Source: an uncultured Chloroflexota bacterium (GTDB lineage: Bacteria; Chloroflexota; Chloroflexia; Thermomicrobiales; UBA6265). From it: a stretch of 48,647 nucleotides of DNA. Position 1 is the first letter of the stretch. Every line of letters begins with the position of its first letter. Shown here in pieces: positions 1-48,647 of the stretch. The notes beneath the pieces were generated by a model. The model searched no databases, was not told the origin of the DNA, and was given only the letters and a program-made list of their open reading frames with translations. The position numbers and the translations under genes were made by a program. The DNA lies in contig CALMZR010000155.1 of assembly GCA_937870845.1 (NCBI GenBank), positions 1-48,647 of the forward strand, written 5' to 3'.

Positions 1-2
1 AC

Positions 3-506
3 ATCGACCTGGCGGATTTCCGCCGCCTGCCCGCGCGGCAGATCCGCGAGCTGAAGGCGCTCGACCGGCCGGTCAATCTCGAGCAGCGCATCAACATCTG
101 CCGCACCGAGAACATGAAGGCGGAGCCCTGGAAATTCAAATCCAGGGAGTTGACCGACATGACGACCTTCGTCCGTTACCAGTCGCACGGTATGCCTGTG
201 GCGGTGAAGATTGACGGGCCGATCTCGCCCTGGTTCGAGCGCGGCAAGCAGATCTATTACAACCGTTATGGACAACTCGATCTCGCCTGCGCGTCCTGCC
301 ACGAGCGCAACAATGGCAAGTTTATGCGCGCGGACTTCCTGAGCCAGGGGCAGACCAACGGCTTCCCGACTTATCGGTTGCGTGACCAGCGTGTGGTGCC
401 GCTGCATGAGCGGTTCGAAGGCTGCATGTTCGACGTACGTGCCGAGCCGTTCAAGCCGCTGTCGGACGACTTCCTTGCGCTCGAGCTCTACGTGGCCTGG
501 CGCGGC
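3..506 (+). CDS. soxA: SoxA diheme-type cytochrome c, C-terminal fragment (5' partial, fused to PriA)
   Basis: The frame is open from the left edge of the window, so the N-terminus lies outside. The encoded protein matches the C-terminal cytochrome domain of SoxA, the thiosulfate-oxidising SoxAX subunit. It has a CASCH haem c motif at 288-302, the SoxA signature around RADFLSQGQTNGFPTYR, and the RFEGC segment whose Cys (423-425) corresponds to the cysteine ligand modified to persulfide in characterised SoxA. The domain reads normally up to LELYVAWRG and then, instead of the usual SoxA ending, continues in frame as PriA helicase. No other sox gene is present in the window. SoxA is typical of proteobacterial sulfur oxidisers, so foreign origin or a chimeric assembly join is likely. 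Identification is firm; its belonging to this genome is doubtful. Confidence 0.85.
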
Positions 507-1847
507 ATCGCGGAGGGCCGCTACCCCGTGGTCGTCGGGCCGAGATCCGCCCTCTTCGCCCCGGCGCCCGATCTCGGCCTCATCGTCCTCGATGAGGAGC
601 ACGACCCGGCCTACAAGCAGGACGCCGCGCCCCGCTATCACGCTCGCGCGGTTGCCGAGCAGATGGCACGGAGCAGCGGCGCCGTCCTCCTTCTCGGCAG
701 CGCCACGCCCGCCGTCGAGACCTTCTGGCGCGCCAGGCACGGCGAGATCCGCCTGCTCGAGCTCCCCGAGCGCGTCGGTCCACGGCTGCTCGACAAGGAC
801 GGCTGGCGCGAAAGCTCGCCGCTGGAGCTGCCGAGCGTCGAGATCGTCGACATGCGCCTCGAGCTTCATCGCGGCAACACGTCCCTCCTCAGCCAGCCGC
901 TGCAGGATCTCCTTCACGCCGCGCTCCGCCGCCGCGAGCAGGCCATCCTCCTCCTGAACCGCCGCGGCATGGCCACCGTCGTCCTCTGCCGCTCATGCGG
1001 TACGACGCTGCAATGCCCCTTCTGCGACATCCCGCTCGTTTATCACCAGGATCGCGAACGTCTTGTTTGTCACCGCTGCGATCATCGCGAGCCTCCCCGC
1101 CGCGCCTGCCCCTCCTGCAGTGGACCGCTCGACTACTTCGGCGCCGGCACGCAGAGAGTCGAGGCAGAGGTGCGCCGCGTCCTTTCGTCGGCGCGTGTGC
1201 TGCGGTGGGACCAGGACGCGGTACGGCGCTCCGGCGGGCCGGATGCGCTGCTGCGGCAGGTCGAGCGCGGCGACGTGGATATCGTCGTCGGCACGCAAAT
1301 GGTGGCCAAGGGGTTCGACCTCTCCCGCGTCACCGCCATCGGCGTCATCAATGCCGACACTGGTCTGCACCTCCCCGATTTTCGCTCCGGGGAGCGGACG
1401 TTCAGCCTGCTGACGCAGGTGGCCGGGCGTGCCGGAAGACGCGGCCCTGGCTCTCGCGTCATCGTCCAGAGCTACACCCCGGAGCACTACGCCATCCAGG
1501 CCGCCTCCCGCCACGACTATGCAACGTTTTTCACCGAGGAGATCGATTTTCGCCGCCAGCACCGCTACCCGCCCTTCGTCCGTCTGGCGCGTTTCCTGTT
1601 CCGCGACCGCAAAGACGCGGTCGCCGCCCAGGCCGCCGACGAGATGGCGCGCCGGCTGGCCCGCCACGCGCGCGAGCGCGATGTGGCGATGGATTTGCTC
1701 GGTCCCGCCCCGGCCTTCGCCTCGCGTGTCCGCGGCGAGTACCAATGGCACGTCGTCCTGCGCACGCCCGATCTCGAATCGCTCCTCGTCAATCTCCCCG
1801 TCGCGCCCGGTTGGGTCGTCGACATCGATCCACAGAGCCTCCTCTAG
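507..1847 (+). CDS. priA: Primosomal protein N' (PriA helicase), C-terminal part
   Basis: PriA is the 3'-to-5' helicase that recognises stalled forks and reloads DnaB. This piece starts at VVVGPRSALFAP, in the first helicase lobe. It carries the Walker B box DEEH, motif III LLLGSATPA, the cysteine-rich zinc region (CRSC at 987-998, CPFC, CHRC, CPSC) and helicase motifs VGTQMVAKGFD and QVAGRAGR, and ends in the PriA C-terminal domain. The N-terminal DNA-binding domain and Walker A motif are missing. A normal PriA has roughly 700-800 residues and only about 446 are present here. The missing half is replaced in frame by SoxA. PriA beside def is a common bacterial order, so this half probably belongs to the genome that carries the rest of the window. 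Confidence 0.92.
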   Translation: MAEGRYPVVVGPRSALFAPAPDLGLIVLDEEHDPAYKQDAAPRYHARAVAEQMARSSGAVLLLGSATPAVETFWRARHGEIRLLELPERVGPRLLDKDGWRESSPLELPSVEIVDMRLELHRGNTSLLSQPLQDLLHAALRRREQAILLLNRRGMATVVLCRSCGTTLQCPFCDIPLVYHQDRERLVCHRCDHREPPRRACPSCSGPLDYFGAGTQRVEAEVRRVLSSARVLRWDQDAVRRSGGPDALLRQVERGDVDIVVGTQMVAKGFDLSRVTAIGVINADTGLHLPDFRSGERTFSLLTQVAGRAGRRGPGSRVIVQSYTPEHYAIQAASRHDYATFFTEEIDFRRQHRYPPFVRLARFLFRDRKDAVAAQAADEMARRLARHARERDVAMDLLGPAPAFASRVRGEYQWHVVLRTPDLESLLVNLPVAPGWVVDIDPQSLL

Positions 1848-1929
1848 ACGCGTGGCACGGATTCCGCTTGCCGATGGCCATGGTTGAGGCGACAGGTTTG
1901 CTTGCCGCGACATTGTGAGGAGGCTCTGC

Positions 1930-2370
1930 GTGACAATGCCGATGTGGCCCGGCCGCTCTGCGCTGCGGCGCGCTGCAGCCGTGGCGGTCGTCGTTCTGGC
2001 GCTGGCCGGATGCGGCGATCTTCCGGATACCGGAACCGAGGTCACGCCGCCGGTCCCACTATCCCCGACCGCGGGCGAAATCCCCGAACAGACGTTCCAG
2101 GCGACGGCGGCCATCACCGACGCAGGCCTCGACCCCGACCGGTTCGCCGGCCGGATCGGCGACGCGTTCGAGCTCGTGATCGAAGGCGACGGAACCGAGC
2201 ACACCCTGCTCATCGAGGAGCTGGTCGCCGAAACTCCGATCGCGGCCGAAGGCTCGACCACGGTTGCCTTCACCATCGTGGGCGAACCCGGCATCTCCGA
2301 CATCCTGCTGGATGGTGAGGTCGCGGGCCAGTTCGAGCGCCAACTCCCCGGTGGGCTCACCGGCACGTAG
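1930..2370 (+). CDS. Small secreted lipoprotein, possibly cupredoxin-like fold
   Basis: The product is 146 residues with an arginine-rich N-terminus, a hydrophobic stretch and the lipobox LAGC, so it should be exported and lipidated on the Cys. The GTG at 1930 is chosen because AGGAGG at 1918-1923 lies 6 bases upstream; a GTG at 1915 would precede that site. After a Pro/Thr-rich linker, the mature part has the pattern of small beta-sandwich proteins that resemble cupredoxins: an acidic strand, a His near TEHTLLIEEL, an Ala-Glu-Gly-Ser-Thr-Thr turn and a GEPGISD turn. The usual Cys/Met copper ligands near the C-terminus are not obvious, so metal binding is doubtful. It lies between priA and def on the same strand. 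Function unknown. Confidence 0.7.
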   Translation: MTMPMWPGRSALRRAAAVAVVVLALAGCGDLPDTGTEVTPPVPLSPTAGEIPEQTFQATAAITDAGLDPDRFAGRIGDAFELVIEGDGTEHTLLIEELVAETPIAAEGSTTVAFTIVGEPGISDILLDGEVAGQFERQLPGGLTGT

Positions 2371-2478
2371 CCGTATAACGAGAGGCCATGTTGAGGGCAG
2401 CGCACACACTAGCCGATACTCCACGCAGCAAGATCGGTCGGGCGTTCGACTACGGTCTCTCTGGAGTACGTTTAGGTC

Positions 2479-3009
2479 ATGGCGTTGCTCGAAATCCTCC
2501 TCGAAGGTGATCCGCGCCTGCGGCAGAAGGCGTTGCGCGTCCGCGGCGTCGACGATAGCCTGCGCGAGCTGGCCAGAGACATGTTTGAAACGATGCTGGA
2601 GGCGCCCGGAGTCGGTTTGGCGGCGCCCCAGGTCGGCGTGCTGCGGCGGTTCATCTGGGTCCACGTCCCGGAGAATTTTCACGACGAAGGCGGACCCGAA
2701 TTCTCGATCGCCCTGGTCAACCCGGAGATCGTCAAGGCGCACGGGCGAGTCTTCGGCTACGAAGGATGCTTGAGCATTCCCGGCTGGACCGGCGAGGTTC
2801 CCCGCGCGGAAGTGGTCACCGTCAAGGGCATCGGCCTCGACAACAAGCCAATCCGGGTCAAGGCCCGCGGCTGGGGCGCCCGCGTGCTGCAGCACGAGAT
2901 CGACCATCTCGACGGCATCCTGTTCCTCGACCGCGTCGAGGACAAATCGACGATCGTCCAGGTGCCGGAAGAAGAGACCGTCGAGGGACCGGTCGAAGCC
3001 GCTGATTGA
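2479..3009 (+). CDS. def: Peptide deformylase
   Basis: This enzyme removes the formyl group from the N-terminal methionine of new proteins. All three family motifs are present: GVGLAAPQ (residues 44-51), EGCLSI with metal ligand Cys97, and QHEIDHLDG with ligands His139 and His143 and catalytic Glu140. At 176 residues it has the usual length. A Gly-Ala-Glu-rich stretch of about ten residues precedes the EGCLS motif, as in type I enzymes. A Shine-Dalgarno-like GGAG at 2463-2466 is rather far from the ATG. The usual partner fmt is not found next to it; the HicAB locus follows on the other strand. Confidence 0.97.
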   Translation: MALLEILLEGDPRLRQKALRVRGVDDSLRELARDMFETMLEAPGVGLAAPQVGVLRRFIWVHVPENFHDEGGPEFSIALVNPEIVKAHGRVFGYEGCLSIPGWTGEVPRAEVVTVKGIGLDNKPIRVKARGWGARVLQHEIDHLDGILFLDRVEDKSTIVQVPEEETVEGPVEAAD

Positions 3010-3027
3010 CGGGCCAATAGGTTGAAG

Positions 3028-3288
3028 TCAAACTCGAATCTTTGGCGGCCTGATGGGGTAACCCGCGTCTTTCAGCGCCGTGAGCCACGTGACAATCAGC
3101 TCTTCGCCTCGCTCAGCGGCTTCTTCGCGCGTTGCTCCATGCGTGCGCACGTGCGGGATGTCCGGAAAGCTGGCGATGAACACCTGATCCTCGGGAGACC
3201 AGCCGATGCACATGCCGTACTGCCGCGCTTCGGCCAGGTCCTCGGCCGTCACGCCCAGCCAATCTGACTGGTTCATCGCCATGGTCAT
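3028..3288 (-). CDS. hicB: HicB-like antitoxin
   Basis: The 86-residue protein has the partial RNase H fold pattern of the HicB family: a strand with YGMCIGWSPEDQVFIASFPDIP followed by a helix THGATREEAAERGEELIVTWL. Residues 1-25 form an N-terminal helix-rich extension. In known systems HicB neutralises the mRNA interferase HicA and represses the operon. The ATG overlaps the end of the upstream hicA-like frame by four bases (ATGA at 3285-3288), the usual translational coupling of toxin and antitoxin. Because the toxin frame is broken, this antitoxin may now be an orphan. No separate C-terminal DNA-binding domain is visible. Confidence 0.8.
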   Translation of the reverse strand: MTMAMNQSDWLGVTAEDLAEARQYGMCIGWSPEDQVFIASFPDIPHVRTHGATREEAAERGEELIVTWLTALKDAGYPIRPPKIRV

Positions 3289-3508
3289 TCTCCCTCGCGC
3301 TGGGCGCGCTGCCTGGACTCGACAATCGCCTCGCGCACGTCTTGCTCTTGATAATACAGGGCGTCATCGCCATCGTTTCCCGACACCGTTACGGTCTTTC
3401 TCGATCGGGGTAGACCCAGACCGTGTGGCCGCCCTTGCCACGCTTCGGAACGAGCACGAACCCTGCCTTCCGCAAGTCTGATCGCGACTGACGGATTATC
3501 CGCGGCAT
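3285..3508 (-). pseudogene. hicA: HicA-like mRNA interferase toxin, frameshifted
   Basis: From the ATG at 3508 the frame encodes 39 residues that match the first half of HicA toxins: SDLRKAGFVLVPK, then GGHT with the candidate catalytic His28, then WVYPDRERP. It stops at TAA 3391-3389. The remaining conserved half (VTVSGNDGDDALYYQEQDVREAI) continues in the next frame without a gap. The locus is 224 bases long; one extra base near 3390-3394 would restore a 74-residue protein of family length. It overlaps hicB by ATGA. The frameshift could be real inactivation of the toxin or a sequencing error. Confidence 0.75.
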
Positions 3509-3544
3509 GCCGAGTCCTCTTGGCGACTCGAATCGGCCGTGTCC

Positions 3545-4300
3545 CTACAGGTGAATCTCCGTCTGATGCGTCCGGCACGTTTCGGCGCGAACCACCGCGG
3601 AAATCTCGTCGAGCGCCTCCTCCAACCGGTCTTGCTTATTGAAAATGACATAGTCGAAATCGGTAGCGGCGTTCAGCTCGCGCGAGGCGGTGGCGAAGCG
3701 GGTCATCAGCTCCGCGGCGTCGTCGGTCTTGCGGTGCTTGAGGCGCTGCAGGAGCGTCCCCGCCGATTCGGGGGAGAGGAAGATCGAGATGGCTCCAGAC
3801 ACGATCCGCTCGATCTCGGCGGCGCCCTGCACGTCGACCTTGACGAAGACGTCCTGGCCGCGGGCCAGCGCGGCGCGCACGGGGCTCTTCAGCACGCCGT
3901 ACAAATGCCCGTACACGGTGGCGGATTCGAGGAACTCCCCGTCCGCCAATCGCTCTCGAAAATCCTCTTCGGTCAGGAAAAAATAGTGTACGCCGTCGAT
4001 CTCACCGGGGCGGCGCTCGCGCGTGGTGGCGGTGACGGCGAAGAAGGCCTCGGGAAAGCGTTCGCGGAGCTGCTCGATGACGGCGTCCTTGCCGACGCCG
4101 GAGGGTCCGGAGATGATGAACACGCGCGGTTTGCGCAGCGCGCGCAGATCGCCGATCACGTCGTCGGCGTCTTCGCCGAGGTGGTCGCTGGAGAGCGGGC
4201 TCATGCCCGTCATGCGCCGGTCCAGCCCCGGGGCGCTGCCGATTCGCTCCTCCGGCGCCGCCTCGACAGCCGCGCTGCCTTCACGCCCGGTGTTCGTCAC
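3545..4300 (-). CDS. gmk: Guanylate kinase
   Basis: This kinase converts GMP to GDP with ATP. It carries the P-loop GPSGVGKD (residues 65-72 from the longest start), the GMP-binding region TTRERRPGEIDGVHYFF, and the downstream VKVDVQGA and SIFLSPES segments. The core matches the usual length of about 200 residues, but the longest frame adds about 55 residues in front. The GTG at 4300 has only a weak ribosome-binding site. ATG codons at 4213 and 4204 would give 223 or 220 residues and are about as plausible, so the start is undecided. It is divergent from rqcH. The C-terminus ends 36 bases from the hicA start on the same strand. Confidence 0.96.
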   Translation of the reverse strand: MTNTGREGSAAVEAAPEERIGSAPGLDRRMTGMSPLSSDHLGEDADDVIGDLRALRKPRVFIISGPSGVGKDAVIEQLRERFPEAFFAVTATTRERRPGEIDGVHYFFLTEEDFRERLADGEFLESATVYGHLYGVLKSPVRAALARGQDVFVKVDVQGAAEIERIVSGAISIFLSPESAGTLLQRLKHRKTDDAAELMTRFATASRELNAATDFDYVIFNKQDRLEEALDEISAVVRAETCRTHQTEIHL

Positions 4301-4349
4301 TCGCGCCGACTCTCTGGGCCACGTGGGCCGCTACGGGAAAGGATGACGC

Positions 4350-6221
4350 GTGCCCGATCCCTACGATGTGCTGACCGTCGCCGCGGTCGCCGACGAGTTG
4401 CGGGCGACGATCGGCAACGGACGGGTGCAACGGATTGGTCTCCTCGACGCCCGCACCATCGGGGCGGAAATCTATGCCGGCGGCCGGCGGCAACACCTGA
4501 TCGCCAGCGCTAACGACCGCTCCCCCCGGCTCCGCCTCATGCCGGAGATGCCGTCGCTCGACACCGGGCTCGTCACGCCGTTCGGCCTCCTGCTGCGCAA
4601 GCACGTCCGCGGCGGGGTCATCCTCGCCATCGACCAGCCCCCGCTGGAGCGGCTGGTCCGATTCAGTATAGCCAGGCGGCTTCCGCACCTGACCAACCGC
4701 CGGAGCGACGGAGATGACAGCCGGGAATCGATCGAAGATCCCGAAGATCCCGAAGATGCCGAAGATTTCGGCGTGTCGGATGACCGTGCGCCGATCACGT
4801 ATGTGACACTTTACGTCGAACTGATGGGCCGCCACTCTAACCTGATTCTTGTCGACGACAATGGCCTCATCATGGAGAGCGCCAAGCGCGTGACTCCTGC
4901 TATGAGCCGCGTGCGCCAGATCCTGCCGCGCCTGCCATACCAGCTCCCGCCGCCGCCCGAGCGGCTCGACCCGCGCCACACAACCCCATCTGATGCGAAG
5001 GCCGTTCTGGATGGAGCCGATCCGGGAGCCGCCATTGCCGATGTCCTCGTGCGCGCCTGGCGCGGCATCAGCCCACCCATGGCGCGCGAGATCGTCTTCC
5101 GGGCGACCGGCGCCGCCGGCGCGACGGCTGGGGACGCCGACGCCGCGGCTGTGACCGGCGCCATGCGCGAGATCCTCGCCCCGCTCGTGACGGCGGTCTG
5201 GAGCCCGCTCATCTACCGGAGGCGAGACGCCGACGGCGATGGCGCCGTCGCGGCGTTCTCGCCGGCGCCCATGCGCCATCTCGCCGCCATCCACGAGGCC
5301 GAACCGGTCGAGAGCGTATCAGCGGGCCTGGCAATAGCCGAGGAGGCCGCCGCCGACGTCCCTCTGGGATCGGTGAGGCACGCCCAGCGTCGGCAGCGGC
5401 TCCTTGCCGCCATCGAGACTGCCCGTGACCGGGCGCAGCGCCGGCTCGCTGCCCTGGCGAGCGAGTCGGCCCGCGCCGCCGAGGCCGATCGACTCAGGAT
5501 GCAAGGGGAGCTGATTTACCAGCATCTGTGGCAGATTGAGCAAAGCCAGCGCGAGCTGAAAGTCGACGGAGAGACAATTCCACTCGACCCCGACCTTTCC
5601 GCCAGCGACAACGCCCAATCTTATTTCGAGCTGTATCGAAAGGCGCAGAGCGCGGACGAGCAAATCCCGGCGCTGGCCGAGGCGAGCCACGCCGAAATCG
5701 CCTATCTCGATCAACTCTCCACCCTCATCGCCCAGGCGCCCGGCTTCGCCGAGCTGGAAGCGCTTGCCGCGGAATGGGCCGCCCTCGAACCGCCGGCGCC
5801 TGATGCGCGGCCTCGCCGAACTAAAGCTCCCCAGCGTCCCAAGCCGCTCATTGACCGCGATGGCAACGCCGTCTACGTCGGCCGCAGTGGACTCCAGAAC
5901 GACTTGGTCACGTTCGACATCGCAGGGCCGGACGATACGTGGCTGCACGCGCGCGGCGTCGCCGGTTCCCACGTCGTCATCCGCTGGCGCTCGCCTGGAG
6001 AGGAGGAGAACGATGAGACAATCGCCGCCGCCGCGGCGCTGGCGGCCTGGTACAGCGCGGCGAGGGAAAGCGGGGGCGTCGAAGTCGACGTGGCGCAACG
6101 CCGGCACGTGCGCAAGATCAAGGGCGGCAGGCCGGGGATGGCGACCTACCGCAACGAGCGCACCATCCGTGTGCAGCCCGCTCCGGAGGAGCAGTTGCGA
6201 GACGTGCTCTCGGGACGATGA
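4350..6221 (+). CDS. rqcH: RqcH/NFACT family ribosome quality-control protein
   Basis: The 623-residue protein has the NFACT-N domain at its start (MPDPYDVLTVAAVADEL, TPFGLLLRKHVRGG), a long helical and coiled-coil centre (about 290-480) with the signature NAQSYFELYRKA, and the NFACT-R domain near the end (GLQNDLVTFDIAGPDDTWLHARGVAGSHVVIR). RqcH binds stalled 50S subunits and directs alanine tailing of blocked nascent chains. The GTG start at 4350 follows AAGGA at 4339-4343 by 6 bases. The functional Asp-Arg pair of characterised RqcH appears here as Glu100-Arg101, a conservative change. An acidic loop around residues 129-140 is built from a 9-base tandem repeat. Confidence 0.92.
   Translation: MPDPYDVLTVAAVADELRATIGNGRVQRIGLLDARTIGAEIYAGGRRQHLIASANDRSPRLRLMPEMPSLDTGLVTPFGLLLRKHVRGGVILAIDQPPLERLVRFSIARRLPHLTNRRSDGDDSRESIEDPEDPEDAEDFGVSDDRAPITYVTLYVELMGRHSNLILVDDNGLIMESAKRVTPAMSRVRQILPRLPYQLPPPPERLDPRHTTPSDAKAVLDGADPGAAIADVLVRAWRGISPPMAREIVFRATGAAGATAGDADAAAVTGAMREILAPLVTAVWSPLIYRRRDADGDGAVAAFSPAPMRHLAAIHEAEPVESVSAGLAIAEEAAADVPLGSVRHAQRRQRLLAAIETARDRAQRRLAALASESARAAEADRLRMQGELIYQHLWQIEQSQRELKVDGETIPLDPDLSASDNAQSYFELYRKAQSADEQIPALAEASHAEIAYLDQLSTLIAQAPGFAELEALAAEWAALEPPAPDARPRRTKAPQRPKPLIDRDGNAVYVGRSGLQNDLVTFDIAGPDDTWLHARGVAGSHVVIRWRSPGEEENDETIAAAAALAAWYSAARESGGVEVDVAQRRHVRKIKGGRPGMATYRNERTIRVQPAPEEQLRDVLSGR
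4733..4768 (+). repeat. Four 9-base tandem units (CGAAGATCC) inside rqcH
   Basis: Four consecutive units of CGAAGATCC, the last two with substitutions, lie in frame and encode the acidic repeat Asp-Pro-Glu-Asp-Pro-Glu-Asp-Ala-Glu-Asp. Similar 9-base arrays lie at 11184-11210 and 32256-32282 outside genes. Since 9 is a multiple of 3, the array lengthens the protein without shifting the frame. Confidence 0.85.
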
Positions 6222-6249
6222 ACGGCAGCGCGGGGGTGATGGGCTGGGG

Positions 6250-7569
6250 TCAGGGTTCGTCCGGAGCCGAGATTGAGCCGCTGTCTTCCATCGTCACCAG
6301 CACCCGGTCGACGCGGCGGCCGTCCATATCCACGACCTCGAAGCGATGCCCCTCCCAATCGGTCGCGTCCCCGACGTCCGGGATGCGCTCCAGGCGGAAC
6401 ATGAGAAACCCGCCCAGCGTCTCATAGTCCCCATCTTCCTCGCCCGGAAGCGGCTCGTCGATCTCCAGCACGTCCCGAACCTCGTGAACCGGCAGCGCCC
6501 CGTCCAGGAGCCAGGAACCATCGGCCCGGCGCACCACCTCACCGCTCTGGCGCTGCGAGACCTCCAGATCGCCGGTGATCGCCTCCAGCAGGTCGTGCAG
6601 CGTGACGAGCCCCTGGATGCCGCCGTACTCGTCGACCACCATCGCGGCGTTGCTGCCGCGATCGCGAAATCGCTCCAGCACTTCCAGCGCCGGCATCGAC
6701 TCCGGCACGATCAAGGCCGGCTCGGCCAGCGCGCGCAGGTCGATCGGGTCGCCGTTGACGGAGGCGGCCCAGAGCGTTTTCACCGGGGCCATGCCGATGA
6801 GCCGGTCGAGATCGCCATCGTAGACCGGGAAGACCTGGTGCGGCGCCTCGGCCATCTTCCGCAAGTTCGCTTCGAGGGAATCGTCCACGTCGAGGGCGAC
6901 CAGCCGGTAGCGCGGCGTCATCAGTTCGCGCGCCTGGCGATCGCCGAGGTCGAAGACGCCTTCGACCATTTCGTGCTCCGCCGGGGCAAAGACGCCGGCC
7001 GCCGCTCCTTCCTGCAACAGCGTCTCGATTTCTTCTTCAGTGATCGGAGGATCGTCGGAATGGCGCACCCCGAGAAGACGCAATACGAACTCGGTGGAGA
7101 CGCCCAGAACATGCACCACCACGCCGGCAACCCGGGAGAGGAGCGTCATCGGCGGGCTCACCAACATCGCCAGCCGTTCCGGGTTCTGCAAGGCAAGCCG
7201 TTTCGGAACGAGCTCGCCGATGAGCAGCGACAGGTACGTAATCGCCCCGACGACCAGCACGACGGCGATCGTGCTGCTGTACGGCGCAAGCGCCGGCACG
7301 CGCGCGAACTCCTGAGCTACCGGGTCCGAAAGCGTGGCTCCCCCGAAGAACCCGGTGACGATGCCGATGAGGGTAATGCCGATCTGGACCGTGGCCAAGA
7401 AGCGGTTCGGGTGCTCGATCAGCCTGAGCGCCGCCCGGGCTCGAGCGTTCCCGTCGTCTGCCAATTGTTGTAGCCGGGACTTGCGCGACGTAGCCATCGC
7501 CATTTCGGACATGGCGAACACCCCGTTGAAAAGGATGAGCACCAACAAGATGCCGATGTCGATGACCAC
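6250..7569 (-). CDS. CorC/HlyC family membrane protein (CNNM-type, CBS domains)
   Basis: The 439-residue protein has a DUF21/CNNM transmembrane domain (about 1-190, with several hydrophobic segments), a CBS pair (about 210-330, including MTPRYRLVALDVDDSLE and DEYGGIQGLVTLHDLLEAI) and a C-terminal CorC_HlyC domain (about 345-430, ending FEVVDMDGRRVDRVLVTM). Relatives act in magnesium or cobalt export or resistance; the hemolysin label is historical. The GTG start at 7569 follows a GGAG about 9 bases upstream. It is the last gene of the accC-nusB-acpP-tatC run and converges on rqcH with a 28-base gap. Confidence 0.93.
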   Translation of the reverse strand: MVIDIGILLVLILFNGVFAMSEMAMATSRKSRLQQLADDGNARARAALRLIEHPNRFLATVQIGITLIGIVTGFFGGATLSDPVAQEFARVPALAPYSSTIAVVLVVGAITYLSLLIGELVPKRLALQNPERLAMLVSPPMTLLSRVAGVVVHVLGVSTEFVLRLLGVRHSDDPPITEEEIETLLQEGAAAGVFAPAEHEMVEGVFDLGDRQARELMTPRYRLVALDVDDSLEANLRKMAEAPHQVFPVYDGDLDRLIGMAPVKTLWAASVNGDPIDLRALAEPALIVPESMPALEVLERFRDRGSNAAMVVDEYGGIQGLVTLHDLLEAITGDLEVSQRQSGEVVRRADGSWLLDGALPVHEVRDVLEIDEPLPGEEDGDYETLGGFLMFRLERIPDVGDATDWEGHRFEVVDMDGRRVDRVLVTMEDSGSISAPDEP

Positions 7570-7656
7570 CTTAACGTCTCCGCTCGGCGCGGCAGGCGGA
7601 AATGGCGCGCCAGGCTCCGACGCGCCGACCCTCCCTCGCGTGCGATGGCGTCCGGC

Positions 7657-8475
7657 TCACGAGCTGACCGGGCTCTCCAGCGGGCTCCGCGCGAACAACC
7701 GCGAGATGATGATGCCGGCCTCGTACAGCAGATAGAGCGGAACAAAGACGATCGCCATGTTGAACGGGTCGGTCGACGGTGTGATGACGGCGGAGAGGAT
7801 CAAGAGGATCAGGATGGCGTACTTGCGGAACGCGCGCATTTTTTGCGGGCTGGCCACCCCGAGCTTGGCGAGAATGAACATGACCAACGGCAACTGGAAG
7901 GCCAGGCCAAGGCCCAGCATGAGGGTCAGGAAGAACGTAATGACCGCGCTGCCTTCTGGCGACCAGTCAAAGAGGTCGGGCATGAAGGTGGAGAGGAAGG
8001 CCAATGCGCGGCCCGCGGCGAAGAAAAACGCATACGCTACGCCGGCCAGAAACAGCAGCACCACGAACGGCATCGAAATGAAGAGCAGCCGCTTCTCCTT
8101 CCGTGTCAGTCCGGGCGCCAAGAACCCAATCAATTGCCAAAGCAAGACCGGCAGCGCGATCGCAATCGCGATGTAGAGCGCGATCTTGAAGTAGAGGGTG
8201 ATCGGGTCTGTTGGGCTTACGACATCGAACCCGCCGCTGGCATTCGCTTCGACTTGCAATCGCCTCAAAAGCGGGCCCGCCAGAAAGATTCCGGCCACGA
8301 ACGCCACGGCGATGGCAATGACGCTCTTGACAATACGGTCCCGCAGCTCCTCCATATGTTCGAGAAGCGTCATCTCCTCGAACACATCCGGCTCATTGGG
8401 ATCCGGCAGGCGAGGCCGCGACGGCAACTTGACCGGAATCTTCTTCAGCTTGGGTGGTTTGAGTGCGCGGGCCAT
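7657..8475 (-). CDS. tatC: Twin-arginine translocase subunit TatC
   Basis: TatC is the polytopic receptor for folded twin-arginine substrates. The 272-residue sequence has a basic N-terminus, the family motif LLEHMEELRDRI, about six transmembrane segments, FLAPGLTRKEKR in the first periplasmic-cytoplasmic region, and the late signature SAVITPSTDPFNM. Length is normal. No tatA or tatB gene is visible in the window. A likely client is encoded in the window: the ABC binding protein at 27090-28394 carries a twin-arginine signal. acpP lies upstream after 131 bases and the CorC gene downstream after 87 bases. Confidence 0.96.
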   Translation of the reverse strand: MARALKPPKLKKIPVKLPSRPRLPDPNEPDVFEEMTLLEHMEELRDRIVKSVIAIAVAFVAGIFLAGPLLRRLQVEANASGGFDVVSPTDPITLYFKIALYIAIAIALPVLLWQLIGFLAPGLTRKEKRLLFISMPFVVLLFLAGVAYAFFFAAGRALAFLSTFMPDLFDWSPEGSAVITFFLTLMLGLGLAFQLPLVMFILAKLGVASPQKMRAFRKYAILILLILSAVITPSTDPFNMAIVFVPLYLLYEAGIIISRLFARSPLESPVSS

Positions 8476-8606
8476 GCGTCATGTTCTCCCGTCAGTGCGT
8501 GCGGATGCCGGCCGTGAGCGCCTGGGCCAACGCGGTAACAGCGGTGGCGCGACTGTGACCCAGGCCGTCGGAGCATGCGGCGATCCGCTCCCCACCGCGG
8601 AGCGCG

Positions 8607-8843
8607 CTAGCCGCCGTGCTCGTCGATGTATTGCACCGCATCCCCGACCGTGCGGATGTTCTCGGCATCCTCGTCCTTGATCTCGACGTCGAACTCCTGC
8701 TCCATCGCCATGATGACCTCGACCAGATCGAGCGAATCGGCGTTCAGATCGCCGATGAACTCGGATTCCATTGCGACTTTGTCTTCATCGACGCCAAGTC
8801 TGTCGGCGACGATCACGCGAACCCGCTCGAACGTCGTAGCCAT
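8607..8843 (-). CDS. acpP: Acyl carrier protein
   Basis: The 78-residue acidic protein has the four-helix ACP layout and the DSL motif at 36-38. Ser37 receives the 4'-phosphopantetheine arm that carries growing acyl chains. Length is standard. It is not beside fabHDG, which lie at 21160-24073, but sits between nusB and tatC. A GGAG just upstream in the transcript direction (8848-8851 on the plus strand reads as its complement) may serve as ribosome-binding site. The 5' region holds heptamer element A. Confidence 0.97.
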
Positions 8844-9010
8844 CCTCGATCCTCCCCACCACGCGCCGCTCCGCGCGGACGCCCTGGTTCAACGGGGACC
8901 CTTCCCCAGGCCCCACGGCAGGCGCCTCGACAGGCCGCCATCAGCGAAATCGGCAAAAGGACGCGCCTTCCGCCGTCCGGACCTGACCGCGGCGATGATA
9001 CACCAGCCGT

Positions 9011-9137
9011 GAGTCGTGAGTCGTGAGTCGTGTGCTAGAACGTCGTTCGTAGGGCAAGCATCGCACTTGGCGGCTGGCCCTTGCGTTTGCCCCAACGCCT
9101 GTCCACTTTTCGACACACGACTCACGACTCACGACTC
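9011..9137. repeat. Paired heptamer array element A (GTGAGTC type)
   Basis: The left arm at 9011-9034 is tandem GAGTCGT heptamers ending GTGTG. The right arm at 9114-9137 is its exact reverse complement over 24 bases. The spacer of 79 bases (9035-9113) encodes nothing obvious. The right arm contains the nusB stop codon TGA (9131-9129). The transcript could fold a 24-base-pair stem between nusB and acpP. It is one of four GTGAGTC elements; the others are near 29791, 30480 and 42104. Confidence 0.9.
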
Positions 9138-9644
9138 GTAGATCGTGCGCAAGACGCCGTTGACGAATTTGCCGGAGTTCTCCCCGCCGAACCGCTTGGC
9201 CAGCTCCACCCCCTCGTTGATGGCGACTTTCGGCGGCACGCGCGGATCGTGGAAAAGCTCGTAGGTCGCCAAGCGCAGCACGTTGCGCTCGATGGCCGCC
9301 TGCTCCGCCAGGGCGCGTGCCGGCGCCGCGTCGGAGATGACAGGATCGAGCTCGTCCCGATGCTCGAGCACGCCCCGCACGAGGGATTGGACGTGCTTTC
9401 TTACGTCGCCCGCGACCGGTTCATGCTCGGCGAACGCCCGGCTCATCGCCTCTCCGGGGTCGTGATCCGTGAGGTCGAGCTCGTACAGCACTTGCAGGGC
9501 CAGCATTCGTCCCTGATGCCGGCGCGCCGCCGCGTCCGCCGAGCCGCCCAGACTCGCCCCTGTGCGCCGTTTCGGTTCGGGCGCTTCTCCCGATGATTCG
9601 CTCGCCAACGCAGGCTCCTTGTCTGTCCTCATAGCGCTATCCAC
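9129..9644 (-). CDS. nusB: Transcription antitermination factor NusB
   Basis: NusB binds boxA RNA with S10 in rRNA antitermination. The core from about residue 40 has [19 protein letters not shown] and the closing motif [13 protein letters not shown], both typical. The 171 residues include an N-terminal extension of about 40 residues rich in Glu, Ala and Arg. The start is uncertain between GTG at 9644 and ATG at 9632. It follows accC by 15 bases or more. The stop codon TGA lies inside the GAGTCGTGA of heptamer element A, so the last two residues Glu-Ser and the stop are array sequence. Confidence 0.93.
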
Positions 9645-9659
9645 GGTGTCGCACGCCAG

Positions 9660-11069
<1,410 letters not shown>

Positions 11070-11183
11070 CAGCGCCGGTTACTGCCTGCGTATTCTCTCA
11101 AGGCGCGGTTGGCAAGCATAGTCCAGCCCCGATCCCGCGAATCATACGGCGTCCTGGTGGGCGCCAGTGTGGCCGCGCCGGTA

Positions 11184-11210
11184 AAGATTGCCAAGGTTGC
11201 CAAGGTTGCC
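11184..11210. repeat. Three 9-base tandem units (AAGGTTGCC)
   Basis: One AAGATTGCC followed by two exact AAGGTTGCC units. The array is intergenic, unlike the similar in-frame array in rqcH. It has the same period and the same AAG start as the arrays at 4733 and 32256. Confidence 0.85.
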
Positions 11211-11411
11211 AACTCTGGCGGGGTGGCGCGGGTGGCGCCCCTCCACGCCGCAGAGGCGCTCGCGGCGAATCAGGCAGCGCCCACCCACATTCCATATTGG
11301 GCCTTGCGGGGACTCTCTGCGTCGGTCCAGTCGTCCTGATCTCTCGAGGTTCAGGCGACAGGGCGGTAAGTCCCGCCGCTGGCAACTTCCACCACCACAC
11401 CCCGGTTGCTT

Positions 11412-11439
11412 GAAGCGAAAGCCATCCGGCTATCGCTTC
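11412..11439 (-). terminator. Hairpin just downstream of purE
   Basis: Arms GAAGCGAAAGCC and GGCTATCGCTTC form a 12-base stem with one mismatch and an ATCC loop. It lies about 35 bases past the purE stop in the transcript direction. No run of T follows, so it may be an mRNA 3' stabiliser or a weak terminator. Confidence 0.4.
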
Positions 11440-11473
11440 GAAAGCCCCGTCGACGGGTCCGGGGTGATGGCCC

Positions 11474-11965
11474 TCAGTGCGACTGAGCTTCGCGATCGTC
11501 CGCCATGGCCTGCTCGCGCGAGACTCGATACCAGGCGGAAATCCGCTCCGCAATTGTGGGATCGGCCATGGCCAGGATCTTGGCCGCGGCCAACGCCGCT
11601 GCTTCCGGCTCCAGCACCAGCAACGGCGCCACCCCGCCGGGCATGCGCAACGTGGAGAGAATGTCCATTCCTCCGAATCGGTCACTGTATGGGGGACAGG
11701 CGATGACCGGATGCCGCGAATTGGCATCCACCACCCCGGACAGGGCGTTGGAACGCCCAGCGACCGTGATGTAGACACGCGGCCGGCCATCCGCCTCGTA
11801 GGCGTCCAGCATGTCGAGCAGGTAGCGCGTCACCCGGTGCGCCGAGGCGATACGTGTTTCGTGGCTGACGCCGTAGCCGTCGAGGCCACGGGCAATGGCG
11901 GCACAGAAATCACGATCGGACTTCGATCCCGACAAGATGATGACCTGGGCAGCAGACGCGCTCAC
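11474..11965 (-). CDS. purE: Class II PurE, AIR carboxylase
   Basis: The 163-residue protein has the PurE nucleotide fold: GSKSD (13-17), SAHR (41-44) and the loop AGRSNALSG (69-77), followed by HPVIACPP. The AGRSN loop matches class II enzymes, as in the animal PAICS domain, which carboxylate aminoimidazole ribotide directly with CO2. Class I enzymes have AGGAAHLPG there and need PurK. Consistent with this, no purK is adjacent. The start codon overlaps the purN stop by ATGA, and it ends the purine operon. Confidence 0.92.
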   Translation of the reverse strand: MSASAAQVIILSGSKSDRDFCAAIARGLDGYGVSHETRIASAHRVTRYLLDMLDAYEADGRPRVYITVAGRSNALSGVVDANSRHPVIACPPYSDRFGGMDILSTLRMPGGVAPLLVLEPEAAALAAAKILAMADPTIAERISAWYRVSREQAMADDREAQSH

Positions 11966-12630
11966 TCCGAACCATCCCTCCTCGTTCCGTGACCGTATTC
12001 ATGCGCGGCGAGATGCGCCAATGTCAACGCGACCGCGCGCGGCAGCAGCCGGTGCTCGGCTTGCTTGATGCGCGCGTGGAGGCTGGCCTCGTCGTCTCCC
12101 GGCAGGAGCGGCACTTCCTCGCGCAGGATGACCGGTCCCGCGTCGACGGTTGGCGTGACGATGTGGACCGTGGCCCCCGTCACCGGAAGACCCAGCAATA
12201 GCGCGTCGCGCACGACCCGCGCCCCGCGCAGGGCGGGCGCCAGACCAGCGCTGGACTCTACCTTGCTGCCCTCGCCGTTCGGGAGCAACGCCGGATGCAC
12301 GTTGACGATCCGCCCCGGAAACCGATCCAGGAACGCCGGGCCGAGAATCAGCATCCACCCGGCCAGCACGATCAGGTCCGGGGCGAACGCCTCGACAACG
12401 TCGGCCAGTTGACGGTCGAACATCGCCCGCGCCATTGGATCGCGACGATTTGCGAGCGGCAGCGTCACCGTGGGTACGTGGGCGTCCATCGCCTTGCAGA
12501 CCGCGCCCGCGTCCCGGCGGTTGCTGACGACGACCGCGATCTCGGCGTCGAGCTCGCCCGCGGCGATGGCGTCGAGGAGCGCCTGCATGTTTGTCCCCGA
12601 GCCGGACGCGAGGACGGCGAGACGACTCAT
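11962..12630 (-). CDS. purN: Phosphoribosylglycinamide formyltransferase
   Basis: PurN transfers a formyl group from 10-formyl-THF to GAR. Catalytic residues are visible: Asn110 and His112 in NVHPALLP, and Asp163 in the TPTVDAGP segment. The start LAVLASGSGTNMQAL is the phosphate-binding loop. At 222 residues it is a little longer than usual, partly from an insertion after NVHPALLP (about 118-140) that replaces the short FPG-type loop. It overlaps purD and purE by four bases each. Confidence 0.96.
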   Translation of the reverse strand: MSRLAVLASGSGTNMQALLDAIAAGELDAEIAVVVSNRRDAGAVCKAMDAHVPTVTLPLANRRDPMARAMFDRQLADVVEAFAPDLIVLAGWMLILGPAFLDRFPGRIVNVHPALLPNGEGSKVESSAGLAPALRGARVVRDALLLGLPVTGATVHIVTPTVDAGPVILREEVPLLPGDDEASLHARIKQAEHRLLPRAVALTLAHLAAHEYGHGTRRDGSE

Positions 12631-13919
12631 GCCGAGACGAGCGCCGGGGTCAGCGCAATATCGCGCCGCATCTGCATGCCACGAAAGGAGACCTGGTCTG
12701 CTGCCGCGTAGGCGGTCTCTCGCGCTTCGGCCACGTTGAAGCCAGTTGCCACGACCGACACCACCCGCCCTCCGTCGGTGACGAGTTGCCGGTCACGCAG
12801 CGCGGTTCCGGCGTGAAAGACGAGCGCCCCGGCGTTGACGGCGTCAGCGATGCCGCGAATCGGGTCTCCGCGACGCGGCGCTTCCGGGTATCCCTCCGCC
12901 GCCAGCACGACGCACACCGCTGCTTCAGCAGAGGTTTCGATCGAGTCAGGCTCGAGCCGACCCTGCGCACAGTCGAGCAACACCCGCGCCACGTCGCCTT
13001 CCAGCAGCGGGAGAACGACCTGCGTCTCGGGGTCGCCGAGGCGGCAGTTGAACTCCAGCACGAATGGGCCGGATGCGGTCAGCATCAGCCCGGCGTAGAG
13101 CGTGCCCCGATAGGGGCGTCCTTCCGCTCGCATACCGGCAACGACGGGCTCCAGGATCGTCTCTCGCACCACCGCGAGCAGGTCCGGCGAGAGGCCATCT
13201 ACCGGCGAGTAACAGCCCATACCGCCGGTGTTCGGGCCGCGATCGCCGTCCTTGAGACGCTTGTAGTCGCGAGCGGGAGGCAGCACCGTGATTCGCTCCC
13301 CGTCAACGAGGGCGATGACGCTCAGCTCGTCGCCTTCCAGAAAACCCTCGATGACGATGCGCTCGCCCGCGGCCCCGAAGGCCTGCTCGTCGATCACCGA
13401 CCGGATCGCCGCTTCGGCCTCGGCGGGCGCCGCGCAGATGAGCACGCCCTTGCCCGCCGCCAATCCGTCCGCTTTGACCACGAGGGGATAGTCCGCCTGC
13501 CGAGCGAACGCGATGGCGGCGTCGGAATCGGTGAACACGGCGGAGTCCGCGGTCGGGATGCCGTGGCGACGCATGAAATCCTTGGCGAACGCCTTGGACC
13601 ATTCCAATTCGGCCGCTACACGGTCGGGGCCGAACACGGGGATGGCCCGCGCCCGCAGCTTATCGGCCAGCCCGAGCGCCAGCGGCGCCTCTGGCCCGAC
13701 CACCACCAGGCCGATCCGAGTGGCGGCGGCCCAGTCGGCGATGGCCTCGACCTCGGTCGCCGCGAGGTTGACGGTGTGTGCCAGCTCCGCAATGCCGGGA
13801 TTCCCCGGCGCCGCCCACAGGGCGCCGACCGACGGCGAGCGCGACAGCGCCCAAACCAGCGCGTGCTCCCTGGCCCCGGAGCCCACCACGAGGACGGATA
13901 GCAGTTCGCTGGTGGTCAT
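12627..13919 (-). CDS. purD: Phosphoribosylamine-glycine ligase (GAR synthetase)
   Basis: This ATP-grasp ligase joins phosphoribosylamine and glycine. VVGSGAREHALVWAL at the start is the family N-terminal signature. Also present are the ATP-grasp lysine region VVKADGLAAGKGV, GGMGCYSPVDGL and the catalytic EFNCRLGDPETQ segment. The 430 residues are of family length. It begins four bases inside the end of purCF and ends four bases inside purN, so translation is probably coupled throughout. Confidence 0.97.
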   Translation of the reverse strand: MTTSELLSVLVVGSGAREHALVWALSRSPSVGALWAAPGNPGIAELAHTVNLAATEVEAIADWAAATRIGLVVVGPEAPLALGLADKLRARAIPVFGPDRVAAELEWSKAFAKDFMRRHGIPTADSAVFTDSDAAIAFARQADYPLVVKADGLAAGKGVLICAAPAEAEAAIRSVIDEQAFGAAGERIVIEGFLEGDELSVIALVDGERITVLPPARDYKRLKDGDRGPNTGGMGCYSPVDGLSPDLLAVVRETILEPVVAGMRAEGRPYRGTLYAGLMLTASGPFVLEFNCRLGDPETQVVLPLLEGDVARVLLDCAQGRLEPDSIETSAEAAVCVVLAAEGYPEAPRRGDPIRGIADAVNAGALVFHAGTALRDRQLVTDGGRVVSVVATGFNVAEARETAYAAADQVSFRGMQMRRDIALTPALVSA

Positions 13920-16195
13920 CTGGCTGCCCCCGCTCGCTGTCTCTTCGCTTCATCCTCGGTGGCATCGATTTCCAGGGCATGCTTTGCCGAGGCGGCGTGG
14001 ACCGGGATCGGGTAGCGGCCCGTCAGGCACCCCATGCAGCGGTTGCGCTCCCCCGCCGCCCGAAGCAAACCCTCGAGACTGAGATACCCCAGCGTGTCCG
14101 CGCCGAGGTGACGGCGGATGCTCTCCAAATCGCGGCCATGGGCCAGCAGCGTCTCGCTCGCGCCCATGTCGATCCCGAAGTGGCACGTATGGGCGATCGG
14201 CGGCGCGGAGATGCGCAAATGGATCGCCGTCGCCCCGCCGCGGCGGAGCAGATCGACGATCTGCGGCATGGTGTTGCCGCGCACCACGCTGTCGTCGACG
14301 ATGACGACGCGTTTGTCCTTGACCGCGCCCCGCAGCGGGTTGAATTTCAACCGAATCCCCGACTCGCGCGAATGCTGATCGGGCTGGATGAAGGTTCGCC
14401 CCACGTAGCGGTTCTTGACCAGCCCTTCGCTGAGCGGGAGCCCCATCTCCTGCGCGTAGCCGATCGCCGCCGGCACCCCCGAATCGGGCACGCCAATGAC
14501 GAGATCGGCCTGCGCCGGATGCTCCTTCGCCAGCTCCCGGCCCATGGCCACACGCGCCTCGAACGCCGTTTGTCCGTCGAGCACGCTGTCGGGCCGGGCG
14601 AAGTAGATCTGCTCGAAGACGCACAGGGCCGGCGGGGGCGGATCCGGCATCAGGTCGGAGCGGAGCCCGGCGTCGTCGAGGCGGAGGATTTCGCCCGGCT
14701 GCACGTCGCGCACGAGATCGGCTCCGACCGTATCCAGCGCGCAGCTCTCCGAGGCGACCATCCAATGGTCGTCGCGCCAACCCAGGCAAAGCGGCCGCAA
14801 GCCGTACGGATCGCGCACGGCGAAGAGCGCGTCGTTGGTGAGAATCGTCAGGGAGTACGCCCCCGAGGCCAGCTCCATCATGCGCCGGATGCGCTCTTCC
14901 CAGGTCCCCTGTCCGTGCAGGATCAGCAGCGCCAGCAGCTCGCTGTCGGAGCCGGTGACCGGCTCCACGCCGCGCTCCCGCACCAGCCGCCGCAATTCGA
15001 TCGGGTTGACGACGTTGCCGTTGTGGGCCAGCGCCAGCGCCTCGTCGTTCGCCTCAACCAGCACCGGCTGCGCGTTTTCGATGCATGAGCTGCCGGTGGT
15101 CGAATAGCGCGTGTGCCCGATCGCCGCGACGCCCGTCAGCCCGTCGATCTGCTCCGGCCGAAAGACCTGATCGACCCGGCCCATGCCGAGCGCGACGCGA
15201 ATCCGCGCCTCCTCCAGCACGGCGACCCCCGCGCTCTCCTGGCCCCGGTGCTGCAACGCCATCAGCCCCAGCAGCGTCGTGCGCGCGACGTCGATCCCCT
15301 CGCCCCAGATGCCGAACACCCCGCACGCCTCGCGGGGACGACCGCTGGCCGCCTGCGCGGCATCACGCCCCTCTCCCTTCGCGAAAGGAGAGGGGTTGGG
15401 GTGAGGGATCTCTGAGGAGTTGGGGTGAATGTCCATCGCGCCGAACGCATCGCTCAGCTCCGCCACCTGGGCGTACTTGATCAACACCGTGCGCAGCGCC
15501 TCGTCGGTCACCTCGGCCGTATCGCGGTAGACCTGCTTGTCGAGCATCGCCTCCTTGCGCCCGCCCGGCCAGATGCGCCAGGAGTCGTTGTCGATGACGT
15601 CGGCCACGAGCAGCTCGCCGTCCGCGTCGCGCCCGAACTCGATCTTGAGGTCGACGAGCTGCACGTCCTGCTCCGCCCACGCCTGCTCCAGAGCGGTGAA
15701 AACCCGCCGGCCGATGGCGCGCAGCGCCTCGATCTCCTCCGCGGTCGCCACTCCGTGCTCTTCGATCCAGGCGTCGTCGACCAGGGGATCGTGGTTGGCG
15801 TCGTCCTTGAAGAAAAACTCCACCACTGTCGGCTCGAAGCGCGTCCCTTCCGGGACGGCGTTGCGCTTCAGGTAGGAACCGGCAGCAATGCGGCGCATGA
15901 CGACTTCGAGGGGGATCATCGCGCAGCGGCGCACGAGCATCTCGTCGTCGGCCGGGGCGTCGACGAAATGGCTCGGAATGCCCTCTTCGCGAAGCCGGCG
16001 GAAGACATTAGCGGTGGTGCGGCCGCTGAGCGCGCCCTTGCCCGGCAGCCGGTGGCGCCGGGCGCCGTCCCCCGCCGTGATGTCGTCCTTGTGGACGATG
16101 AGCGCCAGCGACGTATCCGAAGGGACCGCGTAGACCACCTTCGTCTTCCCTTCGGCCAGCAGCTCGCCGCGGTCGGTCGCACGATCGCTCGCCAT
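13916..16195 (-). CDS. purCF: PurC-PurF fusion: SAICAR synthetase plus amidophosphoribosyltransferase
   Basis: One frame of 759 residues joins two purine enzymes. Residues 1 to about 252 are PurC (AEGKTKVVYAV, KDDITAGDGA, SYLKRN, DVIDNDSWRIW). A linker of about 38 residues follows, and PurF begins at Ala290-Cys291-Gly with the nucleophilic glutaminase Cys. The glutaminase part has HTRYSTTG and HNGNVVNP. The transferase part has VIVDDSVVRGNTM. All four Fe-S cysteines expected of Bacillus-type PurF are present (CVFEQIYFARPD, HTCHFG, CMGC). Because Bacillus-type PurF must expose Cys1 by propeptide cleavage, the PurC half may act as a giant propeptide. ATG at 16195 is preceded by GGAGG; an upstream GTG at 16207 overlaps that site. 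Confidence 0.93.
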   Translation of the reverse strand: MASDRATDRGELLAEGKTKVVYAVPSDTSLALIVHKDDITAGDGARRHRLPGKGALSGRTTANVFRRLREEGIPSHFVDAPADDEMLVRRCAMIPLEVVMRRIAAGSYLKRNAVPEGTRFEPTVVEFFFKDDANHDPLVDDAWIEEHGVATAEEIEALRAIGRRVFTALEQAWAEQDVQLVDLKIEFGRDADGELLVADVIDNDSWRIWPGGRKEAMLDKQVYRDTAEVTDEALRTVLIKYAQVAELSDAFGAMDIHPNSSEIPHPNPSPFAKGEGRDAAQAASGRPREACGVFGIWGEGIDVARTTLLGLMALQHRGQESAGVAVLEEARIRVALGMGRVDQVFRPEQIDGLTGVAAIGHTRYSTTGSSCIENAQPVLVEANDEALALAHNGNVVNPIELRRLVRERGVEPVTGSDSELLALLILHGQGTWEERIRRMMELASGAYSLTILTNDALFAVRDPYGLRPLCLGWRDDHWMVASESCALDTVGADLVRDVQPGEILRLDDAGLRSDLMPDPPPPALCVFEQIYFARPDSVLDGQTAFEARVAMGRELAKEHPAQADLVIGVPDSGVPAAIGYAQEMGLPLSEGLVKNRYVGRTFIQPDQHSRESGIRLKFNPLRGAVKDKRVVIVDDSVVRGNTMPQIVDLLRRGGATAIHLRISAPPIAHTCHFGIDMGASETLLAHGRDLESIRRHLGADTLGYLSLEGLLRAAGERNRCMGCLTGRYPIPVHAASAKHALEIDATEDEAKRQRAGAAR
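15368..15395. repeat. REP-like 28-base palindrome inside the PurC-PurF linker
   Basis: CCCCTCTCC and GGAGAGGGG arms meet over a central TTCGCGAA with one mismatch. It is followed by GGTTGGGGTGAGGG. Palindromes of this type are usually intergenic. Here it lies in frame and encodes the Pro-Ser-Pro-Phe-Ala-Lys-Gly-Glu-Gly part of the linker. No second copy was seen in the window. Confidence 0.8.
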
Positions 16196-16209
16196 GCTCT
16201 CCTCCACCT

Positions 16210-17238
16210 TCAGCCGCCGAGCCCCAGCAGACGGACCTGAGGAGCGTCCTCTTCCCCACGCGGAACGACCTCGCCGATGACGATCGCCCCGGCGACCGCG
16301 GCGAGCGCCTCGTTGACCCTGTCGGCCGGAAGTATGGCCACGAGCCCGATGCCCATGTTGAACACCCGGTACATCTCCAGCGCCGGAGTCGCGCCCGCGG
16401 CGGCGATTCCGCGAAAAATGGCCGGAACGTCCCAGGCGCCAGTGTCGATGTCAGCCGCGAGGTCGGAGGGGAGAATGCGGTCAATGTTGTCCATGTGGCC
16501 GCCGCCGGTGATGTGGGCAAAGGCCCGCGCTCCGGCGCCGATGAGCGCCTGGATCTCGCGCAGGTACGACCGATGCGGGGCAAGCAGCGCGTCGCCAACC
16601 GTCATGCCCAGCTCGGCGTCGAACGTATCCCAGATCGCGGACGGCAGCACGCGGCGGGCGAGGCTGTAGCCGTTGGTGTGCAGCCCGTGCGACGGCAGGC
16701 CAAGGAGAACGTCGCCGGCTTGGGGCTGCCCGTTGGCGCCGATCTCGGATCGGTCCAGCACGCCGACGATGAACCCCGCCACGTCGAACTCCCCCGGCGG
16801 GTAAACGTCCGGCATCTCCGCCGTCTCTCCGCCCAGCAGTGAGCACCCGGCGGCTTCGCACGCAGCCGCGATGCCTCCGACTAACGCGGCCACCACCTCC
16901 GCGTCGGCCCGGTGCAGCGCCAGGTAGTCGAGGAAGAAAAGCGGCCGCGCCCCCTGCACCGCGATGTCGTTGAGGCAGTGGTTGACGATGTCGGCCCCGA
17001 GCGAGTCGTAGCGGCCCAGCGCCGCGGCGATCTTCACTTTGGTGCCGATGCCGTCGGTGGAGGCCACAAGCACCGGGTCGCGGAAGGCGCCGGCAGCCCC
17101 GAGGCGAAACATCCCGCCGAAGGCTCCGACGTCGGCCAGCACCCCGGTTCCGCGCGTCCTCGCCACCAACTCGCCCACGCGCGCCTTGGTCCGCTTCGCA
17201 TCGTCGAGGTGGATGCCAACGCCTGCGTAGGTGGCCAT
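16210..17238 (-). CDS. purM: Phosphoribosylformylglycinamidine cyclo-ligase (AIR synthetase)
   Basis: PurM closes the imidazole ring to form AIR using ATP. The sequence has the family signatures: GVGIHLDDAKRTKARV at the start, GAFGGMFRL, VASTDGIGTKVKIA with the ATP-binding Asp, and HCLNDIAVQGARPLFFLDYLA. At 342 residues it has normal length. The ATG at 17238 lies 3 bases after the purQ stop, and purCF starts 14 bases after the purM stop. Confidence 0.97.
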   Translation of the reverse strand: MATYAGVGIHLDDAKRTKARVGELVARTRGTGVLADVGAFGGMFRLGAAGAFRDPVLVASTDGIGTKVKIAAALGRYDSLGADIVNHCLNDIAVQGARPLFFLDYLALHRADAEVVAALVGGIAAACEAAGCSLLGGETAEMPDVYPPGEFDVAGFIVGVLDRSEIGANGQPQAGDVLLGLPSHGLHTNGYSLARRVLPSAIWDTFDAELGMTVGDALLAPHRSYLREIQALIGAGARAFAHITGGGHMDNIDRILPSDLAADIDTGAWDVPAIFRGIAAAGATPALEMYRVFNMGIGLVAILPADRVNEALAAVAGAIVIGEVVPRGEEDAPQVRLLGLGG

Positions 17239-17241
17239 CGC

Positions 17242-18024
17242 TCAGCCTCGCGCCATGCGCACGGCGTTGGCAAAGATCGCCAACCCCGAGCCGCTTTCTC
17301 TACCCGCCGGCGCCATCCCTGGAGCGACGTTGCGCTCCGGGTGCGGCATGATCCCCAACACGTTGCCCACCCTGTTGGTTAACGCCGCGACCGCCCCATC
17401 CGATCCGTTCGGATTGACCGGGTAGGCGCCCTCACGCCCCGCTTCATCGCAGTAAACCAGCGCCACTTGCCCTCGCTCGTGCAATGCCTCCAGTGACGCG
17501 GGTCCACTGGCGGCGAACCGCCCTTCTCCGTGCGCGACCGGCATCGCGATCCGCTCGATCCCCTCCAGGAGCGGGCTTCGCCCCGCGGCTGGCCGCTGCA
17601 TCCACACCCAGCGGCACTCGAAACGCCCGGAAGCATTCGGGCCTAATGCGCCGCCTTCCAGCAACCCCAGGCGTAGCAGTGCCTGAAACCCATTGCAGAT
17701 GCCAAGCACCGGCCGTCCCGATTCCACGAACCGGTGAAGCGGTTCGCCCAGCTTCTCCAGGCGATGAGCCCAGAGCGTCCCCGCGCCAAGATGGTCGCCA
17801 AACGAGAACCCGCCAGGCAGGACGAGCATCGCGACATCGTCCAGAACGACTTCGCCGGCAAGCAGCCGCTCGAGGTGTATCGATCCGACGCGCGCCCCGG
17901 CGAGCTCCAGGGCCAGCGCCGTCTCCCGGTCGCAGTTCGTTCCCGGCGCGCGGAGAACGAGCGCGGCAGGGCGGTTCCCCACGCGTCGCGACGCGCCCCT
18001 TGGCCGGGTCGCAACGGCACTCAT
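17242..18024 (-). CDS. purQ: FGAM synthase glutaminase subunit PurQ
   Basis: PurQ supplies ammonia to PurL. The class I glutaminase core begins at LVLRAPGTNCDRETALALELAGA, has the oxyanion and nucleophile motif GICNGFQ (Cys nucleophile) and ends with the MPHPERN part of the triad. The N-terminus carries about 20 extra residues, MSAVATRPRGASRRVGNRPA, that have no counterpart in typical PurQ. The start overlaps the purSL stop by ATGA. PurS is not a separate gene but is fused to PurL, so the PurSLQ complex here should be two proteins. Confidence 0.95.
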   Translation of the reverse strand: MSAVATRPRGASRRVGNRPAALVLRAPGTNCDRETALALELAGARVGSIHLERLLAGEVVLDDVAMLVLPGGFSFGDHLGAGTLWAHRLEKLGEPLHRFVESGRPVLGICNGFQALLRLGLLEGGALGPNASGRFECRWVWMQRPAAGRSPLLEGIERIAMPVAHGEGRFAASGPASLEALHERGQVALVYCDEAGREGAYPVNPNGSDGAVAALTNRVGNVLGIMPHPERNVAPGMAPAGRESGSGLAIFANAVRMARG

Positions 18025-20924
18025 GCCCGCGCCTCCGCGAGCGGCGCTTGCCAGATCGCCCGCAATCCCTCGACATCGCGCTCAAGGAGCGGATGGCTGG
18101 CGCTGTGAACATGCAACCGCCGCTCCGCCACTACGCGCCCAATCCTCGCGTGGGGAAGACGACGCAGGACCACTTCGAACGCGGCGGCGTCCACTTCGGC
18201 GACCTCGATCAGGAATCGGGTCGGCGTTTCGGCGAAGAGGCGGACGGCATCGGAAAGACCAGATTCGGACACGGCCAGTCGGTCCAGATCGAGCTCCAGC
18301 CCGAGCCCACCCGCGATAGCCATCTCCGCCGCCGCGACGGCAAGGCCGCCTTCGCTCAGATCGTGGCACGACTGCACGAGCCCCTTGCGCATGGCGCGAT
18401 GGACCGTGCTCAGCGTGCGCCTGGCCGAGCCCAGGTCCACGATCGGGGCACGGCCTCCGCCTTGGCCGGTGAGTCTCAAGGCCAGCGATCCGCCCAGATC
18501 GTCCCCCGTCGTCCCGACCAGATAGATGGCGTTGCCGGGGCGCTTCAGGTGCATCGACACCGCGCCGCGCACGTCGGGTACAAGGCCGATGGCCGAGATG
18601 AGGAGCGTGCCGGGGATTGGATGCGTCGAGCCGTCGGCGAGCCGATACTCGTTGAACAGCGAATCCTTGCCGGAGATGAACGGCGTGCGGAAGGCGACCG
18701 CCGCGTCGTGGCACCCCTGCGCCGCCCGCACCAACCCCCCAAGGCGATCGGGGAGGTTCGGGTTGCCCCAGCAAAAGTTGTCGAGGAGCGCGGTGCGCGC
18801 CGGGTCCGCGCCGACCGCGACGATGTTGCGAAGCGCCTCGTCGACGGCTTGGAGCGCCATCGCGTAGGGATCGATCTCGCCGTACCAGGGATTGATGCCG
18901 CACCCCACGGCGACGCCTCGCCACGAGCGCGCCAGCGGGCGCAGCACCGCCGCGTCGGCCGGGCCGATGTCCATGGGGCCAACGAAAGGCTTGCCGACCG
19001 TCCGCCCCTGCACTTCGTGGTCGTACTGGCGGACGATGGTCTCCTTCGAGGCGACGTTCGGGTCGGCCAGCGCCCGTTCGAGCAACTCGGCAAGGTCAGC
19101 ATCGAGAGAAGTGGCAGGCGTCTGCGCCGTCCATGGCGACGGCTCCCACACGCTCTCCAGCATCCGCTGCGGCATGCCCTGGTGCAGAAACGCACAATCG
19201 AGATCGGCGACGACCTGCCGATCGTAGAGGACGCGCAGCCGCCCCTCGCCCGTGAAGCGCCCGATGGCTGTCGCCTCGACGCCTTCGCCTGCAAAGACGT
19301 CCTGCAATGCCGGCCAATGTGCCGGCGGCACGGCCAGCACCATCCGCTCCTGGGCTTCGGAGAGCCAGATTTCCCACGGCCGCAGCCCGTCGTACTTCAG
19401 CGGCACGCGCGCCAACTCGACCTCGGCGCCCAGTTCGCTCGCCATCTCGCCGACCGCCGAAGACAGCCCGCCCGCACCGCAATCGGTGATGGCGGTGTAG
19501 ATGCCCAGGTCGCGGGCTTTCGGCAAGGCATCTGCAAGCCGTTTCTCCACGATTGGGTCGCCGATCTGCACCACGCTGCCCAGCTCGGTGTGGCCTGCCC
19601 CCAACACGTCCGAAGAGAACGTGGCGCCGTGGATCCCGTCCCGTCCGGCTCGCCCCCCGGCGACGACAACCAGATCGCCTACCCGAGGCTCGGTCGGCCG
19701 GCGATTGCGCGGCGCCAGCCCAACCGTGCCGCAGAAAACGAGCGGGTTGGCCACATACCCCGGATCGAAGAGCGTCGCCCCGTTCACCGTGGGGATGCCC
19801 ATCTTGTTGCCGTAGTCGGCGATCCCGGCCACCACTCCGACATACACGTCCTCGGGCGGCAGCGTGCCCGGCGGGAGCGATGTCGGCGAAGTCTCCAGCG
19901 GGCCGAAGCAAAGCACGTCGGTGTTGGCGATCGGTTCCGCCGAAACGCCGAGCACGTCCCGCACCACACCGCCGACGCCGGTGTTCGCCCCGCCGAACGG
20001 CTCCAGGGCGCTCGGGTGGTTGTGCGTCTCGACCTTGAACGAGATCTCGTGGCCCCGGTCGAAAGCGATGACGCCGGCGTTGTCGCGGAACGCGGAGAGC
20101 ACCCAGGGTCGCTTCACCTTCTCCGTCGCGGCCATGATGTACGTCTTGAGCAGACCGCGAATCTCCCTCGCCTCGGCGCCGCGCTCCCGATGACGGATCG
20201 TCGCCTTGAACGTGCGATGCGCGCAGTGTTCGGACCAGGTCTGGGCGATCGTCTCCAGCTCGACATCGGTCGGGTCGCGGCCGAGCGCCTCGTAGTGGTC
20301 CCCGATGGCGGCCATGTCCTCACGCGGCAGCGAGAGAAGCCGTCGCGCACTCAGCTCCTGCAATTGGTCCGCGTCCAGCGCACGAATCGGGACGGTTTCG
20401 ACGGTAGGATCGGGTTGCGCCTCCGGCATGAACGCCCCGCGCTGCCACGCCTCGTCGGGGGGGCACGACGCTGGACGCCACGACACGCTTTCGACCACTT
20501 GGTGCGCCAGTCGGCGCGCGGCCGTGGCCACCAGCGCCGGATCGAGCGCTCCCTCGATCCGATAGCGATGCCCCGCCCGGGCGCGGACGCCAGCGAAGCC
20601 GTCGCGCGTCAAGGCGTCGGCAAGACTCTCCCCCTCGGCGTCGGTCACGCCAGGATGCGGCAGGATGTCGATGACCCAACCGGCCCCCGCGCAAACGTCC
20701 TCCCCAGGACGCGCCTCGGCGAGGATCGGATCGAGGCAGAGGTCGCGGATCGCCGCGTGAAAACGTGGGGAGGGAGGACCAGCAACCAGGTAGAGCCGGC
20801 CGTGGGTCACCGCTGGTGGGGTCGGGGTGAGATCGCTCAGGATGCGCGCGAGCGCGCGAGCATGGACATCAGCCGTTTGATCGCGGGGAACGATCTCGAG
20901 CGCCCCCACTGCGTCGATCGACAT
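18021..20924 (-). CDS. purL: PurSL: FGAM synthase with N-terminal PurS-like domain
   Basis: The 967-residue protein converts FGAR, with ammonia from PurQ and ATP, to FGAM. The N-terminal ~170 residues hold a PurS-like module (WVIDILPHPGVTDAEGESLADALTRDGF), so the PurS function is fused on. The PurL body starts near GDHYEALGRDPTDVELE and includes the ATP-binding HPSALEPFGGANTGVGG region, GGKAG-type glycine-rich strands and the C-terminal synthetase lobe. ATG at 20924 is preceded by a GTGGGGGGG site; the frame extends further upstream but without a convincing start. It leads the purine operon with 235 bases to fabG. Confidence 0.96.
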   Translation of the reverse strand: MSIDAVGALEIVPRDQTADVHARALARILSDLTPTPPAVTHGRLYLVAGPPSPRFHAAIRDLCLDPILAEARPGEDVCAGAGWVIDILPHPGVTDAEGESLADALTRDGFAGVRARAGHRYRIEGALDPALVATAARRLAHQVVESVSWRPASCPPDEAWQRGAFMPEAQPDPTVETVPIRALDADQLQELSARRLLSLPREDMAAIGDHYEALGRDPTDVELETIAQTWSEHCAHRTFKATIRHRERGAEAREIRGLLKTYIMAATEKVKRPWVLSAFRDNAGVIAFDRGHEISFKVETHNHPSALEPFGGANTGVGGVVRDVLGVSAEPIANTDVLCFGPLETSPTSLPPGTLPPEDVYVGVVAGIADYGNKMGIPTVNGATLFDPGYVANPLVFCGTVGLAPRNRRPTEPRVGDLVVVAGGRAGRDGIHGATFSSDVLGAGHTELGSVVQIGDPIVEKRLADALPKARDLGIYTAITDCGAGGLSSAVGEMASELGAEVELARVPLKYDGLRPWEIWLSEAQERMVLAVPPAHWPALQDVFAGEGVEATAIGRFTGEGRLRVLYDRQVVADLDCAFLHQGMPQRMLESVWEPSPWTAQTPATSLDADLAELLERALADPNVASKETIVRQYDHEVQGRTVGKPFVGPMDIGPADAAVLRPLARSWRGVAVGCGINPWYGEIDPYAMALQAVDEALRNIVAVGADPARTALLDNFCWGNPNLPDRLGGLVRAAQGCHDAAVAFRTPFISGKDSLFNEYRLADGSTHPIPGTLLISAIGLVPDVRGAVSMHLKRPGNAIYLVGTTGDDLGGSLALRLTGQGGGRAPIVDLGSARRTLSTVHRAMRKGLVQSCHDLSEGGLAVAAAEMAIAGGLGLELDLDRLAVSESGLSDAVRLFAETPTRFLIEVAEVDAAAFEVVLRRLPHARIGRVVAERRLHVHSASHPLLERDVEGLRAIWQAPLAEARA

Positions 20925-21159
20925 GTCCCCCCCACGAGGGATGGCGGCAAGCGGGGAGCGATCGCATCGGTTCGCGGAGTCGAAACCCGACGGGCGGCGA
21001 AGCTGGCGTCGCGTCTCAGGTGTGAGGCTACTCCACGCGCCGCCCGGTCGCAAGCTCAGTCGGCGCGAACGTACGCCGCAATAGTATGGAATGTCGGCAT
21101 TTGGGACCACGGTCGCGCCGAATGGCTGGCGCCGGCGCCGCATCAGACGCCACGCCTGC

Positions 21160-21921
21160 CTACGGCATGAACAACCCACCGTCCACCGTCAGGGTATGCC
21201 CGGTGATGAAGCTCGCATCCGGCCCGACGAGAAACGCGACCGCCCCCGCCACATCCTTCGGGGTTCCGAAGCGATTGAGCGGCGTCCGCTCCAGCAGCAT
21301 CGCCTTCATCTCGTCAGACAGCCCCGCCGTCATCCTAGTGTCTATGAAGCCCGGCGCGATGGCGTTGACGGTGATGCCGCGCGAGCCGACCTCTTTCGCC
21401 AGCGATTTCGTGAACCCGATCAGCCCCGCCTTGGCGGCGGCGTAATTGGCTTGCCCGGCGTTTCCGACCTGGCCGACGACCGAGGAGATGTTGACGATCC
21501 GCCCCGAGCGTTGGCGCAGCATGGGACGGATGGCGGCTTTGGACGTGAGGAACGCGCCCTTGAGATTTGTGGTCAGCACAACGTCCCAGTCGTCGTCGCT
21601 CATGCGCATCAAGAGCGTGTCGCGGGTGATGCCGGCGTTGTTGACCAGCACGTCGAGCCGCCCGAGCGACTGCATCGCCGCCTCAATGGCCTGCCCGGCG
21701 CCGTCCGCCGTCGAGATGTCGGCGGCAATGACCTCGATCTGCCGCCCGCTCCCCGCCAGCTCGGTCTTGGCCGCGTCTGCCGCGTCGGCATCGCCCTTGT
21801 AGGTCAACAGCACATCGTACCCGTCGGCGGTGAGCCGCTTGGCCACCGCTAGCCCGATGCCGCGCGTGCCTCCGGTGACGACCGCGACCCCGATCCGCTC
21901 CGAATCACCCGCTTCGCTCAT
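21160..21921 (-). CDS. fabG: 3-oxoacyl-ACP reductase
   Basis: FabG reduces beta-ketoacyl-ACP with NADPH. The SDR nucleotide motif TGGTRGIG is at 16-23. The catalytic triad is Ser147, Tyr160 and Lys164 (SVVGQVGNAGQANYAAAK). NNAGI is at 94-98 and the C-terminus TVDGGLFMP is typical. The ATG at 21921 follows GGAGGGGA by about 9 bases. It lies downstream of fabD after a 177-base gap holding a ~90-base repeat, so the gene may have its own promoter or be cotranscribed through it. Confidence 0.97.
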   Translation of the reverse strand: MSEAGDSERIGVAVVTGGTRGIGLAVAKRLTADGYDVLLTYKGDADAADAAKTELAGSGRQIEVIAADISTADGAGQAIEAAMQSLGRLDVLVNNAGITRDTLLMRMSDDDWDVVLTTNLKGAFLTSKAAIRPMLRQRSGRIVNISSVVGQVGNAGQANYAAAKAGLIGFTKSLAKEVGSRGITVNAIAPGFIDTRMTAGLSDEMKAMLLERTPLNRFGTPKDVAGAVAFLVGPDASFITGHTLTVDGGLFMP

Positions 21922-21965
21922 GCGTTCCGCTCCCCTCCAGCCCGATCAGTGGTCCGGTCAATCCT

Positions 21966-22054
21966 TGTCATGCTGAACGAAGTGAAGCATCTCGGCTCAA
22001 GGGAGACGCCGTTCCCTGCGGCCGAGATTCTTCGCCTGCCGGCTCAGAATGACA
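21966..22054. repeat. About 90-base palindromic repeat, copy 1 (between fabG and fabD)
   Basis: Ends are imperfect inverted repeats (TGTCATGCTGA and TCAGAATGACA). The centre has AGGGAGACGCC and a matching TTCCCT, followed by GGCCGAGATTC. The same order (an AGGGA centre then GCCGAGATTC, then a C..GGAATGACA end) occurs at 45996-46088. Such repeats of TGTCATTC...GAATGACA type are widespread non-autonomous elements in bacterial genomes. Confidence 0.75.
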
Positions 22055-22098
22055 CGTTGCTTGCGGCTCCGCGCCTGAGGCATGGAGGCGCGGACGCT

Positions 22099-23016
22099 TT
22101 AGCTTGCTGACGAGGACTCCGCCAACAGCCGCTCCGCGTTGAAGACCGTTGCCCCCGGCGCGCAGCGCCCGATCAACCCGGCCAGCACTTTGCCCGGCCC
22201 GATTTCGAAGTACGTCGTCACACCGGCGCCGCCTAGCGCGGCGACCGCGTCCACCCATCGCACGGAGCCGCAGATATGCCCGATGAGCTCGTCACGCAGG
22301 GCTTGCGGCTCGACGAGGAAGCGGGCGTCCACGTTGCCAACGAGCGGCACGCGCGCCACGCTGAACGCGGTTCCTGCGATCTCTGGCCGCATCGCCTCGG
22401 CCACCGGAGCCATCAGCGACGAGTGGAACGCCGCGCTCACCGGCAGCGGCACGACGCGCTTCGCCCCCCGCTCCGTCGCCAGCGCCATGGCGCGCTCCAC
22501 GGCCTCGACGCGACCGGAGATCGTCGTCTGGTCCGGCGCATTGAAATTGGCAACCTCCGCCCTCGCGTCCCGCGCCGCCGCGGCAACATCGTCCGGCGCC
22601 ATGCCCAGAACCGCCGCCATCGCCCCCGCGCCATGCTCCTGCATCAGCTCACCGCGCCGCCGCACCAGCCGCAGCGCGTCCCCGAATGCAAGTGCGCCAG
22701 CGGCGACCAGCGCGGCGTACTCACCCAAGCTGTGGCCGGCCACAAAACCTGCCTCGGGCAAGACCTCGCGTTTTCGCAGCGCGTGGAGGTAGGCGATGCT
22801 CGTCAGGAGGATCGCCGGCTGCTGCACCGGCGTCTGCTGCAGCGCCTCGTCGGGTCCGTTGAAGATAATCTCGCTGAGGCCAAAGCCAAGCATCTCGTCG
22901 GCGGATGCGTAGAGCCGCGCGATCTCGGGATCGGCGTCGGCCAGGTCGCGGCCCATGCCGACCCACTGCGATCCCTGCCCCGGAAAGATCCAGGCGACCG
23001 TGCCGGCCTCAGGCAT
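22099..23016 (-). CDS. fabD: Malonyl-CoA:ACP transacylase
   Basis: FabD loads malonyl groups onto ACP. The catalytic serine is in GHSLGEY (Ser96) and the general base is His198 in SAAFHSSLM. The starting PGQGSQWVGMG segment is also a family mark. At 305 residues it has normal length. The start overlaps the end of fabH by 8 bases, so the two are probably translationally coupled. Confidence 0.97.
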   Translation of the reverse strand: MPEAGTVAWIFPGQGSQWVGMGRDLADADPEIARLYASADEMLGFGLSEIIFNGPDEALQQTPVQQPAILLTSIAYLHALRKREVLPEAGFVAGHSLGEYAALVAAGALAFGDALRLVRRRGELMQEHGAGAMAAVLGMAPDDVAAAARDARAEVANFNAPDQTTISGRVEAVERAMALATERGAKRVVPLPVSAAFHSSLMAPVAEAMRPEIAGTAFSVARVPLVGNVDARFLVEPQALRDELIGHICGSVRWVDAVAALGGAGVTTYFEIGPGKVLAGLIGRCAPGATVFNAERLLAESSSAS

Positions 23017-24073
23017 TGGCCGCCGTCAACACGTCCGACGTTCCAACCACCACGCCCTGCGCCCGACACTCGGGATCGCGACAGATGCCAGCCGTCCCCC
23101 AGCGCACCATCCCCGCCGCCCAGGCCAGGCCGCCGCCGAAGGCGACGAGCACCACGTTGTCCCCTTCGTCCAGCGCGCCCGCTTCGGCCGCCTCGAACAT
23201 GGCGATCGGGATGGACGCGGCCGAGGTGTTGCCGTAGCGGTCGAGATTGACCCACACCTTCTCCCGCGGCAGCGCCAGGCGACGCGCGGCCGCGTCGATG
23301 ATGCGCATGTTCGCCTGATGGGGGATGAGCATGTCGACGTCGTCGAAGCTGAGCCCGGCCTTCTCGACCACCTCGGCCGCGGCATCCCCCATCACCCGCA
23401 CCGCAAAGCGAAAGACCTCCTGGCCGTTCATGTGCAGGTAGGGCCGGTACTCCGGAAACAGCTCGGCCGACTCCGGCACGAACGCGCCCCAGCCGGGGAT
23501 GTAAAGGTGCTTGTACCCGGCGCCGTCCGCGCCGAGCACGGTGGAGAGCAATCCGCGCGGCTCGTCCGTCGCCTCGAGAACCACCGCGCCCGCTCCATCG
23601 CCGAAGAGGATGCACGTGGAACGATCGGTGTAGTCGACGAAGCGGGTCAGGGTATCGACGCCGATGACCATGACCCGGTCGTGCAACCCGGTCTGCACGA
23701 ACTGCGACCCGACGGCCAGGGCATAGACGAACCCCGAGCAAGCCGCCCCGAGGTCGAACGCCCCGGCATTCCCGCCCAGCTCGGCTTGCACCAGGCACGC
23801 CTGCGAGACGAGGAATTGGTCGGGCGTACAGGTAGCGACGACGATCAGGTCGATATCGTCGGCGGTCAACTCCGCCTTTTCCAGCGCCTGCCGCGCCGCC
23901 GCCACCGAGAGCGAGGTGGCGCTGTCGTCCGGCCCGACGATGCGGCGCTCCTTGATCCCGGTGCGGCTGGTGATCCACTCGTCCGACGTCTCGACCATCC
24001 GCTCCAGGTCGGCATTGCTGAGCACGCGCTCCGGGACGGCCATGCCCCAGCCAGTGATCGCCGCGTGGCGCAT
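23009..24073 (-). CDS. fabH: 3-oxoacyl-ACP synthase III
   Basis: FabH condenses acyl-CoA and malonyl-ACP to start fatty acid synthesis. The catalytic triad is visible: Cys112 in GAACSGF, His252 in PHQAN and Asn282 in RYGNTS. The thiolase-fold N-terminus DEWITSRTGIKERRI is also clear. At 354 residues the length is slightly above usual. The ATG at 24073 is preceded by GAGGGA at the right spacing; an upstream in-frame ATG would add 42 residues without a site. An intrinsic terminator lies between it and rpmF. Confidence 0.97.
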   Translation of the reverse strand: MRHAAITGWGMAVPERVLSNADLERMVETSDEWITSRTGIKERRIVGPDDSATSLSVAAARQALEKAELTADDIDLIVVATCTPDQFLVSQACLVQAELGGNAGAFDLGAACSGFVYALAVGSQFVQTGLHDRVMVIGVDTLTRFVDYTDRSTCILFGDGAGAVVLEATDEPRGLLSTVLGADGAGYKHLYIPGWGAFVPESAELFPEYRPYLHMNGQEVFRFAVRVMGDAAAEVVEKAGLSFDDVDMLIPHQANMRIIDAAARRLALPREKVWVNLDRYGNTSAASIPIAMFEAAEAGALDEGDNVVLVAFGGGLAWAAGMVRWGTAGICRDPECRAQGVVVGTSDVLTAANA

Positions 24074-24199
24074 TGTGGTCCCTCGTGTTGCCGGGTTGGG
24101 CGGCCGGGCGTCCATGGGCGGCGCTCCTTCATGCCGGCACAAGATGCCAGAGTGTCGCCTGAAAGGCCCGGCTTGTGCAATCTCGGGGAAGCGACGCAA

Positions 24200-24228
24200 A
24201 GCAAAAGGGCAGACGCATCGCCTGCCCT
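24200..24228 (-). terminator. Intrinsic terminator of the yceD-rpmF operon
   Basis: In the transcript direction AGGGCAG and CTGCCCT pair (24228-24206) over a 9-base loop, followed by TTTTGCTTTG. It lies 40 bases past the rpmF stop and ends that operon before fabH. Confidence 0.7.
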
Positions 24229-24267
24229 CGTTGCCGCGTCATCCTGACCGGGGCGCTAGACCTCGGG

Positions 24268-24471
24268 CTACTCGGCGCGCCGCCGCCGCTCCTCGATGAC
24301 GATCACCTGTCGCCCGCGATAGTAGCCGCAGGTCGGACAGACGTGATGCACCACGTGCGGCGCGCCACAGGTGTTGCAGCCCACCAACGTCGGAATATTG
24401 GTCAGGTAGTGGTGCCGCCGCCGGTTGCCCTGGCGGTGGCGGCTGATCCGTTGCTTTGGCAGTGCGCCCAT
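24268..24471 (-). CDS. rpmF: 50S ribosomal protein bL32
   Basis: The 67-residue basic protein has the L32 start MGALPKQRISRHRQGNRR and a zinc ribbon with Cys32, Cys35, Cys45 and Cys48. The C-terminal tail is rich in Arg. Length is typical. It follows yceD by 49 bases, the common yceD-rpmF pairing, and is ended by the hairpin at 24206-24228. Confidence 0.98.
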   Translation of the reverse strand: MGALPKQRISRHRQGNRRRHHYLTNIPTLVGCNTCGAPHVVHHVCPTCGYYRGRQVIVIEERRRRAE

Positions 24472-24520
24472 CGTCGCTCTCCTGAATCCCCGCTTGCCCG
24501 GCCGCTTGGCCGGCCGCGAT

Positions 24521-25087
24521 CTATCCGATCTTGCGCGCCCGCTCGTCGGGGAGCAAGCTCGCCAACGCCGCCAGGCGCTCGTCTACCGCCTCGTCTTCGT
24601 CTTCGCCGCCGACTTCTAGCACGTCCGGCCCCGGACACGCCTCCCCGCAATCGGGGCGCATCGGCAGCGCCACCAGGATCTCCTGCCGCAGCGGCTCGCG
24701 CAGATCGAGCTCGTGGTTTTCGTCGATGCGCGAGAACCCCTCGTCGTCGGCTTCCCCGTCGTCCAGATCGACCCCGGTGCGGAGGTCGACCATCTGCCGG
24801 TACTCCTCGTCGAACGCGACCTCGAACGGCTGGTCGTACTCGCGCAGGCAGCGCACGCACTCCATTGGCACGACCCCGGCCGCCTCGACGCCGGCCAGGA
24901 TGCCTTCGCCCAGCCGCGTCAGCCGCAGCTCGCCCTCGATCTCCCGCGCGCTCATCTCGTCGTCGATGGCGAACCCGTCGAGCACGAGGCGATACACACG
25001 GGCGGCGCCGGTCTGCCCCTTGAGCAGCCCAGCCACGTTGACCGCGGTGTCGTCGCGCAGAACCCGCTGCTGATTCGCCTCGACCAT
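24521..25087 (-). CDS. yceD: YceD/DUF177 family protein
   Basis: The 188-residue acidic protein has the DUF177 cysteine pairs: CVRC (77 and 80) and a second pair in CGEACPG near 149-155, in a family almost always encoded beside rpmF. Relatives affect 23S rRNA levels and ribosome assembly in plants and E. coli; the biochemical role is not settled. The start is uncertain. ATG at 25087 (MVEANQQRV) is preferred, while the frame extends upstream to 25189. No clear ribosome-binding site was found. Confidence 0.9.
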   Translation of the reverse strand: MVEANQQRVLRDDTAVNVAGLLKGQTGAARVYRLVLDGFAIDDEMSAREIEGELRLTRLGEGILAGVEAAGVVPMECVRCLREYDQPFEVAFDEEYRQMVDLRTGVDLDDGEADDEGFSRIDENHELDLREPLRQEILVALPMRPDCGEACPGPDVLEVGGEDEDEAVDERLAALASLLPDERARKIG

Positions 25088-25214
25088 CAGTATCGACGCA
25101 ATTCCATTCGTGCGAAAGACACGAAAAACCGCGCCGGATCGCCTCCGGCGCAACCGGAGAAGTTTACCGAGTCCCGGTGGCATCGTCAATCGTGATCGTT
25201 ATGTCCCGTCTGTC

Positions 25215-26084
25215 TCACCCCTTGACCGATCCGGCGACCGACCCGTACACCATGGACTTCTGCACGAAGAGCAAAAAAATCGCCGTGGGCAGCATCGCCA
25301 GCGTCGCGGCCGCCATCAGGCTGCCCCAGTCGGTCTGAAACTGCTGCATGAACATCTGCACGCCGACTGGGATGGTCATCTTGTCTTCGTCGCGCAGAAA
25401 GATGCTGGCGATGAGGTACTCGTTGTACGAGAAAAGAAGCGAGAAGATCGTCACCGCGGCGATGCCGGGTCCGGAGAGCCGCAGCACGATCCGCCAAAAC
25501 GCCCCGATGCGCGACGCCCCGTCGACCTGGGCCGCCTCCTCCAGCTCCCGCGGGATGGCATCGAAAAACGCCTTGAACATCCAAGTGGCAAAGGGAAGAT
25601 GGACCACGGCGTACAGAAGCAGCACTGAGGTTCGCGTGTTGACCAAATTCAGCTCCCGAAACAGGATGAAGAGCGGGATCAAGGTCAGGATTAGCGGGAA
25701 CATCTGCACCAGCAGGAGCAGCCGCGAATAGCCGGTGATCGCCCGCCCCCGGTAGCGCGAGAGCGCGTAGCCAGCCAGGGCGGCCACCACGATGGTCATC
25801 GCCGTGGCCCCGCCGGCCACCAGCACGCTGTTGCCAAAGTAGGTCCAGAACGGCGTCCGCTCGATCAGGTACTGGTAGTTCGCCAGCGACGGAGCCCGCG
25901 GGAGCAGCCCGCCGCTGAGGATCTCGTCGGTGCGGCGCAGCGAGTTCAAGATCATCATGATGATCGGGAGGTCGACGACGACCACGATGGCCAGGAGCAC
26001 GACGGAGAGCGCCCGCTTGCCGAACGGGAACGCTCGTCGCCGCGTCGCGGACACAGCCGATACGGTCGCCATCTCGCCGCTCAC
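25215..26084 (-). CDS. Carbohydrate ABC transporter permease, MalG type
   Basis: The 289-residue protein has about six transmembrane segments. The EAA loop, RELEEAAQVDGASRIGAFWRIVLRLSGPGI, couples to the ATPase. The C-terminus SMVYGSVAGSVKG is typical of the MalG/UgpE family. It ends the operon and starts inside the last bases of the MalF-type gene. No ATPase gene is present in this operon, so a shared MsiK/UgpC-type ATPase would be needed from elsewhere, as seen for several such importers. Confidence 0.95.
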   Translation of the reverse strand: MSGEMATVSAVSATRRRAFPFGKRALSVVLLAIVVVVDLPIIMMILNSLRRTDEILSGGLLPRAPSLANYQYLIERTPFWTYFGNSVLVAGGATAMTIVVAALAGYALSRYRGRAITGYSRLLLLVQMFPLILTLIPLFILFRELNLVNTRTSVLLLYAVVHLPFATWMFKAFFDAIPRELEEAAQVDGASRIGAFWRIVLRLSGPGIAAVTIFSLLFSYNEYLIASIFLRDEDKMTIPVGVQMFMQQFQTDWGSLMAAATLAMLPTAIFLLFVQKSMVYGSVAGSVKG

Positions 26085-26998
26085 TGCTCGTCACGCTGCT
26101 TGCGCAGCAGCAGCAGTGCCAGCGTCATCAGGATAATCATGCTGACGACTGCGATGGCCGAGCCAGTCCCCACGTCGTTTCGAGTGAAGGTGTACTTGTA
26201 CGCGAGTACGATGAGGTTCTCGGTCGCATTGGAGGGGCCGCCCTGCGTCAGCAACCACGGCGTCTCGAAATCGTTGACGCTCCAAATGGTCATCAAAATC
26301 CACATCACGACCGAGATGCCGAAGATTTGCGGCATCGTGATGTCGCGGAACGACTGCCAGCGCCCCGCACCGTCGATCCTGGCCGCCTCGTAGATGTCGC
26401 GATCGATGCTTTGCAGCGCCGCCAGACACGACACCATCATGAACGGGAAGCTGCGCCAGATCTTGATCATGATCACCGAGAACATCGCCGAGTCGCCCGT
26501 GCTCAGGAAAAAGATGGGGCCGACGTCGACCAGACCGAGCGCCTGGTTGACGAGCCCGTTCTGATCGGCGATCAGCCAGCGCCAACTGGCGATGGAGACG
26601 ATGGACGGGATCACCCACGGCAGCAGCAGAGCGACCCGAAAAAACGCCCGGCCCGGAATCTCCTGGTTCAGCAATAGCGCCAGACCCAGCCCCATGAGGT
26701 AGCTGCCGGCCACGCTACACGCGGCGAAAAGCGCGCTGAACTTCATCGCATGCCGAAAGTCGGGCATGCCGAGCAGGTTGCGATAATTGGCGAGCCCGAC
26801 GAAGCCGTCGAGACGCAGCAGCGACCCCTCGTTGAGGCTGTAGTAAATCCCGGTCGCGAGGGGATTGAGGACGATCGCCACGATGAGCGCGATCGAGGGC
26901 AGCAGCAGCGCGTAAGGCAGAAGATCGGCCCGCCGTTGCCGCTCACGGCCTCCCCGTTCCGTGAAGCGCCGGTCTAGTGTCGATGCCCGAACGGCCAT
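26081..26998 (-). CDS. Carbohydrate ABC transporter permease, MalF type
   Basis: From ATG at 26998 the protein is about 305 residues with a basic N-terminus and about six transmembrane segments. The EAA motif, RDIYEAARIDGAGRWQSFRDITMPQI, is intact. The start is not certain: the frame extends to 27136 but that part is not membrane-like. It follows the binding-protein gene by about 90 bases that contain a strong hairpin, and ends four bases inside the MalG-type gene. Confidence 0.93.
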   Translation of the reverse strand: MAVRASTLDRRFTERGGRERQRRADLLPYALLLPSIALIVAIVLNPLATGIYYSLNEGSLLRLDGFVGLANYRNLLGMPDFRHAMKFSALFAACSVAGSYLMGLGLALLLNQEIPGRAFFRVALLLPWVIPSIVSIASWRWLIADQNGLVNQALGLVDVGPIFFLSTGDSAMFSVIMIKIWRSFPFMMVSCLAALQSIDRDIYEAARIDGAGRWQSFRDITMPQIFGISVVMWILMTIWSVNDFETPWLLTQGGPSNATENLIVLAYKYTFTRNDVGTGSAIAVVSMIILMTLALLLLRKQRDEQ

Positions 26999-27042
26999 GC
27001 CCGTACACCCTGGCGTGCCGACGACGCGGGTTTTCCGACGAG

Positions 27043-27074
27043 GGCCGGCGCCGAGATGAAGCACGGCGCCGGCC
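27043..27074 (-). promoter_or_regulatory. Intercistronic hairpin between binding protein and permease genes
   Basis: GGCCGGCGCCG and CGGCGCCGGCC form an exact 11-base-pair stem with a 10-base loop. It lies 16 bases past the binding-protein stop. It has no T tract. In the E. coli mal operon a palindromic sequence in the same place (between malE and malF) stabilises the upstream mRNA, giving more binding protein than permease. A like role here is inference. Confidence 0.6.
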
Positions 27075-27089
27075 GGCGACGTATCGCCG

Positions 27090-28394
27090 CTACTCGACGA
27101 TCGAAACCAACCGCTCGTTGGCTTTCTGCATCGCATCCTGCACCGGTTGGCCTTGCAGCAGATCCTGCGCCAGCGTCTGCAGCACGCCCTCGCCTTCGAC
27201 CTCGTTCAGGACGGGGAATATGCCCTCGGCCTGCGCCCCCGTGCTCTTGCCGACCGGGACCCAGTTCTCGATGATGAACCGGATGTTCTCCTTGTCGGCG
27301 AAATAGTCGTCGTCGGCGATCGACTGGCGCACGGGAATCTGCGTGACGTGCCCCTCAGTCCACAATGGCAACAGGTTGTCCAGCCTCCAGGCCAGAAACT
27401 CCATTGCCTGCTCTTTGGACTCGCTTTGCTCGTAGAGCATGATGTTGTTGACCCAGGAGACGGTGCCCTGCTCGCCGCTCGGCGACGTGAGCGGCTGCAT
27501 CACCCCGATCTGCTCGCCGATTTCCGGCAGTCGCCCCTCGAGACCCGGGGTAGCCAGGACCATCGCCGCGTCGCCCTGGCTGAAGGCTTTGAGCGCGTCG
27601 TCGCCGGTGTAGCCGGCGCTGGCCGGGTGGACGGACCCGGCCGCGACCATGTCGGCGAGCAGTTGCAACGCCTCGACGTTGCGCTCGTCCATCAGGTTGA
27701 CCGCGCGCTCCGGAGTGAACAGTCCGCCGCCGTTGTTGAGGCAGAAGGCGAGGATGTGATGCACCCCGCCATTCTCGGCGCCGGACAGGACGTAGCCGTA
27801 CTGCTGCTCCCCGGTGGTCAGCGCCGCGGCCGCGGCGGCGAAATCCTCCCAGGTCGTGGGCGGCTCGACCCCTGCATCTTCGAACAGATCCCTGCGGTAG
27901 TAGAGGACGCGGATGTCGATGGCCCACGGAACGGCCACGTAGTGATCGTCGTAGCGCAGGCGCTCGATCGTGCCGGGGAGAAAATCGTCCAGCGCGCCAG
28001 TGCTCTCCAATTCGGCGACCAACTCGTCGACCGCGGCCACGGCGCCCTGATCGTAAAACTGCACCGCCTGATACGCGGCGCCAGTGCTGACATCCGGCGC
28101 CGATCCCGCGCCGATCGCGGTGGTGAACGTCTGGTACCAGTTAGCCCAGGGCGTCGAGCGGTACTCCACCTGAATCGCGGGGGTGGCCTCGTTGAACTGG
28201 GCGATCAGCGCCTCGTTCGTGTCGATGTACTCCGGCGGCCCCCAGACCATGTCCCAAAACTGGAGATTGGCGGCGTCCTGCGCGGCGTGCGACCGGTCAG
28301 GCGCATATCCGGCAAGTCCTGTGGCAAGACCTACTCCCGCGAGGCTCTTCAGCAAGGTCCGTCGGTTGTGGCGGCGCCGAGCGAACGACGACAT
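27090..28394 (-). CDS. ABC sugar-binding protein (family 1 SBP) with Tat signal
   Basis: The 434-residue protein is an extracytoplasmic solute-binding protein of the maltose/glycerol-3-phosphate type: the mature part begins near NLQFWDMVWGPPE and has the ligand-binding SBP pattern including AFNEATPAIQVEY-like strands, ALKAFSQGDAAMVLATPG and MEFLAWRLDN. The N-terminus is a Tat signal: RRHNRRTLLKSLAG, then a hydrophobic segment and a cleavage site near SHA-AQD. No lipobox was seen. Specificity cannot be read from the sequence. It heads the importer operon; a 340-base gap precedes it. Confidence 0.94.
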   Translation of the reverse strand: MSSFARRRHNRRTLLKSLAGVGLATGLAGYAPDRSHAAQDAANLQFWDMVWGPPEYIDTNEALIAQFNEATPAIQVEYRSTPWANWYQTFTTAIGAGSAPDVSTGAAYQAVQFYDQGAVAAVDELVAELESTGALDDFLPGTIERLRYDDHYVAVPWAIDIRVLYYRRDLFEDAGVEPPTTWEDFAAAAAALTTGEQQYGYVLSGAENGGVHHILAFCLNNGGGLFTPERAVNLMDERNVEALQLLADMVAAGSVHPASAGYTGDDALKAFSQGDAAMVLATPGLEGRLPEIGEQIGVMQPLTSPSGEQGTVSWVNNIMLYEQSESKEQAMEFLAWRLDNLLPLWTEGHVTQIPVRQSIADDDYFADKENIRFIIENWVPVGKSTGAQAEGIFPVLNEVEGEGVLQTLAQDLLQGQPVQDAMQKANERLVSIVE

Positions 28395-28734
28395 GACGCT
28401 CTCCTCTCACGCTGCGGCCAATGAGACGATCCGGGAAAGCGTGGAGGATCCAGGAGCTGGAGCTTCATCACGGCTTTCCCATGGCTCCGTTCCTGATTGT
28501 TGTCAAATTCACCCCGCTGTCAACCGGCGACCTCCTGTGCAGCATCATCCGCACGCCGATGGACAGCACGACTGGGTTGAAGCTCCTCAGGGCTTGGCGA
28601 CGTCGACAGCGCCGTGCGCAACTCGTGTCATTCCGACGCAGCGAGGAATGACACAACGTCGGCGCGGCGCTGAAACCGAGGCGCGTTTCGAGCGCAGATC
28701 CACGAAGTTCCGACGAAATGCAGGCGCGAGGGTG
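28395..28734. other. Intergenic region upstream of the ABC importer (340 bases)
   Basis: No convincing gene. It contains a perfect 10-base-pair palindrome at 28625-28654 that looks like a deletion derivative of the ~90-base repeat. The promoter of the importer and the end of the SepIVA-like operon should both lie here, but no clear -35/-10 pair or terminator was identified. Confidence 0.5.
28625..28654. repeat. Miniature palindrome GTGTCATTCC...GGAATGACAC
   Basis: Two exact 10-base arms separated by 10 bases (GACGCAGCGA). The arm matches the ends of the ~90-base repeat at 21966 and 45996, so it is likely an internally deleted copy. Confidence 0.8.
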
Positions 28735-29262
28735 CTACTTCCCGACGTGCCGCTTGGCCTGCCCCAGTTGCTCCAGGGCTTCGCGCATCGACTCGATAAC
28801 CAGGTTCATGCCGTCCTGAACCGCGTCTTCCACGCGCCCGAGCTGCTGCAAGGCGTACTCGTCGATCTGGCCCATGGAGCGGCGCTTGTCCAACTCCACC
28901 TGGCGCAGGTACTCCTCGCCGCGCTGCCGCGCCTCGTTGGTGATGCCTTGCTCGGAGATGATATACTCGGCTTGGCTGCGCGCCATGTCGAGGATCTTGG
29001 CGGCTTCCTGCTGGGCGCTGGTGATGATGTCGGAGCGCTCCTCGACTACCCGTTGCGCCTGCTGGATCTCGCGCGGCACCGCGCCACGGATGCGATCCAG
29101 CAAGCCCAGGAACTCTTCTTCCTCGACCATGACCCGCGTGCTGAACGGCATCCGCCGGCCCACACCGACCAGCTCTTCCAGCCGGTCGAGCAGCACGAGG
29201 ACGTCGTCTGGATCCTCGTCGACGACCTCCGGGTCGAACAGGTCTGGGCCGTCGTCGCTCAT
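28735..29262 (-). CDS. SepIVA/DivIVA-like coiled-coil protein
   Basis: The 175-residue acidic protein has an N-terminal domain (about 15-60, with VLLDRLEELVGVGRRMPFSTRVMVEEEEFLGLLDRIRGAVPREI) and a long coiled coil (about 65-165). That domain and its position next to coaD and rsmD match the mycobacterial septal protein SepIVA, a DivIVA relative whose gene is in a coaD/rsmD neighbourhood. Similar genes are annotated as ATP synthase subunit B-like. A cell-division or cell-envelope scaffold role is inference. It follows coaD by 26 bases. Confidence 0.55.
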   Translation of the reverse strand: MSDDGPDLFDPEVVDEDPDDVLVLLDRLEELVGVGRRMPFSTRVMVEEEEFLGLLDRIRGAVPREIQQAQRVVEERSDIITSAQQEAAKILDMARSQAEYIISEQGITNEARQRGEEYLRQVELDKRRSMGQIDEYALQQLGRVEDAVQDGMNLVIESMREALEQLGQAKRHVGK

Positions 29263-29288
29263 GGCGCCTTGCTCCCGTCGTCGCCCCG

Positions 29289-29894
29289 TCAGGCGCGAGC
29301 CGCGAGCTTCGCGCGCAGCGCGTCGCCCACGACCGCCGGCACGAGCCCGTCGATATCGCCGCCCAGCGCCGCCACCTCCCGGATGAGGCTCGAGCTGATG
29401 AAGGAGTGCCCGGAGGAGGTCATCAGGCAGACCACCTCGATCTCCGGCGCCAGGTGGGCGTTCATGTGCGCCAGCTTGAACTCGTACTCGAAATCCGAGA
29501 CCGCGCGCAACCCACGCACGATCACCCCAGCATTGCGAGCCCGGGCGTAATCTACGGTCAGCCCGGAAAAGCTGTCAACGACGATGTTGCCCTCCGGCGC
29601 GCCGGCCGCTGCCGCCCGCGCCAGCGCGATCCGCTCCTGCGTCGAAAAGAGCGCCCCCGGCTTCTCCTGCCCTTCATAGACGGCGACGATCACCTCGTCG
29701 AACAGCCGGGCCGCCCGCCGCGCCACGTCGACGTGACCCAGCGTAATCGGATCGAAGCTCCCCGGATAGATCGCTCGTCGCGGATTCGAGACGAGTCGTG
29801 AGTCGTGGGTCGTGAATCGTGAGTCGTTGGGCGACAATTCGACCGAGTCGCGCCGACCGGTTTCGCACGGTTTTTCTTCCGACTGACGACTCAC
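29289..29894 (-). CDS. coaD: Phosphopantetheine adenylyltransferase
   Basis: CoaD makes dephospho-CoA from phosphopantetheine and ATP. The core begins at RRAIYPGSFDPITLGHVDVA (29789 down), has the ISSSLIREVAALGGDI motif and ends normally. Family members start at about that point. Here the preceding ~35 codons are heptamer-array sequence, giving [16 protein letters not shown]. In-frame start options are GTG at 29894, which has GGAG 9 bases upstream, and TTG at 29837. No ATG is available near the core. The start therefore cannot be settled from sequence, and the protein may carry an array-encoded N-terminus. Confidence 0.93.
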   Translation of the reverse strand: MSRQSEEKPCETGRRDSVELSPNDSRFTTHDSRLVSNPRRAIYPGSFDPITLGHVDVARRAARLFDEVIVAVYEGQEKPGALFSTQERIALARAAAAGAPEGNIVVDSFSGLTVDYARARNAGVIVRGLRAVSDFEYEFKLAHMNAHLAPEIEVVCLMTSSGHSFISSSLIREVAALGGDIDGLVPAVVGDALRAKLAARA

Positions 29895-29909
29895 GACTCA
29901 CGACTCCGT
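29791..29909. repeat. Paired heptamer array element B (GTGAGTC type)
   Basis: Left arm 29791-29830 and right arm 29880-29909 carry heptamers of GTGAGTC (with GTGGGTC, GTGAATC and GTCAGTC variants) in opposite orientation. The spacer is about 50 bases. The right arm contains the rsmD stop codon; the left arm lies in the coaD 5' region. Pairing is good but not exact: one extra G in the right arm. Confidence 0.85.
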
Positions 29910-30464
29910 CTCGTAGATCGAAAAGCAACTGTCGCCGTGGCAGCGCTCGCGCAAGCGGACCAGGCGCCCGGCCTGCTCGGGCAGCGTCACCCGCGGCGAG
30001 TGCCCGATCGCCAGGATCGTATCCGAGTCTACCAACGGGGAGCGCCCGACCCGCTCCAACGTGGCGACGAGATCCGGATCGGCGTAGGGCGGGTCCATGA
30101 CGATCAGGTCGTACGGCGCGGCATCCGCCGGGCTACGCTCGGCGCGGCCAAGGAAGCTCGATACCGATTCCTGATAGACGCGAGTCACGTTCGCGTAGCG
30201 GGTGTGGGCCAGGTTGGCCCGCACCACCGCCGCCGCCGCCGCGTTCTGCTCCACGAAATCGGCCGTCTCCGCCCCGCGCGACAACGCCTCGATGCCGATG
30301 CCGCCGGTGCCGGCATACAGATCGAGCACCCGCACCGGCTCCACCCCCAGCGAGGCGAGCATCGAGAAAAGCGCGCCCTTGATCTTGTCGGCCATTGGCC
30401 GGGTGAACTTTCCCGCCGGCCCCTTGAGCTGAAACCCTCGTCGTTCGCCAGCAATGACGCGCAT
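29898..30464 (-). CDS. rsmD: 16S rRNA (guanine966-N2)-methyltransferase RsmD
   Basis: The 188-residue methyltransferase has the start MRVIAGERRGFQLKGP, the SAM loop DLYAGTGGIGIEALSRG and the catalytic box VMDPPYADPD. Length is normal from ATG at 30464, and the longer frame upstream is array and leader sequence. It ends YETES followed by TGA at 29900-29898, and that GAGTCGTGA is the first heptamer of element B. Element C lies 16 bases upstream of the start. Confidence 0.95.
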   Translation of the reverse strand: MRVIAGERRGFQLKGPAGKFTRPMADKIKGALFSMLASLGVEPVRVLDLYAGTGGIGIEALSRGAETADFVEQNAAAAAVVRANLAHTRYANVTRVYQESVSSFLGRAERSPADAAPYDLIVMDPPYADPDLVATLERVGRSPLVDSDTILAIGHSPRVTLPEQAGRLVRLRERCHGDSCFSIYETES

Positions 30465-30479
30465 GGGGGGAGTATGACC

Positions 30480-30597
30480 GGAGTCGTGAGTCGTGAGTCG
30501 TGAGTCGAAAGAACGATGTCCGGCGGCGTCGGGGTTGGTCGGGCCGGCCGCATCGCCTTGCGTCTTACGACTTTCGACTTTCGACTCACGACTCGGC
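30480..30597. repeat. Paired heptamer array element C (GTGAGTC type)
   Basis: The left arm 30480-30511 holds four GTGAGTC-like units and ends GTCGAAAG. The right arm 30563-30597 holds GACTTTC and GACTCAC units in reverse orientation. The middle heptamers differ (GTCGAAA instead of GTCGTGA), so pairing is partial. The spacer is about 50 bases. It lies between the 30724 gene and rsmD. Confidence 0.8.
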
Positions 30598-30610
30598 CTA
30601 CAAACACGAA

Positions 30611-30630
30611 CCCGGCCACTGAGGGCCGGG
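30611..30630 (-). terminator. Hairpin downstream of the 30724 gene
   Basis: CCCGGCC and GGCCGGG (7-base-pair stem, 6-base loop) in the transcript direction, followed by TTCGTGTTTGT. A second hairpin (GGAGCGC and GCGCTCC, 30654-30671) lies between it and the gene. Likely an intrinsic terminator, though the T run is broken. Confidence 0.5.
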
Positions 30631-30723
30631 CACGTGCGGGAAGGGGAAGGGGTGGAGCGCGGGTGCGCTCCGTGAGCTCTGGGAGGGCGTCGGGTTGTAG
30701 GGGACGACGCTCTCTGGGGATGT

Positions 30724-31155
30724 CTACGTCGCGGCGCTGGCGCCGGATTCATGGCGGGGCGGATCCGGGTTGGCCGCGGCTGCATCGGCGACGATCTCGC
30801 CCGTGGCCGCGTCGATCCATTTGCGGCGCAATCCGTCGTAGTAAAAAGGGCTGCTGACCGGCGGCGTCGGCGCGGCTGCCGGCCGCGCCCGCTGGCTGAT
30901 CCCGATACGCCGCGCGCCGGGCATGAACCAGACACTGAACTCCGCGTCGGCGACCTCGTCCAGCACTCGGCCCACACACCACCACCCGCCGCGGCCAGGG
31001 CGCGGCGGCGCCATGATGCCGGTGACGCGCTCCGCGATGGCGCCGGCGGTCAGCCCGGCGTGCGCCGGATCGGCGCGGCGCCGGGCGCGCAGCACCGCCA
31101 CCGCCTTCACGACCGCCAGGGTGCTTTCATCGAGGGACGGCTGAGACTCATTCAT
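30724..31155 (-). CDS. Hypothetical protein, possible winged-helix N-terminus
   Basis: The 143-residue protein starts at ATG 31155, with GGAGG 9 bases upstream; a longer frame from 31188 lacks a site. Residues 12-70 look helix-rich, with LTAGAIAERV and GGWWCVGRVLDEV as in a winged-helix domain. Residues 70-110 are strand-like (FSVWFMPGARRIGIS). A segment FYYDGLRRKWIDAATGEIV is followed by a Pro/Ala-rich tail. No family was recognised. It is the first gene of the run to rsmD, separated from it by hairpins and element C. Confidence 0.6.
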   Translation of the reverse strand: MNESQPSLDESTLAVVKAVAVLRARRRADPAHAGLTAGAIAERVTGIMAPPRPGRGGWWCVGRVLDEVADAEFSVWFMPGARRIGISQRARPAAAPTPPVSSPFYYDGLRRKWIDAATGEIVADAAAANPDPPRHESGASAAT

Positions 31156-31295
31156 GGCAGGGTCCTCCCGGTGGCGCGCAATGACCACCTCGCCCGATGG
31201 TCCCTACCGGTCGGCGCTGCGGCGCTCCGGGACGGAGTAGATCATATGTTCTATTCGGTCAGGGGTCAATCCCCGGCCATGGGTGAAAGGTGTTT

Positions 31296-31361
31296 GGGTG
31301 ATGGGGTGAAAGGGAGGAATCAGGAGACGGGAGCCACAAGCCGACGCTCACCCCATCGCCC
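31296..31361. repeat. Paired heptamer array element E (GGGTGAT/GGGGTGA type)
   Basis: Left arm GGGTGATGGGGTGA (31296-31309) and right arm TCACCCCATCGCCC (31348-31361) pair with one mismatch across a 38-base spacer. A further GGGTGAAAGG unit precedes the left arm and TATCACCCC follows the right. The right side ends 7 bases from the stop of the TetR fragment. Confidence 0.65.
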
Positions 31362-31376
31362 TATCACCCCACAACC

Positions 31377-31784
31377 CTATGAGCCATCGTGCGGCACGAG
31401 CGTCGTCACCAGATGCCGGCGATACGCGACGTGCGCTCCTCCGCTCGGCAGGTGACCCGGCGATTCCCTGACCCGGCGCAACGTCCCCACGTACGCGGCA
31501 TAGGCGAGCAATCCGCGCTGTCGCACCTCGTCGGCCGAGAGTCCGCGGGCGCGAAAGCACGCGATGAGATAGTCGATCCGGCGCTCGGACACCCGCCGCA
31601 GGACCGGCTGCACGATCGGGTCGTCGGCGGCGTCGGAGACCGCCAGGTGGAAAGCATGGCCGAATCGGGTCGCCTCGTCCGCCTCGTCACTGGCGAGCGC
31701 GCGCGCGATCAACTGCTCGAGCCGCTCGCGAGGATCGACGATCCGGTCGAGGTCGGCGATCGCCGCGATCCCGCCCTCCACCAT
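31377..31784 (-). pseudogene. TetR-family regulator lacking the DNA-binding half
   Basis: The frame encodes about 135 residues that match only the ligand-binding part of TetR regulators: VDPRERLEQLIARAL, then SDAADDPIVQPVLRRVSERRIDYLIACFRARGLSADEVRQRGLLAYAAYVG. The helix-turn-helix that should precede it is absent. Only 36 bases separate the fragment from the divergent DUF6463-like gene, so the N-terminal half has been lost. It cannot bind an operator in the normal way. Two ATG/GTG codons near 31784 could still start a short product. Confidence 0.65.
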
Positions 31785-31820
31785 TGTCTGACTGATGGAA
31801 TTGCGCGAAGGAGGCGTCAC

Positions 31821-32198
31821 ATGCGCCGCTACATCGGTTTGGCGGTGATCCTGATTGGTCTCGCCCACGTACTCTATGTCGTCGTGGCCAAATCCGGTCC
31901 ATGGGTCGCGATCGTCCGCGACGGGGTGGTCAACGCGGTCGAACCGCATCCGGAGCGGGAGGCAGCAGTTTGGTCGCTCTGGTTCGGCGTCTTTGTCGCC
32001 ACCACCGGCGCCCTGATCGCTACGATCCAGGCGCGGGGACAGCACGCGCCGGCCTTCGCCGGCTGGGCGCTCCTCGCGATGGGGCTCCTCGGCGGCATCC
32101 TCATGCCAATCTCGGGGTTCTGGGCTGGAATCCCGCTCGGTCTCCTCATCCTGCTGCCGCCGCGACGGGGCAAGCGCGAATCGAGCGCCTACGCATGA
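31821..32198 (+). CDS. Small membrane protein, DUF6463-like
   Basis: The 125-residue protein has four hydrophobic segments ([64 protein letters not shown]) and a basic tail. The ATG at 31821 has a strong AAGGAGG site 6 bases upstream. Small proteins of this type are commonly encoded next to TetR regulators, which agrees with the truncated TetR gene divergent from it. Function unknown. Confidence 0.7.
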
Positions 32199-32255
32199 CC
32201 GGGCGAAGTCTCGGGCCGTGTGGCAACGCGTGGGCGGAGTCTTCCGGCGTCCCCA

Positions 32256-32282
32256 GAAGTTCCCGAAGTTCCCGAAGTTCGC
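32256..32282. repeat. Three 9-base tandem units (GAAGTTCCC)
   Basis: Two exact GAAGTTCCC units and a third as GAAGTTCGC. The unit differs by one base from that of the rqcH array (GAAGATCCC in the same phase). It lies outside any recognised gene, between the DUF6463-like gene and the LuxR-type gene. The rest of 32199-32493 shows no gene. Confidence 0.8.
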
Positions 32283-32493
32283 GGCGATCCGGCCACGAAC
32301 GCCAGACCGACCGCGCCCCAACCAGCCTTCTGGACCGGCGCCAGGGCCATGCCCGTCACGCGGGACCGCCGATATTCGTCATCTTTCCGTGTGCCCTTCA
32401 CAGCGTCTCCACATTTCGCGGCTACCGTCGGCAGAGACGATGGATACGCTCGTGGCGAACGACAGGGCGAAGACCAAAGGAGACAGACGCATC

Positions 32494-33015
32494 GTGAACG
32501 ACGGATCGCAATTGGCCGCCATCCCGCGCGCGACGCTCGACCCGGCGCGGGCGAACTGGTCCCAACCCGCAAGCGCCCGGCCAGGATCATTCCGACCCGG
32601 CGCGACCATTACGAACGGGCGAACCGACCGCATGGCGATGTTGAAGGCCGCCGCCGAAGCGAGGACGGCGCTTGAGGACGCCGTCGTGGCGGCAGCCGTG
32701 GCCGCCCAGCGCGCCCGCTCCGTGACGCTGGCGCTGGAAGAGGCGTTGGCGGGTTTTGCCGCGACGGACGGCAAAACCGCCGCGCTCCCTTCCCACGCCG
32801 TGACGGCTTGGCCCCCACCCGCCGATACGCTCAGCCCGCGCGAGAAAGAGGTCCTGGCCCTCGTGGCCGAGGGGCGATCCAACAAGGCGATCGCCGAAGC
32901 GCTGTTCGTCTCGCCGAACACCGTCAAGACGCACGTCGCCTCGCTGCTCAACAAGCTGGACGCCGACAGCCGGGTCCAGCTCGCGGCCATCGCCGCCCGC
33001 CAGGCGGCGTACTGA
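32494..33015 (+). CDS. LuxR-type (GerE) helix-turn-helix regulator
   Basis: The 173-residue protein ends in a clear GerE DNA-binding domain: [43 protein letters not shown], followed by QLAAIAARQ. The N-terminal 100 residues are Ala-rich and probably helical or coiled, with no receiver, PAS or GAF signature. The GTG at 32494 is preferred because AAAGGAG lies at 32476-32482, though an 11-base spacing is long. ATG at 32440 or 32632 is an alternative. It converges on the P450 gene at 33031. Confidence 0.8.
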
Positions 33016-33030
33016 GCGACGCGCCGCCGC

Positions 33031-34308
33031 TCAGTACGCGACGGGGAGGCGCGTCAGCCCGCGCAGGAAGGTCCCGTCGCGCCACTGCACGTCGTCGCGC
33101 GGGATGGCCAACGCCAGGTTCGGCAGCCGCGACAGCAACGTAGCGAACGCGACCTGCCCTTCCAGACGCGCCAGGGCCGCTCCCAGGCACGCATGGATGC
33201 CGGTGCCGAAGGCGAGATGCCGGTTCGGGTCCCGGGAAATGTCGAACGTCTCCGGCTCGGAAAATTGGGCCTCGTCGTGGTTTGCCGAGGCGAGCAGCGC
33301 CATAATCCGTTCCCCGCGGCGCAGCGGCTCCCCGCCCAGCTCCGTCTCGGCCCGCACCCACCGCGCGAGACTCATCTCCACCGGGCCGTAGTAGCGCAGC
33401 ATCTCCTCGATCGCCGATTTCAGCAGCCCGGGGTACTCGTCCAGCCGGGCGCGCTGGTCGGGAAAGTCGAAGAGGGCCAGCGTGCCGTTGCCGATAAGGT
33501 TCACCGTCGTCTCGTGTCCGGCCACGATGAGCAGGAACATCATCGACAGCAGCTCGTTCTCCGAGAGCTTGTCCCCTTCCGCTTCCGCCAGCACCAGGCC
33601 GCTGAGCAGGTCGTCGCCGGGGTCGGCGCGCTTCTCGGCCACGAGGCCGCGCAGGTAGGCGATGAACTCGATCAGCTTGGCGGTGATCTCCGGGTTGGCC
33701 GGGTCAGCGGGCGTGAACGACACTGCCGCCGCCGACCACTCCCGGAACCGGTCGCGGTCGCCGGCCGGGATGCCCAGCATCTCCGCGATCACCGTCAGCG
33801 GCAGTGGGTAGGCGAAATCGTCGATCAGCTCCATCTCGCGGCTCCCCGTCTTGGCCGACCGCGCCTCGACCGCGTCCAATAAGTCGTTGGCGATCTCCTG
33901 CACCCGCGCCCGCAGTCCCTCGATGTACTTCGGCGTAAATGGGATAGCAACCAGGCGCCGCAACCGCGAATGATCCGGCGGATCGACCGCCAGCAGGTTC
34001 CGGCTCAGGATCTCGTCGGTCTGCGCCAGGAACTCTTGCTGCTCGGGTGTCAGCCCTTCGGCGACCTGCTGGAAGAGGGCGGCGTACTCTTCTTCGGAGA
34101 GCGCATTGGCCGGGTCGTTGGCGAACCGCTCGTGCTCCTTGAGCAGCTCCAGGCATTCAGCGTACCGGGTGACAAGGCAAAACGACTCGCCGCTCGGCAA
34201 TGCCACTCGCACGACGGGGCCGCTCTGGCGCATGGACGCATAGACCGGGAAGGCGCGCGCCTTGAACTCCGAGCCAAACATCGCGGCGCCGAGGTCTTGC
34301 TCCATCAT
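33031..34308 (-). CDS. Cytochrome P450 (1), class I bacterial type
   Basis: The 425-residue P450 has the I-helix motif AGHETT, the K-helix EEMLRYYGP with Glu-Arg, and the haem loop HLAFGTGIHACLGAALAR with thiolate Cys374. The start is ATG at 34308, 7 bases after GGAGG. Such soluble P450s (CYP107-like) take electrons from a ferredoxin. The ferredoxin at 43069 might serve, but it sits beside another P450. Substrate unknown. The divergent MFS gene is 134 bases away. Confidence 0.94.
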   Translation of the reverse strand: MMEQDLGAAMFGSEFKARAFPVYASMRQSGPVVRVALPSGESFCLVTRYAECLELLKEHERFANDPANALSEEEYAALFQQVAEGLTPEQQEFLAQTDEILSRNLLAVDPPDHSRLRRLVAIPFTPKYIEGLRARVQEIANDLLDAVEARSAKTGSREMELIDDFAYPLPLTVIAEMLGIPAGDRDRFREWSAAAVSFTPADPANPEITAKLIEFIAYLRGLVAEKRADPGDDLLSGLVLAEAEGDKLSENELLSMMFLLIVAGHETTVNLIGNGTLALFDFPDQRARLDEYPGLLKSAIEEMLRYYGPVEMSLARWVRAETELGGEPLRRGERIMALLASANHDEAQFSEPETFDISRDPNRHLAFGTGIHACLGAALARLEGQVAFATLLSRLPNLALAIPRDDVQWRDGTFLRGLTRLPVAY

Positions 34309-34442
34309 CGTGGTTCCTCCGCGTTCCGTGCCGCCACGTCCAATTCCGCTGACGGCGGCGCCGACTGTACCATCGCGCCAGCCACGATCGACTTCGACAA
34401 GCGGCGTGGGTCGAGGGAGGGAAGCCATGTTCTGAGCCAATC

Positions 34443-35771
34443 GTGCCGCGTCCCGCGTCTGATCCCAAGCCGCGCCGCGAGCGGCCGTATCAGGTTCTGC
34501 GCTTCCGCGACTTCAGCCTCATCTGGACCGCGGAAGTTGTCTCCAAAACGGGCACGCACATCCAACGCGTGGCGGTCGCCTGACAGGTCTTCGAGATGAC
34601 CGGAGACCCGCTTCAGTTCGGACTGCTCGGCCTGGCCCGGTTCATCCTCCTCTTTGCCTTCGGCCTCGCCGCCGGGGTCGTCGCCGACCGCTACGACCGG
34701 CGCGTCACGCTCATCACGGCGCAGATCGCGCTGATGGCAGTCGCCGCCGCCTTCGCGGGCCTGACCGCGACCGATCGCATCACGTTGCCGCTGATCTACG
34801 GGCTCACCGTCCTCTCCGCCCTCTTTGGCGTGGTATCGGCCCCGACGCGCCACGCCCTGATTCCCACGCTCATCCCGACGCCGGCCATGCCGTCCGCGAT
34901 GACCATGGGAGTCCTCACCTTTCAGGCCGCCGGCATGCTTGTGCCCGCCGTTGGCGGCGCGTTGGTCGCGTCTGTCGGCGTGGCGGCCTCGTACGCGGTC
35001 GACGCCGCTACGTTCGGGGTGGTCGCCCTGGCGGCCTTCGCCCTGCACACCCGCGCCGAACGCCAGCCGACGACGATCGGCGGATCGGCCGCCGCCAAGG
35101 AGAGTCTGCGGTTCCTGCGCGATTCGCCGATCCTTTTGGCCACGATGGGGCTCGACTTCCTGGCCAACTTCTTCGGAGCCAGCACCACCTTGATGCGGAT
35201 TTTCGCCGCCGAGATTTTGGGCGGCGAGCCGCGGACCCTCGGCTGGCTCCTTTCGGCCCCGGCAGTCGGCTCGGTAGTCGGGGCCACGCACATGGCCAGT
35301 CGGCGGCCGCTGACCCGGCCCGGCATCGGCATCCTGGTCGCCATCGCGGCGTACGGGCTCGGCCTCGTCGCCTTCGCCTTCAGCCGCGAGCTGGCGATCT
35401 CGCTCGTCGCCTTGGCAGCCAGCGGCGCCGCAGACGCGGTGAGCGTCTCGCAGCGGCACACGCTGCGGACCCTGCTGACGCTTGACCGGCAGCGCGGCCG
35501 GGTGGCGGCGGCGCACGACACGTTTGCCGGCGGCGGTTCCCAGCTCGGCGAGTTCGAGGCCGGCCTCGTCGCCTCCTGGACCTCCGCCCCGGCCGCGGTC
35601 GCCCTCGGCGGCGCCGGAACCATCGTGGCCGCGCTGGCGGTTTGGCGCTTTCTCCCCGGCCCGACGCGGTTCCACTGGAACCCGGAAGGGGGCGAAACAG
35701 GCTCCGAGACGCTGGCAGTACGAACGCCGAGGCCAAAATCTATTGACGAAAGAGGTCCCGGCTCTATATGA
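34443..35771 (+). pseudogene. MFS transporter (EntS-like) with in-frame nonsense codon
   Basis: From GTG 34443 the frame reads RRERPYQVLRFRDFSLIWTAEVVSKTGTHIQRVAVA and then TGA (34581-34583) at codon 47, where relatives have Trp. After the stop the frame continues QVFEMTGDPLQFGLLG and the remaining transmembrane segments to 35771. The gene is otherwise intact over 390 residues. An ATG at 34596 could start a product missing the first transmembrane helix. TGA is a normal stop elsewhere in the window, so recoding is unlikely. It is probably recently inactivated. Confidence 0.75.
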
Positions 35772-35772
35772 T
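35743..35772 (+). promoter_or_regulatory. Promoter of the LPDTG protein gene (TTGACG...TATGAT)
   Basis: A -35 TTGACG at 35743-35748 is followed 18 bases later by TATGAT (35767-35772), or 16 bases later by TATATG. It overlaps the last codons of the MFS gene, so it is a true internal promoter for the downstream gene. It leaves a leader of about 345 bases. Confidence 0.6.
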
Positions 35773-36124
35773 GCGGTTGGGTGTCCCGGGGCAACCGGTC
35801 CCGTGGCCATTGGCCGCGGGAAGCGCGCGGACGAGGGCGCCTTCAGGCGGGTTACCGCCTGGTCGCATGGCGCTGGGGGCGCTGGGTTCCTGGGGCGGGC
35901 GTGGGGACGGGGCGCGACGGCTGACGCGGCGTGTTTCTCACAGTCTGAACCAGGCATCGATTCGGGCGAGGGCTCCGTCGGCTCGTTGCTCGAACCCGCT
36001 CCCGGATGGAGCCCTGCGGCCGCGGGCTTCAGGCGTAGGGGACCTGAAGCTTGACGCGCTCGGCGCTCGGCGCCGGCGGTTGGTCCACGGTTCAGCCAGT
36101 GTGCGAAGGGGAGGAGTGCCTCAA
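35773..36124 (+). other. Long structured 5' leader of the LPDTG gene
   Basis: No gene was recognised in these 352 bases. Two perfect hairpins were found: CAGGCGG with CCGCCTG over a GTTA loop (35844-35861), and CTTCAGG with CCTGAAG over a 9-base loop (36027-36049). The 3' end has the ribosome-binding site GGGGAGGAG at 36108-36116. A regulatory RNA or riboswitch is possible, but no known class was identified. Confidence 0.5.
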
Positions 36125-36676
36125 GTGAAACTGACACGCGTGGTTCTGGGTTCGGCAATCGCGGCGTCGGTGGTCGGCGCGGGCCTGATGGCGACTCCGG
36201 TCGCCGCGCAGGACGACTGCGTCGCCATCTACGGCGGCGATGTCTGGAACGAAACCGTTATCGACTTGAATGCCAACGGCGGCACGGCCATCTCCGATGC
36301 CAGCGGCGGCAGCAACAACGCCGCGACCACCAACGGCGGCGGCATCGATGACCTCGACGTGGCCTCCGCCGGCAACGGCGGCGTGGCGACGGCGGCGGCC
36401 AACGGCGGCGCCATCGGCACCGGCAACATCAACTCCGGCGGCAACGTCGGCAACGCCATCGCGGTCGGCGACACGTACTGCGGCGAGGCCGTGTACGACG
36501 ACGGCGGCGATAAGAAGGTCTACGACGACAAGGGCTATGAGGCCCCTGCCGCCGACGTCGGCGGCGTGGTCGCCCTGCCCGACACCGGCGTTGGCGTCGG
36601 CGAGGCGAACGCGCTGTTCGCCTTCCTGGCCTCCGCCGGGGCCGCGGCCGCATCCCTCGGGCTGCGCCGCCGCTAA
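36125..36676 (+). CDS. Secreted LPDTG surface protein, Asn/Gly/Ala-rich
   Basis: The 183-residue protein starts at GTG 36125, 8 bases after GGGGAGGAG, with a signal peptide KLTRVVLGSAIAASVVGAGLMATPVAAQ-DD. The mature part has Cys near its start (DDCVAIYGG) and a second Cys in GDTYCGEAV, with a region between (about 50-115) of repeated NGG, SGG and GNA motifs suited to a beta-solenoid. An acidic stretch follows, then LPDTG, a hydrophobic segment and an RRR end: a sortase signal. Sortase attachment implies a monoderm wall. No sortase gene is in the window. Adhesin or matrix roles are inference. Confidence 0.8.
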   Translation: MKLTRVVLGSAIAASVVGAGLMATPVAAQDDCVAIYGGDVWNETVIDLNANGGTAISDASGGSNNAATTNGGGIDDLDVASAGNGGVATAAANGGAIGTGNINSGGNVGNAIAVGDTYCGEAVYDDGGDKKVYDDKGYEAPAADVGGVVALPDTGVGVGEANALFAFLASAGAAAASLGLRRR

Positions 36677-36697
36677 ACCCTCGCGTTCCCCGCGATA

Positions 36698-36776
36698 GGG
36701 GCGGCGCGTCGGACGCCGCCCCCGTCGAGGAACCCGAACGCATCGAGCCGACGCGTCGCATGCGGCGCGTCGGCTC
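36698..36776. terminator. Two strong hairpins between convergent genes
   Basis: First: GGGGCGGCG and CGCCGCCCC (36698-36706, 36714-36722), 9 base pairs with a 7-base loop. Second: GAGCCGACGCG and CGCGTCGGCTC (36745-36755, 36766-36776), 11 exact base pairs with a 10-base loop. They lie between the LPDTG gene and recG and could terminate both directions, but T tracts are absent. Confidence 0.6.
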
Positions 36777-36787
36777 GGCGTTTCCTC

Positions 36788-36873
36788 GGGTGACGGGTTT
36801 CAGGTGTCGGGTGTCGGGCGGCAGCGTATGGGCGTTGCCTCATCGACTCGCAACCGTCCGTCACCCGTCACCC
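36788..36873. repeat. Paired heptamer array element F (GGGTGAC/GGGTGTC type)
   Basis: Left arm: GGGTGACGGG, then AGGTGTC and GGGTGTC units (36788-36818). Right arm: CCGTCACCCGTCACCC (36858-36873). Eleven bases (36788-36798 with 36863-36873) pair exactly. The spacer is about 40 bases. It lies 17 bases past the recG stop. The units belong to the same GTGAnnn class as the GTGAGTC elements. Confidence 0.7.
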
Positions 36874-36890
36874 TATACCGGTTACTCCCA

Positions 36891-39428
36891 TCAGACCGCC
36901 TTTTCCGGCGCCGCCCGCTCCCAGAATGCCGTGAAGCGTCCGCGGAGACGTTCGTGCGCCGGTTGGGTCAACTCCGGATCCGTGGTCAGCAGCGCCTCGG
37001 CGGCGCGGCGCGCGCGATCCAGCAGCCGCGTGTCGAAGTGGCCTTCCAGCCAGGACATCTCCGGCAAACCACTCTGGCGCGTGCCGATGAAATCTCCCGG
37101 CCCCCGCAGCTCCAGATCCTTCTCCGCCAGGAGGAACCCATCGTCGCTGGCGACCAGCGTCTGCAGACGCTCTTCGCCGTCCGGGCTCCCTTCTTCGGCC
37201 AGCAGCAGGCAATACGAGCGGCTGCCGCCGCGGCCAACCCGGCCCCGGAATTGGTGCAACTGGGCCAGCCCGAAGCGGTCCGCTCCCTCGATCACCATCA
37301 CCGTCGCGTTCGGCACGTCGATGCCGACCTCGATCACAGAAGTCGACACCAGCAGGTCGTAGCCGTGGTCGCGAAACGCGGTCATCACCGCGTCCTTGTC
37401 GCGCGACTTCATCCGCCCGTGCAAGGTGGCGATGCGCAGCTCCGGAAAAACGTCCCGGCCGAGCCGCTCCGCCTCTTCCACCGCCGCCTTGGCCTCCACC
37501 GCTTCCGAAGCCTCGACGAGCGGGCAGATGACGAAGACCTGGCGGCCCTTCGCCACCTCCTCGCGCACCTGGGCATAGGCCGCGGCGCGTTCGGCGCCGA
37601 TGTAGCGTCGCGTCTCGATCGGGACGCGGCCCGGCGGGCGCTCCGCCAGCACGGAGACGTCGACATCGCCGTGCAGCACCAGATTGAGCGTGCGCGGGAT
37701 TGGCGTCGCGGTCATCGCCAACTGATGCGGCAGCCGCCCCTCCCCTTTCTCCCGCAGCGCCGCCCGCTGCCGCACCCCGAACCGATGCTGCTCGTCGACC
37801 ACCGTGAGGGCCAGCCTTGGCGCCTCGACGCCGTCCTGGATTAGCGCGTGCGTGCCGACCAGGATGTCGACCGCGCCCTCCTGCAGTCCGGCCAGGATGG
37901 CGCGCCGTTCCGACGCTCGCGTCGATCCCGTCAGCAAGCGCACGGTCGGCCGCCGCGCTTCGGGCAGCGCGGCGTAGAGCATCCCCAAGCCGCTCAGATG
38001 CTGTTCCGCCAGAATCTCGGTCGGGGCCATGAGCGCTGCCTGATGACCGGCCGCCACCACGGCCAGCATCGCGGCGGCGGCGACCGCGGTTTTGCCCGAT
38101 CCGACGTCGCCTTGCAGCAAGCGCGCCATCGGTCTCTGCCCACGCATGTCGCGCAGGATCTCGGACAGAGCCGATTCCTGGGCTCCCGTCAGCCGAAATG
38201 GCAACCCCGCGGCCCAGGAAGCGAGCAACTCGTCATCGGCCCGGATCGGAATGCTCTCCGTCGCCTGCTGCTCGCGCTTGCGCCGCAGCAAACCGAGTTG
38301 CAGCAGGAACAGGTCATCGAAGGCCAGCCGCCGCCGGGCGCGAGCGAGCGCGTCCTGATCGTCCGGGTAATGCACCTGGGCGATCGCCTCTTGCAGCGAT
38401 GGCAGCTCGTCTCCGCCGGCGCGGCGCACCCCGTCAGGCAGGTAGTCCTCGACGGCGCCGAGCGCCAGATCGAGCGCCTGTCGCGCCAGGTTGCGCATCG
38501 ACTTTTGCGCCAGCCCGGCGGTCAACGGGTAGACCGGCACGATGCGCCCGGTCGAAACCCCCTCGCCTTTCCCGGGGGCGGCCGGCTCCCACTCCGGCCC
38601 AGTGAACGAGAGCGGCCCATACCCGGCTTCCAGCGCTCCGCTGACGGCGATCTCGTCCCCCACCTTCAGCACGTTGATCAGGTACTGGTTGAACCAGGTG
38701 ACGCGCACCCACCCAGAGCTGTCGGCCAGGCGGATCGTGACGCGCGGGGCCCCAGGGCCGCGGTGGAACTGCACGTCGGTAATGCGGCCGCGCACGGTGA
38801 CGTCGCTGCCCGGGTGCAGGTTGAGCGCCTCGCCAATCTTGATCGTGCGCGAGTAGTCGATGTGCCGCCGCGGCGACAGCAAGAGCAGATCCCCAACGGT
38901 TTCCACGCCCAGCTTGGCGAGTTTCTTGCTGGTCGCGCCCCCCGCGCCCTTGAGCTTCGTGACCGGATCGTCAAGCGAGAGCCGGGCCGCCACCGCAGCG
39001 GGAGGCGGCGCCGTTGGCATCGGCGGTTTGCGCTGAGTTGGGGATGCGACGCGGCGAGGCCGGCTGTCAAGCGTTCCCATCGGCCGCGCCGGAGTCTCCA
39101 ATGCCGCCATCTGCGGGATCAATCGCTTGAGGGCGGAGGCGATCTCGGTCAACTTGGCGGGGCGGCGATCTTGCGGCAGCGACCGGTACGCATCCAGATC
39201 CGCCAGCACCGCGGCGAAGTCGCTCGCCACTTGCTCGCTGGCGGCCAGCTCGTGCAAACGACGCACACTTGCGGCCGCCGTATTGAACGACGTGCCCCCG
39301 CGAAAGCCGTCGCGCCACTCATCGCGGAGAAACGCGACGGCCATTTCGAGCCGCGCCCGGCCGTCGCCGGGGGCGAGGCTGGTTTGTTCGCTACGGGTGG
39401 CGATGGCGGATCGATCCTGATGATTCAC
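36891..39428 (-). CDS. recG: ATP-dependent DNA helicase RecG
   Basis: RecG remodels stalled forks and Holliday junctions. The 845 residues include an N-terminal extension (1-150), the wedge/OB domain (about 155-300), Walker A GDVGSGKT (440-447), DEQHRF (545-550), MTATPIPRTL and the C-terminal QLHQFRGRVGRG motif. The extension is longer than in E. coli RecG but resembles those of some deep-branching bacteria. Start GTG at 39428 is the most distal in frame; no strong site was found. It ends at TGA near heptamer element F. Confidence 0.96.
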   Translation of the reverse strand: MNHQDRSAIATRSEQTSLAPGDGRARLEMAVAFLRDEWRDGFRGGTSFNTAAASVRRLHELAASEQVASDFAAVLADLDAYRSLPQDRRPAKLTEIASALKRLIPQMAALETPARPMGTLDSRPRRVASPTQRKPPMPTAPPPAAVAARLSLDDPVTKLKGAGGATSKKLAKLGVETVGDLLLLSPRRHIDYSRTIKIGEALNLHPGSDVTVRGRITDVQFHRGPGAPRVTIRLADSSGWVRVTWFNQYLINVLKVGDEIAVSGALEAGYGPLSFTGPEWEPAAPGKGEGVSTGRIVPVYPLTAGLAQKSMRNLARQALDLALGAVEDYLPDGVRRAGGDELPSLQEAIAQVHYPDDQDALARARRRLAFDDLFLLQLGLLRRKREQQATESIPIRADDELLASWAAGLPFRLTGAQESALSEILRDMRGQRPMARLLQGDVGSGKTAVAAAAMLAVVAAGHQAALMAPTEILAEQHLSGLGMLYAALPEARRPTVRLLTGSTRASERRAILAGLQEGAVDILVGTHALIQDGVEAPRLALTVVDEQHRFGVRQRAALREKGEGRLPHQLAMTATPIPRTLNLVLHGDVDVSVLAERPPGRVPIETRRYIGAERAAAYAQVREEVAKGRQVFVICPLVEASEAVEAKAAVEEAERLGRDVFPELRIATLHGRMKSRDKDAVMTAFRDHGYDLLVSTSVIEVGIDVPNATVMVIEGADRFGLAQLHQFRGRVGRGGSRSYCLLLAEEGSPDGEERLQTLVASDDGFLLAEKDLELRGPGDFIGTRQSGLPEMSWLEGHFDTRLLDRARRAAEALLTTDPELTQPAHERLRGRFTAFWERAAPEKAV

Positions 39429-39506
39429 AGCGGAGCCGGCAACGGGGCTGGCCTTTCGCGACGAATCGGGGCAGCGTAGAGTCTAGCCCAGCCGCCAGCA
39501 ATCGCT

Positions 39507-40358
39507 TCAGGCAACATCCGCTTCCTCGACGGCGACGCCAAGCGCCCCTGGACCCACCTGCGCCGCGACGGCATCACCGATCCGCTGCACCGTGAGGCGA
39601 TCCGGGGCCAATCCGGTGTCTGCCGCAATCGCCCGCAGCAACCGATTCGCGTCGTTTCGGTTCGTGGCGTACAGGACGGCGCAGCGCTCGATGGCCGGCA
39701 GCTCGCGCACGAACTCGGCCAGCTCGGCAATGGCGCGCGACCGCGTGCGCGCCCGCTCATAAGGAACGATCTGGCCCTCGTCGAGGCGCAACAGCGGCTT
39801 CAGCTGCAGCGCCTCGGCAATGAGCGCGGCGGAGCGCCCGATCTGCCCGCTCCGGCGCAGGTGCTCGACGCTTTCCACCGAGAACGCGACCTGGTAGCGA
39901 TCGCGCTCTGCCAGGAGCGCCGCGACGATCTCGTCGGCGCCAGCCCCGCGGTCAGCCAGCTCCGCCGCGTGGAGCGCCTGGAACCCGAGACCCAACGAAA
40001 CCGAGCGTGAATCGACCACGGACACCGCAGCCTCCCCTGCCACGCGATCCCGCGCCTCGGACGCGGCCGCGACGTTGGCGCCTAGCCGGCCCGACAGGAG
40101 CACCGCGACGATGCCATCGTGCATCGTCGCCAGCCCGGCGAAGGCGGCGGCGAACGCCTCGACAAGCTCCCGCGCCGGCAGCGTGGCGCCCGATTCGTCA
40201 CCGCTCCGGGATGTCCTGCCCCCGACCGCCGCGGCTTCGCCGCGGATGGAGCCGGCCCCAAGTGCGATGGCAACGGGAACGACGGTCACCCCGCTACCGG
40301 CCGCAAGACGCGGATCGAGGTCGGCACTGCTATCGGTGACGATGGCGACGCGCGGCAT
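39507..40358 (-). CDS. DegV family fatty-acid-binding protein
   Basis: From ATG 40358 the protein is 283 residues. It begins PRVAIVTDSSADLDPRL, the DegV signature, and has the SGRLGANV and SLGLGFQA segments. DegV proteins bind fatty acids and present them to the fatty acid kinase FakA. No fakA gene is beside it. A longer frame upstream lacks a site and overlaps intergenic sequence. It is 78 bases upstream of recG in the transcript direction. Confidence 0.9.
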   Translation of the reverse strand: MPRVAIVTDSSADLDPRLAAGSGVTVVPVAIALGAGSIRGEAAAVGGRTSRSGDESGATLPARELVEAFAAAFAGLATMHDGIVAVLLSGRLGANVAAASEARDRVAGEAAVSVVDSRSVSLGLGFQALHAAELADRGAGADEIVAALLAERDRYQVAFSVESVEHLRRSGQIGRSAALIAEALQLKPLLRLDEGQIVPYERARTRSRAIAELAEFVRELPAIERCAVLYATNRNDANRLLRAIAADTGLAPDRLTVQRIGDAVAAQVGPGALGVAVEEADVA

Positions 40359-40529
40359 GCCGGGGCATCCAGATCGGAACTCGCTGCGGCCGAACGATCG
40401 CAAGTATGGTAATCTTCGAGGTCGCGCGCGTACCGTCCGGGTTTGCCGCTTCGGGCGCCCACCTCGGGGTCCGGTATCGCGCCGTGAGCAAAGCATAGTG
40501 CGATCCAGAATCGTGGGAGGTTTCGCAAC

Positions 40530-40715
40530 GTGGCCGGCAAGTGTGATGTCTGCGGCAAGACGACCAAGTACGGCCGCAATGTGAGCTTTTCCAAGCGGCG
40601 GACGAACCGGCTGTTCAAGCCGAACGTGCAGCCGCGCAAGATCGTCGTCGATGGGGTGGAGAAGCGGCAGAACGTCTGCACGCAGTGCCTCCGCACCATG
40701 GTGAAGACCTCATAG
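40530..40715 (+). CDS. rpmB: 50S ribosomal protein bL28
   Basis: The 61-residue basic protein has the family core KYGRNVSFSKRRTNRLFKPNVQ and two cysteine pairs (5/8 and 50/53) that would bind zinc. GTG start at 40530 follows GGGAGG by about 10 bases. It is monocistronic: a terminator follows at 40750-40778. Upstream 171 bases separate it from the divergent degV. Confidence 0.97.
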   Translation: MAGKCDVCGKTTKYGRNVSFSKRRTNRLFKPNVQPRKIVVDGVEKRQNVCTQCLRTMVKTS

Positions 40716-40749
40716 GCCGAATTCGCCGCACGCGCGGCCGGAGCACGTG

Positions 40750-40778
40750 CCCCCGCCGGTTCGTCCGCGCGGGGGTTT
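40750..40778 (+). terminator. Intrinsic terminator of rpmB
   Basis: CCCCCGC and GCGGGGG form a 7-base-pair stem (40750-40756, 40769-40775) followed by TTT. It lies 35 bases past the rpmB stop. It also argues that rlmD starts at 40801, after the hairpin, rather than at 40747. Confidence 0.7.
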
Positions 40779-40800
40779 GCCGTATCCGATCCCGAACGAC

Positions 40801-42120
40801 ATGGACCTGAAGCGCCGCGCCGCCCGCAAACGGCAGAACCAGCCGGAAAGGAAGCGACGGGTGACGCCACGCCGCAACCGCCCGCAACGCGCTCGCCCCA
40901 TGCTCCTGCCGGCGGGCCACGGCGACGAAACCGAGACCGTCATCGAGCGGATCGTGCCCGGCGGCCTCGGGCTCGGCCACGGCGGTGGCCGCACCCTCTT
41001 CGTCTCCCGAGCAGCGCCCGGGGACCGCGTGCGCGTCCGCATCGACCGCGAGCAGGGCCGCGTGGCGCACGCCTCCATCGTCGAGATCCTCGAACCAGGC
41101 CCCGATCGCGTCCCGGAGCCTTACCCCCTCCTCTCTCGCTGCGGGGCCGATTTCCAACACCTGCGGTACGAGGCGCAGCTCGCCGCCAAGTCGGCCATGA
41201 TCGGCGACAGCCTCCGCCGCATTGGCGGCATTCAGCTCGACGACCCGGTGCAGGTCGCCCCATCGCCGCAGACGTGGCGGTACCGGGCCAGAGCCGATTG
41301 GCGGCACGATCCGGCGCAACCGGCGCTTGGCTACCTGGAAACCGGAACTCATCGCGTCATCGATCTGCCAGACGACCCGTTCGTCCTCCCCGCCCTCGGC
41401 GAGCGGTTCGCCCAACTCAGGGAACGAGTCGCCCAGGGACGCCTCCCGGAATGGGCGACGGAGCTGCGCGCTGCCGCCGGCGACGACGGCATCTCGTTCG
41501 CGCCGCCGTTGGAGCTGCCCCAGCCCGTGCCCGTCCACGCCAAAGTCGCCGGCGAGAGGTACGCCTACGACGCCGACTGTTTCTTCCAAATCAACCCATA
41601 CGTCCTCCACGGTCTGTTGGACGACGCGCTCCGCTTCACCCCGGAGCCGGGGTCTTCAGAGTCTGCATCTCGCCTCGCAATCGATCTCTATTGCGGCGTC
41701 GGCCTCTTCACCGTTCCGTTGGCCCGCCGCTTCGAGCGCGTCATCGGGGTCGAGGGCCAGCCCCGCGCCGCCGAGTTCGCGCAGCGCAACGTCGCAACCG
41801 CCGGCTTGCGCAACGCGCAGATCGAGATCGCCTCTGTCGAGCGCTGGCTGGACGGCGCCTACCGCAGCCACGGGCGCGCTCCGTTTGTGCTCCTCGACCC
41901 GCCGCGCGCCGGGCTCCCGGCCAGCGGCCTGCGCGCGCTGCCCCGGCTGCGCGCCACCCGTATTACCTACGTCTCGTGCGACCCCGCCACCCTCGCCCGC
42001 GACCTGAAGGGGCTGCTGGCATCCGGTTACACGTTGCACTCGGTCGCCGGCTTCGACATGTTCCCGCAGACGCACCACGTCGAGATCGTGGCGCATCTTG
42101 AACGAAGTCGTGAGTCGTAG
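40801..42120 (+). CDS. rlmD: 23S rRNA (uracil-5-)-methyltransferase, RumA/RlmD family
   Basis: The 439-residue protein has an Arg-rich N-terminus, a TRAM RNA-binding domain (about 55-110, GGLGLGHGGGRTLFV), the SAM loop AIDLYCGVGLFTVPLARR and the C-terminal SCDPATLARDLKGLL, whose Cys is the RumA nucleophile. It also ends with the FPQTHHVEIVAHL motif. The Fe-S cysteines of E. coli RumA are mostly missing: CGGC is CGAD here. So it may not carry the cluster. The stop TAG follows GAGTCG in heptamer element D, so the last residues Arg-Glu-Ser are array sequence. Confidence 0.9.
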   Translation: MDLKRRAARKRQNQPERKRRVTPRRNRPQRARPMLLPAGHGDETETVIERIVPGGLGLGHGGGRTLFVSRAAPGDRVRVRIDREQGRVAHASIVEILEPGPDRVPEPYPLLSRCGADFQHLRYEAQLAAKSAMIGDSLRRIGGIQLDDPVQVAPSPQTWRYRARADWRHDPAQPALGYLETGTHRVIDLPDDPFVLPALGERFAQLRERVAQGRLPEWATELRAAAGDDGISFAPPLELPQPVPVHAKVAGERYAYDADCFFQINPYVLHGLLDDALRFTPEPGSSESASRLAIDLYCGVGLFTVPLARRFERVIGVEGQPRAAEFAQRNVATAGLRNAQIEIASVERWLDGAYRSHGRAPFVLLDPPRAGLPASGLRALPRLRATRITYVSCDPATLARDLKGLLASGYTLHSVAGFDMFPQTHHVEIVAHLERSRES

Positions 42121-42219
42121 GTCATGAGTCGTGAGCCGGGAAGCTGAGTTGATTCGGAATCGACTCGGGTTCGAAGTTGCTGACTCACGACTCACGGCCT
42201 ACCACTCACGACCCGCTCA
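42104..42219. repeat. Paired heptamer array element D (GTGAGTC type)
   Basis: Left arm 42104-42142 and right arm 42171-42219 carry GTGAGTC-type units in opposite orientation; about 31 positions pair with a few mismatches (for example GTCGTGAGTCGTAGG against its reverse complement). The element spans exactly from the stop region of rlmD to the stop of the convergent gene at 42217, so both stop codons lie in its arms. Confidence 0.85.
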
Positions 42220-42603
42220 CGCCCATGGATCGTCCCCCTCCGGCAAGCGGCCGCCGAAGCGCCCAGCCTCGCCGCGGTCGGCTTCGGCGAGAGAGACGAG
42301 GGTGTCGAGGAATGGGTCGAGCCCGGCGTCCGCATGGTGGAACCGGAAGCGGCCCAACTCGTAGAGAACGCGCTGATCGGGGGTGAATTCGTCGCCCGTG
42401 CCGGCGAGCCGCTGCAGATCGGTCAGCCGGGGATCGTCGGCGGGAAGGACCAGCACGTAGTCGGCCAGGGCTTCCAGCGCCGCCGCGGTGCGCAGATTGC
42501 GCTCGTCGCGGTCGTACTCCTCGGCCTTGCGGCGGCGCCACGCGGCTGTGGCGCGGCAGAACTCCGCAATTGACAGGGCGAACCGGGACGGACCCGCGTC
42601 CAC
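42217..42603 (-). CDS. Hypothetical protein (128 aa)
   Basis: Helix-rich, with a first half (SIAEFCRATAAWRRRKAEEYDRDERNLRTAAALEALADYVLVLP) that could be two helices, followed by LTDLQRLAGTGDEFTPDQRVLYELGRFRFHH. No family recognised. GTG 42603 follows AGGAG 4 bases away. It starts one base after the stop of the gene at 42605, so the two are coupled. It ends at TGA in the right arm of element D. Confidence 0.6.
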   Translation of the reverse strand: MDAGPSRFALSIAEFCRATAAWRRRKAEEYDRDERNLRTAAALEALADYVLVLPADDPRLTDLQRLAGTGDEFTPDQRVLYELGRFRFHHADAGLDPFLDTLVSLAEADRGEAGRFGGRLPEGDDPWA

Positions 42604-42604
42604 C

Positions 42605-42868
42605 TTACTCCTGACCCGCGCTCAGCACGCCCCGGTCGAGCAGGAAGCGGGCGATGTAGGCGTTGTTGGCGTCGAGCAGCTTGATGGCGTAGGACGAGGC
42701 CGCTCGCGCCGCGGCGAACCCGGCGGAGTCGAGTTCATCATCGACCGTCGTACCGCGTGCCGCCGCCGCTTCGGCGGCCTCCTCCTGGAGCAGCGCGTCG
42801 ATGTATGCGTGCATCTCCTCCGGCGTCATCCCGATCGTGTCGCGCTGGTCCGCCGCTGGCTCCGCCAC
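42605..42868 (-). CDS. Hypothetical small protein (87 aa)
   Basis: Acidic, Ala-rich helical protein (MTPEEMHAYIDALLQEEAAEAAAARG, then SAGFAAARAASSYAIKLLDANNAYIARFLLDRG). No family recognised. GTG at 42868 has a GGAGG 5 bases upstream; ATG at 42871 or 42886 is possible. It precedes the 42217 gene by one base and is divergent from the ferredoxin gene. Confidence 0.55.
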   Translation of the reverse strand: MAEPAADQRDTIGMTPEEMHAYIDALLQEEAAEAAAARGTTVDDELDSAGFAAARAASSYAIKLLDANNAYIARFLLDRGVLSAGQE

Positions 42869-42952
42869 CATTCCCTCCTGCTTCATCACGTTCCGCCCCG
42901 CGATGGTAGCACCCGAAGCGAGCTTCATTGTGCGCCGGGTCCAACGCGGCCT

Positions 42953-42961
42953 TGCTATACT
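42953..42961 (+). promoter_or_regulatory. Extended -10 promoter of the ferredoxin gene
   Basis: TGCTATACT is an extended -10 with five of six consensus bases. No good -35 is at 17 bases. It lies about 108 bases upstream of the ferredoxin start. Confidence 0.4.
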
Positions 42962-43068
42962 CGCACTACCCGCGAGTTCGTCAACGACGAGCGCATGTGC
43001 GGTCCACAGCGGGTCCGTAGCGCACCTGGTCTCACGACCCTGCCCGTCAGGGTGAGGAGCGATGTGCC

Positions 43069-43311
43069 GTGGCGTACGTGATCGCCCAGCCATGTATCGG
43101 CGTCAAGGACAACAGCTGCGTCGAGGTCTGCCCGGTGGACTGCATCCACTCCACCGACGACGCCGAGCAGTATTTCATCAACCCGGACGAGTGCATCGAC
43201 TGCGGCGTCTGCGCCGAAGTCTGTCCCGTCGAGGCCATCTTCTTCGAAGACGACCTCCCCGAGCAGTGGGCCCAATTCACCGCCATCAACGCGGAGTTCT
43301 TCAAGAAGTAG
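43069..43311 (+). CDS. fdxA: 7Fe ferredoxin ([3Fe-4S][4Fe-4S])
   Basis: The 80-residue acidic protein has Cys9, Cys17 and Cys21 spaced as in the 7Fe type (C-x7-C-x3-C-P) and then CIDCGVCAEVCPVEAI with four Cys (43, 46, 49, 53). The second Cys of the first motif is absent, as expected for a 3Fe-4S site. It carries single electrons at low potential. It precedes the P450 gene by 68 bases, suggesting an electron-donor pair, but a palindrome between them may terminate the transcript. Confidence 0.95.
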   Translation: MAYVIAQPCIGVKDNSCVEVCPVDCIHSTDDAEQYFINPDECIDCGVCAEVCPVEAIFFEDDLPEQWAQFTAINAEFFKK

Positions 43312-43326
43312 GTTCGGGTTGATTCG

Positions 43327-43356
43327 CGCCGCCGCTCGATCGAGCGGCGGCGTTGT
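43327..43356 (+). terminator. Palindrome between ferredoxin and P450
   Basis: CGCCGCCGCTCGA and its exact complement make a 26-base perfect palindrome (43327-43352), followed by TTGTGT. It is placed like an intrinsic terminator 16 bases past the ferredoxin stop. Partial read-through would still allow some P450 expression. Confidence 0.6.
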
Positions 43357-43379
43357 GTCGCCCACGCTGCACTCTCACG

Positions 43380-44666
43380 ATGGCAGTCGGTACACACTTT
43401 CCGATGCCGGAGTCAACGCCAGTGGGAGATCAGCAAACGTTGCCAGCAGACATCATCGGCCGCCTGTTCCGCCGCGAACCCGACATGCTCGCCGATCCGT
43501 ACTCCGCGTACCGCGAGCTGCGCGAGGCTGGCCCCGTCATTCGCGTCGACGGCCCGCCCCAGGGTCCGCCGTGGCTGAACGCCTGGCACGTCTTTGATTG
43601 GGCGAGCGCCTCCGCCTGCTTGCGCAATCCCCGCGTCTCGTCGCAGCGCCAGATGGCGGCGATGCCGCTGGAGCACTTCGGGATCGACCCGGCCACCCCC
43701 GCCGCGCTATTCTTCTGGCGGATGCAGGCGCAGACCATGCTTACCATGGACGCGCCCGATCACACGCGGCTGCGCGGCCTCTCCCTGAAGGCCTTCACCC
43801 CTCGCGTCGTCGAGGGCATGCGCGGCGAGATCCAATCCATCGTCGATAGCCTGCTCGGCGGCGTCAATGCGCGTGGCGAAACGACCTTCGACGTTATGGC
43901 TGATCTGGCGGGGCCGTTGCCGACCATGGTCATCGCGCGGCTCCTCGGTATCCCGGCCGACGACTGGGCCCAGTTCAAGCGCTGGTCCGATGGCCTGATC
44001 GGGTTCAACATTACGCAGCAGAAGATCGACAATTTCTTCCAGCTTGGTCAATTCCTTGCCAGGCGCATCGCCGAGCGGCGGCGCGAACCGAGAGACGACC
44101 TGATCTCGGGGCTGATCGCCGCCCGCGATCGGGATGACGCGCTCAGCGAGGATGAGCTGGTCGGGCAATGCGTCATTCTGCTCGTCGGCGGCCATGAGAC
44201 GACCACCTTCGCGCTCGGCAACGCGATCTACCGTCTGCTCGCCGACGTCAGCCGCTGGGACCGCCTCCCAGAAACCGCCATCGCACCCGCAATCGAGGAG
44301 CTTCTGCGCTACGACAGCCCGTTTCAGGCCCTTTCTCGGCGCGCCGCCGCCGATCTCGACCTGTCAGGCGCTCCCATTGCCGCCGGCGACACGGTCTGGC
44401 TCTGGATCGCCGCCGCGAACCGCGACCCGGCCGCCTTTCCGGACCCGGACATCATCGACCTCGAACGGCGGGACAATCGCCATCTCAGCTTCGGTCTGGG
44501 GCCGCACTACTGCCTCGGCGCCGCGCTGGCGCGACTGGAGCTGCAAGTTGCCGTGGCCACGCTGCGCGAGCGCTGGCCATCGCTCCGCCTGCAAAGCGAC
44601 AGCGTCGACTGGAAGCGGGATGGCGCCATTCGTGGACCCAGTGTTCTGCCCGTGGAGGCGGGGTGA
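43380..44666 (+). CDS. Cytochrome P450 (2)
   Basis: The 428-residue P450 has GGHETTT in the I helix, EELLRYDSPFQALSRRA in the K helix region and the haem loop FGLGPHYCLGAALAR with Cys378. The start is taken at ATG 43380; GTG 43353 and ATG 43404 are alternatives and none has a strong site. Its position after the 7Fe ferredoxin gives a likely electron donor. It is only distantly like the P450 at 33031. Substrate unknown. The next gene follows within a few bases. Confidence 0.93.
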   Translation: MAVGTHFPMPESTPVGDQQTLPADIIGRLFRREPDMLADPYSAYRELREAGPVIRVDGPPQGPPWLNAWHVFDWASASACLRNPRVSSQRQMAAMPLEHFGIDPATPAALFFWRMQAQTMLTMDAPDHTRLRGLSLKAFTPRVVEGMRGEIQSIVDSLLGGVNARGETTFDVMADLAGPLPTMVIARLLGIPADDWAQFKRWSDGLIGFNITQQKIDNFFQLGQFLARRIAERRREPRDDLISGLIAARDRDDALSEDELVGQCVILLVGGHETTTFALGNAIYRLLADVSRWDRLPETAIAPAIEELLRYDSPFQALSRRAAADLDLSGAPIAAGDTVWLWIAAANRDPAAFPDPDIIDLERRDNRHLSFGLGPHYCLGAALARLELQVAVATLRERWPSLRLQSDSVDWKRDGAIRGPSVLPVEAG

Positions 44667-44667
44667 A

Positions 44668-45051
44668 TTGATCCGCTTGCTGCGTCCAACTGTCGTCCAG
44701 GGTCCGGGGATCGAAGCCGGCGAATCCGTGTCCGGCCCCGCGCTGCCGGATGCCATGCCGCCGGCGCCCGGCAATGGCACGGCAACCGTCCACGGCGGCG
44801 AGTGGGACGAGCTCTACGAGCGGTTCGCCGGGGTGACGTTCGTGCGTGGTCCGGCATACGCGGCGACCCTCGAGGAGGGTGAGTATCTGGTGGCGGTCTT
44901 CGATCCCGCGGGACGCGCCGGCGTCTACGGACTGACTCTCGGCGGCGCCGAGGTCCGCGGCGCCCCCGACTTCTTCGCCAGGTTCGGCCCCTGGTCCCAA
45001 TGCCAGCCGGTGCGCGGGGCCGACCCCTGGGACCCGCTTGCTATCGGGTAG
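44668..45051 (+). CDS. PPC-like secreted-domain fragment (hypothetical)
   Basis: From TTG 44668, one base after the P450 stop and 10 bases after GGAGG, the frame encodes about 127 residues. The part from GPGIEAGESVSGPALPD to YLVAVFDPAGRAGVYGLTLGGAEVRG has the pattern of bacterial pre-peptidase C-terminal-like beta-sandwich domains. Such domains belong to larger exported proteins, but no signal peptide is encoded. It could be a remnant. GTG 44728 or ATG 44755 are alternative starts. Function unknown. Confidence 0.4.
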   Translation: MIRLLRPTVVQGPGIEAGESVSGPALPDAMPPAPGNGTATVHGGEWDELYERFAGVTFVRGPAYAATLEEGEYLVAVFDPAGRAGVYGLTLGGAEVRGAPDFFARFGPWSQCQPVRGADPWDPLAIG

Positions 45052-45158
45052 CGCCAGACCCGGTACGATCGCCACAAGCGCATGGGCGCTGCATCTTCTT
45101 GGCATCAGGGTGGATACGCTTTGGAATACGGCCATTTGGAGCAGACGGGAGACGACCC

Positions 45159-45956
45159 ATGAGCCAACCCAGCCTCGCCGACGTTGCCCGGCAGTTTGCC
45201 GTCGTCTTCGCCGCCATCTTCCAGGTCTACGCGTCGTATGTCGTCGGTGATTCCGTGGGCGATCTCGCCCATAAATACCGTTCGCTGATCTTCCCGGCGA
45301 CCTATGCGTTCGCCATCTGGGGAGCGATCTTCCTCCTTTGCGGCGTCTACGCGATCCATCAGGCGCTGCCGATACAACGCGACAACCCCGTCTACCGCGC
45401 CATCGGCTGGTGGACCGCCGCGGCCTTCCTCACAAACGGCGTCTGGAGCTACGCCTTCATCAACCGGCAGTTCGTGCTCGCGCAACTGATCATCTTCGCC
45501 GGCTTCGTCTTCGCTGGCCGCGCCTTTCTCGGCTTCGCGCGCGAGGCAACCGGAGCCCGCGCCACGAACGTCGAGGCCTGGGTCGTGGGCCCGGCGCTGG
45601 GGCTGCTCTTCGGCTGGATCACCGCCGCCAACGTGGTTGGGCTGGCCACCACCCTGGTGGCCCTCGGATTCGCCGGAACCGGCCAGGGCGCGGCGATCGG
45701 CGGCGCGGCGCTGCTCCTCCTCGGCGGGGCCGTGGCGTTCTTCGCCATCCTGGCAACCAAATCGGGTCCGGAGAGCGCATGGGTCGCCTTCGGCGCCGCC
45801 GTGCTTTGGGCGCTCGTGGCGGTGATTGCCGAACAGCGCGCTGCCTCACCGCTCACCACCGGCGCGGCGATCCTCAGCGCGGTGCTCGTCGCCGCCGCGC
45901 TGGTCGGCCCCTGGCGAGCACCGCTGCAACCGGCAGGACGTGGCGCCGCGGCGTAG
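45159..45956 (+). CDS. TspO/MBR-related tryptophan-rich membrane protein
   Basis: The 265-residue protein has about eight hydrophobic segments. The TspO-like motif FPATYAFAIWGAIFLLCGVYAIHQ and a second block GWWTAAAFLTNGVWSYAF are visible; the protein is longer than classic TspO (about 160 residues). Start ATG at 45159 follows CGGGAG by 8 bases. TspO relatives bind porphyrins and stress ligands. Role here unknown. Confidence 0.75.
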   Translation: MSQPSLADVARQFAVVFAAIFQVYASYVVGDSVGDLAHKYRSLIFPATYAFAIWGAIFLLCGVYAIHQALPIQRDNPVYRAIGWWTAAAFLTNGVWSYAFINRQFVLAQLIIFAGFVFAGRAFLGFAREATGARATNVEAWVVGPALGLLFGWITAANVVGLATTLVALGFAGTGQGAAIGGAALLLLGGAVAFFAILATKSGPESAWVAFGAAVLWALVAVIAEQRAASPLTTGAAILSAVLVAAALVGPWRAPLQPAGRGAAA

Positions 45957-45995
45957 GCAGGCATCGACTGGAGCTGTGCCATTTCGGGGCGCCGC

Positions 45996-46088
45996 CCGTG
46001 TGTCGTTTCGAGCGCAGCGAGGACCCGTGGCTCCAGGGAACGGCGTTGCCCTGAGCGCCGAGATTCCTCCTTCGCCGGAATGACACGG
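45996..46088. repeat. About 90-base palindromic repeat, copy 2
   Basis: Ends CCGTGTGTCGTTTCG and CGGAATGACACGG are imperfect inverted repeats. The middle (AGGGAACGGCGTTGCCCTG...GCCGAGATTC) matches copy 1 at 21966-22054. It lies between the TspO-like gene and the convergent propeller gene. Confidence 0.75.
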
Positions 46089-46118
46089 TCTCCGTCGTCG
46101 GAACGGGACGCGGCGGCT

Positions 46119-48356
46119 TCAGGCTTGGGGCAGAGTGGCGCGCCAAAGCTCCCCGCGCGACACCCAATGCACCGTGCCCGTGAGCTCGTCCACGACGAGG
46201 TCGTCTGCCGCTGCCAGCGCGTTGGCGACGGCAAAGCTCGCCGGATCCCCCGCCACCGGTTCCGGCGTCAGGTACTGCACGGCCCCTCCGGCGGCATCGA
46301 CTCGCACAATGCGGCCGGCGTTCTGCCCGATCGTCCCGTCACGGTCGACGATGTAGAACGCGTTCGCGAACGGCCCGGGCGCCAGAAACGAGGGAGCGCT
46401 CAACACGGGCGCGATGAAAGGCGAAAGCGTGCCCACGAGAGCGCCTCGCGAGAACGTCAGGGTGCGTCCATCCTCGAGCAGCACGTGGATGCGCCCGTCG
46501 ATCACCATATCGCGCGTCAGCTCGAGATCCGGCGTCTCGGCGGCGCCGGCCCACGTGCTTGCCGTCGACCCCCCGGACGACGAGTCGAAGCGGACGATGT
46601 CGCCCTGCCATGAGAGACCGTACGCCGCGTCGCCCCAAGCAATCAGAGGCGCATCCGCGCGCAAGCCTCCGACATTGCCGACCGCGAGCGGTTGAACCTG
46701 CCACGCCCCTGTCCGATCTCGCCGGAACATGGCCGCCCCGTCCGAGGCGACGACGTGGCCATCGTCGATCGAGACGTGCCGGATCGCGCCGACCTCGACG
46801 TCGCCAACCCGATCGCCACGCGAGAGGAGCGCGACGAGCGTTCCCCCGTCGGGATCCACCTCGTAAAGGTTGTCCGCGGCCAGGTACAGCGTCTGCCCCG
46901 CCAATGCCAGCCGTGCGTTGTCGCCCGCTTCCTGCGGCAATGCGCCGAGCCGGACGACCTCGCCCAGCCGACGAATCTTCCAGACGTCGTCGCGGACGCG
47001 GGCTAGCTCCTGAACGCGCGGCGTCAGCGCCTGGTCGGCGGCCCCGGCGGCCCGCGCGGCGGCGACCGCGAGCTCGGCCTCGGCCACGGCCGTCATCGAG
47101 ACGCCCGTGCTCTCCTGCGCGCTGAGCAGCGCTGCGTCCGCGGCCATGAGCGCCGCCTCGGCCTGCGCTTCCCGCTCCCGCTGCCGCACGGCGGCGATGC
47201 CCGTTCCCCCCAGCGCCACGAACAGCACCAGCGATACCGCCAGCAACCGCGCCGGCGCCCGCATCCCGGGTCCACGTGGCAGATTGGCCCGCCATTCAGC
47301 CGGCAAGCCGGAGGACTCTCGGTAGCGGCGAACGCTCAGGGCTCCCGGCGCGGCCAACGCGCGCTCGCGCGAGGGGTGGACGTGCGGCCTTTGTCGGCTC
47401 GCGGAAAGCAGCTCGGCCAGGTCGGCCGCCCAGTCTCGCACCGCATCGAACCTGGGCGGCCGCTGCGCCGCAAGGTCGAGCGGATCGCCAGGGATCGTCT
47501 CGATGAACCTGACGCGCGATACGGACGCGGGGGTCGCAGCCCGAGGCCCGCCCGCCGGGGAGGACGGTTCGAGGTCGCTGGCGCCGCGGAGCGCCCGAGA
47601 CTGCGCCGCTCGCCACATCGACTTGCGCGGCAGGCGCGCAATCGACGCGACGACGGCGAACCCGTCCGCGATCTCGTGCGCCGCCAGGAGCCGCTCGAGC
47701 CGATCGACCGATCCTTCGAGGTCGTCAGTCAGCAGCCCGCCCCCGTACAGGCCGACGATCGCGTCCTCGTCCCTGGCCAGGACGCGCCCCACGCTCGTGG
47801 CGCAGAGCGCGATCAGATCGCCGGGAGCCGCCTGCGACTCGTACAGGCGAAACACCGCTTCTTCGCCAAATCCCAGCGGATGTGATTCAGCCAGCGGCGT
47901 CTCCGGCTGAAAATCCCCCCGCCATGACGCCACATCCGGGAACGGATAGACCTGCCCATCCTGCACCAGGATCGCCTGCGACGGCGCCGCCTGGGCGACG
48001 ACGATGTCGCGCCCCGCGACTGCAATCGCCGAGGCGCCGACGCACACGCGGCGCTCCCAGCGCCCCGTCGCCTGCGGCCGGTTCTCGGCGATGAGCGCGG
48101 CATTGGCGGCGGCGAACGCGGCGGCCAAGGCATCGGCAGGCGAGCCAGGGATGGCGACGAAGGTTTCCTGCATCGCGCGCAAGGCGACCGCGGCCAGCTC
48201 CACGCCTCGCGGCGACAGATCGACCGGTTCCACGCAGGCCAACAGGACGCGCCCGAAGCGATCCGGGTTGGGGCTGATGTGAACGGCCCCGCCGGGATCG
48301 GCAGGGGCGCCGCCCACCAACGCAAAACCGGCTGCGGCCACGCTGGCGCGGCCCAT
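46119..48356 (-). CDS. Membrane protein with degenerate PP2C-like domain and beta-propeller
   Basis: The 745-residue protein starts at ATG 48356, 8 bases after GGAGG. Residues 1 to about 240 resemble a PPM/PP2C fold (LLACVEPVDLSPRG, GASAIAVAGRDIVVAQAAPSQAIL, DLIALCATSVGRVL), but the metal-binding Asp-Gly motifs of active phosphatases are not seen. A Pro-rich linker and a single transmembrane segment (about 369-390) follow, then a short coiled coil (about 391-450). The C-terminal ~280 residues form NHL/WD-like repeats of a beta-propeller. A sensor that lost catalysis, with propeller outside the cell, is inference. Confidence 0.7.
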   Translation of the reverse strand: MGRASVAAAGFALVGGAPADPGGAVHISPNPDRFGRVLLACVEPVDLSPRGVELAAVALRAMQETFVAIPGSPADALAAAFAAANAALIAENRPQATGRWERRVCVGASAIAVAGRDIVVAQAAPSQAILVQDGQVYPFPDVASWRGDFQPETPLAESHPLGFGEEAVFRLYESQAAPGDLIALCATSVGRVLARDEDAIVGLYGGGLLTDDLEGSVDRLERLLAAHEIADGFAVVASIARLPRKSMWRAAQSRALRGASDLEPSSPAGGPRAATPASVSRVRFIETIPGDPLDLAAQRPPRFDAVRDWAADLAELLSASRQRPHVHPSRERALAAPGALSVRRYRESSGLPAEWRANLPRGPGMRAPARLLAVSLVLFVALGGTGIAAVRQREREAQAEAALMAADAALLSAQESTGVSMTAVAEAELAVAAARAAGAADQALTPRVQELARVRDDVWKIRRLGEVVRLGALPQEAGDNARLALAGQTLYLAADNLYEVDPDGGTLVALLSRGDRVGDVEVGAIRHVSIDDGHVVASDGAAMFRRDRTGAWQVQPLAVGNVGGLRADAPLIAWGDAAYGLSWQGDIVRFDSSSGGSTASTWAGAAETPDLELTRDMVIDGRIHVLLEDGRTLTFSRGALVGTLSPFIAPVLSAPSFLAPGPFANAFYIVDRDGTIGQNAGRIVRVDAAGGAVQYLTPEPVAGDPASFAVANALAAADDLVVDELTGTVHWVSRGELWRATLPQA

Positions 48357-48647
48357 GGCCATCACCTCCCCGGCGACGGCCGGGGCGCCGATGTGTGCCG
48401 CGAAGAAACGGCCGGGAGCGGGGGCTGCCGGGTTCCCTCGCGCGGGGTCGGAACGGTGCTGTCGGGTCCTTTGAGTGTAACAGGCGGGTGTACGTACGTC
48501 TACATGAGGCGGGAGGCGGGAGTACGCACGTGAGGGCACGGCATGCCCTGCTCACCGCGGTAGACCTCGAAGGGTCAGGATTCGGCTAGAGTGGCGGCAG
48601 GGTCGTCTCCCGGAAGACCGAATCGCCGCTTCCTTCTTGTCCCGGCT
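48357..48647. other. Region upstream of the propeller gene
   Basis: No gene was recognised in these 291 bases; the window ends here. A minus-strand promoter is proposed at 48474-48502. A short palindrome GTACGTAC is at 48490-48497. Confidence 0.4.
48474..48502 (-). promoter_or_regulatory. Candidate promoter of the propeller gene
   Basis: In the minus direction TAGACG and TACACT are separated by 17 bases. TAGACG shares 4 bases with TTGACA and TACACT shares 4 with TATAAT. It would leave a leader of about 110 bases. Confidence 0.35.

Follow-up and report, generated by a model that had tools for sequence, protein, structure and literature searches.

Introduction

An excess of heptamers in bacterial genomes has been noted earlier and attributed to polymerase slippage, and the STRR of cyanobacteria are described as direct tandem heptamers whose definition involves no inverted pairing. 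Convergent pairs of heptamer arrays are known from Xanthomonas, where a G-rich 7-bp unit, GGGAATC, forms 70-75 such pairs per genome in Xcc and Xac, most of them intergenic, near stop codons and at conserved junctions, with varied length and sequence (Rehm et al., 2015; PMC4692102). They are built from one unit per genome and have been interpreted as G-quadruplex formers, and only a few pairs have been reported among the heptamers of Anabaena (PMC4692102). In the Nostoc trnL group I intron, the P6b stem consists of 7-nt repeats and their complement, and of its two unit classes one has been replaced by the other stem-wide several independent times (PMC4476775). A functional precedent comes from REPs, which downregulate translation when they lie within 15 nt of a stop codon and whose stems block exonucleases (PMC12306157).

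The elements described here were found in a 48,647-nt stretch of DNA from an uncultured Chloroflexota bacterium of the Thermomicrobiales (the window, meaning the whole stretch analysed). They are mirror pairs of fixed polarity that start at stop codons in unrelated phyla, their place and shape remaining constant as the repeated word changes.

Paired arrays in the window

The window is contig 155 of the 5.09-Mb, 418-contig assembly of the host genome (G000). A scan for inverted repeats (arms of at least 16 nt, 80% complementary, loop of at most 200 nt) returned six, the longest in the window, and five of these are elements A-E. All five are true inverted pairs of short tandem arrays, with 7-mers in A-D and mixed 7/8-mers in E. 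The initial annotation had described a build of tandem heptamers, spacer and inverted arms for four elements, with related units in two more; this is real in A-D, mixed in E and weak in F, which pairs over 11 bp only (GGGTGACGGGT / ACCCGTCACCC, GGGTGAC units). In A-D, GTGAGTC-type tandem heptamers face a reverse-complement array 48-79 nt away. The arms of A are complementary over 24 exact bases, as had been claimed for them. In B, C and D the paired stretch is 21-29 nt long (20/21, 22/24 and 26/29 matched, respectively), and in E 18 of 21 nt match. The elements and their neighbours are as follows.

Element A, left arm: 9011-9034, GTGAGTC heptamers, on the acyl-carrier-protein side
Element A, spacer: 9035-9113, 79 nt, no similar spacer in a 726-kb sample of the host genome
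Element A, right arm: 9114-9137, includes the nusB stop TGA (9129-9131, minus strand; PF01029)
Element B, coaD-side arm: 29793-29813, the array running on to about 29826
Element B, rsmD-side arm: 29886-29906, includes the rsmD stop TGA (29898-29900, minus strand)
Element C, rsmD-side arm: 30488-30511, the array starting at 30479, 14 nt from the rsmD ATG (30462-30464, minus strand)
Element C, upstream-gene-side arm: 30571-30594, directly after a conserved C-rich-first hairpin (GCCCGGCC...GGCCGGGTTCGTGT)
Element E, left arm: 31289-31309, GGGTGAT/GGGGTGA units, upstream of a minus-strand promoter-like sequence (TTGACC ... CATATGAT)
Element E, right arm: 31348-31368, 8 nt from the stop of a minus-strand gene ending at 31377
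Element F, left arm: 36788-36798, GGGTGACGGGT, 11 bp, weak
Element F, right arm: 36863-36873, 17 nt from the recG stop (minus strand, gene end 36891)
Element D, left arm: 42107-42135, includes the TAG stop (42118-42120) of a tRNA (uracil-5-)methyltransferase-like gene (Pfam)
Element D, right arm: 42184-42212, 4 nt from the stop of a convergent gene ending at 42217

The motif GTGAGTCGTGAGTC occurs 20 times in the window with up to two mismatches, where 0.5 are expected, and none of 100 shuffles reaches 20. Folding z-scores of -8.4 (A), -4.9 (B), -7.1 (C), -7.3 (D), -2.8 (E) and -4.2 (F) agree with the earlier suggestion that the arms can form long RNA stems, and no Rfam covariance model matches the window at gathering thresholds. 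At coaD (29783-29894, minus strand), the ATG present in the relatives G002 and G003 (MNxRRAIYP) is replaced in the window by TCG. The reading frame continues uninterrupted into element B as far as a GTG within the arm, so that coaD would start inside the element unless the assembly is in error.

Survey of the host genome

The survey covered 726 kb (14% of the genome), comprising a repeat-blind sample of 43 contigs taken by number (423 kb), 17 contigs chosen for GTGAGTC matches and the window. Genes were called with a simple home-made codon-usage gene finder (700 genes, 83% coding), which is unreliable for starts and good for stops; thresholds were fixed after the data had been seen, and the assemblies are drafts. 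With up to three mismatches, GAGTCGTGAGTCGTGAGTCG matches the genome 174 times and its reversed control once. Among 83 inverted repeats in the blind 423 kb, 21 have a period of 7 or 8, compared with six in three replicates of a first-order Markov control, or about two per equal length. Sixteen pairs lie at gene junctions in the blind sample, which extrapolates to about 190 per genome. The initial annotation had proposed a repeat class at gene ends, and these counts place such a class far above chance.

The arms measure 15-41 nt and the spacers 16-145 nt in the host sample, and the units are diverse: AGTCGTGA-type and GGGTGAC 7-mers, GGGTGACA 8-mers, GGCTATC, GGCTGCT, GGTGATA/GGTTATA, AGGCGTC and AGTCGGA. 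The rule that all units fit GTGAnnn holds within the window and fails genome-wide, where GGCTATC, GGCTGCT, AGGCGTC and AGTCGGA units occur in the same build. The spacers share no common core, their matches elsewhere in the 726 kb being array remnants or short stretches, and GGAGAA occurs in them five times where 1.2 are expected. A different dispersed inverted repeat, with CCGTGTCATTCCGA-like arm ends and no tandem period, was seen at three host loci (L056 3476-3592, L032 10265-10383 and L082 3787-3891).

In each of three unit families, the arms within one element are more alike than arms of different elements (P = 0.048, 0.0012 and 0.009). Arm mismatches are not biased towards G-U pairing in the sense RNA (14 versus 15), so that selection on the sense-strand RNA acting through G-U pairs leaves no signal and DNA-level copying between arms is likely to be at least part of the story.

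Position relative to stop codons

The distance from the stop codon to the nearer arm falls within -26 to +14 nt for 35 of 39 elements, compared with 19% (length-weighted) or 46% (unweighted) under simulated random insertion into non-divergent junctions, and the gene-end location proposed in the initial annotation is borne out. The TGA of the unit itself often serves as the stop, as in nusB (A) and rsmD (B). In the repeat-blind contigs, elements occupy 13 of 251 tandem, 2 of 55 convergent and 1 of 56 divergent junctions, and some elements lie in divergent junctions or within predicted genes. The typical tandem layout is stop, arm, spacer, arm, Shine-Dalgarno sequence (SD) and start; the sequence besides the element has a median of 25 nt, compared with 77 nt in tandem junctions that carry none. 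Stops in all three frames occur within the first 45 nt of 29 of 92 element ends and of 5 of 585 other gene ends, and as a general reason for the units three-frame stops were rejected because several units contain no stop at all. Tight anchoring to stop codons is also seen at loci of Gemmatimonadetes, Saprospiraceae, G027 and G015.

Enrichment past stop codons, relative rarity between divergent genes, stable stems and a Rho factor encoded in the host genome would all suit bidirectional transcription terminators between genes. However, none of 37 elements has five or more T in the 10 nt past its 3' arm, so that the hairpin is present and the U-tract of an intrinsic terminator is missing, and many elements occupy tight, operon-like junctions in which an SD and start codon follow immediately; at the rsmD/coaD junction a strong terminator would silence coaD. 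In addition, separate conserved hairpins with T-rich tails occur at site C and near F, and these have the C-rich arm first, the polarity opposite to that of the arrays. Termination is in our view a distinctly unlikely role for the arrays.

Orthologous junctions in relatives

The block of genes in the window is syntenic in G002, G003 and G015 and partly so in G001. Relatives have arrays built from other units at junctions B, C and E, usually with both arms changed together. Site C, upstream of rsmD, has paired arrays in five genomes and one arm in a sixth:

G000: GAGTCGTGA/GAAAG pair
G001: GAGTCGGGA pair
G003: GAGTCGAG arm and AGCTATC pair
G015: GAGTCGAGG pair
G031 (another family): GGATTGC pair abutting the rsmD ATG
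G002: single AGCCAAC/T arm

Complementarity between the arms of site C is best within the same genome in four of the five genomes with pairs (19.5, 10.0, 14.0 and 25.0). The exception is G003: its left array is a better match to the G015 right arm, a pattern that would result if one arm of an older pair had disappeared and a new pair had been acquired. Site B has a GTGAGTC pair in the host and an AGCTATC pair in G002, and no array in G003, G001 or G015. At site E, GGGTGAT-type arrays flank both sides in the host and in G003 and a single GACCTCC arm is found in G002, each of them lying upstream of one shared promoter-like sequence; in G003 (C321 12469-12585), another inverted repeat (GTAGGGGCGACGCCGGCGTCGCCCGGGC) is nested between the heptamer arms. 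Hence the GTGAGTC or GTGAnnn unit, by which the initial annotation had defined the family, does not define it, as the unit is swapped between loci and between orthologous junctions and the build stays constant.

Recurrence of position in relatives holds for junctions B, C and E and does not extend to A, D and F, which have no pairs in the relatives compared, so that many elements are young or easily lost. Site D is without an array in G003 and is represented by a single TCGTGAGTCACG in G002 and by one GACGGCCA arm in G001. Every array noticed where the relatives are syntenic with the window is at a junction that is occupied in the window as well (6 of 44 junctions), a comparison that was unplanned and involves genomes of shared ancestry, and for which no P-value is claimed.

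A rival reading is neutral turnover, in which tandem slippage, arm-to-arm template switching and array-to-array conversion both create and maintain the pairs. Selection would then only remove pairs that interfere with coding sequence or ribosome binding, the survivors being left between the stop and the Shine-Dalgarno region. Unique spacers in the host and mismatches without G-U bias fit such neutral turnover, and the one-armed arrays (sites C and E of G002) and the single-unit relic at site D of the same genome look like stages of birth and decay. Yet the anchoring to stop codons exceeds that of random insertion into non-divergent junctions, the same junctions are occupied in several genomes, and the strict polarity is unexplained. 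Neutral turnover is possible as the whole explanation but, on balance, doubtful.

Distribution and polarity in other genomes

One exact GTGAGTC pair pattern matched Thermomicrobiales, other Chloroflexota, Saprospiraceae, another Bacteroidetes MAG, Gemmatimonadetes, Armatimonadetes, a deltaproteobacterial MAG and Iodobacter, and outside Chloroflexota two of them, Gemmatimonadetes and Saprospiraceae, were confirmed to share the stop-codon anchoring. A reversed control pattern revealed a further paired heptamer family in G031, CTGAGTG...CACTCAG, with 32 matches on several contigs. In the Saprospiraceae MAG SJ208 (L230, L244 and L218), paired 8-mer arrays of GTGTTTTG are found together with paired AGGGATGA arrays, and the GTGAGTC arms extend into non-repeat complement (GGCACTTCGCCCAA / TTGGGCGAAG). 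Several spacers of G027 elements look related to each other by eye (ACCGGGCG; CGCCCGGT and ACAAGCGGA stretches), unlike those of the host.

Dispersal, presence or absence that varies at orthologous sites (site D lacks an array in G003 and is nearly empty in G002) and the occurrence of the same GTGAGTC pair in several phyla are features expected of miniature mobile elements of the MITE or REP type, moved in trans by a transposase such as a RAYT-like Y1 enzyme. However, a MITE with a conserved core was rejected because of the unrelated spacers of the host, where the units also differ among elements, and no target duplication was noticed in flanks read by eye. Copies of Y1_Tnp do not track the arrays either: the host has one weak partial match and G002 and G007 have none, while G005, G008 and G024, which are free of arrays or poor in them, have 3-6. 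It is very unlikely that the elements are of this type.

The elements have a fixed polarity. The 5' arm contains more G than C in 42 of 46 elements, so that the G-rich arm comes first, and the order GTGAGTC...GACTCAC was matched 31 times, in 4 of 41 genomes (gap 45-75), as against none for the opposite order GACTCACGACTC..GAGTCGTGAGTC in the 41 genomes (gap 30-60), the different gaps making this a strong control that is imperfectly matched. Templated end addition, in which G-rich heptamers are enzymatically added to each 3' end of a break before the ends are joined, as in telomere-like healing, would put the G-rich word first on both strands and is in keeping with this polarity and with the same unit at many loci and in several phyla. 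It leaves the unique 16-145 nt spacers between the arms unexplained, and no match to the reverse transcriptase family RVT_1 was found in G000, G002, G007, G015 or G027; we regard it as highly improbable. Neither RAYT/Y1 proteins nor reverse transcriptases correlate with the arrays as their writers. The transposase, reverse-transcriptase, MITE and intrinsic-terminator readings are thus all disfavoured.

Gene-end hairpins as a possible function

The build, the G-rich-first polarity, the anchoring to stop codons, the exchange of units at orthologous junctions, the likeness of arms within an element and the lack of a U-tract are properties of the sequences themselves, and a function for them can be proposed by analogy. 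Our tentative preference is for REP-like mRNA hairpins that adjoin stop codons and are homogenised by slippage and template switching. The two arrays of 7- or 8-bp units, inverted around a unique spacer and with the first arm at or containing the stop of the upstream gene, would fold in the mRNA into a long stem directly after the point of translation termination. Such a stem may act in the manner reported for stop-adjacent REPs, as a barrier to 3'-5' exonucleases: following Rho-dependent termination or processing, it would define where the upstream cistron ends on its 3' side and would protect that end. It could also be a brake on the terminating ribosome. Tandem slippage, together with template switching from arm to arm and from array to array in the genome, would rewrite both arms jointly, and it is for this reason that the stem would tolerate replacement of one word by another throughout. 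In addition, the commonest units contain a TGA and so place stops in several reading frames, with the result that the element could be tolerated where coding sequences end.

That place and shape stay constant while the word changes suggests that the gene-end element is kept for its structure and not for its sequence, and arm identity may be kept at the DNA level without RNA selection. The REP analogy is the closest functional model, one in which the 3' end has to be produced by Rho or by processing. By itself it leaves unexplained both the G-rich-first polarity and the sharing of one heptamer across phyla. A broader proposal is that paired short-tandem-repeat arrays anchored to stop codons form a widespread, sequence-independent gene-end class. 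An unrecognised process acting in trans would rewrite both of their arms together and carry identical words from locus to locus in one genome as well as from genome to genome across several phyla; this proposal as a whole we consider unlikely. The elements provide a testable case for gene-end hairpins that are invisible to consensus-based searches, as well as a natural system for how the two arms of an inverted repeat change jointly.

Comparison with known systems

The elements share with STRR the intergenic tandem heptamers and differ from them in that all those described here have an inverted partner array, one-armed arrays being seen in relatives. Like enterobacterial REP/BIME, they are intergenic inverted repeats, some close after stops, that could fold in mRNA, and as candidates for REP-like action they have a stop-proximal position (35/39, as above). 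REP/BIME, however, are consensus palindromes of 20-40 bp, many of which carry a GTAG/CGTC tag and go with a RAYT transposase, whereas the elements here have no consensus across elements, tandem-repeat arms of differing units, long spacers and no Y1 correlate, which also sets them apart from REPINs.

The Xanthomonas GGGAATC pairs and the Nostoc trnL stems are the same kind of object as the elements described here, and because they precede them the view of the initial annotation that the family had not been described is only partly right. The Class II unit of the Nostoc trnL P6b, NNTGAGT (PMC4476775), matches CGTGAGT here, although the stems of Nostoc lie inside one intron and those described here at gene ends. 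As in Xanthomonas, the elements are convergent heptamer pairs, intergenic and near coding-strand stops. In contrast to the single unit and G-quadruplex interpretation of that system, many units occur here, GTGAGTC, GGCTATC and AGGCGTC lack a GGG run, 7- and 8-mers are found together, units are exchanged at orthologous junctions, and the phyla are others. As far as the searched open-access literature goes, four features are new: a single genome holds several units with two different periods, the anchoring to stop codons has been measured, units are exchanged between orthologous gene junctions, and the elements span a range of phyla.

Follow-up and report, generated by a model that had tools for sequence, protein, structure and literature searches.

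Purine operon and domain architecture of the fused gene

The window, by which the whole analysed stretch of 48,647 nucleotides is meant, carries a purine operon with the order purL, purQ, purM, a purC-purF fusion, purD, purN and purE, in which the ends of the genes mostly overlap or almost touch. The fusion is an open reading frame of 759 amino acids (positions 13916-16195 including the stop, minus strand), which extends from an ATG at 16193-16195, adjoined on its 5' side by GGAGGAG, to a TGA at 13916-13918. Immediately upstream lies purM (16210-17238, minus strand; AIRS and AIRS_C), and the start of purD (12627-13919, minus strand; GARS_N, GARS_A and GARS_C) overlaps the purF stop by four bases (ATGA). 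No Rfam family matched the window at the gathering threshold.

The N-terminal part of the protein, residues 10-251 (15443-16168, minus strand), is a SAICAR synthetase (PurC) domain that is matched by the Pfam model PF01259 (SAICAR_synt) over residues 13-235 with 224.5 bits against a gathering score of 20, and it is followed by Pfam glutamine amidotransferase and phosphoribosyltransferase domains. The NCBIfam model TIGR01134 (purF) covers residues 291-729 with 484.3 bits (cut-off 350). Its first position is Cys291 (codon 15323-15325, minus strand), the predicted N-terminal nucleophile of a mature PurF (amidophosphoribosyltransferase) comprising residues 291-759 (13919-15325, minus strand). The original prediction of a single PurC-PurF polypeptide in which the PurF cysteine is internal, at position 291, is therefore borne out by one frame of 759 codons with both domains. 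PurC and Cys291 are separated by a linker, as had also been proposed, but with 39 instead of 38 residues (252-290; 15326-15442, minus strand), since standalone PurCs end at the residue aligned with F251; its delimitation is further based on pLDDT, the alignment of relatives and the motif of standalone PurFs, and its last six residues, GRPREA, form the prosequence motif ahead of the presumed scissile bond.

On the PurC side, the fusion scores 164.9 bits with TIGR00081 (purC), below the equivalog cut-off of 189.9. This cut-off is also missed by standalone PurCs, namely both of those from f30, a family of the same phylum (171.7 and 147.2 bits), and one from a viral contig (97.1 bits), so that the PurC subtype rather than the fusion seems to cause the low score. 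As standalone PurCs of viral contigs stop at, or a few residues from, the residue aligned with F251, the PurC half of the fusion is complete. On the PurF side, Cys291 aligns with Cys1 of the Bacillus subtilis PurF chains (1ao0/1gph), and C525, C671, C720 and C723 align with their four Fe-S cluster cysteines, confirming that all four of these Bacillus-type residues are kept. The glutaminase residues C291, R363, N392, G393 and D417 are invariant in all seven genomes in which the junction is visible.

An earlier AlphaFold model on seven close sequences was unusable (mean pLDDT 39.3), and the model used here was generated with 24 rows including viral PurC and PurF sequences (mean pLDDT 78.2, pTM 0.57). 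In this model, residues 254-290 have a pLDDT below 50 and the first strand of PurF begins at residue 291; a disordered linker is thus predicted to lead directly into the initial strand of the Ntn fold. The modelled PurF superposes on 1ao0 with Z 43.6 and an rmsd of 2.8 over 432 residues, placing residue 291 on residue 1, and on Arabidopsis thaliana GPRAT2 (6lbp) with Z 44.0 and an rmsd of 2.8 over 439 residues, placing it on residue 87; both of these residues are the N-termini after cutting. Structurally, the PurC domain (model residues 7-256) is matched best by PAICS (6yb8; Z 31.1, rmsd 2.1 over 250 residues).

Distribution and conservation of the fusion

The search for other genomes with the same fusion, which had been suggested as a check, recovered six other metagenome-assembled genomes (MAGs). 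In a conservation survey of 61 genomes (60 relatives and the window's own), fused matches were found in three genera of one family, namely that of the window (G001, G002, G003), a second one (G015 and G026) and a third (G016). The PurC-PurF junction is in frame in all seven genomes in which it is visible (the window and six relatives, from three genera of one Chloroflexota family). These genomes derive from separately named MAG projects, and the six fusions of the relatives share 73-87% protein identity with the window. The G003 contig with the junction lacks the PurC start, the remainder of PurC lying on another contig, while the two matches in G026 are in one frame and represent one open reading frame. 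In two further genomes, G029 and G031, the PurF belonging to this clade is cut by a contig end, so that the PurC-PurF junction is not visible.

A degenerate junction pattern, run against a public genome collection, yielded six stretches, which are the six relatives already found (CAIPGK010000029.1, the G026 contig; CADCWF010000185.1; JACCXM010000356.1; JAICJJ010000176.1; JAHWJF010000084.1; JADYYO010000022.1) and whose records are titled Thermomicrobiales, Chloroflexia or Chloroflexi; the pattern fits one PurC subtype with 111-171 bases between the motifs, a range outside which the window (201) falls. Among the matches listed in a search of the class (158 genomes), no further one spans both PurC and PurF. 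A search of the phylum (400 genomes, E <= 1e-150) returned four f30 genomes that match both domains with stops inside; here purM, purC and purF are separate neighbouring genes, with purD next in one reading. The same four genomes, and no others, were recovered from the class of G219 (47 genomes, E <= 1e-160). Several other candidates were rejected: from the length of the open frame, G029 had seemed to have a fused PurF-PurD and G005 a large fusion, but both were ruled out when the frames were read, and in the viral L112 purC and purF are adjacent and unfused.

Copy number was assessed in the nine clade genomes. PF01259 detects one PurC per genome in six, two pieces in G003 and none in G029 and G031, and TIGR01134 detects one PurF above the cut-off in eight, the truncated PurF of G029 scoring below it; the other TIGR01134 hits are weak and consistent with related amidotransferases. 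Neither a second PurC nor a second PurF over the cut-off was found in these nine genomes with the two models. Between the window and its six relatives, dN/dS amounts to 0.10-0.23 for PurC and 0.05-0.21 for PurF, and both domains are under purifying selection. In the linker codons dN is about 1, near saturation, with only 13-20 codons behind these figures. The fused open reading frame is real and single-copy, it is conserved in its clade, and selection acts on it to either side of the linker.

The linker and its terminal motif

Measured from the F251 equivalent to the cysteine, the linker varies from 9 residues in G026 to 39 in the window. The seven sequences are alike in the last six residues alone, whereas the rest drifts: DKPREA is found in G001, G003, G015 and G016, DKPQEA in G002, DTPREA in G026 and GRPREA in the window, and E289-A290-C291 is invariant in all seven. 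At the site before the cysteine, 48 standalone PurFs of the phylum mostly read D-x-P-x-[EH]-[EA], with glutamate (30), alanine (15) or lysine (3) at position -1. Given this resemblance, the fused clade appears to retain the end of an old prosequence. The residues before Cys291 may also be conserved for structural reasons, and the deviation of the window's GRPREA from DKPREA counts against a reading in terms of cleavage.

The linker of the window is long because it contains a dispersed palindromic repeat, the core of which is located at 15367-15407 (unstranded), with the matches of some copies reaching to about 15428. At least 40 further locations across the genome of the window carry this repeat (E <= 2.7e-7, with 40 of 143 candidates scored). 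The repeat is absent from the linkers of the six relatives in the alignment, so that its insertion probably took place later than the fusion, and it is probably tolerated within an enzyme of central metabolism. A strong hairpin in the repeat was considered and rejected (z -1.75 as DNA, weak).

Origin of the fusion and its extension in G026

The fusion most likely originated through the loss of the purC stop and the purF start in a purM-purC-purF-purD operon, an order that persists with separate genes in f30. In a tree of 57 PurFs, in which long branches meet and the origin of the clade PurFs is not indicated, all nine clade sequences fall into a single group (100/100). Other members of the family have PurFs that are placed elsewhere, with those of their order. 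Where matched, the PurCs of the clade share 32-38% identity with those of the rest of the family. These sequence comparisons fit a scenario in which a foreign or long-diverged set of purine genes replaced the original one, with no donor found in the tree of 57 PurFs.

The open reading frame of G026 continues from PurF into PurD (TIGR00877, 440.6 bits vs 288), giving a PurC-PurF-PurD arrangement on one contig of one MAG, the end of which cuts PurD. The purF stop is present in the seven other visible ends (the window, G001, G002, G015, G016, G029 and G031). According to a recent review, step 1 of purine synthesis is catalysed by monofunctional enzymes in mammals as well as in bacteria, and a stable PurF-PurD association has been sought and not obtained (PMC10912719). 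If real, the G026 PurF-PurD junction would be a naturally occurring construct with which to address the long-standing question of phosphoribosylamine transfer.

Probable processing of the fused chain

Class II amidotransferases require cysteine as their first residue. E. coli PurF requires its N-terminal cysteine for the use of glutamine and can still use ammonia without it, and in B. subtilis PurF the cysteine is exposed once a short peptide has been cleaved off (PMC3261824). In A. thaliana GPRAT2, the N-terminal part is removed and Cys87 exposed, also upon production in E. coli (PMC7056826). Owing to the requirement for a free N-terminal cysteine, an N-terminal fusion to PurF would seem to be ruled out unless it is followed by cleavage.

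Autocatalytic cleavage at Ala290|Cys291, which would free PurC and mature PurF, is probably the mechanism at work. One PurC-PurF precursor would be made from the gene, the PurF domain would fold and then cut its own chain at this bond, as in Bacillus-type PurF, and the products, formed in equal amounts, would be a PurF with an N-terminal cysteine (purine step 1) and a PurC that carries a C-terminal tail (step 8). Hence, a whole enzyme, PurC, would replace the short propeptide that is usually found. To our knowledge, no case of PurF autocleavage behind a folded enzyme has been described. The PurF domain, the prosequence motif and a flexible linker are all present, and autocleavage requires no new part. 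Furthermore, the glutaminase residues would be useless without a free N-terminal cysteine and are nevertheless kept in the clade, which suggests that the cysteine is probably freed. The self-cleavage that was originally envisaged is accordingly the best-supported reading, because the junction, the glutaminase residues and the prosequence motif are conserved and the linker is disordered. The fusion may serve to provide equal amounts of both enzymes, or it may be a neutral fusion rendered harmless by the cut. It is conceivable, albeit doubtful, that cutting is timed, e.g. by Fe-S loading, which would give the uncut two-enzyme form a role of its own. As steps 1 and 8 are not adjacent in the pathway, transfer of a product between PurF and PurC is not expected.

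Alternative explanations

The main rival to autocleavage is internal initiation, in which PurF would also be made separately from a start near the purC end and the fused chain would be a by-product or serve as PurC only. This is rather unlikely. The original prediction had offered the ATG at 15434-15436 (minus strand), 37 codons before Cys291, as an alternative PurF start; this part of its interpretation is not supported, since the codon is private to the window, being absent in all six relatives, and has no Shine-Dalgarno match. In-frame ATGs within 37 codons of the cysteine are found in four of the seven genomes, at -14 (G026), -31 (G015), -32 (G016) and -37 (window), but none of the four has a Shine-Dalgarno match, and in G001, G002 and G003, the genus of the window, there is no ATG between the methionine of the MLDKQ motif (-54 or -55) and the cysteine. 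By comparison, an ATG lies 7-33 codons (median 10) before the cysteine in 41 of 48 standalone PurFs, so that the fused clade seems to have lost the PurF start. The ATG of the MLDKQ motif itself, inside PurC, is preceded by AGGA or AGGAG 3-4 bases upstream in all six relatives, and the window reads AAGGAGGCGATG at this place. This methionine is, however, a conserved PurC residue that is found in separate PurCs too; its use as an internal start is possible, though the codons belong to a conserved PurC motif. There are GTG codons as well, e.g. in G015 at -12 with GAGG 10 bases upstream.

Less probable still is that the chain stays whole, with PurF using ammonia or with an internal cysteine that works without a free N-terminus. 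The ammonia activity of cysteine-less E. coli PurF would allow for the former, but the invariance of the glutaminase residues in seven of seven genomes and the low dN/dS of PurF argue against it, as does the contrast with the crenarchaeal PurF' proteins, which have lost the cysteine (PMC3261824). A similarly small, slightly lower probability is given to a host protease that cuts the linker, followed by trimming to Cys291 by PurF or an aminopeptidase: a disordered and freely evolving linker would suit such a protease, but that of G026 has just 9 residues and the sole shared motif is formed by the last six. Finally, an assembly or sequencing artefact can practically be dismissed: even though all genomes of the junction scan are metagenome-assembled, the recurrence of the in-frame junction across seven genomes, with 73-87% protein identity to the window, refutes it for the PurC-PurF junction, excludes chance or a single sequencing error, and does not bear out the concern that such an error had removed a stop.

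Comparison with known systems

With Bacillus-type PurF (B. subtilis, 1gph/1ao0), the fusion shares the fold, the glutaminase residues, the four Fe-S cysteines and a presumed cut site before the cysteine. The propeptide of B. subtilis PurF has 11 residues. Whereas Bacillus-type enzymes have such a short propeptide and usually a close start codon of their own, 290 residues including a whole enzyme precede the cysteine in the fusion, which lacks a close start (nearest ATG in the window at -37). The N-terminal extension of Arabidopsis GPRAT2 consists of a transit peptide and a propeptide and contains no enzyme. Its removal is otherwise a similar case, in which 86 residues are taken off and Cys87 is exposed (6lbp; PMC7056826). 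Animal PAICS (PurC-PurE; 6yb8, 4ja0) is likewise a fusion of purine enzymes that begins with a similar PurC, but there the partner is PurE and cleavage is unnecessary. In penicillin acylase and gamma-glutamyltransferase, an upstream domain is present and an internal nucleophile is made N-terminal by autocleavage. Both chains of these two-chain Ntn hydrolases constitute one enzyme, in contrast to the two enzymes of separate steps in the fusion.

No report of a PurC-PurF fusion was found in the open-access literature searched. While propeptide-processed PurF itself is known, what would be new is that an enzyme serves as the propeptide. As a conserved natural exception, the fusion offers a direct test of the largest propeptide that PurF can remove and of whether Ntn self-cleavage can split a metabolic polyprotein.

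Gene order and fusions around purF

In the contig CAIPGK010000029.1, from a relative in another genus of the same family that shares the PurC-PurF fusion, PurC, PurF and PurD are encoded in a single open frame (3818-7105) that is still open where the contig stops. A short linker connects PurF to PurD here and, provided that the frame is correct, their joining represents a natural fusion. In the window, the purD start overlaps the purF stop, whereas in G001, a genome of the window's own genus, a different GC-rich stretch follows the purF stop (L088, 5501-5570). PurF of the Met-Cys start type is encoded on three contigs of the IMG/VR virus collection (L112, L113 and L114); a purD-like gene follows PurF on L112 and L114, and on L112 purC precedes it.

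Repeats and hairpin-like elements

A copy of a dispersed palindromic repeat lies in frame within the coding sequence of the fusion (window 15367-15407), and this repeat is found at at least 40 further places in the same genome. Additionally, the window contains four hairpin-like elements (8997-9144, 29792-29911, 30475-30599 and 42102-42219) with inverted arms of GTCGTGA-type 7-base repeats, two of which flank, one on each side, a gene that resembles rsmD.

Comparison with known PurL proteins

The PurL encoded at window 18021-20924, which is adjoined by a separate PurQ, carries approximately 190 additional N-terminal residues ahead of its linker domain. In large PurLs, this position is occupied by a PurS-like domain. 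The window's PurL resembles an archaeal protein, mdPurL (PMC3261824).
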